Source: an uncultured Oscillospiraceae bacterium (GTDB taxonomy: Bacteria > Bacillota > Clostridia > Oscillospirales > Oscillospiraceae). From it: a DNA stretch of 36,522 bases. Location of the stretch: contig CANRLF010000018.1 of the NCBI GenBank assembly GCA_947631395.1, positions 1 through 36,522 of the forward strand, in the 5' to 3' direction. A program made the translations under genes and the position numbers. Positions 1 to 36,522 of this stretch are shown here, piece after piece (positions within the stretch are counted from its first letter, which is position 1; every line of letters starts with the position of its first letter). The notes below the pieces were generated by a model, which was not told where the DNA came from, did no database searches, and was given only the letters and a program-made list of their open reading frames with translations.

Positions 1-503
1 ATAGCGAGACCGTGGGCGTCGGCGATCTTCTTCAGCGCCGAGAGGTCCGAGTAGTCGTTGGCGTAGGTGTTGTCCCGTTTGGCGCTTCTCACCATCTGGA
101 GCGTGTCGATGATGACCAGCGACGTGTCCGGGTGCTCGGTGAGAAATGTCTCCAACTGTTCCTCCAGCCCCGCGCCTACTACCCGGCTCTCCGTGCAGAA
201 GTGGACGTTGGCCGGTGCGTCCTCCGTGATTTCGAAGAGCCGGTTCTGGATTCGCAGGGTCGAATCCTCAAGGCAGAGATAGAGCGTCGTGCCCTGCCGA
301 ACAGACATCCCCCACACCGGCTCTCCCTTCGCCACCGTCACGGCAAGCCACAGAGCCAGCCAGGACTTCCCCACCTTCGGCGTGCCCGCCAGGATATGCA
401 GGCCCTGGGAGAACAGAGAGTCCACGATGAAGTTGGGCGGCCGGATAGGTTCGTTCATCAGTTCCTCGCCCGTGACGGTTTTCAATCGTTCTGTGTTTTT
501 CAT
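1..503 (-). CDS. AAA/RepA-like ATPase, 3' end cut off by the window edge
   Basis: This is the N-terminal 167 codons of an ATP-binding protein that runs off the left edge. It starts at ATG 501-503, with AGGAGG at 511-516, seven bases upstream. Visible motifs are a Walker A loop (GTPKVGKS, about residues 41-48) and a Walker B strand (SLVIIDT, about residues 126-132). This layout matches the RecA-like AAA_25/RepA helicase-type ATPases common in phages, plasmids and integrated elements, where they act in element replication or repair. The reading frame on the opposite strand is a shadow. The exact substrate cannot be told from half a protein. A promoter and long structured leader lie upstream (619-916), so it is probably the first gene of an accessory element that continues to the left. 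Confidence 0.8.
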   Translation of the reverse strand, partial: MKNTERLKTVTGEELMNEPIRPPNFIVDSLFSQGLHILAGTPKVGKSWLALWLAVTVAKGEPVWGMSVRQGTTLYLCLEDSTLRIQNRLFEITEDAPANVHFCTESRVVGAGLEEQLETFLTEHPDTSLVIIDTLQMVRSAKRDNTYANDYSDLSALKKIADAHGLA

Positions 504-618
504 TTTGATCCCTCCTGATTTATTTTCCCACCGCCGGCTATTCTGGCAGCGGGTATGTATGTCCGCGCTGTTTCAAGGAGGGCTCTTATTGCCGGCTCCC
601 GCACGGACCGTGGCCGGC

Positions 619-880
619 ATCAAAAAAAGCCGGTCACATCAGTGTGTGCCGACCAACCAGGAGACAGTTTCGTCCCTTGGCGTGGATGGACCACACTGTA
701 TGTAACCGGCTTTGACATGCAAAGTCGAGACTGCCCTTCGACCTCCGTATGCTGACAGTCCAAAGCGTTTTCGGAGGTTGCGGTATGATATGAATTGATG
801 GATACCGCGTTGCTGCGACATATACGCCGCTAAAAAAATCAGTATGTTTGCGTTATTCGGTTGTAGCTGTCTTTGATGAC
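619..880 (-). ncRNA. Candidate structured leader or small RNA ending in a terminator-like hairpin
   Basis: No convincing gene lies between 504 and 1155. Downstream of the promoter at 887-916 there are several inverted repeats on the minus strand. The largest pairs 692-713 with 626-646: about 21 bp, with one bulge and one wobble. Its interior contains a second hairpin around 658-680, and seven T residues follow it (622-628). An earlier 7-bp stem pairs ACCTCCG with CGGAGGT around 740-777. The hairpin-plus-T-run resembles an intrinsic terminator placed about 120 nt before the ATPase start, which would fit attenuation or a free-standing RNA of about 260 nt. I do not recognise it as a known RNA family. 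Confidence 0.4.
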
Positions 881-886
881 TATGTA

Positions 887-916
887 ATTATACATCTTAG
901 GTCAAAATATTGTCAA
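887..916 (-). promoter_or_regulatory. Consensus sigma-A promoter for the structured leader / ATPase
   Basis: On the minus strand, TTGACA (911-916) and TATAAT (887-892) are separated by 18 bases. Both boxes are perfect. Transcription would begin near 880, giving a leader of about 377 nt before the ATPase start at 503, or a separate small RNA if the hairpin at 626-713 terminates it. Confidence 0.6.
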
Positions 917-964
917 TGTTTCTTGAATAGTTTTGTGAATGCCGGAAATAATAATTTATTTGGG

Positions 965-1000
965 CAAAAAACAAGGCGAGGAATATTATTCGCCTCGTTT
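965..1000 (-). terminator. Intrinsic terminator of the transporter cluster
   Basis: The minus strand shows an 11-bp stem (990-1000 with 969-979, one mismatch) with a short AT loop. It is followed by a T-rich run at 965-970. It lies about 155 bases past the stop of the last gene of the cluster (1156). Apart from this hairpin I see no gene in the AT-rich stretch 917-1155. Confidence 0.6.
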
Positions 1001-1155
1001 GAAGCACTTTTTGCGGATATGCCTGAATTCCACACGCAAAAAAACAAAAATTATTTTTCGCTCTACACTTTTTTGGAAGAACAGGAGATGGATGTCAAAC
1101 ATGGGAGGTGTGTTCGAGGAAGAAGTATAAGCAAAAGCAAAATTTAAATTCCCCT

Positions 1156-2220
1156 TTATCGGTTATGCCACTTCTTTGCCTGTATCGCACACAGTGTCAA
1201 CGTCGCGATCATACCGGCCAGGATGATCGCGGCACTTTCTGTGCACATATTTTTACTTTCCGACAGGACTGCCTGAGTGGGCTCGTTATTTGAGAAGTCA
1301 AGCATGGAGCGAAAAATTACTCTAAATGTATTGACGTAATGTTCAACGTCAAAAATCATATTCCCGGGCAGGAGCGAGGATGGCAGGTCAATGGTATCAA
1401 GCAGCCTCGGAATACATACGCCGTCCAGCGCGGTAATGGCGAGATTTGTCAGTATAATGCCGGTGCCTCCGCAGCGCCGGGATAACACATAGGTCCCGAC
1501 CCACAAAGCTACGGGAGCAAAGAACATCACAAAAAGCGCGGCGATACGGGGAAGACTATTCAAAAACCTCTCTATGTCTGTAAGGCTGTATATCCGCAGA
1601 TCATCACGCGCCAGGGGTGTGATTCGTTCCGCAAGCTCCTTGGTGTTTGCCAGTTGCGCTCTGGCCTCGGACTCCAAAAACGGCTGGGGTTCGTCTGGGA
1701 CGGTCAGCAGGAGCGATGTGTCATTTCTGGCGGCAAGCTCAAGCCCGGAAGGCAGCGACAACACTTTCGGCAAAGGCAGAGCGGAGATCACAAGCCATGT
1801 GTCGTCGCTGCGCTCGCGCTTGTTAAGTATTTCCGCCGGCTCCCCGGCTTTTGGCGGGTGGGAGTAAAATTCGATCAGCTTTCCCTCCCACGGGGCAGAT
1901 GCCTCCACATGGGGTTGAAGCTTCAACCCCGTTATCTCGTCCACGGCCTCCGGGTCATCGTAGACCGTGTAGCTTCCGCTCCCCAGCTCCGCCACCCGTG
2001 TGCCGCTCTCCCAACCGGTGCCCTCGTATGTGTAATAGAGGTGCCAACCTGTTTCGTCCCGAAGGGCGGTCTCCAGCGGCAGAATCGCTGCTCCAAAGGA
2101 TGGCCTCTCCACTGTCACCACTCTGGCTGTCATCAGCTCCTCGATTTTGAATGAGAAAGCCGTACAGCAGACTAATATCCACGTCACAAGCCACAAGGCG
2201 AAAAGGACTTTTCGCTTCAC
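1156..2220 (-). CDS. Membrane protein of unknown function, last gene of the ABC cluster
   Basis: The protein has 354 residues when read from the GTG at 2218-2220, which has GGAG eight bases upstream. A GTG two codons earlier overlaps the permease stop but sits too close to the ribosome site. The N-terminus is a signal-anchor-like helix (about residues 5-22). A polar, probably extracellular region of about 200 residues follows. Two hydrophobic helices (about 240-265 and a segment near 275-290) come next, and a last helix ends at a basic tail (about 330-350). I recognise no family. It starts just upstream of the permease stop codon region and shares the operon with two sugar-type permeases, so it may be an accessory subunit of that transporter. 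That role is inference. Confidence 0.65.
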   Translation of the reverse strand: MKRKVLFALWLVTWILVCCTAFSFKIEELMTARVVTVERPSFGAAILPLETALRDETGWHLYYTYEGTGWESGTRVAELGSGSYTVYDDPEAVDEITGLKLQPHVEASAPWEGKLIEFYSHPPKAGEPAEILNKRERSDDTWLVISALPLPKVLSLPSGLELAARNDTSLLLTVPDEPQPFLESEARAQLANTKELAERITPLARDDLRIYSLTDIERFLNSLPRIAALFVMFFAPVALWVGTYVLSRRCGGTGIILTNLAITALDGVCIPRLLDTIDLPSSLLPGNMIFDVEHYVNTFRVIFRSMLDFSNNEPTQAVLSESKNMCTESAAIILAGMIATLTLCAIQAKKWHNR

Positions 2221-2222
2221 GT

Positions 2223-2993
2223 TCACAGCTCCTTTCCCAACGCGATTCCCTCCGTAAGCTCCCTGTTGAAGTACATAAAGAGAAAGAGCGGCGGAATCAC
2301 AGCGAGGACGCAACATACAAGCCTTACCGTAGGGTCAGCTGGCAGGGTGGAGGCCAAGGATACGCTGAGCGGCCAGCGTTTCTGATCCTTTATGAAAGCG
2401 ATTGGCTGTTCCACCATATTCCAGGCATCCAGGAACGACAGGAGGAAGGTACAGACAAGGCCGTTTTTGTTGATGGGCAGGGCAACGCGCACAATGAGCG
2501 GAAGGGTCCTGCACCCATCGACCTTTGCGGCGTCGATGATTTCGTCCGGAATGGCACGGAAGCCCTGGGCCATGATGAAAGTTCCAAGCGGGATAAATAT
2601 GGCGGGCAAAATAAGGGCACCATATGTATCCAGGAGCTTCAGCTTGTCCAAAACAATGTAATTTGGCACCAGCGTCACCTGAAGCGGGAGAATCATCAGC
2701 ACCAGGAGGAAGAAGAAAACCACATTTCTCCCCGGAAAGTTATACTTGGCAAAGCCAAAGCCCGCAAGGGAGGAAACTATGGTCTGTCCCGCGGCAACTA
2801 AGATCGTGAGACCCGCACTCAGCCAGAAGCGCAGGAGGTATTGAGGTGTCGCAAGAAACACGTCGTAGTAATATATGAATGTGGCCCCGTCGTCTGTAAG
2901 GATGCTTTTCAGGAGCACATATAAAAATGGTGCGAGACATAAGGCTATAAGAATGACGGCCACAGCGGAGCCGACAGTGAACCGCTTTTTCAC
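2223..2993 (-). CDS. ABC transporter permease, MalG-type (CUT1 sugar family)
   Basis: The protein has 256 residues with about six hydrophobic helices. It carries the cytoplasmic EAA loop that contacts the ATPase (about residues 158-185: DAAKVDGC, then LPLIVRVALP and a later N-x-x-G). Families with this loop import carbohydrates or related solutes across the cell membrane as heterodimers with a MalF-type partner. The start ATG overlaps the stop of the partner gene by four bases (ATGA), so the two are translationally coupled. No ATP-binding subunit is encoded nearby. CUT1 systems in Firmicutes often borrow a shared MsiK-like ATPase, so this is known behaviour and not a sign of decay. Confidence 0.9.
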   Translation of the reverse strand: MKKRFTVGSAVAVILIALCLAPFLYVLLKSILTDDGATFIYYYDVFLATPQYLLRFWLSAGLTILVAAGQTIVSSLAGFGFAKYNFPGRNVVFFFLLVLMILPLQVTLVPNYIVLDKLKLLDTYGALILPAIFIPLGTFIMAQGFRAIPDEIIDAAKVDGCRTLPLIVRVALPINKNGLVCTFLLSFLDAWNMVEQPIAFIKDQKRWPLSVSLASTLPADPTVRLVCCVLAVIPPLFLFMYFNRELTEGIALGKEL

Positions 2994-3856
2994 TCTCTGT
3001 ATCGCTCCTTTCTTCGGACCCAGATGAACATGACGGAGAGCACCGCCGTCACCGAGACGCTCAAAAGGACCGACGCCACCGCCAGCTTCGGATAATTCAG
3101 GTTTTCAAAGCAGTTGTTGATGAAGTGCTGGAGCATGTAGACGCTGTCGTCCGGGTGGGCTCCGCCGATGAGGAATATTTCCCGAAAGCATTTGAAGGCG
3201 TTTATGAGGGAAAAGACCGTGGCGAAAAAAACGCTGTACCACATCTGGGGTACGGTAATGTGCCAAAACTGCCTGAAGCGGCCAGCTCCGTCCAATTGTG
3301 CCGCTGCGTATTGATCCGCTGGAATTGTCATAAGCCCGGACAGCAGGAGGATGACGCTGTACCCGGTATTCTTCCAGATATAAAGCGCCATCGCCACCCA
3401 AAATGAGGCGGGAGAATGAAGCCAGTCCCGCACAGGAGCGCCAAGAGCCATGAGGCACCTGTTCAAAAGCCCGACCTTACCGAAAACCAAATTCACCACC
3501 AGCACCGCGCCAATGACGGGCATAATGTATGGGAAAAGGAGCACCGATTTCAAGAGCTTGTGTTTTTCAACCTCATTTTTCAGGAGCAACGCAATAGCGT
3601 AGGAAATGACCAGAATGAGCGGGAGACCCAGGAGCAAAAATCGCGCCGTATTCCGAAAGGCTTTCCTGAAAAGCTCATTTTGCCACATGGTCAAATAGTT
3701 TTCCGCACCCACAAAACGAGCGGAGGAACCCACGCCCTGCGTTACAGAATACCGTATGACCAGGATAAACGGCAATGCGTAAAAAATAAGGCACCCCAAA
3801 ACGACTGGCAGGACCAGCAATATTCCGTCTCTTGCGTTTTTCGCGGACAGCTTCAT
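2990..3856 (-). CDS. ABC transporter permease, MalF-type (CUT1 sugar family)
   Basis: The protein has 288 residues with a cytoplasmic N-terminus, about six transmembrane helices and an EAA loop (about residues 185-212: YAAAQLDGAGRFRQFWHITV). It is the partner of the following MalG-type permease. Only about 30 bases separate its start from the scar of the degenerate third cassette (3887-4045), which lies directly upstream. It therefore appears to be read from the same transcript as the M56 and SBP genes. The transported solute cannot be told from the sequence. Confidence 0.9.
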   Translation of the reverse strand: MKLSAKNARDGILLVLPVVLGCLIFYALPFILVIRYSVTQGVGSSARFVGAENYLTMWQNELFRKAFRNTARFLLLGLPLILVISYAIALLLKNEVEKHKLLKSVLLFPYIMPVIGAVLVVNLVFGKVGLLNRCLMALGAPVRDWLHSPASFWVAMALYIWKNTGYSVILLLSGLMTIPADQYAAAQLDGAGRFRQFWHITVPQMWYSVFFATVFSLINAFKCFREIFLIGGAHPDDSVYMLQHFINNCFENLNYPKLAVASVLLSVSVTAVLSVMFIWVRRKERYRE

Positions 3857-3886
3857 TTACGAAAGCCCCCTCTCGGAAATGCTGTA

Positions 3887-4045
3887 TTACCCCTCGGCCA
3901 TATGCCAACGGAGCTCCTCGATCAATTCGTTAACCTCACCTTGGGAGCCTGTCCCCGGCGATAAGACGCAAAAGGGCGGTCACAAGTATCATCGTCCCGC
4001 CGGACATGCTCATTTCCTCACTCCCACTCGTCAACAATACGGTGA
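3887..4045 (-). pseudogene. Scar of a third M56-SBP cassette: blaI tail, M56 head and SBP tail fused
   Basis: Three pieces of neighbouring genes are joined here. First, at about 4018-4035, come the last codons of a BlaI-type gene (IVDEWE-like, then stop). Second, at 3936-4013, comes the 5' end of an M56 gene: 25 codons beginning MSMSGGTMILVTALL, lacking 15 bases near its start that both full copies have, and ending at a TGA. Third, at 3887 to about 3938 and in another frame, come the last 16-17 codons of an SBP gene (NELIEELRWHMAEG, then stop), matching the ends of both intact SBPs. The simplest reading is a former third cassette with everything between the M56 head and the SBP tail deleted. 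Confidence 0.8.
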
Positions 4046-4071
4046 AGCACAGCAAGGAACATCGCCGAGCG

Positions 4072-5484
4072 TCACCCCTCAGCGATGTGGTATTGCAAAT
4101 CGTTGATAAGGTCCCCGGCTGCCACGTCAATGTCAAGGTCACTGGCAGTGTATGCGCGGGTTTCGCCGCCAGAATCGGACGTGCTTCGAGTCACATCATA
4201 TGTACTTTGAAGGATCGAATACTCAAATTCATACTCCGCTTTGATGGTGAAGCGCACCTCATCCGCATGAGTCCACTGCAATTCGTTGATGACCTCGCTC
4301 CCGGCTGTCTTTGGCCGGACGGGACAGCCATCAATAAAATCCATCATACCGTTGCGTTCCGTTTCCCACTGGGACTCCTCTGAAAGAAACTCACGCAGAA
4401 AGTCATACGCCGCCTGCGGATGCTCACAGCCCACGCCCACGGCACCCCAAGTCTTGACGTAGGCTATTAATTCCCCGTCCGTAGATCGCAAGGGGAAAGC
4501 CTCCGCCTTGATGCCCTTGCTCTCAGCTCCGGTAACAAGGCCGATTACCTGCTCCAAGCTCCCAAATATAAGCGGATCTTCCTCGCTCAAGGCAGACGGC
4601 GTGCCGATTGAGCCGGTATTCTGCGCTAAGACCACAAGAGACTGAAAATCGCGCATATAATCTGCCACCTCTTCCGCACTCAAAGTTACATTTTGCTTGT
4701 CATAGTCGAACAAATCGGAGAAAGCAAAGAAGGGATAGGGAAAACCTGGCCGCGCCGCGTTTTTCGCCAAGGTCTGATTTCCATTGGCAAGCAGTTCCCC
4801 GTAAAAGCCGCCAACGCTTGCTCTCATGGCATCTATATCTATTCCGGATGATGTCAGAGCGGGCCCAACGGCACAGACCTCGGGGCATGTATACCGGAGC
4901 GGCAGAATGTACCTTGCATCACCGATTTTCCCGCCGTCCATGATTGAGGATACCAAACCTTCACTGCCGAGGCTGTCGTCCGCGTCATAGTATTGGCTTA
5001 TGTCAAGAAACAGCCCATTCCGCATGGACATTGCCACATCGTGAAACACCGTATCATCAGCCGGAATACTGGTGAGGAAGTGATTGATCCCGGTTACTTG
5101 GTCGATTGGCGGCCAGTCGGTCATAATATATACGTCCGGCCCATCTCCACCCAGTATTTCCGCCCGTAGCTGACGGGTCCGCAGCTCCCGCTCCTCAGAA
5201 TCAGCGGGCAGTGACTCTATCTCAACGCTTACATCCACATGGGATTTATTATATTCCCGCGCCACCCGGCGGACCTCGTCATAAATCGAATATGTCCTGG
5301 TTCCCATACTGTCCAACGTGTGCATGCTCGGAGCGTTTATAAGCACATGAAGTACAGCGGGGCCGTCATCGGTTTCGGAGGACAGTATGTTATCAGGTTG
5401 CGGAGATACATTGGAACAGCCGCAGATAACCAGAATCAGTGCGGCGGTCAAAATCACTGCCAATATCTTTCGTGTCACCCTCAC
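4072..5484 (-). CDS. ABC substrate-binding lipoprotein, copy 1 (sugar-type SBP)
   Basis: The protein has 470 residues. A hydrophobic N-terminal signal ends in a lipobox (ICGC, lipidated Cys near residue 23), so it should be anchored outside the membrane. The body matches family 1 extracellular solute-binding proteins, with a GPDVYIMTDWP strand and the later conserved MRNGLFLDIS and ARYILPLRY segments. It starts at a GTG overlapping the stop of the upstream CxxC gene (GTGA). It is a diverged paralogue of the SBP at 6970-8430: many matched blocks and the same C-terminal HIAEG, but clearly different elsewhere, especially in the middle where ligand contacts are expected. It probably feeds the permeases at 2223-3856. 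The ligand is unknown. Confidence 0.85.
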   Translation of the reverse strand: MRVTRKILAVILTAALILVICGCSNVSPQPDNILSSETDDGPAVLHVLINAPSMHTLDSMGTRTYSIYDEVRRVAREYNKSHVDVSVEIESLPADSEERELRTRQLRAEILGGDGPDVYIMTDWPPIDQVTGINHFLTSIPADDTVFHDVAMSMRNGLFLDISQYYDADDSLGSEGLVSSIMDGGKIGDARYILPLRYTCPEVCAVGPALTSSGIDIDAMRASVGGFYGELLANGNQTLAKNAARPGFPYPFFAFSDLFDYDKQNVTLSAEEVADYMRDFQSLVVLAQNTGSIGTPSALSEEDPLIFGSLEQVIGLVTGAESKGIKAEAFPLRSTDGELIAYVKTWGAVGVGCEHPQAAYDFLREFLSEESQWETERNGMMDFIDGCPVRPKTAGSEVINELQWTHADEVRFTIKAEYEFEYSILQSTYDVTRSTSDSGGETRAYTASDLDIDVAAGDLINDLQYHIAEG

Positions 5485-5810
5485 CCTCGTTCACCCAAGC
5501 ATACTTCCATATAATAGACATTCATTTCACGCGAAAAGCCGCAATCTTCACATTCGGTAACATCAGATATACGATAAGAGTGATGCTGATGGGATTCAGT
5601 GAAATTAGGGCAAGAGGCAACATCAAAAATACCGTTGTCTCGCCGATTCTCATACGTTGTAATTGTACCGTTACAAACTGGGCATATGCCTACTCTTATG
5701 CAGGGCATCACCTCAACTTCGTTATCTGCGGCAGAGGCGGACATGACAAGCGCAGTCACTAGTACGCATAATGTCAACACCACCGCAAAAATCATCCTGA
5801 TTTTTTTCAT
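5481..5810 (-). CDS. Small secreted CxxC (zinc-ribbon-like) protein, copy 1
   Basis: The protein has 109 residues with a classical signal peptide (cleavage likely after ASA, near residue 28). The mature part has two Cys pairs, CPVC near residue 45 and CEDC near residue 90, plus a His-rich stretch (SHQHHSY). These could bind one metal ion or form disulfides. It follows the M56 gene by six bases, has GGAGG nine bases upstream of its ATG, and overlaps the next SBP start. A paralogue with the same layout is at 8508-8834. I know no named family. An extracellular partner of the sensor protease or SBP is a guess from position. Confidence 0.75.
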   Translation of the reverse strand: MKKIRMIFAVVLTLCVLVTALVMSASAADNEVEVMPCIRVGICPVCNGTITTYENRRDNGIFDVASCPNFTESHQHHSYRISDVTECEDCGFSREMNVYYMEVCLGERG

Positions 5811-5816
5811 AAGACT

Positions 5817-6908
5817 TTACCTCCAATAATATTTTGTTTCAGCGGACGAGGCCGCGGAAATCCCCACCGAATCACGGTTGAAAATTATGGCATCTTTGCG
5901 ATCGCTTGACGAGTTCCCGCGATTCTCTCCGTCGTAATCCTCACGGAGAGAGATGTTTTGAGATGTGATTTTGACCGCGCCGGGTTCCAATGGTACGTTA
6001 TTATGGGGATTCGGGCTCGACGTCGTGGTAAAAAAAGTCATTATGGCAATAGTAAGAACGGCGGAGAGAGCGATATTGAGCTTCGTGGCTCGTTTATATC
6101 CCATCACTCCCCGGACGCGCCTCTCGGTGACGTTCTTTCCGAAGCCCGTGACCAGTGGGATGCCGGTGCGCGGGGCTTTCAGGTCGATGAGCAGTCGGGC
6201 ATACTGAGCACGGCACTCAGGTCCGAACTGATCCACCACCGCGCCGTCACAGGCAAGCTCCATGTCCCGGTCAAGAAGCGCCGCCATCAGCCATACGGCG
6301 GGGTTCCACCAGTGTACGCACAAAGCAAGCACCGACAGCTTTTTAAGCACACTGTCAAAGCGCCTTATGTGGGTGAACTCATGACAAAGCACCATATCAA
6401 GGCGCTCCGCGTCCCACCCCTCGGCATCCTCGGGCAGGAGGATCACTGGACGAAGAAGTCCATATGTCAGCGGCGTGCGCAAGCCTGGAAGTGCACGTAC
6501 CGTCACCCGCCGCCGGATATGGATCGTTGACAGCCAATCCTTTATGTATTCGTTTTCCAAAGGCGTTGACACCCGAAACGCACGGATACAGCGGATATAC
6601 GACACGGCAAAGACAATGCCCGTCACCGCCATGCCCACAAGCCAGATGACGGTCCAAATCGGGATTCCCGCCGACGTTTCCTCCACAGCGACCGCGTCGG
6701 GAGTCTCGACTTTTATCGCCGTCCGCGATAGAAGCCCATAGAAGCTCACGGGTGAGGCAATTTTAAACGGTATGAGGAGTCTCAAAATAGCCGCTGTCCA
6801 CAGCGCCACATACCCCCGCCTCGGGAACCTGTCCCCGGCGATAAGACGCAAAACGGCAGTCACAAGGATCATTATTCCGCCGGATACGCTCATTTCCACA
6901 ATGCTCAT
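5817..6908 (-). CDS. M56 family (BlaR1/MecR1-like) membrane metalloprotease sensor, copy 2
   Basis: The protein has 363 residues. Hydrophobic helices lie near residues 10-25, 33-48 and 85-105. The zinc protease motif HEFTH is at 176-180 and the third-ligand motif ELACD near 217-221. A last helix (about 278-297) precedes a polar tail of about 65 residues expected outside the cell. In BlaR1, ligand binding outside activates this protease, which inactivates the BlaI repressor. The start ATG 6906-6908 aligns with copy 1. Residues 1-275 differ from copy 1 at about 25 positions, whereas the tails do not align. There is no penicillin-binding domain, so the signal is not expected to be a beta-lactam bound in BlaR1 fashion. 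It has no full repressor of its own, only a remnant just upstream. Confidence 0.9.
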   Translation of the reverse strand: MSIVEMSVSGGIMILVTAVLRLIAGDRFPRRGYVALWTAAILRLLIPFKIASPVSFYGLLSRTAIKVETPDAVAVEETSAGIPIWTVIWLVGMAVTGIVFAVSYIRCIRAFRVSTPLENEYIKDWLSTIHIRRRVTVRALPGLRTPLTYGLLRPVILLPEDAEGWDAERLDMVLCHEFTHIRRFDSVLKKLSVLALCVHWWNPAVWLMAALLDRDMELACDGAVVDQFGPECRAQYARLLIDLKAPRTGIPLVTGFGKNVTERRVRGVMGYKRATKLNIALSAVLTIAIMTFFTTTSSPNPHNNVPLEPGAVKITSQNISLREDYDGENRGNSSSDRKDAIIFNRDSVGISAASSAETKYYWR

Positions 6909-6912
6909 TTTT

Positions 6913-6941
6913 TCACTCCCATTCGTCAACAATACGGTGAA
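6913..6941 (-). pseudogene. Remnant of the blaI 3' end at a duplication junction
   Basis: About 29 bases match the last codons and stop of the intact blaI (10438 onward; RIVDEWE then TGA) almost exactly. They sit between the SBP stop (6970) and the M56 start (6908). They mark where the cassette duplication broke, inside the end of blaI. The same short remnant precedes the degenerate third copy near 4018-4045. Confidence 0.8.
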
Positions 6942-6969
6942 AAGGTGTCGGCCTGCCCGCGAGAAGATA

Positions 6970-8430
6970 CTATCCCTCCGCTATATGCCATTGAAGGCTG
7001 TCGATCAATTCCTGAGATAGGTCCTCCAGGTCCATAGCTGTGTCATTTGAAACACACAAAGCCATAAGATTTCTTCTGAAGTTATCTTCCTCTGGAAGTC
7101 CAAAGCGAATTACATCGATCTGCTCATCCATAAGCGGAATATCTGCCTCGGTCACGTCAACGGTCCGTAGAATTTGGTTTGCCCATCGTGCAATTTGACT
7201 GTTTCCCGCGGCATGGGCGGAGATTCGCTCACGGTATCCATCCCAAAGGCTCTCTACCGATCCTTCCACTCTAACCGGCCAACCGGCTGCGACACGGCCA
7301 CGGAAACCGCCATCTGGCGCGGAAGGCCGATTAAACTCCCATTGGGTGTCCTCCATGAGCAGAAGCCGTAGGAAGTCATAGGCAACCTCCGGGTATTCAC
7401 ATCCGGCCCCAACTGCCCCCCAATAGGTAACATTGGCCACCAAAGAGCCGTCCACGGAGCGGAGGGGGAACATGATAAGCTCCATATCGAGAGCCTGCGT
7501 GACGATCGCCACATCCAACGCCTCGTCCAATCCGCCAACATATAAAAACGCCTCAGAAAAACCGCTGCCTTTTTGAAATTCGACAATTCCGTCATTGAGA
7601 GGATACTGAGAAAGGCTTGCATAGATGTCCCAGCTTGAGGACATTGGATAGGTTATCCCCGCATTTGAAAGAGCTTGAATCCGTTGCAGATATTCCATGA
7701 CCTCGCCGGTGCTCAAGCTGACAGTCTGTGTTTCGTAGTCAATTATATTCGGGAATACGCACAGGGAGCTGTTGTAGTACCAAGGCCATGAGTACCGTGT
7801 CCAATCCGGGTCACCAGTGGCCGCCAGCGTATCGTAGAGTATATTGACGCCGGTTGAGATTTTTTCCACGTCAAGGCCGGCAGCTTTTAGAGCGGCTTCG
7901 GTGGTGTACACCATTGGGAAATTGTACCGCAAAGGCAATATGTACCGTGCGTTCCCAATAGCTCCGGCGTTCATCACAGCAGTAACCAAAGCCTCTTTGC
8001 CAAGACCGTCGTCGGATTCGTATAGTGTATTGATGTCATAAAACAGCCCATTGCGCATGGCCTGGGTCGCATCGGAGAAAAGGGCGTCGTTTCCGCTCCC
8101 TTGCAACAGATAAATATCCGGTCCTCCCCCCGACATGATCTCTGTGCGAAGCTCCTCCAGTCGTGCTTCTCGCTCCTCCGGGGCGGATGGAAGCATTTCC
8201 AGCTCAATGCTTATTCCGTCGTGAGCCGCTTCATATTCATCAATTAAGTACCTGACTACAAGTGACATAGGGTTTGTATCGGAAAGCCCATAAGAATCCG
8301 GATAGTCCTCTGTCAAAAGCCTAAGAGTGACAGGGCCTTCGTTTAACTTACGGGAATTGCCGCAACCGCCAATCAAGGCGAAAATAATCGTAATCAGAAT
8401 TATCATCACATATATCTTGCTAATTTTCAA
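6970..8430 (-). CDS. ABC substrate-binding lipoprotein, copy 2 (sugar-type SBP)
   Basis: The protein has 486 residues, read from a TTG at 8428-8430 with GGAGG six bases upstream. The signal peptide ends in the lipobox IGGC (Cys near residue 23). Conserved blocks shared with copy 1 include GPDIYLLQ, MRNGLFYDI, ARYILPLRY, GAVGAGCEYPEVAYDFLR and the terminal WHIAEG, but the rest is clearly diverged. A family 1 SBP delivers a solute to a membrane permease pair. The only pair nearby is at 2223-3856, so two SBPs may share one translocator. The segment between its start and the upstream CxxC gene (8431-8507) holds nothing but the ribosome site. Confidence 0.85.
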   Translation of the reverse strand: MKISKIYVMIILITIIFALIGGCGNSRKLNEGPVTLRLLTEDYPDSYGLSDTNPMSLVVRYLIDEYEAAHDGISIELEMLPSAPEEREARLEELRTEIMSGGGPDIYLLQGSGNDALFSDATQAMRNGLFYDINTLYESDDGLGKEALVTAVMNAGAIGNARYILPLRYNFPMVYTTEAALKAAGLDVEKISTGVNILYDTLAATGDPDWTRYSWPWYYNSSLCVFPNIIDYETQTVSLSTGEVMEYLQRIQALSNAGITYPMSSSWDIYASLSQYPLNDGIVEFQKGSGFSEAFLYVGGLDEALDVAIVTQALDMELIMFPLRSVDGSLVANVTYWGAVGAGCEYPEVAYDFLRLLLMEDTQWEFNRPSAPDGGFRGRVAAGWPVRVEGSVESLWDGYRERISAHAAGNSQIARWANQILRTVDVTEADIPLMDEQIDVIRFGLPEEDNFRRNLMALCVSNDTAMDLEDLSQELIDSLQWHIAEG

Positions 8431-8507
8431 CCTTATCCTCCGTCAAATGATACAAAGTGTTGAATGGCTTGCACGTTCATCGCCACCTTCAACTGAAATT
8501 TTCAGAA

Positions 8508-8834
8508 TCATTCAAAAGGACAGTGTTCGTTTCTGTAAATGAAATGCTCAACATAGCCGCAGTTGGGGCAATCGCATTTCAATACGTCCACAATAAACGA
8601 ATGCATATGGTATCCATCCGGTTTTATGTCACAAGTAACCGATAGATATACAACATATGCGTCGCTTTCAAAATCGAGTTTTCTTGCGCCTTCACCACAG
8701 TTGGGGCAGGGAATTACTGCATAAATTGGCATTATTTCGGTTTCATCCTCTACCGCATAACCAGGGATGACTAACGCAGTCAACGTCAGTACGATTGTTA
8801 AAGACCATGCAAAAAGTTTTTTGATGCTATTCAT
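8508..8834 (-). CDS. Small secreted CxxC (zinc-ribbon-like) protein, copy 2
   Basis: The protein has 108 residues with a signal peptide (about residues 1-28). Like copy 1, the mature part has an acidic start (DETEIMP), a first Cys pair CPNC, a His segment (GYHMHSF) and a second pair, CPNC, inside CDCPNCGY. ATG 8832-8834 has AGGAGG nine bases upstream. Cys spacing and order match copy 1, but other residues have diverged. Metal binding is inferred from the CxxC pairs. A separate promoter may lie at 8921-8949. Confidence 0.75.
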   Translation of the reverse strand: MNSIKKLFAWSLTIVLTLTALVIPGYAVEDETEIMPIYAVIPCPNCGEGARKLDFESDAYVVYLSVTCDIKPDGYHMHSFIVDVLKCDCPNCGYVEHFIYRNEHCPFE

Positions 8835-8920
8835 TGTTTTTTTCCTCCTATTTTTTCACGGTATGAACCGGGAAATATAAATATATTTCTATAATATTTT
8901 TATAGATTAAGTTACTGTAT

Positions 8921-8949
8921 ATAATATTTTATTGGCTAAATTGATGCAA
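8921..8949 (-). promoter_or_regulatory. Possible internal promoter for the CxxC-SBP pair
   Basis: On the minus strand, TTGCAT (8944-8949) and TATTAT (8921-8926) are 17 bases apart in a very AT-rich stretch about 90 bases before the CxxC start. No BlaI-type box is visible around it. It could let the SBP be made without the sensor genes. AT-richness makes chance matches likely. Confidence 0.35.
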
Positions 8950-8980
8950 TGCCGCATAATTTGAAAAATCCACAGAAGTT

Positions 8981-9217
8981 ATGGACAGACAGGGGGTTCT
9001 TCGGTTCCTGCGGAAACATTCCAAAAATTATACGGTGAATGTGACGATCACAAATGTCCGCGATGTTGCCATGACCGCCGATTTGCTGGCAGGCGAGGAG
9101 ACCGTCCACTGTGACAGCTTATACCTTGGTTCGGGAGGGCTCCCGTTGGCCATTAGAAAGCAAGGCAGGGAAACGCAAACGATTGGAGGGAGATTTTCGG
9201 TCTATGGAACAGGTTAA
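8981..9217 (+). pseudogene. Fragment resembling an IS5/IS1182-type DDE transposase
   Basis: This 78-codon open stretch contains NVTITNVRDVAMTADLLAGE followed by TVHCDSLYLGSG. That resembles the segment of IS5/IS1182-group transposases around the second catalytic Asp (typically DV..A..LLHGEE...F.DAGYQG). Neither the first Asp region nor the final Glu region is present, there is no ribosome site, and no inverted repeat ends were found. It lies on the strand opposite to the cassette, between the M56 copy 1 stop and the CxxC copy 2 gene. It looks like a decayed insertion, and the assignment rests on pattern memory only. Confidence 0.45.
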
Positions 9218-9242
9218 AATCATTAGTGTGATGATATGGAGA

Positions 9243-10433
9243 CTATTGTGCGGTGTTGCTCTGAGTCGCCGCGGGAATATGGCTAATAACATAGGCGACT
9301 CTTTCCTCGCCGTGTGTCGGAACAAATATGATCTTTTTATCATTATTGTGGGACAAAACATCAGACAGCTCATCAAAGGAAAGCTGCGATGCTTCACAAG
9401 ATTGGATGTCAATGATGTTGAGGACATGGCTGCCACTGTCCATATAGACGTCAGACTCTTCTGTGGACTGGTCTGGAACCGTGGTTGCAGATTTTGGATT
9501 GTTTGCGTTCTCGAGCGGGGATCCAATCGGTTTATCAAGCCTGGCTGAAGTGGCAAATGTCGCAATGACCATCATTATCAGGATGGCGGAGATGAGCGTC
9601 ATTGTTGCCGTGGCTCGTTTATATCCCATCACTCCCCGGACGCGCCTCTCAGTGACGTTCTTTCCGAAGCCCGTGACAAGTGGGATGCCGGTGCGCGAGG
9701 CTTTCAGGCTGATGAGAAGTCGGGCATACTGAGCACGGCACTCAGGTCCGAACTGATCCACCACCGCGCCGTCACAGGCAAGCTCCATGTCCCGGTCAAG
9801 AAGCGCCGCCATCAGCCATACGGCGGGGTTCCACCAGTGTACGCACAAAGCAAGCACCGACAGCTTTTTAAGCACACTGTCAAAGCGCCTTATGTGGGTG
9901 AACTCATGGCAAAGCACCATATCAAGGCGCTCCGCGTCCCACCCCTCGGCCTCCTCGGGCAGGAGGATCACCGGACGAAGAAATCCGTATGTCAGCGGCG
10001 TGCGCAAGCCCGGAAGCGCTCGTACCGTCATCCGTTGCCAATGGGAGTTCTTCGTGAGCCAATCGTCTATGTATTTGTTTTCCAAGGGCGTCGATGTCCG
10101 AAACGCGCGGATACAGCGGATATACGACACAGCAAAGGCGATGCCCATCACCGCCATGCCCGCAAGCCAGATGACGGTCCAAATCGAGATTCCCGCCGAC
10201 GTTTCTTCCACAGCGACCGCGCCAGGAGTCTCGACTTTTATCGCTGTCCGCGATAGAAGCCCATAGAAGCTCACGGGGGAGGCAGTTTTGAACGGCACGA
10301 GAAGTCTCAAAATAGCCGCTGTCCACAGCGCCACATACCCCCGCCTCGGGAGCCTGTCCCCGGCGATAAGACGCAAAAGGGCGGTCACAAGGATCATCGT
10401 CCCGCCGGACACGCTCATTTCCACAATGCTCAT
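9243..10433 (-). CDS. M56 family (BlaR1/MecR1-like) membrane metalloprotease sensor, copy 1
   Basis: The protein has 396 residues, starting at ATG 10431-10433, four bases after the blaI stop. The architecture is as in copy 2: helices near 10-25, 33-48 and 85-105, HEFTH at 176-180, ELACD near 217-221, and a last helix at about 279-298. It ends in a Ser/Asp-rich extracellular tail of about 98 residues. The tail is longer than in copy 2 and unrelated to it. The family senses an outside signal and cleaves or triggers loss of the BlaI repressor, and this copy directly follows such a repressor. The tail lacks the SxxK-type penicillin-binding domain of BlaR1, so the ligand is unknown. Confidence 0.9.
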   Translation of the reverse strand: MSIVEMSVSGGTMILVTALLRLIAGDRLPRRGYVALWTAAILRLLVPFKTASPVSFYGLLSRTAIKVETPGAVAVEETSAGISIWTVIWLAGMAVMGIAFAVSYIRCIRAFRTSTPLENKYIDDWLTKNSHWQRMTVRALPGLRTPLTYGFLRPVILLPEEAEGWDAERLDMVLCHEFTHIRRFDSVLKKLSVLALCVHWWNPAVWLMAALLDRDMELACDGAVVDQFGPECRAQYARLLISLKASRTGIPLVTGFGKNVTERRVRGVMGYKRATATMTLISAILIMMVIATFATSARLDKPIGSPLENANNPKSATTVPDQSTEESDVYMDSGSHVLNIIDIQSCEASQLSFDELSDVLSHNNDKKIIFVPTHGEERVAYVISHIPAATQSNTAQ

Positions 10434-10437
10434 TTTC

Positions 10438-10797
10438 TCACTCCCATTCGTCAACAACACGGCGAAGGCGCTCAACCTGCTCCTCAGAAAGCTCATCCCG
10501 GCCTAAAAGCGCGGCAAAAAGCTTCTCCGCTCGGCCATCGTATACCTTTTCGATCAGTTCCTCCGTCTCTGCCTTTCGTACCATGCTCTGCGTCACCAAT
10601 GCGTGGCACATGAAGTTCGGCTCACTCCTCTCAATGGCTCCTTTTTTGATACACCGCTTGATAAGCGTGTAGGTGGTATTCATCTCCCATCCGACCTTTT
10701 CCTTTAATACCTCATATATGTGCTTTGCTGTCACATCCCCCTCCTGCCAAAGTACGTTCATGACGCGCAGCTCCGCATTAGTCAGCTTCATTTCCAT
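10438..10797 (-). CDS. BlaI/MecI-type winged-helix repressor
   Basis: The protein has 119 residues. The N-terminal winged helix has the family pattern (LTNAELRVMNVLW, then AKHIYEVL and NTTYTLIKRCIKKGAI, about residues 5-63). A C-terminal helical dimerisation part ends in RLRRVVDEWE. I chose ATG 10795-10797 because GGAGG (10807-10811) is nine bases upstream; ATG at 10803 is only three bases away. Longer frames would start inside the promoter. BlaI binds DNA dyads with an ACA-nn-TGT core, and two such boxes bracket its own promoter (10813-10882). Its partner is the M56 protease gene immediately downstream. It is the only intact repressor for two proteases. Confidence 0.9.
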   Translation of the reverse strand: MEMKLTNAELRVMNVLWQEGDVTAKHIYEVLKEKVGWEMNTTYTLIKRCIKKGAIERSEPNFMCHALVTQSMVRKAETEELIEKVYDGRAEKLFAALLGRDELSEEQVERLRRVVDEWE

Positions 10798-10812
10798 ATT
10801 CATTGTCCTCCA

Positions 10813-10882
10813 ATCGACGAATGTAGTGTATAGATGTATTTTAGCGCGTTTCTGCCCATTTGTCAACACTACATTTGTCGAT
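10813..10882 (-). promoter_or_regulatory. blaI promoter bracketed by two inverted BlaI-type operators
   Basis: On the minus strand, TTGACA (10861-10866) and TAAAAT (10838-10843) are exactly 17 bases apart. A 16-base box at 10867-10882 (ATCGACAAATGTAGTG on the minus strand) lies just upstream of the -35. Its near-perfect inverted copy at 10813-10828, one difference, lies just past the transcription start. Each carries the ACA-nn-TGT-like core known for BlaI/MecI operators. This arrangement would let BlaI dimers block the promoter from both sides and repress the whole cassette. Confidence 0.8.
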
Positions 10883-10965
10883 TCTCAAAAATTTGTTACA
10901 TACCGGCAACCATAAACTGATTTTGGAGTTTGCCAAACCGTAATCAGTACATACTTTTAACAAGC

Positions 10966-11000
10966 AAAAAGGTGTGGCCAACTCCCAGCCACACCTTTTT
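10966..11000. terminator. Bidirectional terminator, perfect 13-bp stem
   Basis: The stem pairs 10966-10978 with 10988-11000 around a nine-base loop. A- and T-runs at its two ends let it work in both directions. It insulates the blaI promoter region from the genes to the right. Confidence 0.8.
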
Positions 11001-11098
11001 CATTTGTGCCGTACCGTCTTGCCCCATGGGTCATAAAGTTTCCCTATCTTACCGCGTACATGCGCCTCGGAAAAAATCCCTTTTGTTTTGCAAGTGTG

Positions 11099-11220
11099 CC
11101 GCCTCCGGCGGCGCGCGCAGCAAAACAGCAGGAAACAGCCGCGAATATGCCCGCAGGCATTTTCGCGACTGTTTCCGCACGTCCCCCCCCTTGCCGTAAA
11201 AGGCAAAGCCTTTTACGGCA
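11099..11220. repeat. Cluster of palindromic hairpins in a gene-free stretch
   Basis: The stretch 11001-11254 has no credible gene. It contains three inverted repeats. The first is a short GCCGCC/GGCGGC stem near 11099-11112. The second is a long imperfect hairpin of about 20 paired bases between 11131 and 11176 with ends GGAAACAG/CTGTTTCC. The third is a perfect 13-bp stem at 11192-11204 with 11208-11220. Together with the flanking terminators, this makes five hairpins in under 300 bases. It may be a decayed repeat element or stacked terminators. Confidence 0.6.
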
Positions 11221-11256
11221 AAAAAAATAGCGGACCAAAAGGTCCGCTATTTTTTT
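11217..11256 (-). terminator. Terminator of the zinc-ribbon gene
   Basis: A perfect 16-bp stem pairs 11221-11236 with 11241-11256 around an AAAA loop, with a T-run on the minus strand. It overlaps the stop codon of the gene ending at 11255 and is symmetric enough to act both ways. Confidence 0.85.
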
Positions 11257-11539
11257 ACTGTTGCTGCTGCTCCTTCATCTTAGCGAAGCACTCGCTGCAA
11301 TAAACGGGCCTGTCAGACTTGGGCTCGAAGGGGACCTTCGCCTCGCCGCCGCAGTTGGCGCAGACGGCGGTGAAATACTCACGGGGGCCGCGCACCGCGT
11401 TCTTGCGGGCGTCACGGCAGGCCTTGCAACGCTGGGGCTCATTCTGGAAGCCGCGCTCGGCGTAGAACTCCTGCTCACCGGCGGTAAAGACGAACTCCTT
11501 GCCGCACTCTTTGCACACTAATGTCTTGTCTTCGTACAT
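11255..11539 (-). CDS. Zinc-ribbon protein with two CxxC...CxxC modules
   Basis: The protein has 94 residues. The first module (about 5-45) has CKEC and CKAC flanking the typical FTAGEQEFYAERGFQNEPQRC block of the clostridial zinc-binding domain family (zf-Tbcl type). The second (about 57-88) has CANC and CSEC. It ends in a Gln-rich tail. Such small proteins are widespread in Clostridia and probably bind zinc, but their cellular role is not established. It lies just downstream of sigH (about 40 bases), ends in a strong terminator, and may share the sigH transcript. Confidence 0.85.
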   Translation of the reverse strand: MYEDKTLVCKECGKEFVFTAGEQEFYAERGFQNEPQRCKACRDARKNAVRGPREYFTAVCANCGGEAKVPFEPKSDRPVYCSECFAKMKEQQQQ

Positions 11540-11580
11540 TTGTTGGACCTCACTTTGACAAATCTCGCCCTTTGGGCTTT

Positions 11581-12198
11581 TTATTTGCGCCAGCTTTCGC
11601 TGGAAACGCCTGGTTTATTGCCGCTGTGCAACTTGTGTCTTATCCTCTGCACGGCGTTATCAACGGATTTCACGCTTCTGCCGGTCCTCGCGGCTATGTC
11701 GGTATAGGACAGCCCCTCCAGATACAGGTCAAGTATGGTCTTTTCCAATCTGGACAGCCTTTCTATGAGCGCGGATTGAAGCTCATCCGTCAATTCCCTT
11801 GTTATCACCAGTTCTTCAGGATCTCGCAAAAAGCCTCTGGACAATATCTGCCGTTCGTCAAATTCAGGTGAGTCGATTGATACGGAGTCGTTGAGGGGTC
11901 GGTGCTTGAATCTTGAAGCGGTGCGGATCGCCGTGATCAGCCTTGATTCGATACAGCGTTCCGCGTAGGTTTTGAATGTGACATCTCTTCCGGGGTCAAA
12001 GTGCCGGACCGCCGACAGAAGGCCAAACATGCCCTCCTGGATAAGGTCCTCACTGTCTCCCCCCGCCAGGAAAAATGGTCTGGCGCGCATCCTCACTGTC
12101 TGTGAGTATCTCTCTATGAGCCGCTCCTCCGCCTCGGGATCTCCCCCGTGGGCCTTGGACCAGAGCTCCTCATCAGTCATTTTATGGTCATGCTCCAT
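11581..12198 (-). CDS. sigH: RNA polymerase sigma factor of the SigH (Spo0H) type
   Basis: The protein has 205 residues. Region 2 (about 45-95) reads DLIQEGMFGLLSAVRHFDPG, then TFKTYAERCIESRLITAI, as in Spo0H of spore formers. Region 4 (about 150-195) has LEKTILDLYLEGLSYTDIA and KSVDNAVQRIRHKL, the helix-turn-helix that reads the -35. SigH directs early sporulation and transition-state genes. The start at 12198 has no strong ribosome site; ATG 12180 is an alternative with GGAG 12 bases upstream. The length fits the family. Confidence 0.85.
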   Translation of the reverse strand: MEHDHKMTDEELWSKAHGGDPEAEERLIERYSQTVRMRARPFFLAGGDSEDLIQEGMFGLLSAVRHFDPGRDVTFKTYAERCIESRLITAIRTASRFKHRPLNDSVSIDSPEFDERQILSRGFLRDPEELVITRELTDELQSALIERLSRLEKTILDLYLEGLSYTDIAARTGRSVKSVDNAVQRIRHKLHSGNKPGVSSESWRK

Positions 12199-12308
12199 AA
12201 TACTACCATTTTTTCACTGTCAGTTTAAACACATTATACGAATTGATGCATATAATGTCAAGATAATTTGTAAAAAATTTTAAACTTTCCGTAAATTTAT
12301 TCGGTTTT

Positions 12309-13376
12309 TTACACCTCAAACGAGGTCTGACCCTCAAAATCGGCCCTTCCGTCCACAAATTTGAGGCCCAGATGCTCATATGCCCGTCTCGTCACGCACC
12401 TGCCGCGGGGCGTCCGCGTAAGAAAGCCCTGTTGCATGAGGTACGGCTCATAGACGTCCTCAATGGTCACCGACTCCTCGTTTATGGTGGCGGCGATGGT
12501 GTCAAGCCCCACCGGCCCTCCGGAGTAGTTCTCGATTATGCTTGTAAGCAACCGCCTGTCCACGGCGTCGAGGCCCGCCTCGTCGATGTCCAGGAGCTTC
12601 AGGGCCTTGTCCGCCAGCTCCCTCGTTATGACGCCGTTTCCGTATACCTCCGCGAAGTCCCTGACCCGCCGGAGAAGCCTGTTGGCGATACGCGGGGTGC
12701 CGCGACTGCGGGAGGCTATCTCCAGCGCCCCGTCCGGCTCGATGTCCACGTTGAGTATCTGCGCCGACCGCTCGATTATCTTCTTAAGCTCCGTCGGCTT
12801 ATATAGCTCCAGCTTCAGATCGATGCCGAACCTGTCGCGAAGCGGCGAGGACAGCTGTCCCGACCGTGTGGTGGCGCCCACCAGGGTGAATTGCTTAAGG
12901 TCGATGGATATACTGCTTGCCGCGGGACCCTGGCCGATGACCAGGTCTATCTGCCGATCCTCCATTGCCGGATACAGTATCTCCTCCACCGATCGGTTGA
13001 GCCGGTGTATCTCGTCTATGAAGAGCACGTCGTTCTCCTCAAGATTAGTGAGCAGCGCCGCCAGATCCCTGGGCTTTTCAATGGCGGGGCCGGAGGTCTT
13101 TCTAAGGGTCGATCCCATCTCGTTTGCGATTATGGCCGCCAGCGTCGTCTTGCCCAGCCCCGGGGGCCCGTGGAGTATCACGTGGTCCAGCGGCTCTCCC
13201 CTTCTCTTGGCGCTCTCGATAAAGACGCTCAGGTTCTGCTTGGCCTTCTCCTGGCCGATGTATTCCCTCAGCGTCCTGGGCCGCAGTGACCCCTCCGCGT
13301 CATCCTCGGGTATGTGTTTGGTTGACATAATATTGTCGGTGCTGGAGTCCAGCGTATCCTTTGAATAATCTATCAT
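12309..13376 (-). CDS. ruvB: Holliday junction branch migration ATPase RuvB
   Basis: The protein has 355 residues, close to the family's usual 330-350. It drives branch migration of Holliday junctions as a hexameric ring loaded by RuvA. Visible motifs are Walker [10 protein letters not shown] (about residues 70-78), Walker [11 protein letters not shown] (about 116-125), sensor 1 GATTRSG (about 168-174), the arginine finger region SPLRDRFG and the sensor 2 region [13 protein letters not shown]. The C-terminal winged helix ends near YEHLGLKF. It lies downstream of ruvA by about 55 bases in the usual C-A-B order. A first methionine at the GGSLRP-proximal MSTKHIPED is possible, but the annotated start keeps extra residues seen in some clostridial homologues. 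Confidence 0.95.
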
Positions 13377-13430
13377 GGCAAATCCCTTTCCGTCCTCCGA
13401 TTTCGGCTCCGCTGGCCGATGACGCCCTCC

Positions 13431-14036
13431 TTACTGCTTGAGGGACCCCTTCAGCACCAGCTTCACCGCCTGCTCCACGCTCATGCTCTCCAGGTCCACT
13501 CCGTGCAGGGCGGCGGTGATCTCCTGGGGCGTATAGCCCAGCACCGTCAGCGCGCCGGTCACGTCGTTGAGCTTCTTCCCCGGCACTCCCGCCGGTGACG
13601 GCGAGGCCGCCGCGCCGGAGCCGATGGTCGGCATGTCCTTGGCTATCTTGTCCCGGAGCTCCAGGATTATCCTCTGGGCCCCGCGCTTTCCCACGCCCGG
13701 CGCGGCTGTCAGCATCTTCTCGTTCTCCGTCACCACCGCCATAGCCAGGCTCTCCGGAGTGCACACGCCAAGGACGCTGAGCGCCGCCTTGGGCCCGATG
13801 CCCGAGACTGTCAGCAAAAGCTCAAAGCACCGCTTTTCCGCCAGCTCATAAAAGCCGTATAGATCCAGGGCGTTCTCCGCCACGTTCATGTATGTATAGA
13901 GCCTCGCCCGCTCTCCGGTCCTGAGCCTTGCCAGGGTGTTCACCGTGGTGTTGATGGCAAAGCCCACTCCACCGGCGTCTATTACCGCCAGGTTCTTGTC
14001 AAGGTGAGCTACCCTGCCCTCTATATAGTAGAACAT
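13431..14036 (-). CDS. ruvA: Holliday junction DNA-binding subunit RuvA
   Basis: The protein has 201 residues. I chose ATG 14034-14036 (MFYYIEGRV) because it is the family's N-terminus; the open frame continues upstream into ruvC. The N-terminal OB domain (1-63) is followed by two helix-hairpin-helix motifs, including LTVSGIGPKAALSVL (about 68-85) and AAPGVGKRGAQRI (about 104-120). A Pro/Ala linker leads to the C-terminal RuvB-binding domain. RuvA binds the four-way junction and recruits RuvB. Its start overlaps the ruvC stop by 16 bases, which points to translational coupling. Confidence 0.95.
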   Translation of the reverse strand: MFYYIEGRVAHLDKNLAVIDAGGVGFAINTTVNTLARLRTGERARLYTYMNVAENALDLYGFYELAEKRCFELLLTVSGIGPKAALSVLGVCTPESLAMAVVTENEKMLTAAPGVGKRGAQRIILELRDKIAKDMPTIGSGAAASPSPAGVPGKKLNDVTGALTVLGYTPQEITAALHGVDLESMSVEQAVKLVLKGSLKQ

Positions 14037-14539
14037 TCGTTTCTTCCTCCCTCGGTATTGAGAAGTGACCCGGAGAACCGCCCGTGGCATATTGCCAGGG
14101 CCAGGGCGTCGGAGGCGTCGTCGGGCTTTGCCGCGGACTTCAGGTTCAATAGCCTCCTGACCATCTCCATCATCTGCTTTTTATCCGCCCTACCGTAGCC
14201 GGTGATGGCCTGCTTGACCTGAAGGGGCGTATACTCGTACATCGGCACCGCCCGCTCGTACCCCGCCAGCATTATGACCCCTCTGCCGTGGGCCACGGCT
14301 ATGCCGGTGGTTATGTTGGTGTTGAAGAATAGCTCCTCAATGGCGATGGCCTCCGGCCTGAATGTATCTATTAGCTCCAGCATATCATGGTATATCTGGT
14401 CAAGTCGCGAGGACAGCTTCGTGTGGGCTGGGGTGGTTATGGCCCCGCAGGTGATGAATTTATTGGCGCTCCCGGCGGTCTCGATGACCCCGAAGCCCAC
14501 CGTCGCCACGCCCGGGTCCACCCCCAAAATTACAGCCAA
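14021..14539 (-). CDS. ruvC: Holliday junction resolvase RuvC
   Basis: The protein has 172 residues, matching the family length. I chose the TTG at 14537-14539. It gives the standard MAVILGVDPG opening and has AGGGGG nine bases upstream. A GTG at 14572 would lie right at the predicted transcription start. Catalytic acidic residues are visible: Asp of LGVDPG (residue 7), Glu of AIEELFF (about 68), and the Asp pair near the end in PDDASDALALA (about 140-146). RuvC cuts Holliday junctions symmetrically, with RuvAB. It is the first gene of ruvC-ruvA-ruvB. Confidence 0.95.
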   Translation of the reverse strand: MAVILGVDPGVATVGFGVIETAGSANKFITCGAITTPAHTKLSSRLDQIYHDMLELIDTFRPEAIAIEELFFNTNITTGIAVAHGRGVIMLAGYERAVPMYEYTPLQVKQAITGYGRADKKQMMEMVRRLLNLKSAAKPDDASDALALAICHGRFSGSLLNTEGGRNECSTI

Positions 14540-14578
14540 GGGCCCACGCCCCCTTTCTTCGCGAACTTCCACATATAT

Positions 14579-14607
14579 ATTGTATCACAGCCGTGGAAAA
14601 TACGCAA
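14579..14607 (-). promoter_or_regulatory. Promoter of the ruvCAB operon
   Basis: On the minus strand, TTGCGT (14602-14607) and TACAAT (14579-14584) are 17 bases apart. The start point would be near 14572, about 33 bases before the chosen ruvC TTG. Confidence 0.55.
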
Positions 14608-14618
14608 TATGTATATTC

Positions 14619-14644
14619 ACACATTATTTCTCCCCGCATAGACT
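14619..14644 (+). promoter_or_regulatory. Possible sigma-K-type promoter before the hypothetical gene at 14692
   Basis: AC (14619-14620), 16 bases, then CATAGACT (14637-14644) fits the mother-cell sigma-K pattern AC-N16/17-CATAnnnT. The motif is short and could be chance. It would start RNA about 40 bases before the gene. Confidence 0.3.
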
Positions 14645-14691
14645 GTAATGAAAATAAGGCGTCGGGCAGACGCATTTTAGGAGGAATTGCA

Positions 14692-15513
14692 ATGCCATCA
14701 AGATTAGCCCCTGGCCCAGTGCCCGGTGATGTGAGCATCCGGGAGGCCGTCTGCGTACATACGAGCAAGATATACGACTCCTGCAAGGATAAGGACTGCC
14801 TTGAGGATATGCGGGTGTACCTGACCCAGGCGTCCCAGGCGAACCTCGACAACGGTCTCAACGTGAGGGCCCGGTCCGCTGAGCTCCTCTGGGCCAGCCC
14901 CATGGTGGAGCCCGTGACCTTCAACCGCGGCTACTACACCGTTGATATACGCTTCTACTACAAGATACGGGCGGACGTGTGCATGTCCAGCGGCCTCATC
15001 GCCCCCATCGAGGGCCTGGCCAGCTTCACAAAGCGCGTTCTCCTCTTCGGAAGTGAGGGTAGCGCCAAGATCTTCACCTCCGACATAGGCGGCAGCTGCG
15101 TGGACAGGAACGTCATCGACAGCTCCAACCTCCCGCGGGCGGTGGTTGAGGCGGTGGACCCCATCGTCCTCAGCCTTGACGTCATCGACGCCTGCTCCGA
15201 CGTGACGCCGGAGCCCCTGGAGCTTCCCCAGTATATCTTAGACATGTTCGACTCCCCCATCGTGTCCGACGGTGCCGGCCGCAGGATAGTCGTGACCCTG
15301 GGCCAGTTCACCATCGTAAGGCTCGAGCGCGACTCCCAGCTGCTCATCCCCGTCTACGACTACTGCGTACCCGAAAAGGAGTGCGTGGGCACCGGCGGCG
15401 ACGACCCCTGCACGCTCTTCAACCGCATCGACTTCCCCGTCAACGAGTTCTTCCCTCCCGACACGATGTGCGACGCCGACGACTACCGCGACATGACCCC
15501 CGCCGAGACCTGA
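14692..15513 (+). CDS. Conserved clostridial protein of unknown function, possibly sporulation-related
   Basis: The protein has 273 residues from ATG 14692-14694, preceded by AGGAGG and a six-base spacer. It is soluble, with no signal peptide or membrane helix. It is rich in Cys, Asp and beta-branched residues, with notable segments EAVCVHTSKIYDSCKDKDCL (about 17-36), FNRGYYTVDIRFYYKI and CVPEKEC. At least nine cysteines suggest cross-linking or metal binding. It runs divergently from ruvC and ends 136 bases before asnA. I know no named function. A weak sigma-K-like promoter and the Cys content make a spore-coat-type role conceivable, but this is only inference. Confidence 0.75.
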   Translation: MPSRLAPGPVPGDVSIREAVCVHTSKIYDSCKDKDCLEDMRVYLTQASQANLDNGLNVRARSAELLWASPMVEPVTFNRGYYTVDIRFYYKIRADVCMSSGLIAPIEGLASFTKRVLLFGSEGSAKIFTSDIGGSCVDRNVIDSSNLPRAVVEAVDPIVLSLDVIDACSDVTPEPLELPQYILDMFDSPIVSDGAGRRIVVTLGQFTIVRLERDSQLLIPVYDYCVPEKECVGTGGDDPCTLFNRIDFPVNEFFPPDTMCDADDYRDMTPAET

Positions 15514-15649
15514 TCGGCACAGCGCCACCAATACACCGTCTCAGACCCGCTACCCTCCAAAATGGGCGGCGGGTCCGGCGCATTTGGTATTGACTTCTTC
15601 CTTTTAATGTAGTAAAATAGCCCATAGTTTTTATTGGGAGTGATCTTTC

Positions 15650-16654
15650 ATGGACACCTACATACCCTCCGGCTACCGGCCGCTTTTGGGGATAAACGAC
15701 ACTCAGCGGGCTATTGCCGTTTTGAAGCACACCTTTGAGGAGGCCCTGAGCCGCAGGCTCAATCTCCTGCGCGTCTCGGCCCCGCTCTTCGTTGAGGCCA
15801 GCACTGGGCTCAACGACGACCTCAACGGTGTTGAAAGGCCCGTAAGCTTCGACATACCTGACGGCAACAAGGAGGGCCAGGTGGTCCACTCCCTTGCAAA
15901 GTGGAAGCGCATGGCGTTGCACCGCTACGGCTTCGCCCCCGGCGAGGGCATATACACCGACATGAACGCCATCCGCCGGGACGAGACCATGGACAATCTC
16001 CACTCCATCTACGTGGACCAGTGGGACTGGGAGAAGGTCATCACCCGGGAGGACCGGAACGTGGAGTACCTTAAAAACACAGTCCGGGACATCGTGGCCG
16101 CCATCGTTGAGACCAACGACAAGCTGAAGAGCCTGTTCCCAAAGCTCGACCTTCAGCTCGACCCCACCGTCAGCTTCGTCACCAGCCAGGAGCTGGAGGA
16201 CCGGTGGCCGGAGCTCACGCCCCGTGAGCGTGAGAACGCCTACCTCAAGGAGCACCGCACTGCTTTCATCATGCAGATCGGCAAAAAGCTCAAGTCCGGC
16301 AATATCCACGACGGCCGTGCCCCGGACTACGACGACTGGGACCTCAACGGCGACATCATGTTCTGGAACGAGCTCCTTGGCTGTGCCTTTGAGGTGAGCT
16401 CCATGGGCATCCGGGTGGACCCGGAGTCCCTGGACCGCCAGCTGACTGAGCGCGGCTGTGACGACCGCCGGAGCCTGACCTTCCACAAAATGCTCCTGGA
16501 GGGGCGTCTGCCCCTGACCATCGGCGGCGGCATAGGCCAGTCCAGACTCTGTATGCTGCTCCTCAAAAAGGCCCACGTTGGCGAGGTCCAGGCCAGCATC
16601 TGGGACGACAACACCATCCGCGAGTGCGCCTACTCCGGCGTTACCCTGCTTTAA
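15650..16654 (+). CDS. asnA: Aspartate-ammonia ligase (asparagine synthetase A)
   Basis: The protein has 334 residues, the usual length. It makes asparagine from aspartate, ammonia and ATP in the cytoplasm. The fold is that of class II aminoacyl-tRNA synthetases. Family segments seen are LLRVSAPLFVEASTGLNDDL (about 41-60), the FDIP then VVHSLAKWKRMAL block, GIYTDMNAIRRDE, HSIYVDQWDWEKV and the C-terminal GGGIGQSRLCMLLL (about 288-301, motif 3 arginine). It has its own terminator downstream and appears monocistronic. The upstream gap (15514-15649) has a GACCCGC/GCGGGTC hairpin but no recognisable T-box. Confidence 0.95.
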   Translation: MDTYIPSGYRPLLGINDTQRAIAVLKHTFEEALSRRLNLLRVSAPLFVEASTGLNDDLNGVERPVSFDIPDGNKEGQVVHSLAKWKRMALHRYGFAPGEGIYTDMNAIRRDETMDNLHSIYVDQWDWEKVITREDRNVEYLKNTVRDIVAAIVETNDKLKSLFPKLDLQLDPTVSFVTSQELEDRWPELTPRERENAYLKEHRTAFIMQIGKKLKSGNIHDGRAPDYDDWDLNGDIMFWNELLGCAFEVSSMGIRVDPESLDRQLTERGCDDRRSLTFHKMLLEGRLPLTIGGGIGQSRLCMLLLKKAHVGEVQASIWDDNTIRECAYSGVTLL

Positions 16655-16669
16655 AATCCAAAACTTTAA

Positions 16670-16704
16670 AATACCCCCGGCCCACATGAGCCGGGGGTAT
16701 TCCT
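16670..16704. terminator. Convergent terminator between asnA and the algJ-like gene
   Basis: A perfect 12-bp GC-rich stem pairs 16670-16681 with 16690-16701. It has a T-rich stretch on both sides and lies between two converging genes. Confidence 0.85.
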
Positions 16705-16737
16705 TTACGTCAAAAATGATCTTCCGGGTCCGCGTGG

Positions 16738-17913
16738 CTATTTCGCGCCTTCAAAGGAGATCGGATCCTTCGCGGAGCTTGCCGTATACAGCACAAGCAC
16801 GCAGTCCGGACGGAGCTCCTTCAGCTCCTCGACAATATCCCCCTCGTATGCCCGCATGTCGTAGGTCACGACCTTCCCGCACTGTATAGCCAGGAACGGC
16901 ATGAGTGCGCAGGAGAAGGAGTCCCTGATTATGGCCACCGTCGGGCCGTCAGGATCAAGGACATTCACTGCCTCCCCCCTGCCCCAATCGCCGCCGGAGT
17001 AGTAGGTATACGGGTTGCCGCCAAAATAGTCCTTTTTCAGCATCTCCGGAAAGCACAGGGAGCTTCCAAATGGCCCCCGCCTGGGCTCGCTCAGGTCGTC
17101 GTAGGTGTACTCAAAATCCGTGGCGAATTTCGGTGTGAGCACCGTAAAGTCGTCAACTCCGGCGTAATACCGCCCGACGCGCTTGCCCTGACTTCCGAGG
17201 AACAGCCCCGGGTACCACGTGACCTCATATGAGTCCGGGTCCAGCGCCTCACTTTTCACCTCAAAGTCGTACATTTCGTGAAGGTGCTCCATCAGCGTCC
17301 CGCAGGAGAACAGCGCCCCCTCGGGCCGCCAGTGGTGGTCTGTGTTGAAAAACCAGCTGTTGTCCGGGTCGGCCCTCACAAAATCCGGCCTCAGGTCCAA
17401 TGTCTCCACCCTGCCCGACAGCTTATCGATCAGCTCGTCCGCCACGACGTTGCCGTAGTCCTCCGCCCCATCTGGCATGGCCGCCACCGGATTTGACAGC
17501 TTCGTTGGGGCGATGACCAGCTCCAGCGGTATGCCGACTCCCTCCAGCGCGTCGTGGAGCTCTGTTATGTTCTCCGCGTTCTCCGTCTGGTCCATATGCT
17601 CCGTTATGGTGGCGAAGGTCAGCTGTCCCGTGCTGAGCTTCGCCACGGTGTTCCCGGCCGGGTCCTCTACCAGCCGCTTGCCCATGGCCCGCTGGAGCGC
17701 CCCGTAGAGCTCTATGAACCGGTGGTCCCCGTCAAGATCCTCGTTCACCCGTGCCTCCCAGCCGTCCGGATCGGCGTTTTTAAGGCCGGACAGCATCTCC
17801 CTGGCCGTGCCCCGGATGCCCAGCTCCCTGTACGCCCCCACCGCCAGGCTCACCGCCATCGCCAGCACAAAGCCGATGAAGAGCGCCGGGAATATAGTTT
17901 TTCTGATCCTCAT
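16738..17913 (-). CDS. AlgJ/AlgX-like SGNH-type protein (DHHW family), surface O-acetylation partner
   Basis: The protein has 391 residues with an N-terminal membrane anchor (about 8-27) and the rest outside. The DHHW motif (NTDHHWRPEGA, about residues 188-198) and a serine block near the end (IIRDSFSCALMPF, about 318-330) are the signature of AlgJ/AlgX-like acetyl-transfer proteins. These move acetyl groups delivered through an MBOAT protein onto a cell-surface polymer. It starts 12 bases after the MBOAT gene stop and is in the same operon. The acceptor polymer is not identifiable here. Confidence 0.85.
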   Translation of the reverse strand: MRIRKTIFPALFIGFVLAMAVSLAVGAYRELGIRGTAREMLSGLKNADPDGWEARVNEDLDGDHRFIELYGALQRAMGKRLVEDPAGNTVAKLSTGQLTFATITEHMDQTENAENITELHDALEGVGIPLELVIAPTKLSNPVAAMPDGAEDYGNVVADELIDKLSGRVETLDLRPDFVRADPDNSWFFNTDHHWRPEGALFSCGTLMEHLHEMYDFEVKSEALDPDSYEVTWYPGLFLGSQGKRVGRYYAGVDDFTVLTPKFATDFEYTYDDLSEPRRGPFGSSLCFPEMLKKDYFGGNPYTYYSGGDWGRGEAVNVLDPDGPTVAIIRDSFSCALMPFLAIQCGKVVTYDMRAYEGDIVEELKELRPDCVLVLYTASSAKDPISFEGAK

Positions 17914-17925
17914 ATCCGGCCCTCC

Positions 17926-19314
17926 TCAGAAGTTGAAGTAGATGAACGGGTTATATGTGCCCTTTATGATATAAGTCACCGCCACTAAAAATACGGAGAA
18001 CAGCAATACCGGCCTCAACGTATCTATCACCGCGGCGAGGTGTCGGGACTTCACGCGGCCCCGGAGCCACTCCCCCACCGGCGCGCAAAAGACAAAGCCG
18101 CAGATGAGGAACAGCCAGTTCTCCCTTGTGTACAGCAGCGCCCTCGCGTCTGAAAATCCGTTTGAGCCGAACATTGCCCCGATGTACCGAATGCCCTCGG
18201 TCAGCGTATCCGCCCGGAATATGACCCATGCCAGTATGACCGCCAGTGCCGTGTATATGTGTCCCACCGCCGGGGCCCTCTTATCCATCCCCGTCAGCTT
18301 CTCCACCGCCAGAAGGGCAAAGTAGAAAAGTCCCCATATGAGGAAGGTCCAGTTTGCCCCGTGCCATATGCCCGTGAGGAGCCATACCACTAAAAGATTG
18401 CGCACAAGGTGCCCGTTCCTGTTGCCGCCCAGCGGGATATACACATAGTCCCGGAACCAGCCCGAAAGGGATATATGCCACCGGCGCCAAAATTCCGTCA
18501 CACTTCCGGCTATGTACGGGTACCTGAAGTTCTCCGCAAACTCAAACCCGAATATCCTGGCAAGGCCAATGGCCATGTCGGAATAGCCGGAGAAGTCATA
18601 GTATATCTGGAGCGTATAGCACACCGCCCCGAGGATAGCGAACGCCGCCCCCGGCGCTTCGGCCCCGAAGGCCCTGTCCGCCACCACAGCCAGGGTGTTC
18701 GCCAAAAGCACCTTTTTGCAAAAGCCCACGGCGAACCGCTCGGTCCCGGCGGAGAATTTATCCCAGCTTGCGCTTCTGTGCCTTATCTGCCCGGCGAAAT
18801 CCGAGTATTTTATGATCGGCCCGGCTATCAGCTGTGGAAAAAACGCGATATACAGCCCGACGTTCAGGGGATTTTTCTCCGCCTCCACCTTCCCCCGCGC
18901 CACGTCAAATACATAGCTCATCGCCTGGAAGGTGTAGAAGGATATACCTATCGGCAGTGCGATGTCCACCACGCCCAGTGAGCCGAAAATACCGTGGAGC
19001 TGTCTCGTCACGAAGCTCAGGTACTTGAATATGAAGAGCAGCCCCACATTCGCTGTGACCGCGGCGATGACCGCGGCGCGCCTGCCAGTCTTTTTCTCCC
19101 TCAGCCGCCCCGCCAGGAGCCCCAGCCCCCAGTTCACGGCGATGGAGCCCAGCATGATAAGCACCATCCTCGGCTCCCCGCACCAGTAAAATACCAGTGA
19201 CGCCAGCAGCAGTACAAGGTTCCTCGCCCGCCACAGCCTCCCCGGCAGTATAAAGTAGACCGCCGTTACCGCCGGCAAAAAGATAAAGAGGAATATCGAG
19301 CTCGAAAAAAGCAC
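17926..19314 (-). CDS. MBOAT membrane O-acyltransferase (AlgI/DltB-like)
   Basis: The protein has 462 residues with about ten or more hydrophobic helices. MBOAT hallmarks are the FYTFQAMSYVFDVARGK block (about 107-123), TEFWRRWHISLSGWFRDYVY (about 275-294) with YIPLGGNR, and the catalytic His in LLTGIWHGANWTFLIWGL (about 311-328). It passes an acetyl group across the membrane to an extracellular partner, here the AlgJ-like protein encoded 12 bases downstream. A consensus promoter lies upstream at 19403-19431. Confidence 0.93.
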   Translation of the reverse strand: MLFSSSIFLFIFLPAVTAVYFILPGRLWRARNLVLLLASLVFYWCGEPRMVLIMLGSIAVNWGLGLLAGRLREKKTGRRAAVIAAVTANVGLLFIFKYLSFVTRQLHGIFGSLGVVDIALPIGISFYTFQAMSYVFDVARGKVEAEKNPLNVGLYIAFFPQLIAGPIIKYSDFAGQIRHRSASWDKFSAGTERFAVGFCKKVLLANTLAVVADRAFGAEAPGAAFAILGAVCYTLQIYYDFSGYSDMAIGLARIFGFEFAENFRYPYIAGSVTEFWRRWHISLSGWFRDYVYIPLGGNRNGHLVRNLLVVWLLTGIWHGANWTFLIWGLFYFALLAVEKLTGMDKRAPAVGHIYTALAVILAWVIFRADTLTEGIRYIGAMFGSNGFSDARALLYTRENWLFLICGFVFCAPVGEWLRGRVKSRHLAAVIDTLRPVLLFSVFLVAVTYIIKGTYNPFIYFNF

Positions 19315-19402
19315 AAATACCCCTCCCTTTTCGCGAATTTAATATCCCGGCACGCCCCTGGGCCCACACGTCCCCGCCGCGTCTACCGGTAAAATATGAA
19401 GT

Positions 19403-19431
19403 ATTATATCCCCCCTCCGCCCATTTGTCAA
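19403..19431 (-). promoter_or_regulatory. Consensus sigma-A promoter of the algI-algJ-like operon
   Basis: On the minus strand, TTGACA (19426-19431) and TATAAT (19403-19408) have a spacer of exactly 17 bases. Both boxes are perfect matches. It lies about 90 bases before the MBOAT start. Confidence 0.8.
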
Positions 19432-19459
19432 TCCGCGCCAGCCGGACTTCCCCGTATCC

Positions 19460-20239
19460 TCATCCTGTCCTGTTCATCTCATTGACATAGGCGGCGCTCT
19501 TCGCGGTGAGCTCCACCCACGCGGGACGGAAGCCGCTTTTTATGGCGTTGCGCACGGACCTTATATTCGACCACGCGGCGCAGTAAAACGGTACCCTTCC
19601 CCTGTCAAGTATCTCAACGGCAAGCCGTGACGTCAGGGCACAGGCCACGCCGCGCCTGCGGTATGTCGGCAATACGTCGATGCCGATCTGCCACATCGTA
19701 TCGCAGTCGGCGGAGCACCCGGCAAGTCCTATGAGCCTCCCGTCATCGTAAGCCCCCACGCCCAAAACGTCCAACTCCCTGCGCTTTTCGCAAAGGGCGT
19801 TGCTCCACTCCGGAATATACAGCGGCCCCAGGTCCTCCTGAGTCAAAAGCCTCGTCTCATACGGGCAATCGAGCTTACGGAGCGCCCCGAGATCAGGGAG
19901 GAAGTATTCCGCCATAAAGCAAAGCCTGAGTCCATTCTTTTCCAGCTCGTCATCCAAAACGTGCATATTAGGCGTCTCAAAGCAATGCTCAGCCGGGTAG
20001 GAATTGATATAGTCCGTCACAAGAGCCCTGTATTTTTCGCTCACCGACGCCACCACGTTGTTGCCGTAGGATATGAGCTGGCACTCGAAGGGAAGAGTCA
20101 GATATTTTCTTGCCCTGGGGTCTACCCGTGAGAGAACCGTCACGTTTTCCCTTTTCAAAAAATCCCCCGCGTCACAGCCCGCGTCTATCGCCGACTGCTC
20201 CATCGCGATCTTCAGTATCCCCTCATTTGTGATCCCCAT
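19460..20239 (-). CDS. GNAT family N-acetyltransferase
   Basis: The protein has 259 residues, starting at ATG 20237-20239 with GGAGG eight bases upstream. A GTG three codons earlier overlaps the ribosome site and is rejected. The C-terminal half holds the acetyl-CoA fold: GVGAYDDGRLIGLAGCSAD, then IGIDVLPTYRRRGVACAL (the Q/RxxGxG/A loop, about 205-222) and the final NAIKSGFRPAWVEL. The N-terminal half is an extra domain of about 120 residues seen in some clostridial GNAT proteins. The substrate is unknown. Confidence 0.85.
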   Translation of the reverse strand: MGITNEGILKIAMEQSAIDAGCDAGDFLKRENVTVLSRVDPRARKYLTLPFECQLISYGNNVVASVSEKYRALVTDYINSYPAEHCFETPNMHVLDDELEKNGLRLCFMAEYFLPDLGALRKLDCPYETRLLTQEDLGPLYIPEWSNALCEKRRELDVLGVGAYDDGRLIGLAGCSADCDTMWQIGIDVLPTYRRRGVACALTSRLAVEILDRGRVPFYCAAWSNIRSVRNAIKSGFRPAWVELTAKSAAYVNEMNRTG

Positions 20240-20264
20240 ATACCTCACCTCCGTCCGTATAAAG

Positions 20265-20301
20265 AAAACGCTCCGGCGATTTATGTCTGTCCGGAGCGTT
20301 T
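20265..20301 (-). terminator. Terminator of the DUF3048 gene
   Basis: The 11-bp stem pairs 20291-20301 with 20266-20276, followed on the minus strand by TTTTCTTT. A second 9-bp hairpin without a T-run lies at 20343-20366, closer to the gene end. Confidence 0.7.
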
Positions 20302-20393
20302 CTGTCTGTTGTCACTTCTCGTTCTGAGTCTAATGCAGGCAAGCCCAAACGACATGCCGTTTGGGCCCCCGAAACCGGCGTTGCCCTTTTACG

Positions 20394-21608
20394 TTATTTT
20401 ACCTCCACGCTCCCCGAGGACAGGGGGATGATGCCCATGTAGGTCGTACCGGGTGAATACTGTATCTCCCGGCCGTCCTGGCCCGTGAAGGTGAACTGTC
20501 CGGTGGCGGACCTGCGCATCCACTTTATCTCGCTGGCAACACCGTCGGCTATGAACCAGCCGCTTCCTGAGCCCGTGAGCACGGCGCTGAGTCGCCCCTC
20601 GGTGTCACCGGCTATGGGGGTGAGCTTCGCGGATATGACCACGATGTTCCTGAACTTCACCTGGGCGTTGTCGTCGGAGTCCGTCATCGCCCCGCCGTAC
20701 TGGCTTGCCCCGTACAGCTTGGTATCGGCGTTATATTCAAAGGATGTGGTCTTTGAGCTGTTGAACCTGACCGTCACTGTCTCGCACCGCTGTCCCTCGC
20801 GGTTTGTGTCCGCCGGGGCGAAGGTCACGCCGGTGGTGAAGCCGTCCTCGTGCTCCATCCTGAATTTGTTCTTCTCACATATGCTGTCGAGCTTTCCCGC
20901 CTGGAACATCAGGCTGTGTACGGAGCCCATGTGCTCCTTGCGCCAGGAATCCCGGTAAAAGCCATCTCCGGAGCCGTTTACGCCGTCGAGCCTGGCGATG
21001 CCCGTCTCCTTCAGCCGCTTGTATGCGTCGTCACTGCCACCGGCGTGGATGTATATGGCGTCATATCCCATGGCTATGTCCACGAAATACGGCCTTGCCG
21101 AGCGGATGGAACCCACGGCGTCAATGCCCTTCAGGTCCTGATATATGGCCATGAAGCGTGTAACTCCGCCCTCCACCAGTATCTCATATACCACGTCCGC
21201 CGAGCTTATCCCCTCCTGCGGCGTGGCCTTTTGAAGGTTATTGAGCATAATGGCGTAGGGCCTTCTCGCGGATATGTCCTCCGGCACCTCAAGGCCGGTG
21301 AGGGGATTTACAAACTCCGGTTCCGGGTCGGGCTCAGGGTCCGGTTCAGGGTCCGGCTCGGGGTCGGGATCAGGATCGGGCTCCGGGTCCGGTTTGGGAT
21401 CCGGGTCCGGCGTCTGATCCGTCGGCTGGTCCTGGTCTGCCGGAGGGTCCTGATCTGCCGGCGGTGCCGGCTCCCGGTCGCCGGTCACGGCGTTCACCAC
21501 AAGGACCACGCACAGTATGGCTATCAGCACCCCGGCCACGGCGGCGGCTATCATAATGATCATCCGCTTGTCAAGGGTCGGTGTGGTCTCGTGCCTTCCC
21601 TTCGCCAT
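20394..21608 (-). CDS. YerB-like DUF3048 protein with acidic Pro-Asp-Glu linker
   Basis: The protein has 404 residues. A short basic cytoplasmic N-terminus is followed by one membrane helix (about 17-40). A low-complexity linker of alternating Pro, Asp and Glu follows (about 45-97). The DUF3048 domain begins at NPLTGLEVPEDISARRPYAI (about 100-119), with GSIRSARPYF and VDIAMGYDAIYIHAGGS inside. YerB of Bacillus is an extracellular lipoprotein of unknown role; here a membrane anchor replaces the lipobox. The linker probably spans the cell wall. The gene is transcribed divergently from the DUF4364 gene. Confidence 0.85.
   Translation of the reverse strand: MAKGRHETTPTLDKRMIIMIAAAVAGVLIAILCVVLVVNAVTGDREPAPPADQDPPADQDQPTDQTPDPDPKPDPEPDPDPDPEPDPEPDPEPDPEPEFVNPLTGLEVPEDISARRPYAIMLNNLQKATPQEGISSADVVYEILVEGGVTRFMAIYQDLKGIDAVGSIRSARPYFVDIAMGYDAIYIHAGGSDDAYKRLKETGIARLDGVNGSGDGFYRDSWRKEHMGSVHSLMFQAGKLDSICEKNKFRMEHEDGFTTGVTFAPADTNREGQRCETVTVRFNSSKTTSFEYNADTKLYGASQYGGAMTDSDDNAQVKFRNIVVISAKLTPIAGDTEGRLSAVLTGSGSGWFIADGVASEIKWMRRSATGQFTFTGQDGREIQYSPGTTYMGIIPLSSGSVEVK
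21319..21412 (-). repeat. Short tandem repeat coding the PDPE linker
   Basis: Imperfect 6- and 12-base units (variants of GAACCGGACCCT on the minus strand) code the alternating Pro-Asp-Pro-Glu tract in the DUF3048 protein. Such tracts change length by slippage. Confidence 0.75.
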
Positions 21609-21639
21609 AAAATCAGCTCCTTTTTGCTAATTTTCAACT

Positions 21640-21668
21640 ATTTTACACCTTTTTTGTGATTACGTCAA
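21640..21668 (-). promoter_or_regulatory. Promoter of the DUF3048 gene
   Basis: On the minus strand, TTGACG (21663-21668) and TAAAAT (21640-21645) have a 17-base spacer. It lies about 30 bases before the start codon. Confidence 0.7.
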
Positions 21669-21687
21669 CCGCTTTGAGTAAAAGTAC

Positions 21688-21716
21688 TTGTGAAACTCCC
21701 GGTAATCGTGTATAAT
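21688..21716 (+). promoter_or_regulatory. Promoter of the DUF4364 operon
   Basis: TTGTGA (21688-21693) and TATAAT (21711-21716) have a 17-base spacer. It lies 26 bases before the start codon and diverges from the promoter at 21640-21668. Confidence 0.7.
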
Positions 21717-21742
21717 CATATCAAAAAATGGGAGGCGATAAT

Positions 21743-22273
21743 ATGGAAGGACAGCTTGGCTTCATACGCACCGAGATGGATCTGAAGGTCCTTATCCTCT
21801 TCATCCTCCGCCGCCTGCCCGAGGCCGCGGCCTGGGAGGAGCTGACGGACATAACTCTCCTGTCCGACACGGCCATAGGCTATTTTGACTTCTCGGAATG
21901 TCTGGCGGACCTTGTACGCACGGAGCACGTGGAAAAGAGTGACAGCGGCTACACCGTCACCGAGAAGGGCCGTGTGAACGGCGAGACCATGGAATCGACC
22001 CTCCCCTACTCCGTCAGGATCCGGGCCGAGAAGGCCGCCGCGGCCCTGTCGGAGGCCCAGCGCCGCAGAAGCATGATAAAAGCCGGCCACGAGCTCAGAT
22101 CCCGTGGTGGCCTCACCGTTCACCTGTCCATGTCCGACGGCGTGGGGCCGGTCATCGACCTCCAGCTCCTCACCGGCGACAGCGAGCAGGCGGAGAAGAT
22201 AGAGGAAAACTTCCGAAAAAACGCCGAAAAGCTCTACGGGAAAATCGTGGAGCTACTGACGGAGGAGCAGTAA
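21743..22273 (+). CDS. DUF4364 family protein
   Basis: The protein has 176 residues from ATG 21743-21745, with GGAGG seven bases upstream. The N-terminal half looks like a winged helix (DLKVLILFILRRLPEAAAWEE, then a second helix and TVTEKGRV at about 72-80). The C-terminal half is an acidic mixed domain ending in a helix. The family is found in Clostridia and its function is not known; a DNA-binding role is inferred only from the fold pattern. The next gene starts directly after its stop (TAAATG). Confidence 0.8.
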   Translation: MEGQLGFIRTEMDLKVLILFILRRLPEAAAWEELTDITLLSDTAIGYFDFSECLADLVRTEHVEKSDSGYTVTEKGRVNGETMESTLPYSVRIRAEKAAAALSEAQRRRSMIKAGHELRSRGGLTVHLSMSDGVGPVIDLQLLTGDSEQAEKIEENFRKNAEKLYGKIVELLTEEQ

Positions 22274-22846
22274 ATGGCCCCCCTCCGGATAAGCTCCTTT
22301 CCCCAAATATCTCAGGGCTCTCCTGATACGGCCATCGGCGGCGACCAGGCGTGGCTCAAAAGCCCCCTCTCCCGCAGGACCTGTTGCGGCGGTATCTCCC
22401 TTGTCAACGTCCTCTGCTCCCTGACCGGCCTGGCCGGGCCCATGTCCCGGGAGGAATATCTCGACCTCTACCGCTCCTGCCTCCCCCACGTCCTCTCCGG
22501 TTATATCCCCTTCGCGTGGCTATACGCCATGCGGCTCCGGCGCCTTTTGGGGGCCCGCGGCGTGGACAGATGCGTCAGTACCCTCGGCTCCCTCTCGGCC
22601 TCCCCCGCCCGTGCTCTCGAGGTCATAAGGCAGAGCCTGTCTCTCGGGTACCCCCTGGCCCTGCAAAACTGGTTCGGCTGCACGGCCCCCGTCCGCCGCT
22701 TCCACTGGGTCACCGTCATCGGCCTTGAGGGCGAGGATGTCCAAACCGCCACCCTCCTCGTATCCTCCTGGGGCCGCGTATACCGATACCCCCTGTCCTC
22801 CTGCTGGCGCGGCAAGGTGTCCCTGGTGGCGGTTAAGTTTACATAA
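22274..22846 (+). CDS. Unknown protein, possibly a C39/papain-like cysteine peptidase
   Basis: The protein has 190 residues and starts on the base after the DUF4364 stop, with the ribosome site (GGAGGAG) inside the upstream gene. Three spaced motifs resemble C39-type peptidases. These are an N-terminal Cys block (RRTCCGGISLVNVL, about 34-47), a His strand (RRFHWVTVIGLEG, about 140-152), and a W-G motif (VSSWGRVYRY, about 162-171) where these enzymes have D/N-x-W-G. No signal peptide is seen, so it would act inside the cell. Overall similarity is too low to be certain. Coupling to DUF4364 suggests a shared role. Confidence 0.55.
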   Translation: MAPLRISSFPQISQGSPDTAIGGDQAWLKSPLSRRTCCGGISLVNVLCSLTGLAGPMSREEYLDLYRSCLPHVLSGYIPFAWLYAMRLRRLLGARGVDRCVSTLGSLSASPARALEVIRQSLSLGYPLALQNWFGCTAPVRRFHWVTVIGLEGEDVQTATLLVSSWGRVYRYPLSSCWRGKVSLVAVKFT

Positions 22847-22850
22847 TAAC

Positions 22851-22879
22851 TACCGGACAGGCCCGTGACCTGTCCGGTA
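22851..22879. terminator. Convergent terminator after the DUF4364 operon
   Basis: A perfect 11-bp stem pairs 22851-22861 with 22869-22879 around a seven-base loop, between converging genes. Confidence 0.8.
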
Positions 22880-22888
22880 TAATTTGTA

Positions 22889-23116
22889 TCATTGCTTTTT
22901 CCGTTTCCTCACCGCCTCGGTGAGGATATATTCTATCTGGCCGTTTATACTGCGGAAGTCCTCCTCCGCCCAGGCGGCGATCTCGGTCCAGAGTGTATTT
23001 GACAGACGTAGCGGGACCTGCTTTTTGGCGGACTCCTTCGTTTTCAGCTCCCGCTCCAGGGCCTCAATGCGCTCCAATCTCTCCCGGAGTGCCTGTTCAC
23101 GCTCCTCGGGATTCAT
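22889..23116 (-). CDS. Small Arc-type ribbon-helix-helix protein
   Basis: The protein has 75 residues. An N-terminal charged coiled coil (about 1-30) is followed by a ribbon-helix-helix pattern: strand KQVPLRLS, helix NTLWTEIAAWAEED and helix SINGQIEYILTEAVRKRKK. Its start overlaps the stop of the SPFH gene by one base (TAATG), so the two are co-translated. The Arc fold normally binds DNA as a dimer, and here it may regulate or bind the SPFH protein. That link is from position only. Confidence 0.75.
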   Translation of the reverse strand: MNPEEREQALRERLERIEALERELKTKESAKKQVPLRLSNTLWTEIAAWAEEDFRSINGQIEYILTEAVRKRKKQ

Positions 23117-24138
23117 TAGTATATGCTCCCGGAGTTGACGATGGGTTGCGCGTCCTTATTGCCGCAGAGGACGACCAGCAGATTTGAGACCATGGCGGCC
23201 TTGCGCTCCTCGTCGAGGTTCACCACCTCGTCCTCATTAAGCCTGTCGATGGCCATCTTCACCATGCCCACGGCCCCGTCAACTATCTTCTGCCTTGCGG
23301 CGATTATAGCCACAGCCTGCTGGCGCTGGAGCATGGCGGCGGCGATCTCCTCGGCGTACGCAAGGTGCGTTATGCGCACCTCCTCAATGGCGAGCCCCGC
23401 GGAGGCCACGCGCTTTTGAAGCTCCTCCCGCATGGTGTCGGCGATCTCGATGGTGGAGGAGCGAAGGGTCTTTTCCTTCACGCCGTCGTCGTCATCGTCG
23501 TCGTCAAATATGTCATAGGGATAGAGTCTTGCGATATTGCGTATGGTGGCATCGGTCTGTATGCTGAGAAATTCCTGATAATTCTCCACCGCGAAGGCCG
23601 CCAGAGTGGGGTTCTCCACATGCCAGATCACCACCGCGCCGATGATTATGGGGTTGCCCAGAACATCATTGACCTTCTGCTTCTGGTTATTCAGCGTCTG
23701 TGTCTTGAGAGAAATGCCCTTCCCCACGCCCACGGAGACCAGGGCCGCCTTGCCCTCGGCCTGCATCTCCTTGCTCTTGGCCTGGGCGGCACTGAGGGCC
23801 GCGTTGTATGTGGGGCTGAAGGATGTGACGAAGGGGTTTACATAATAAAACCCGCTCTCCTTCACCGTGCCATAGTACTTACCGAACAGGGTGAACACCC
23901 GGGCCTCGTTGGGCTTCACGATCTTGAGCCCCGCCATAAGGATGGGGCAGACGACCCAACCGGCGACGATCCCGAAGATGCTGAGAAGCATCCAAGGCAT
24001 ATCCTGCCCGGTGCTCACGCTGGCCACGATGCCCGCGGCGAACGCCCCCGTCCCCGCCAGGATCCCCAAAATAAGTACAAGTAGCACAACCCCGCCGGAC
24101 TTAGGCCGCAGCTCTTTTTCCTGAATATCCGTTTTCAT
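23116..24138 (-). CDS. SPFH/Band 7 domain membrane protein
   Basis: The protein has 340 residues. Two hydrophobic helices (about 16-38 and 48-72) are followed by an SPFH domain (about 75-290) with PNEARVFTLFGKYYGTVKESGFYYVNPF, read as two parts. A helical tail follows. A run of seven Asp residues (IFDDDDDDDGVK, near 213-223) interrupts the domain. SPFH proteins form large membrane-bound assemblies. This subfamily is usually found next to a small Arc-type gene, as here. It has its own consensus promoter. Confidence 0.88.
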   Translation of the reverse strand: MKTDIQEKELRPKSGGVVLLVLILGILAGTGAFAAGIVASVSTGQDMPWMLLSIFGIVAGWVVCPILMAGLKIVKPNEARVFTLFGKYYGTVKESGFYYVNPFVTSFSPTYNAALSAAQAKSKEMQAEGKAALVSVGVGKGISLKTQTLNNQKQKVNDVLGNPIIIGAVVIWHVENPTLAAFAVENYQEFLSIQTDATIRNIARLYPYDIFDDDDDDDGVKEKTLRSSTIEIADTMREELQKRVASAGLAIEEVRITHLAYAEEIAAAMLQRQQAVAIIAARQKIVDGAVGMVKMAIDRLNEDEVVNLDEERKAAMVSNLLVVLCGNKDAQPIVNSGSIY

Positions 24139-24173
24139 ATGTATACCTCCCTTGTGTCTATTGTGATATTAAA

Positions 24174-24202
24174 ATAATATCATAATAATATTTACCTGTC
24201 AA
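24174..24202 (-). promoter_or_regulatory. Promoter of the SPFH-Arc operon
   Basis: On the minus strand, TTGACA (24197-24202) and TATTAT (24174-24179) are 17 bases apart. It lies about 35 bases before the start codon. Confidence 0.7.
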
Positions 24203-24221
24203 GGGAATATTTGTTGGTTTT

Positions 24222-25130
24222 TCAGAAAATCAAAGCGTCGTCCATCGATAACTGCGTATATTTTCTCGACAGCTCATTTTTATTGCCCGTAACCGTATAA
24301 TTGGTAAGAAGCGCCTCGACCATCGGTCTTCGGTTTTCCTCTCTGGCGCCGACGTGGTAAAAATGCTCCTTTGTAATAACACTGCACTCAGGCCATATTT
24401 TCGCAATATACTCATTGGCACGATAATCGTTGTGGTGCCATGTGGAAACCATATATTTCGCGTGCGATCCTGTCAGGGATGTGTGCAATTTAGCTTCAGC
24501 GTCCTCATCCCAGTTATCGTAATAATCCACATGGCGTCCGATATATGGCGGGTCGCAATAAATGAAGTCATTCTCGCCCGCCGCGCTTATTGATTTCTCA
24601 AATGGCTGGCACAAAAAGCTCCAATCATATTTTCGCAGCAGGTCTTCAACATACGCCACCTGATTTACTATCTTTGTAATATACGCCTTTGAAAAGCGAA
24701 GCGGTTTATGCCCATACGGAACATTAAACTCGTAATTCTTATTAAACCTTATCATCCCATTAAAACACGATCTGTTTAAAAAGAGAAAATCAAGCGGATC
24801 ATGCTCCCTGTTGAATCTGTCGCGTACATAATAATAAAACTTTTCATCTCCCTCCTCCAGATGCCTGCCTTCCCTCTCAAGGAAGGCCCTAACGAGATAG
24901 TGAGTTATCCTCCCCTCCTTGATTTGGTTGTAAAAGTTAATAATGTGGGGGTTTATATCAGAAAACACTGCCCGTCGGGGTTCAATATTAAACCCCACAA
25001 CTCCCGAGCCCATAAAGGGCTCACGCCAGACAGTATCGGGATCCAAATTGACGCATTCCCTTATCAGTGGAACTAATTTTGTCTTAATTCCTTGTATTTT
25101 TATTGGCGGAACATACACAGGCTCATTCAT
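24222..25130 (-). CDS. EcoRV-type N6-adenine DNA methyltransferase (D12/Dam class)
   Basis: The protein has 302 residues. It begins VYVPPIKIQGIKTKLVPLI, a close match to my memory of M.EcoRV. Motif I (S-adenosylmethionine binding) is EPFMGSGVVGFN (about 38-49), the catalytic DPPY is in YCDPPYIGRHVDYY (about 189-202), and the FLFLNRSCFNGMIRFN block is typical of the D12 class. It should methylate adenine in the site of its partner nuclease, by homology GATATC. It overlaps the nuclease stop by eight bases. The region is much richer in A and T than its flanks, which fits horizontal arrival. Confidence 0.88.
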   Translation of the reverse strand: MNEPVYVPPIKIQGIKTKLVPLIRECVNLDPDTVWREPFMGSGVVGFNIEPRRAVFSDINPHIINFYNQIKEGRITHYLVRAFLEREGRHLEEGDEKFYYYVRDRFNREHDPLDFLFLNRSCFNGMIRFNKNYEFNVPYGHKPLRFSKAYITKIVNQVAYVEDLLRKYDWSFLCQPFEKSISAAGENDFIYCDPPYIGRHVDYYDNWDEDAEAKLHTSLTGSHAKYMVSTWHHNDYRANEYIAKIWPECSVITKEHFYHVGAREENRRPMVEALLTNYTVTGNKNELSRKYTQLSMDDALIF

Positions 25131-25954
25131 ATTTTTTCCTCTTTGGTGCTTTGGGGTTATTTAGACTTTGTGGTAACCCGCGATAATCAAGGTATTCTGA
25201 AAATGATGTAATCGTCTTGCTTTTATCACCGGGGCGGTACATTATTTTTCCGTAATTCATCCAGTACTCGTCAAATAATCTTTCACCGGCTTTGGAAAAG
25301 ACTCCGTTTCCACTTAAAATTTTGTATACTCCCAATATTAGCGGTATTTCCGCTTCCACCCTTATCACTTGCTATTTTCCACTTTTCCTCAACAAAAAAC
25401 AAGAAGTTTCGTATCACCGAGGGTATAGCTTCAATTTCATCGACGGGATAAACTTTAAGCTCTTCATTTTTATCAAGCTCTGCCCGTGAATATATGATAC
25501 CAAGGCAAAAATGCCCGCTGTAATCATCATAAGGATATTGTACATTCTTTTTACTCTTTCTGTCGATGAAATACTCGCCGTGTGATCCTAAGGTAAATCC
25601 GTTGCAAAAGCCCGGATATTCCTCGTCTCTATATGTAGTCTTCAAATCAACAGCAAACTTGACAGCAGGGTCTCTATTTGAAATAAATGTCAAATCCGGG
25701 TACCAGTTTTGATATGTAGCGAGCTCTATTCTGTATCCGATCCTATCAGCAAATGTCAAAAAATGAGGAAACAGATGCAGTTCCAATATTTTGGACACAA
25801 CCTTTGTATCAGTGGAAATCGTATAAATATTTTTGAAAATATCAATGAAGCCTCGAATAGTCCATTCGTCGTCACGAGAGATTACGGAGGACAGGGTACT
25901 TGCAAATTCCTTGAGTTGTATAGCAAACTCATTTTTGGCCGCTTCGTTTTCCAT
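25123..25954 (-). pseudogene. EcoRV-like type II restriction endonuclease, frameshifted near the C-terminus
   Basis: It starts at ATG 25952-25954 (MENEAAKNEF) with a weak GGG site. The first frame runs to about 25330 and stops at 25283. The rest of the family sequence continues in the next frame to the stop at 25123. EcoRV-like features are NWYPDLTF with the VDLKTTY pair (the PD...DxK catalytic residues), NVQYPYDDYSGHFCLGIIYSR, and EEKWKIASDKGGSGNTANIG ending the first part. The second part has LSGNGVFSKAG and DEYWMNYG, then SEYLDYRG. Removing one base in the AAAATTTT tract near 25313-25322 would join the frames. Either the enzyme is inactivated or the base is a sequence error. The catalytic residues precede the break. 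Confidence 0.85.
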
Positions 25955-26003
25955 GAAATCACCCTTTTTCAGTATATCATAATGAGAAAAAAAATCAATA
26001 TTG

Positions 26004-26041
26004 TAATAAAAAAGCAAAAGGGAGAAGCTTCTCCCTTTTGC
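26004..26041 (-). terminator. Terminator of ilvE
   Basis: A perfect 28-base palindrome (26014-26041) is followed on the minus strand by a T-run (26004-26013), 23 bases past the ilvE stop. Confidence 0.88.
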
Positions 26042-26063
26042 GGTATGTCGATTAAATTTTCTC

Positions 26064-27134
26064 TCAGTCGCAAACCTTCTGGGTCCAGCCCCTGACATCC
26101 GGTCTGGTTCCCCACTGTATGCCTGTGAGCTCGTCGTAGAACCTCTGTGTGAGCTCGCCGATGCCGCCGTCGCCGATGGACAGGTCCTTGCCCTCATAAT
26201 AGATATGTCCCACGGGGGATACCACGGCCGCGGTGCCGGTGCCCCACATCTCCTCCATGTGACCGTTCCCGGCGGTCTCGATGACCTCGTCGATGGAGAT
26301 GAGTCGCTCCTCCACCTCATAGCCCCAGTCCCGGGCCACCTCGAGGATGGACTTGCGTGTGATGCCGGGAAGGACGGAGCCCTGGAGCTTCGGGGTGATG
26401 ACCTTGCCGTCTATCTTGAACATGATGTTCATGGAGCCCACCTCTTCGATATACTTGCGGTGGACGCCGTCAAGCCAGAGGACCTGGGAATATCCCAGCT
26501 TCTCGGCCCGCTCGCCGGCGCGGATGGATGCGGCGTAGTTGCCGCCGCACTTTGTAAAGCCCGTGCCGCCGCGCACCGCCCTGACGTCCTCCTCCTCGAT
26601 GGCTATATGCACGGGGTTAAGCCCCTCGGGATAGTAGTTGCCGGAGGGTGAGAGGATCACGCAGAATATATAGGTCTTGCTGGCGTGTACGCCCACGGTG
26701 CAGTCCGTGGCGATGATGAAGGGCCTTATGTAGAGGCTCGCCCCCTTCTGATCGGGCACCCAGTCACGCTCTAAGGCAACAAGCTGCTTCACCGCGTCCA
26801 CGCAGAAATCCACGTCTATCTCCGGGATGCTCATACGTACAGCGGAGTTATTCATGCGCTTGAAATTCTCCTCGGGCCTGAAAAGCCAGATGGAGCCGTC
26901 TGCGCGGCGGTAGGCCTTTAAGCCCTCGAAAATCTCCTGGGCGTAGTGGAAAACCATGCAGGAGGGATCAAGGCTGAAGGGGCCGTAGGGGACGATGCGG
27001 GGATCGTGCCAGCCCTCGCCCTCGGTATAGTTCATCAGGAACATGTGGTCGGAGAAGAATCTGCCAAAGGGCAACGGGTCAAGATGTGGCTTCTCCTTCG
27101 GGGCCTTTGTTAGCTCTACTTTGATTTTTCCCAT
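26064..27134 (-). CDS. ilvE: Branched-chain amino acid aminotransferase
   Basis: The protein has 356 residues of the class IV pyridoxal-phosphate aminotransferase fold. It interconverts leucine, isoleucine and valine with their keto acids. Family segments seen are HYAQEIFEGLKAYR (about 63-76), LYIRPFIIATD, the lysine block GGTGFTKCGGNYAAS (about 190-204, the Lys binds the cofactor), EVGSMNIMF and the late EMWGTGTAAVVSPVG (about 295-309). It is monocistronic, with its own promoter and a strong terminator. Confidence 0.95.
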   Translation of the reverse strand: MGKIKVELTKAPKEKPHLDPLPFGRFFSDHMFLMNYTEGEGWHDPRIVPYGPFSLDPSCMVFHYAQEIFEGLKAYRRADGSIWLFRPEENFKRMNNSAVRMSIPEIDVDFCVDAVKQLVALERDWVPDQKGASLYIRPFIIATDCTVGVHASKTYIFCVILSPSGNYYPEGLNPVHIAIEEEDVRAVRGGTGFTKCGGNYAASIRAGERAEKLGYSQVLWLDGVHRKYIEEVGSMNIMFKIDGKVITPKLQGSVLPGITRKSILEVARDWGYEVEERLISIDEVIETAGNGHMEEMWGTGTAAVVSPVGHIYYEGKDLSIGDGGIGELTQRFYDELTGIQWGTRPDVRGWTQKVCD

Positions 27135-27194
27135 AATATTATCTCCCTTGCGAGTAAGATTTCAGTTTATCGCGTTAAAACGATGTTAAGAGCT

Positions 27195-27223
27195 ATTTTA
27201 CCACCTTCAAATTGAAAACGCAA
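27195..27223 (-). promoter_or_regulatory. Promoter of ilvE
   Basis: On the minus strand, TTGCGT (27218-27223) and TAAAAT (27195-27200) have a 17-base spacer. It lies between the sigG stop and ilvE. Confidence 0.55.
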
Positions 27224-27226
27224 TAT

Positions 27227-27997
27227 TCAAAGGTCCTTTTTTATCTGATTTATGGCGTTTTTTTCGAGCCGCGAGACCTGCGCCTGACTTATACCCACCT
27301 CGGCGGCCACCTGCATCTGTGTCTTTCCCTCGTAAAACCGCAGGCTCAGTATCCGCTTCTCCCTGTCCGTCAGCCTGTCTATGGCCTCCGTCAGGGCTAT
27401 CTGCTCAAGCCACGACTCGTCCGTGTTCTTCGTATCCCCGATCTGATCCATACCGCAGACTGCGTCCCCGGACTCTGAGTAGATCGGCTCATATAGGCTC
27501 ACCGGGTCAGCCACCGCGTCCATGGCGATGACCACCTCCTCCCGCGGCAGGTGAAGCTCCGCCGCGATCTCCTCCACCGTGGGCTCCCTCTGGGTCTCCG
27601 TCTGGAGCCGCTCCTTCGTTTTCAGTATCTTATACGCCGTGTCCCGTATGCTCCGGCTGACCCTGAGGGGCGAGTTGTCCCGCAAAAACCGCTTTATCTC
27701 CCCTATTATCATGGGTACGCCGTATGTCGAGAACATAACTCCCAGGTCAAGATTAAAGTTGTCTATGGCCTTTATCAGCCCTATGCACCCAACCTGGAAT
27801 ATGTCATCGGCATTTTCGCCCCTTGACATGAATTTCTGTATCACCGACAGCACGAGCCGTAGATTTCCGTTTATAAGCTTCTCCCGGGCCTCCGCGTCCC
27901 CGGCCCTCGCCAGCTTCAAAAGCTCAATGGTCTCCTCATTTTTCAGCACCGGCAGCTTCGATGTGTTGATACCGCATATCTCAACCTTCCCCTGCAA
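27227..27997 (-). CDS. sigG: Forespore sigma factor SigG
   Basis: The protein has 256 residues from TTG 27995-27997, with AGGGGG eight bases upstream. The N-terminus KVEICGINTSKLPVLKNEE is the SigG signature. It is followed by region 2 (NGNLRLVLSVIQKF, DIFQVGCIGLIKAIDNF, FSTYGVPMIIGEIKR), region 3 (RVSRSIRDTAYKIL) and region 4 (LTDREKRILSLRFYEGKTQ, then QAQVSRLEKNAINQIKK). SigG runs late forespore transcription. A sigma-F-type promoter upstream (28035-28064) matches how SigG is switched on in known spore formers. Confidence 0.93.
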   Translation of the reverse strand: MQGKVEICGINTSKLPVLKNEETIELLKLARAGDAEAREKLINGNLRLVLSVIQKFMSRGENADDIFQVGCIGLIKAIDNFNLDLGVMFSTYGVPMIIGEIKRFLRDNSPLRVSRSIRDTAYKILKTKERLQTETQREPTVEEIAAELHLPREEVVIAMDAVADPVSLYEPIYSESGDAVCGMDQIGDTKNTDESWLEQIALTEAIDRLTDREKRILSLRFYEGKTQMQVAAEVGISQAQVSRLEKNAINQIKKDL

Positions 27998-28034
27998 GAA
28001 AAATGCCCCCTCGCCTCTTTTTTTCTGACGAGGG

Positions 28035-28064
28035 TAGTATTTCCGGGGAAGTTTATTTTAATAC
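28035..28064 (-). promoter_or_regulatory. Sigma-F-type promoter of sigG
   Basis: On the minus strand, GTATT (28060-28064), 15 bases, then GGAAATACTA (28035-28044). The -10 matches the forespore pattern GGnnAnAMTR at every fixed position, and the -35 matches GYATA in four of five. A hairpin (CCCTCG/CGAGGG) lies between it and the gene. Confidence 0.6.
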
Positions 28065-28065
28065 C

Positions 28066-28091
28066 GCAACAAAAACCGCCCCTTATGCGTT
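28066..28091 (+). promoter_or_regulatory. Possible ECF-type promoter before the ECF sigma gene
   Basis: GCAAC (28066-28070), 17 bases, then CGTT (28088-28091) resembles the AAC...CGT pattern of ECF sigma factors. It could be autoregulatory. A TATAAT at 28091-28096 has no good -35. Confidence 0.3.
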
Positions 28092-28115
28092 ATAATGTCG
28101 AAGGAGGCGATGCGA

Positions 28116-28586
28116 ATGCTCTCCGACCGGTTGGAAGAACTAATAAACAAATATGCCGGTACCCTGTACCGGGCCGCCCTCTCGGTGACGGGCAACGTCC
28201 ACGACGCCGAGGACGCGGTCCAGGACGCCTATCTTAAATATCTCGAAAAATCTCCCCGCCTCACGGATACGGGGAGCGCGAAAGCGTGGCTCATGCGTGT
28301 ATGCTTAAACGCCGCCCTCGACCGTGTCCGGGAGCGCAAGCGCCACCCCACTGAGGAGCTCCTTGACGTCTACCCCGCCCCGGACCCGCGGACCGAAAAT
28401 ATTATGTCAGCCATCCTCGACCTGCCCCCAAACGAGCGCGCGGCCATACACCTATTCTATTACGAGGGCTACCGCACCGATGAGATAGCCAAGATCCTGA
28501 ATTGCCGCCCCGGCACAGCCCGCTCATATCTGAGCCGCGCCCGGGAGCACCTTCGGGAAAAACTGAAAGGAGAAATTGAACTGTGA
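28116..28586 (+). CDS. ECF-type RNA polymerase sigma factor
   Basis: The protein has 156 residues from ATG 28116-28118, with GGAGG eight bases upstream; the earlier ATG at 28095 lacks a site. Region 2 is RAALSVTGNVHDAEDAVQDAYLK (about 17-39, read as two halves). Region 4 is LPPNERAAIHLFYYEGY, then TDEIAKILNCRPGTARSYLS (about 108-145). It overlaps the following anti-sigma-like gene (GTGA), the usual pairing for envelope-stress ECF factors. Confidence 0.9.
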   Translation: MLSDRLEELINKYAGTLYRAALSVTGNVHDAEDAVQDAYLKYLEKSPRLTDTGSAKAWLMRVCLNAALDRVRERKRHPTEELLDVYPAPDPRTENIMSAILDLPPNERAAIHLFYYEGYRTDEIAKILNCRPGTARSYLSRAREHLREKLKGEIEL

Positions 28587-29476
28587 ATGATTATGTAAAC
28601 TATATTGACAGCCTTGAGCCCTCAGCCGAGCTTATATCCGGGCTCAAAAGTCTGAAAGCGCCCAAAAAGCGCGTCCCAGTCTACCGCGTCGCCTCCCTCG
28701 CCGCCGCGCTTATTTTAGCCGTGGGCATAGGCGTCGGCGTCCGGGCCATTTCCACTCGCAACGAGTCCCCGCATAATGAGCTTGGAGAACCGGATATAAT
28801 TTCCGAACCCGGCGAGGATGACATTCCCACCCCCTCATACGGCGGCGGCTATGACATCGTGGAAAACGGCGCCGTCACCCACTACACCTATCCGCGCCTC
28901 GATTTTGCCGATGCCTCCGGTCTCCCCGCCGTCGAGCTGGACTACACCCTTGGGGAGTGGAACGAGTACACCAGGTCTGTGACGGCGGAGGACGTGGAGC
29001 ACATCTTCGGCAAATTCTGGCGTGAGCGCCTCGGGCTTGGCGACGAGTGGGTATTTTGCGGCTCAGGGCTCTTTTTCAACAGTCCCGACGAGGCGAACGG
29101 ACTGAGCTTTGATTTGGCATGCGATGACGGGAGCACCTACTTCGTCGAGCTGTTGAGGGGCTACGACGTGCCCTCCTGCTATGTGCTTCCGGACGACTTC
29201 TACGGTCACACCGACGTGGATGGCGTAGCCGTGCAGATACTTGAGTACGCCACAGATCGCCGCTGTGAGGTCAGCTTCTTCGTCGGCGGCTTCGGTTACA
29301 GGGTCAGGATTTGCGACGCCGACAATTACCGGGAGCTGGCCGCCAGGTTCGTAGGCCTCGCCCTGGATGAGCGCCGGGGACTTGAGGATGTGAGGCACGA
29401 TTACAATACCCCCCTCCCCGCCACCCCAACCACCCCTGAAAAGTCCATCACCCATTCATACGCCCCCACCAAATAA
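28583..29476 (+). CDS. Anti-sigma-factor-like membrane protein
   Basis: The protein has 297 residues from GTG 28583-28585, overlapping the sigma gene stop. A short cytoplasmic part (about 1-33) is followed by one membrane helix (SLAAALILAVGIGVGV, about 37-52), a Pro-rich spacer and an extracellular domain (about 85-280). The cytoplasmic part is expected to hold the ECF factor, and the outer domain would sense the signal. No zinc-binding HxxxCxxC anti-sigma motif is seen. A GCCCCTCC/GGAGGGGC hairpin follows at about 29482-29503. Confidence 0.75.
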   Translation: MNDYVNYIDSLEPSAELISGLKSLKAPKKRVPVYRVASLAAALILAVGIGVGVRAISTRNESPHNELGEPDIISEPGEDDIPTPSYGGGYDIVENGAVTHYTYPRLDFADASGLPAVELDYTLGEWNEYTRSVTAEDVEHIFGKFWRERLGLGDEWVFCGSGLFFNSPDEANGLSFDLACDDGSTYFVELLRGYDVPSCYVLPDDFYGHTDVDGVAVQILEYATDRRCEVSFFVGGFGYRVRICDADNYRELAARFVGLALDERRGLEDVRHDYNTPLPATPTTPEKSITHSYAPTK

Positions 29477-29522
29477 CAAACGCCCCTCCGATCATGGAGG
29501 GGCAAAATATTATGTCTACCCG

Positions 29523-29551
29523 TTGACGCCATCGAAAAAAGGCGGTATAAT
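29523..29551 (+). promoter_or_regulatory. Sense promoter of the small toxin gene
   Basis: TTGACG (29523-29528) and TATAAT (29546-29551) have a 17-base spacer. The message would start near 29558, leaving a structured leader of about 130 nt before the toxin start. The leader contains an 8-bp stem (ATCCTCCG/CGGAGGAT). Confidence 0.75.
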
Positions 29552-29687
29552 GTCTATAACTGCGTCCGGGGGCATGAGAACGAACGCGGCCGGGAGCCTG
29601 CCAAGACGGTAGGCGGTGCGATCCTCCGCTATTATCCGGAGGATGCTTCTTTTCTTGCCTCCTTCCGGAGAGGAAGGAGGTGGTTGC

Positions 29688-29792
29688 GTGGATCTGTCAT
29701 TGGGCGAGCTTTTACAGTTCGTTCTTGTCGTCATCGCGATCATAAAGCTGGTCCTGTACATAGTCGACAGAAATCAGCCAAAAAAGAAGTAA
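29688..29792 (+). CDS. Holin-like small membrane toxin of a type I toxin-antitoxin locus
   Basis: This is a 34-residue peptide from GTG 29688-29690. One hydrophobic helix (FVLVVIAIIKLVLYIV, about 11-26) is followed by a basic end (DRNQPKKK). AGGAGG (29675-29680) is seven bases upstream. However, it is the 3' arm of a perfect 9-bp hairpin (CCTCCTTCC/GGAAGGAGG), so the ribosome site should be hidden. Size, helix and basic tail match putative holin-like type I toxins of Firmicutes, which depolarise the membrane. An antisense RNA (29778-29872) overlaps its 3' end. Confidence 0.75.
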   Translation: MDLSLGELLQFVLVVIAIIKLVLYIVDRNQPKKK

Positions 29793-29872
29793 CCGCCCAC
29801 ACGTTCCACCGTTAGCGGTTACTTCTTCTAATCAAACGGAGGAACCACCGTCTACCGGCGGTCTCCCCTTGT
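29778..29872 (-). ncRNA. Antisense RNA antitoxin candidate
   Basis: It would start near 29872 from the promoter at 29879-29908 and end at the T-run after the hairpin at 29784-29827, about 95 nt. It is fully complementary to the end of the toxin frame and its 3' untranslated part. It has a second stem near 29844-29862. Geometry and size match antitoxin RNAs of the RatA/SR4 kind, though I see no sequence relation to them. Confidence 0.65.
29784..29827. terminator. Shared terminator of toxin mRNA and antisense RNA
   Basis: A perfect 13-bp stem pairs 29784-29796 with 29815-29827 around an 18-base loop. On the minus strand it is followed by a T-run; on the plus strand by a weaker T-rich end. Confidence 0.8.
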
Positions 29873-29878
29873 GCCCTC

Positions 29879-29908
29879 ATTATAACACTCTCTCACCTGT
29901 ATTGTCAA
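29879..29908 (-). promoter_or_regulatory. Antisense RNA promoter
   Basis: On the minus strand, perfect TTGACA (29903-29908) and TATAAT (29879-29884) have an 18-base spacer. It faces the toxin promoter and serves no gene: the next frame on that strand is 2.5 kb away, past the sigma/anti-sigma genes. Confidence 0.75.
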
Positions 29909-29988
29909 GTCATTTCATTTTACTTATAAACATCCTCCCCTGTATCAAGCAAGAAACCCCTCCGCCAGCACATGGCGGAGGGGCGATT

Positions 29989-30696
29989 TTATTTATCCAT
30001 TCTTATAAGCTTCTTGACCCGTTTATACAGCGGCAACGTGATCACCGACACCGCCACGGCCTTTATGAGGTTGAATGGCGCCACGCACAGGGCGGCCATG
30101 GTGTAGACTGAGTTGACGCTTGCGTTGATCGCCCGGGCCGCGTCGATTATGGCCTCAATTGGCATATGGTACAGGGCGGCGAAGGCCGGGATGAGGTAGA
30201 ACGCGTTGAACAAACTCCCGAACACCGTCATAATAAGCCCGCCCGATACAAGGGCGATCACCGCCCGCTTGAAGGTGCGCTTGGAGTTATAGATTATGGC
30301 CGCCGGCAACACCATTGAGCACCCCACGGCGAAGTTGGCGAAATCCCCCACGAAGGCGGTGGTGGTGCCCTTCAGAAGCAGCTTTATCACCACCTTCAGA
30401 AACTCGCATATCACCCCGGCTGTGGGCCCCATGGAGAAGGCGCAGATTAGCACCGGTATCTCCGAAAAGTCCAGCTTATAGAAATTCGGCGCCAGGAACA
30501 CCAGCGGTATCTCCAATAGCATCAGCACCCCGGCCAGCGCCGCGAACATACCCATGTAGGCCACGTACCGTGCCGGCTCTAATTTCCGGCGCTCCTTTAC
30601 AAGGAAGCGTTCCGCCAGCCACGCTATCACCGCAAGGCCCGCGAAGATGGCCACGCACACCAGGACGAAGGACAGGTTTTCTTTCAGTGTTTTCAT
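29989..30696 (-). CDS. ribU: Riboflavin ECF-transporter S component RibU
   Basis: The protein has 235 residues from ATG 30694-30696, with AGGGG eight bases upstream. About six hydrophobic helices are seen, with an extra N-terminal helix (about 8-30). The RibU pattern is visible in AALAGVLMLLEIPLVFLAP then FYKLDFSEIPVLI (about 70-90) and GPTAGVICEFLKVVIKLLL (about 95-113). It binds riboflavin at the membrane and works with a shared EcfT/EcfA module encoded elsewhere. The FMN riboswitch just upstream supports the substrate. Confidence 0.93.
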   Translation of the reverse strand: MKTLKENLSFVLVCVAIFAGLAVIAWLAERFLVKERRKLEPARYVAYMGMFAALAGVLMLLEIPLVFLAPNFYKLDFSEIPVLICAFSMGPTAGVICEFLKVVIKLLLKGTTTAFVGDFANFAVGCSMVLPAAIIYNSKRTFKRAVIALVSGGLIMTVFGSLFNAFYLIPAFAALYHMPIEAIIDAARAINASVNSVYTMAALCVAPFNLIKAVAVSVITLPLYKRVKKLIRMDK

Positions 30697-30715
30697 AGTT
30701 AAGACCCCTTTACAG

Positions 30716-30747
30716 AGAAAATGCGCCTGAACGGTTCGTTCAGGCGC
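30716..30747 (-). terminator. Attenuator terminator below the FMN riboswitch
   Basis: The 11-bp stem pairs 30737-30747 with 30723-30733, followed on the minus strand by TTTTCTC. It lies between the riboswitch and ribU, so FMN binding should end transcription here. Confidence 0.8.
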
Positions 30748-30780
30748 TTTACGCGCAAGGGGAGTGTAGCGATCGTACAT

Positions 30781-30889
30781 CTTCTCTCATCCAGACTTTA
30801 CTGTCGGTACCGGAATTACACCGGTTCAGCTCAACGCTCGCGGACTTTTACCGCCGGTCGGGAATTTCACCCTGCCCTGAAGACTCTCC
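30781..30889 (-). promoter_or_regulatory. FMN riboswitch (RFN element)
   Basis: The minus strand carries the conserved RFN blocks in order: TCTTCAGGGCAGGGTGAAAT, TCCCGACCGGCGGTAAAAG, CCGCGAGC, an AACCGGTGTAATTCCGGT hairpin, then CCGACAGTAAAGTCTGGATG and AGAGAAG. FMN binding turns off riboflavin uptake genes. Confidence 0.97.
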
Positions 30890-30906
30890 GTTCAAGTTGT
30901 ACTGTT

Positions 30907-30935
30907 ATTATACTCCTGCTCCATCCGCTTTGCAA
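30907..30935 (-). promoter_or_regulatory. Promoter of the FMN riboswitch-ribU transcript
   Basis: On the minus strand, TTGCAA (30930-30935) and TATAAT (30907-30912) have a 17-base spacer. Confidence 0.7.
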
Positions 30936-31052
30936 TACATATCAGCAATTTATTTTTTCCCCTTTACGTGAAATGACCAAATTCATCATTTGACCTGTGT
31001 ATCATTATGGTAAACCATTTCGGTTATCTCGCACACAAAGGGGAGTTTTACT

Positions 31053-33326
31053 TTGAAGGAGAATGTTAAGCGGGCGCTGGTGTCAAAGGGCGTCGACAAG
31101 GCCCGGCTTGCGGAGCTTGCTGTCAGGTTCACTATGGCCGTCATGCTCGGGAGCGTTCGTATACTCGGGGGCTTTTCCCCCTTCGGCGCGGCCTTTGTGG
31201 GAGCGGCGCCCGGCGGCGGACCCGGAGTCGTAACGCTTATCGGCGCGTGTCTCGGGGCAATGACCCTCGGAAGCTTCGTGACGAGCGTAAAGTACATAGC
31301 CATCGCCGTACTCGTCTGGGCCACCCTCCACTTTTTCGCCGACGTCTGTCCCGACTGGTTCCCAATGGCCGTGGCGTTCGGTGCCATGTCCGTGGTGGGT
31401 GCGGTGTTCGCCTGGGACACGGGCTGGGAAATAAGGGCCACCGCCCTGTGGGTGGTGGAGGCCTTCATGGCCGGGGGATTTGTCTACTTCTACTCCTCCG
31501 CCCTTTCCCCCATCGACGGCGCTCTTCGGCCCGAGGTCCGTGCGGCCCACACGGCGAGCGTCGTCATATTGGCCGCGTCCCTCCTTATGTCCCTGGCCCC
31601 CCTGGAGCTCTTCGGGGTCCTGTCCGTGGGCCGTTGCGCCGCGGTGATACTCGTCCTCTTCGTGACCCTCCGCGGCGGCATGGCAATGGGCTGTGTCGCC
31701 GGGGCGGTCCTGGGGGCGGCCATGGACCTTGCCCAGGGCGGTGTGCCATTTTTCACGATGAGCTACGCCTTTTCCGCCGTCATCGCCGGCATTTTCTCAA
31801 AGTCCGGGCGGCTCCCGTTCATGCTCGGCTATTTTGCCGCCTCCTCCCTGTCGGTGCTGTGGTACTGGGGAGCTCACCGCTGGATGATGTCCCTTTACGA
31901 GACCTTCGCCGCCCTGGTGATCTTCGCCCTCCTGCCGGAGGAGTGGCTTACGAAGGCCGCCGTGTTCCTGCCCGTCAGCGTCCAGGGCTTCGGCTTTTTA
32001 AAGGCCCGTGAGTACACCCGGGACCGTGTGGAGCTGTGCGCCCAGGCATTTAAGAAGCTATATGAGACGGTCCGCGAGGGCGCCGGTGACACCAACGTCG
32101 ACAACACCGCCGTCATATTCGACCGGGCCGCCGACGCGGTATGCCGCTCCTGCCCCCGCTCCCAGCGGTGCTGGCAGGAAAGCTACGTGGACACCGTGGA
32201 CGTTATGAACAGCTTGGAGCCCATGATCGCCTCCCGCGGGGAGGTGGAGGTCTCGGACCTCGCCGAGCACTTCAGGCAGCGGTGCGAGCATCCCCAGGCC
32301 CTTGTTTCCGCCATAAACGCCGAGGCCCGCACCCTCCTCACCCGCCGCCAGTACCGGGCGAGGCTCCGTGAAAGCCGCACCGCGGCCATAGAGCAGTACG
32401 ACCACATAGCCGGCCTTCTCAGGTCCATGGCCCGGGAGCTCGGCGGCGAGATAACCGTGGAACCGGCCCTTGAGCGCAGGCTCCAGAAGTACCTTCGCGG
32501 CATCGCCGTGGACGCCTCCGTGGCGGTGTTCCGCGTCCGCGGCGGGCGCCTCCGGGCGGAGATAAGCTCGTCGAACCTGCGGCTTCTGAAGCGCGACGAG
32601 CTGTGGCTCGACAAGCTCTCCCAGGTCCTTGGCGTCAGGCTCTGCACCGGCGAGGGCTCCGCGGACTCCGGCCGCCTCGTTGTGTTGGAGGCCGAGCCCC
32701 TGGCCGTCCGCGTCGGCGAGGCCAACGCCAAAAAATCCGGCGAGACGGTGTCCGGCGACAGGAGCGCCTGCTTCCGCACCGACGAGGGCGACCTCTACGT
32801 CATACTCTCCGACGGCATGGGCTCCGGCCCCGAGGCCGCCAGGATGTCCGGCGCGGCCCTCAATATCCTTGAGCGTTTCCTCCGGGCCGGCGTCCGGCCT
32901 GAGCTGGCGCTTCCTATACTCTCCGACCTTTGCCTCACCGGCGTGGACGGCGAGCTCATGGGCGCCACCGTGGATCTCCTGTGCCTCAACATGTTCACCG
33001 GCGAGGCCGCCGTCTACAAGTGCGGAGCGGCCCCCTCCTATGTAAAGCGCGGCTCCTCCGTGAAGCGCGTTGCCGCCCCCGACCCCCGCCGCGGCGTCAA
33101 ACGCGCCGGTACAAAGCTCTCCCTCTCCCCCGGCAGTGTGGCCGTCATGGTCTCCGACGGCGTGACCTCCGGGCCAGATGACCGCTGGCTCCGGGAGGCC
33201 ATCGGCGCCTTCGACGGCCAGGACCTTACGGAGCTTTCCCGCGGACTTATCGCCCAGGCGCAAAAGCGCGTGGGCGGCGAGGACGACATGACCGTCATCG
33301 CCGTCAGCTGTGAGGAGCGCGGCTGA
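31053..33326 (+). CDS. spoIIE: Stage II sporulation protein E, membrane phosphatase
   Basis: The protein has 757 residues from TTG 31053-31055, with GGGGAG seven bases upstream. About ten hydrophobic helices (roughly 20-310) are followed by a central regulatory region with a Cys cluster (CRSCPRSQRC). A C-terminal PP2C-type phosphatase domain (about 555-755) has SDGMGSGPEAARMSG and later VMVSDGV and GGEDDMTVIAV, with metal-binding Asp residues. SpoIIE dephosphorylates SpoIIAA at the division septum and so frees SigF in the forespore. It is slightly shorter than the Bacillus protein (about 827). Confidence 0.95.
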   Translation: MKENVKRALVSKGVDKARLAELAVRFTMAVMLGSVRILGGFSPFGAAFVGAAPGGGPGVVTLIGACLGAMTLGSFVTSVKYIAIAVLVWATLHFFADVCPDWFPMAVAFGAMSVVGAVFAWDTGWEIRATALWVVEAFMAGGFVYFYSSALSPIDGALRPEVRAAHTASVVILAASLLMSLAPLELFGVLSVGRCAAVILVLFVTLRGGMAMGCVAGAVLGAAMDLAQGGVPFFTMSYAFSAVIAGIFSKSGRLPFMLGYFAASSLSVLWYWGAHRWMMSLYETFAALVIFALLPEEWLTKAAVFLPVSVQGFGFLKAREYTRDRVELCAQAFKKLYETVREGAGDTNVDNTAVIFDRAADAVCRSCPRSQRCWQESYVDTVDVMNSLEPMIASRGEVEVSDLAEHFRQRCEHPQALVSAINAEARTLLTRRQYRARLRESRTAAIEQYDHIAGLLRSMARELGGEITVEPALERRLQKYLRGIAVDASVAVFRVRGGRLRAEISSSNLRLLKRDELWLDKLSQVLGVRLCTGEGSADSGRLVVLEAEPLAVRVGEANAKKSGETVSGDRSACFRTDEGDLYVILSDGMGSGPEAARMSGAALNILERFLRAGVRPELALPILSDLCLTGVDGELMGATVDLLCLNMFTGEAAVYKCGAAPSYVKRGSSVKRVAAPDPRRGVKRAGTKLSLSPGSVAVMVSDGVTSGPDDRWLREAIGAFDGQDLTELSRGLIAQAQKRVGGEDDMTVIAVSCEERG

Positions 33327-33358
33327 CCCGGTCTTGTTCCAAATAATGTATAGTATTC

Positions 33359-33393
33359 CACAAATCGGGAAAGCTTAATATACACGATTTGTG
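33359..33393 (+). promoter_or_regulatory. 9-bp dyad before the small membrane protein gene
   Basis: CACAAATCG (33359-33367) and its exact inverse (33385-33393) are separated by 17 bases, ending just before the ribosome site. It could be an operator or an RNA hairpin. No T-run follows. Confidence 0.4.
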
Positions 33394-33403
33394 AGGTGAT
33401 CCT

Positions 33404-33676
33404 ATGGTCAAGGGCGTATCCCGGCGGGTGGTGCTTATAAAGTCCCCCGACCCGAAGATTTTTGACGAGGCCATCTTCCTCGTCCGGGAGGAGACGGCGA
33501 AAAATCCCGGCGTCACATGCCAACAGCTCCTTCACGAGGCCCGGGGCGTGGCTGAGGAATATGTGAAGAGCAAGGTCACCCCCGGGCGGAGGCCGTCCCT
33601 CCCCCGGTGGGCCTACGCGGCCATTGGCGCCGGCGGCACGGGGCTTGCGTGGCTATTGACAGTCCTGCTCCAATAA
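33404..33676 (+). CDS. Small protein with a C-terminal membrane helix, unknown function
   Basis: The protein has 90 residues from ATG 33404, with GAGGTGATCCT upstream. The basic N-terminus (MVKGVSRRVVLIKSPDPKIF) precedes an amphipathic segment rich in Glu and Lys (about 20-65). A single helix (AAIGAGGTGLAWLLTVLL, about 72-89) ends the protein, so it is tail-anchored with the bulk in the cytoplasm. It resembles short hypothetical proteins common in Oscillospirales. It follows spoIIE by about 75 bases on the same strand. No function can be given. Confidence 0.7.
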   Translation: MVKGVSRRVVLIKSPDPKIFDEAIFLVREETAKNPGVTCQQLLHEARGVAEEYVKSKVTPGRRPSLPRWAYAAIGAGGTGLAWLLTVLLQ

Positions 33677-33716
33677 AAATTTTATCTCCGGGGGGTGGTA
33701 TTCCACCCCCAAGCCC

Positions 33717-33745
33717 TTGTAATCCTCAGAAAAAGCTGGTACAAT
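33717..33745 (+). promoter_or_regulatory. Promoter of wecB
   Basis: TTGTAA (33717-33722) and TACAAT (33740-33745) have a 17-base spacer, 60 bases before the start. A hairpin (GGGGTGG/CCACCCC) lies just upstream near 33691-33710. Confidence 0.55.
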
Positions 33746-33804
33746 ATATGTGGGGACGTCTGTCCCCTACGTAAAGAGGCTTTGATATACATACAGGTGA
33801 AAAT

Positions 33805-34911
33805 ATGAAAAAAATACTTCTTGTTTTCGGGACCCGCCCGGAGGCTATCAAGATGTGTCCGCTGGTCAATGAGCTGAAGTCCCGGAAGGGCGTTGAGACG
33901 CTGGTGTGCGTCACCGGCCAGCACCGGGAGATGCTCCAGCAGGTGCTGGACGCCTTCGGGGTGGAGCCGGACTATGACCTCGATGTAATGAGTCCCGGCC
34001 AGACCCTCTTCGACCTCACGAGCCGCGTGCTCACGGGCATGAAGGGTGTGCTGGAGGAGGTGCGGCCCGATGTGGTCCTTGTCCACGGCGACACCACCAC
34101 CACCTTCGCCTCGGCCCTGGCCTGCTTCTATCTCAACATCCCCGTGGGCCACGTGGAGGCGGGACTGCGCACCTACAACGTCCACGCCCCCTACCCGGAG
34201 GAATTTAACCGCCAGGCCGTGGGCTCCATCGCGGAATACAACTTCGCCCCGACTGCCCTTGCCCGTGACAATCTTTTGAGGGAGGGCAAGCTCCCCCAGT
34301 CCATCTATGTCACCGGCAACACCGCCATCGACGCTCTTGGTACCACCGTCATCAACGACTTTGAGCACCCGGAGCTCACCTGGGCCCAGGGCTCAAGGCT
34401 CGTCATCCTCACCGCCCACCGGCGCGAGAACTGGGGCGAGCCCCTGCGCCACATCTTCCGGGCCGTCCGCCGTGTGGTCGAGGAGTTTCCGGATGTGAAG
34501 GTCATATACCCCATCCATCTAAATCCCCTGGTCCGCGAGGCCGCGCGGGACGAGCTGGCCGGGTGCGACAGGGTTCGGATCATCGAGCCCCTGGACGTCA
34601 TGGCCTTCCACAACTTCCTGGCCCGCTCCTATATGATCCTCACCGACTCCGGCGGCATCCAGGAGGAGGCCCCCAGCCTCGGCAAGCCCGTACTTGTCCT
34701 CCGGGACGTGACCGAGCGGCCCGAGGGCGTCAAGGCCGGTACCCTCCGTGTCATCGGCACCCGTGAGGAGGTCATCTACGACGAGTTCAAGACCCTCCTC
34801 ACCGACGAGAAACGCTACAACGACATGTCCCGGGCCCAAAACCCCTACGGCGACGGCCTGGCCTCCTGCCGCATAGCCGACATCCTCACCAAGGGCCGCA
34901 CCACCGTATAG
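33805..34911 (+). CDS. wecB: UDP-N-acetylglucosamine 2-epimerase (non-hydrolysing)
   Basis: The protein has 368 residues, the normal length. It interconverts UDP-GlcNAc and UDP-ManNAc, feeding wall polymer synthesis. Family segments seen are VFGTRPEAIKMCPLV (about 7-21), TGQHREML (about 38-45), VHGDTTTTFASALA (about 92-105), GHVEAGLRTYN (about 113-123), PEEFNRQAVGSIAEY, VTGNTAIDAL and the UDP-binding ILTDSGGIQEEAP (about 281-293). It is likely monocistronic, with a promoter and terminator of its own. Confidence 0.95.
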   Translation: MKKILLVFGTRPEAIKMCPLVNELKSRKGVETLVCVTGQHREMLQQVLDAFGVEPDYDLDVMSPGQTLFDLTSRVLTGMKGVLEEVRPDVVLVHGDTTTTFASALACFYLNIPVGHVEAGLRTYNVHAPYPEEFNRQAVGSIAEYNFAPTALARDNLLREGKLPQSIYVTGNTAIDALGTTVINDFEHPELTWAQGSRLVILTAHRRENWGEPLRHIFRAVRRVVEEFPDVKVIYPIHLNPLVREAARDELAGCDRVRIIEPLDVMAFHNFLARSYMILTDSGGIQEEAPSLGKPVLVLRDVTERPEGVKAGTLRVIGTREEVIYDEFKTLLTDEKRYNDMSRAQNPYGDGLASCRIADILTKGRTTV

Positions 34912-34938
34912 ATCTCAATATCCCATAATACATAAAAT

Positions 34939-34971
34939 AACCCCCGCCGTGCAGGCGGGGGTTTAAATTTT
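34939..34971. terminator. Convergent terminator between wecB and the slipin gene
   Basis: A 10-bp GC-rich stem pairs 34939-34948 with 34954-34963, followed by T-rich sequence on the plus strand. It lies seven bases before the stop of the opposing gene. Confidence 0.8.
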
Positions 34972-34977
34972 GAAAAC

Positions 34978-35871
34978 TTACTTTTTCACGCTCTCCACTA
35001 TGCCCTCGGCAAGTCCGGCGAGGCCCTGTATCTCGGAGGGGATGATTATCTTCGTGGCCTGGCCGTTTGCGGCGGCGGCGAAGGCCTCCAGGGCCCGGAT
35101 CTTCAGTACCGCCTCGTTGGGGTTTGCCTCGTTTAAGAGCTTCAGGCCCTCGGCGGTGGCCTGCTGGACCTTCAAAATGGCCTCGGCGCGGCCCTCGGCC
35201 TCAAGTATGGCCGCCTGCTTCTTGGCGTCGGCCCGGAGTATGGCGGACTCCTTCTCGCCCTCGGCGGAGAGGATCGCGGCCCGCTTTTCGCCCTCGGCCT
35301 TCAGTATGGCCTCACGGCGCTCACGCTCCGCCTTCATCTGCTTCTCCATGGCGTTCTGGATCTCCTTTGGAGGCAGTATGTTCTTGAGCTCCACGCGGTT
35401 GACCTTTATGCCCCAGGGGTCCGTGGCCACGTCCAGGATAGAGCGCATCTTGGAGTTTATTATATCCCGGCTTGTCAAGCACTGGTCAAGCTCCAGGTCA
35501 CCTATGATGTTACGAAGTGTGGTGGCCGAGAGATTTTCAATGGCCGTCATGGGGTTCTCGATGCCATAGGTGTAGAGCTTTGGATCGGTGATCTCAAAAT
35601 ACACCACCGTGTCTATCTGCATGGTCACGTTATCCTTCGTGATAACGGGCTGGGGCGGGAAGTCCGCCACCTGCTCCTTCAGCGAGACGATGCGGGCCAC
35701 CCTCTCGATGAAGGGTATCTTGAAATGGAGTCCCACTCCCCAGGTGGTGCTGTACGCGCCCAGGCGCTCAATGACGTAGGCCTTGGCCTGCTGTACCACT
35801 CTGATGTTCCTGGCGATGACAAGTATCGCCAGAAGGGCAATGACGATTACGGATACGATCAAGGGTCCCAT
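34978..35871 (-). CDS. Slipin/stomatin-like SPFH protein (QmcA type)
   Basis: The protein has 297 residues. One N-terminal membrane helix (about 4-21) is followed by an SPFH domain (about 25-180) with YVIERLGAYSTTWGVGLHFK, split over two strands, then NVTMQIDTVVYFEITDP. A long coiled coil of repeated KAEGEKRAAIL-type units follows (about 185-250), with a C-terminal hydrophobic end. It oligomerises in the inner membrane. It is followed in most bacteria by an NfeD-type partner, here encoded just upstream in the same operon. The D-rich SPFH gene at 23116 is a separate subfamily. Confidence 0.92.
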   Translation of the reverse strand: MGPLIVSVIVIALLAILVIARNIRVVQQAKAYVIERLGAYSTTWGVGLHFKIPFIERVARIVSLKEQVADFPPQPVITKDNVTMQIDTVVYFEITDPKLYTYGIENPMTAIENLSATTLRNIIGDLELDQCLTSRDIINSKMRSILDVATDPWGIKVNRVELKNILPPKEIQNAMEKQMKAERERREAILKAEGEKRAAILSAEGEKESAILRADAKKQAAILEAEGRAEAILKVQQATAEGLKLLNEANPNEAVLKIRALEAFAAAANGQATKIIIPSEIQGLAGLAEGIVESVKK

Positions 35872-35954
35872 TTTAGTTCCTCCTTTTTAATTTAGCTTTG
35901 ATTTAGCCGTTTTAAAAGCGGCGCAAGATCCAAATCCCCCGTCCGGAAAAGCCC

Positions 35955-36389
35955 TCAGGCCGGCACGGTCGCCTCCTCGACGATTAGCTTCACGCCCTGG
36001 ATGGAGGTCACGCGCACGTACTCCCCCGCCGGGATATTAGTACCGGTGAGGCTCCGGGCGGTCCACTCCTTGCCGTCCACGGCCACAACGCCCGTCCCCG
36101 CTATGTTGTCTATGTCCTCAGTCACGGGGCATATGACGCCGATCACCCTGTCGGCGTTGGTGGGCTTTTGGCGCACATTGAGATACTTGCGGGCCACAGG
36201 TCTCAGGGCGGCCAGCACCACCGCGCTGACGCCAAGGAAGATCACTATCTGGAGCCACACCGCCAGGTGGAACGCCGCGGCGATAAGCGCGGCGGCGGCG
36301 CCGATGGCGAACCATATGGACACCAGCCCCACTGTGCCTGCCTCCACGGCGATGAGCGCCACGATAGCCACAAGCCAGAAAATTACCAT
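35955..36389 (-). CDS. NfeD family membrane protein
   Basis: The protein has 144 residues. Two to three hydrophobic helices (about 3-20, 24-42 and 47-65) are followed by a C-terminal OB-fold domain (about 80-140: VIGVICPVTEDIDN, then GTGVVAVDGKEWTARSL and GEYVRVTSIQGVKLIVE). It is a short NfeD without the protease domain. Its usual partner is a slipin, encoded 83 bases downstream. Confidence 0.92.
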   Translation of the reverse strand: MVIFWLVAIVALIAVEAGTVGLVSIWFAIGAAAALIAAAFHLAVWLQIVIFLGVSAVVLAALRPVARKYLNVRQKPTNADRVIGVICPVTEDIDNIAGTGVVAVDGKEWTARSLTGTNIPAGEYVRVTSIQGVKLIVEEATVPA

Positions 36390-36421
36390 ATCCGGGTCCT
36401 CCCCTCTTTTATTTTGTTGAT

Positions 36422-36452
36422 TGTACCATACACGCGAAGCGTGGATGGTACA
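36422..36452. repeat. Long hairpin near the right edge
   Basis: The 14-base arms pair TGTACCAT-A-CACGC with its inverse around a GAA loop (36422-36435 with 36439-36452), with one internal mismatch. A second short stem (CCCGGC/GCCGGG) lies near 36471-36486. No gene is visible from 36390 to the edge. Confidence 0.55.
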
Positions 36453-36522
36453 TTGCCATGTTTTTCGGTTCCCGGCGTAAGCCGGGGAGAAAAACGGCTA
36501 AAATTAATATAATATCCGCCAC

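Follow-up and report, generated by a model that had tools for sequence, protein, structure and literature searches.

BlaR1-type receptors are known mainly as beta-lactam sensors. In a 36,522-nucleotide stretch of DNA from an uncultured Oscillospiraceae bacterium (hereafter, the window), genes for two M56 proteases of this type follow a single BlaI-type repressor gene and are interleaved with genes for solute-binding proteins (SBPs) in front of two ABC permease genes, which raises the question of what these proteases sense. The reading we favor, with moderate confidence, is that of an inducible importer operon governed by a protease switch of the BlaI/BlaR1 type, with the SBP, rather than a penicillin-binding domain, as the putative extracellular sensor. 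The strongest evidence comes from M56::SBP fusions encoded outside the window.

Operon organization and regulatory region

The genes named in the preliminary description, along with their order, were all borne out by the ORFs and Pfam matches: on the minus strand, BlaI is followed by M56, a CxxC protein, SBP, M56, a second CxxC protein, SBP, a scar and two permeases (Table 1). The operon extends beyond the boundary drawn there, up to a conserved membrane protein. Of 19 relatives, 18 encode this protein behind the permeases, and the contig of the 19th stops inside permease 2. At E-values up to 0.1, neither Pfam nor NCBIfam matches the protein, whose predicted model has a pLDDT of 87.8. Permease 1 shows 55-87% identity to its counterparts in 19 other loci (seven Streptococcus loci, at 23-27% identity, were left out). 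Both permeases match BPD_transp_1 above the cut-off; the best NCBIfam models are UgpA/UgpE, with scores below those equivalog cut-offs.

Table 1. Features of the operon, in window coordinates
Feature	Position	Strand	Evidence and remarks
Operon promoter and two putative operator arms	10812..10883	-	Inverted repeat I1 and promoter scan
BlaI-type repressor (121 aa)	10438..10803	-	Penicillinase_R 8.6e-23; likely start 10803, read from sequence
M56 protease 2 (M56_2)	9243..10433	-	Peptidase_M56 1.7e-44; core to about 9560, variable tail after; likely start 10433
AT-rich spacer, M56_2 to CxxC2	8835..9242	-	GC 0.41
CxxC2 (108 aa), Cys/His-rich, probably secreted	8508..8834	-	Hydrophobic start; directly upstream of SBP2
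SBP2, lipoprotein-like solute-binding protein	6970..8430	-	SBP_bac_1 or SBP_bac_8 above curated cut-off
Copy of BlaI 3' end with ribosome-binding site, preceding M56_1	6901..6941	-	Repeat D4; read from sequence
M56 protease 1 (M56_1)	5817..6908	-	Peptidase_M56 2.3e-45; likely start 6908
CxxC1 (109 aa), Cys/His-rich, probably secreted	5481..5810	-	Overlaps SBP1 start
SBP1, lipoprotein-like solute-binding protein	4072..5484	-	SBP_bac_1 1.7e-7, above cut-off
Third-cassette scar	3887..4046	-	BlaI tail, first 25 M56 codons, last SBP codons
ABC permease 1 (MalF/UgpA type)	2990..3856	-	BPD_transp_1 5.8e-13
ABC permease 2 (MalG/UgpE type)	2223..2993	-	BPD_transp_1 6.6e-13
Conserved membrane protein ('DUF386', a label coined here)	1156..2220	-	After permeases in relatives

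The region in front of the BlaI gene supports the presence of an operon promoter with putative BlaI-type operator arms. The top match of the promoter scan (11/12) consists of TTGACA (10866-10861) and TAAAAT (10843-10838) separated by a 17-nt spacer, and two 18-nt inverted arms flank it at 10866-10883 and 10812-10829. A 25-nt stretch spanning the first arm and the -35 element is identical in L020, the closest relative found; upstream of this stretch, the L020 DNA has no clear similarity to the window. When up to two mismatches were allowed, a 15-nt arm pattern had two matches in the 2.57-Mb genome, both exact and both at this operon, and the reversed control pattern likewise had two. The scan also listed minus-strand sequences inside the operon that resemble a promoter more weakly (9/12) or a terminator.

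The repressor is 92% identical to the BlaI of L020, with a dN/dS of 0.06 between them. HEFTH and ELACD are present in both M56 proteins of the window and correspond to the motifs H201EXXH and E242XXXD of BlaR1, as given in the available part of the source (PMC9834060). Pfam detects only M56 in the two proteins, that is, no penicillin-binding (class D-like) C-terminal sensor domain, and their blaR1_generic scores are 83.3 and 86.7 bits compared to a cut-off of 400. Among the ten operon proteins scanned, no beta-lactamase or resistant PBP domain was found.

Cassette duplication and loss

The tandem duplication proposed in the preliminary description was confirmed for the M56 core: the two M56 genes share 300-nt blocks of 98% and 91% identity (spacing 3525), and the DNA identity over the first 900 alignment columns is 90.1%, a repeat far beyond chance. 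The near-identity is limited to this core; the SBPs (37% identity between SBP1 and SBP2) and the CxxC proteins (32%) are divergent. The M56 start region occurs three times, and every M56 copy is preceded by the last codons of BlaI, including the ribosome-binding site. The third scar mentioned in the same description is real and contains, in three separate frames, the BlaI tail LHRIVDEWE, the M56 start MSMSGGTMILVTALLRLIAGDRLPR and the SBP tail ELIEELRWHMAEG, each followed by a stop codon. The end of the last SBP of L020, together with its spacer, aligns with the SBP end in the scar and the spacer up to permease 1. The scar is what remains of a third cassette, the SBP of which survives in L020; the scar and the L020 comparison together support the loss of cassettes that had been suggested.

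L020 keeps the order BlaI-M56-SBP-M56-SBP-permeases as well as the operator. Its first protease, M56a, and the cognate SBP gene are 55 bases apart, compared to the AT-rich spacer and CxxC2 at this place in the window (blastn of the spacer against the other fetched loci returned only overlapping copies of itself). The unfused M56-SBP form was found in these two genomes, with operator and promoter conserved. In the first cassette, the M56 tail and SBP match between the window and L020 more closely than the copies within one genome match each other, and the M56 cores are homogenised within each of the two genomes while the SBPs remain divergent. In the second cassette of L020, the M56 tail, by visual inspection, reads out of frame past the last helix, and only the tail of the SBP behind it is left. 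This decay and the scar in the window would also fit a decaying array, with M56 repeats left over from unequal crossing-over and functionless beyond the first copy. Such an explanation is very improbable, considering that the reading frames of M56_1 and M56_2 are open, SBP1 and SBP2 are full length, and the M56 core is under purifying selection (dN/dS 0.36 between the two copies).

The CxxC proteins match no Pfam family above the cut-off; CxxC2 follows the pattern CPxC...C...HxH...CxxCG...C. A CxxC gene was not found in L020; in L027, L031, L034, L037 and L038, where the fetched DNA (with little upstream sequence for L037) showed no M56, such a gene directly precedes an SBP gene. The M56-CxxC-SBP triad, initially viewed as one conserved unit, was therefore rejected; M56-SBP and CxxC-SBP are separate associations. 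Co-divergence of CxxC proteins and SBPs was not found (Mantel r 0.11, p 0.36, with seven pairs, one CxxC being truncated). It seems improbable that the CxxC protein is itself the signal, such that the protein, a fragment or a metal complex thereof would be bound by the SBP encoded behind it and cause M56 to remove BlaI, in an autocrine or social signalling circuit assembled from import parts, with exchangeable signal-receptor cassettes.

M56::SBP fusions and candidate sensors of the switch

In four other genomes (L036, L065, L112 and L144), BlaI and related permeases are encoded together with a fusion of M56 to an SBP; these fusions, along with the recurrence of the gene order in L020, bear out the earlier assertion that M56 and SBP belong together. 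Pfam detects M56 in each of them (E-values of 8.5e-42, 1e-41, 4.3e-42 and 2e-51, respectively), SBP_bac_1 (1.4e-8) and SBP_bac_8 (2.1e-8) in L065, and SBP_bac_8 in L112 (1.7e-12) and L144 (9.5e-8). In the L036 fusion, Pfam finds no SBP domain, and the SBP part was recognized by blastp (1e-10) and by our own SBP HMM (4e-67). A fifth, weaker fusion is L180 (5e-19 with our HMM; Pfam SBP domain below threshold). The fetched DNA of L065 and L112 showed no SBP other than the fusion.

Matches to our SBP HMM with E-values above 1e-9 were dropped; most of these span only the first ~50 residues (lipoprotein signal peptides), and some run further. L145 (1e-5 with our HMM, no Pfam SBP domain) was excluded from the fusion count. 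Among six sub-threshold HMM matches checked with Pfam, that of L163 proved to be an endonuclease, and those of L157, L186 and L150 contained no SBP family. Positions 715-1992 of L176 encode a Peripla_BP_6 binding protein and positions 11183-12757 of L140 an SBP_bac_5 protein, both 3.4-3.7 kb from M56 and on the opposite strand.

In the M56 tree (76 rows), SBP-linked proteases occupy five separate places; the label needs five changes, which are forced by the starred branches (5-95% bootstrap range 5-5). The window M56 proteins themselves cluster with SBP-unlinked ones, some from the same genus, in a 14-row clade (100/98). This placement is consistent with an ordinary autoregulated BlaI/M56 switch whose control of an importer is incidental: envelope stress or another signal would be sensed by the tail or membrane part of M56, the SBPs would serve transport only, and the fusions would be a convenience or polyproteins cut by signal peptidase II. 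BlaI-M56 pairs are indeed common: BlaI was found in 56 of the 60 sampled M56 loci, and the genome analyzed here encodes 11 M56 genes. Furthermore, four of the five fusions have a lipobox-like Cys past the last membrane helix (identified by eye), which could allow the SBP to be cleaved off and to function in transport only; by pattern, such a Cys also occurs in 21 of 59 other M56 ORFs. Nevertheless, we consider this explanation rather unlikely because M56 is fused to an importer SBP of the same class in several M56 lineages, and M56 cores are maintained beside divergent SBPs in two genomes.

The rarity of the M56-SBP linkage was counted against the SBP as the sensor: of 60 M56 loci sampled from the order, 2 had it, each as a fusion. 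A search of 391 genomes of the class with the whole L065 fusion gave matches in 20; these lay in the M56 part, with the query end at 372-393 and, in one case, at 444. An HMM scan of these loci with 1.5-kb flanks detected an SBP in none of the 20. Similarly, the DNA fetched for the nine other M56 loci of this genome contained neither these SBPs nor these permeases. The fetched DNA of 17 of the 19 relatives with these permeases, in some cases including little upstream sequence, showed no BlaI or M56; thus, the transporter does not need the switch.

A further possibility, which we regard as improbable, is that sensing is done by the importer itself (the permeases, alone or with the conserved membrane protein), with M56 reading its activity and the SBP acting only via the transporter. 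BlaI, M56, SBP and permeases occur together in the window, L020, L036, L065, L112 and L144, and in L112, the fusion gene is located between the two permease genes. However, the fusions found (L036, L065, L112, L144 and L180) join M56 to an SBP and never to a permease, and the 5.9-kb L180 contig showed no permease.

If, as we favor, the SBP is the sensor, BlaI would occupy the two operator arms around the promoter and repress the operon, including its own gene. Each M56 protein, with its short tail, would partner with the SBP encoded behind it; the ligand-loaded SBP would engage the M56 protein or its tail, and the zinc site of M56 on the inner side would cleave or inactivate BlaI, so that the SBPs and permeases could be made. 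With two M56-SBP pairs and one BlaI, either ligand would induce the operon, in agreement with the OR logic initially proposed. Recombination would keep the M56 core alike, with the tail, the CxxC gene and the SBP free to vary, so that the sensed solute would change and the switch would not. The repeated fusion provides a testable handle: for the SBP-linked subset of M56 proteases, the expected ligand is whatever the SBP binds, and a ligand screen on soluble SBP could therefore reveal what induces the BlaI switch. If this scenario is true, binding proteins can gate the regulated proteolysis of a repressor, with potential use in modular biosensor design.

Known systems and ligand class

Like BlaR1/BlaI and MecR1/MecI of S. 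aureus and B. licheniformis, the window combines a BlaI-type repressor gene adjoining an M56 gene, the HExxH and ExxxD motifs, and operator dyads at the promoter. Unlike in those systems, neither a penicillin-binding sensor domain nor a beta-lactamase or PBP was found in the operon, the M56 tails are short, and SBPs are encoded behind the protease or, in relatives, fused to it. A BlaI-type regulator and a BlaR1-family protease outside antibiotic resistance are also known from PetR/PetP, the copper switch of Synechocystis, which differs in being copper-dependent and in targeting plastocyanin and cytochrome c6; the accessible text of the commentary mentions no SBP or importer (PMC7896320). The BlaI_0696 operon of C. 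thermocellum similarly has one BlaI, two BlaR1-type proteins and paired operator sites, so the combination of one repressor with two proteases is not, by itself, new; in contrast to our reading of the window, its authors infer a beta-lactam response, and the part of that report available mentions no SBP or permease (PMC8457756). The pairing of M56 proteases with importer binding proteins, fused in some relatives, suggests a mode of nutrient sensing; we found no system of the kind favored here described in the open-access literature.

The SBPs fall in the SBP_bac_1/8 class, and the designation 'sugar-type' is a statement on their fold only. Their nearest solved structure is CbpC of C. thermocellum, which, according to the available part of the report, bound none of the tested carbohydrates, in contrast to the binding reported in an earlier study (PMC9601137). 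SBP2 was detected in none of 33 other genomes of the same genus, a result that also counts against the SBP as the sensor. The importer resembles the CUT1-type sugar ABC importers in having an SBP_bac_1/8-class SBP and two MalF/MalG-type permeases, and differs in its several SBPs, the BlaI/M56 control, the extra membrane protein, and the lack of a MalK-type ATPase gene in the operon, no ATPase match being present among the ten operon proteins. Elsewhere in the genome, there are five OB_MalK matches, which could serve the importer.

Organisation and predicted control of the operon

The window is an entire contig, and its minus strand carries a predicted operon in the order promoter with operator arms, blaI, M56_2, CxxC2, SBP2, M56_1, CxxC1, SBP1, the remnant of a third cassette (the scar), permease 1, permease 2 and a membrane protein denoted DUF386. 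BlaI, both M56 proteins (BlaR1-type membrane proteases), both solute-binding proteins (SBPs) and both permeases are supported by Pfam; in Pfam and NCBIfam, no family match was detected for DUF386 and none above the cut-off for the CxxC proteins. Blocks in the two M56 genes match at 98% and 91% identity with a spacing of 3525, and a third copy of the M56 start region sits in the scar. This system is real, conserved in part and plausible in function, and is a new variation on BlaR1/BlaI signalling.

In BlaR1, an outside sensor signals across the membrane to a cytosol-facing HEXXH protease, which cleaves BlaI (PMC9834060). The window shares BlaI, the protease core and the operator with that system but lacks the penicillin-binding domain, in place of which the SBP would provide sensing. 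BlaI very probably represses the operon and M56 is likely to remove it, whereas the case for the SBP as the trigger is only slightly better than even. A single BlaI with two BlaR1 genes has already been described (PMC8457756); the OR gate proposed in the preliminary description holds only if both M56-SBP pairs act on the single BlaI. No description of SBP-coupled M56 receptors was found among the best-ranked matches in the open-access literature. PetR/PetP is a BlaI/M56 copper switch (commentary PMC7896320), and the M56 examples in the relevant portion of a review are BlaR1 and MecR1 (PMC7593790).

The promoter, TTGACA-17-TAAAAT, was the top match of the promoter scan (11/12) and is flanked by the arms AATCGACAAATGTAGTGT and ACACTACATTCGTCGATT. 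In L020, an Oscillospiraceae metagenome contig (perhaps of rabbit origin, given the isolate name Lapin) that is the closest relative of the window, 25 nt spanning the first arm and the -35 element are identical, the second arm has two base differences, and clear similarity is absent farther upstream of the first arm. The 15-nt arm form with up to two mismatches has two sites in the genome, both exact and both at this promoter, and the reversed control pattern likewise has two matches; with up to three mismatches, the window contains 3 matches against a shuffle mean of 1.03, with 8 of 100 shuffles reaching 3. The case for specificity of the arms therefore lies in the pairing of two exact sites, inverted and next to each other, and in their conservation. 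Scans of both strands of 900-11300 yielded 21 promoter-like and 17 terminator-like sites (10.9 and 10.4 in shuffles, respectively), and several weak minus-strand sites of these kinds fall within the predicted operon.

Linkage of M56 proteases to binding proteins

Fusion of M56 to SBP in relatives is the main reason to regard the two as paired in the window, where they are separate genes. L036 (contig titled Acutalibacter sp.) encodes BlaI, a 793-aa fusion with M56 in front and SBP behind, a lipoprotein-like gene, two further SBPs and permeases. Pfam reported M56 alone in this fusion, with no SBP domain; the SBP part matched SBP1 in blastp (1e-10) and our own SBP HMM (4e-67), which was built leaving out the fusion proteins. 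L065 (BlaI, 822-aa fusion, both permeases) and L112 (BlaI, permease, 803-aa fusion, permease) belong to the same genus, and no SBP besides the fusion was seen in their fetched DNA. L144 encodes BlaI, a 749-aa fusion, an SBP and permeases, and L180 combines BlaI with a 1041-aa M56 that has a weaker SBP match (own HMM, 5e-19; below the Pfam cut-off) on a short contig from which a permease is absent. The core idea of the preliminary description, that M56 is tied to SBP, fares better than its M56-CxxC-SBP triad, no CxxC gene having been found in a search of L020.

A lipobox-like Cys directly past the last membrane helix was present in 4 of the 5 SBP fusions (by eye) and in 21 of 59 M56 ORFs (L129-L188, pattern search); given this Cys, sensor parts may be lipidated or released.

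The linkage is rare yet recurrent. Sixty M56 loci were hand-picked by taking approximately every second one among the matches listed for other genomes, a list ranked by strength, so that weak M56s are under-represented. Fetched DNA included BlaI in 56 of the 60, and SBP fusions in two (L144 and L180); a separate SBP of the window class (E < 1e-9) was seen only in L144, and two loci (L140, L176) have another kind of binding protein encoded a few kb off on the opposite strand. An HMM scan of 20 further M56 loci of the class detected no SBP. The own genome carries 11 M56 genes at 10 loci; all nine other loci have BlaI, and window-type SBPs and permeases are absent from their fetched DNA. In a 76-row M56 tree, the copies from the window and L020 group together in a single clade (100/100), nested in a 14-row clade alongside SBP-unlinked M56s, and the fusions occupy four other places (L036; L065 with L112; L144; L180). 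The SBP-linked label undergoes five changes, forced by the starred branches (bootstrap range 5-5), with gains and losses indistinguishable by counting; a quick tree likewise gave five.

Importer relatives and evolution of the cassettes

A profile scan of genome contigs with the permease 1 alignment retrieved 26 loci. Seven Streptococcus loci (permease 1 at 23-27% identity) were left out, and the remaining 19, at 55-87% identity, were taken as relatives. Same-class SBPs are present in the fetched DNA of 16 of these (downstream in L027) and were not found in that of L021, L023 and L030, with the DNA of L021 and L030 starting almost at the permease. DUF386 was found in 18 relatives, and several carry SBP arrays, such as L022 with five SBPs. 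Just two relatives, L020 and L036, showed BlaI and M56 in their fetched DNA. Multi-SBP importers thus make up the basic family, only some members of which were found to have the protease switch. At 1e-80, permease 1 was detected in 10 of 394 genomes of the order, including the window's own, some apparently identical to genomes of the 26-locus scan; SBP2 was found in none of 33 other genomes of the genus.

In L022, L024 and L028, tandem arrays of at least four divergent SBPs, including SBP fragments in L024 and L028, precede a single permease pair, with no M56 seen in the fetched DNA. More distant operons of the same permease class (L107, L109, L120, L124) encode 700-870-aa SBPs with a long N-terminal extension.

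The order in L020 is BlaI, M56a, SBP, M56b, SBP tail, further SBP, permeases, DUF386, with BlaI 92% identical to that of the window and the SBP behind M56a 76% identical to SBP2. What remains of the SBP in the scar, together with the spacer behind it, aligns with L020 at the end of the last SBP and the spacer that leads to permease 1. L020 thus keeps the SBP of a cassette that the window has lost, in agreement with the loss of cassettes proposed previously; a different SBP is cut down to its tail in L020. The tail of the second L020 M56 seems, by eye, out of frame past the last helix. The simplest ancestor would have had three M56-SBP cassettes.

Over 900 alignment columns, identity between M56 copies of one genome is 90.1% for the window and 95.3% for L020, compared to 77-78% for all four cross pairs. 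Synonymous distances are 0.17 (window) and 0.10 (L020) within genomes and 0.62-0.65 between them (three cross pairs computed); other genes show 0.61 (permease 1), 0.73 (SBP2) and 0.80 (BlaI). The SBPs display the opposite pattern, with 76% identity for the sole orthologous pair and 34-37% for the remaining full-length pairs. Within-genome identity declines at the M56 tail, and the first-cassette tails of the window and L020 are alike; GC content is 0.57-0.58 in the cores, 0.47-0.49 in the tails and 0.41-0.44 in the CxxC stretches. The homogenised cores are compatible with gene conversion and with repeated core duplication. M56 duplication reaches beyond the window, given the tandem copies in L188 (three, 5402-9935) and L145 (two, 6027-11180).

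CxxC proteins and other genes

An HMM trained on four CxxC proteins (the window's two, L037 and L031) was applied to 12,002 ORFs from 194 loci and, with overlapping copies of the window genes excluded, identified seven distinct genes, adding L038 (3.8e-8), L034 (2.1e-5; a short ORF without the second half) and L027 (1.2e-3). Each of the seven immediately precedes an SBP gene on the same strand, at a distance of -3 to 202 bases, an adjacency partly favoured by the sampling, as the loci were mostly collected around these SBPs. Among 98 whole genomes, the search recovered the window's two genes, the marginal L192 and nothing else. Two further weak hits among the ORFs of the 194 loci, L192 (9.4e-4) and L035 (0.017), have no SBP behind them and resemble signal-peptide matches. 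Co-divergence of CxxC proteins and SBPs was looked for and not seen. Roughly five to seven Cys and at least one His recur in a common pattern in the full-length proteins, which suggests metal binding.

Elsewhere in the window, a methyltransferase gene adjoins a restriction endonuclease gene.

Restriction-modification genes in the window
Feature	Position	Strand	Support
D12-class adenine methyltransferase	24222-25130	-	Pfam 4.7e-47
EcoRV-type restriction endonuclease	25283-26131	-	Pfam 2.6e-98
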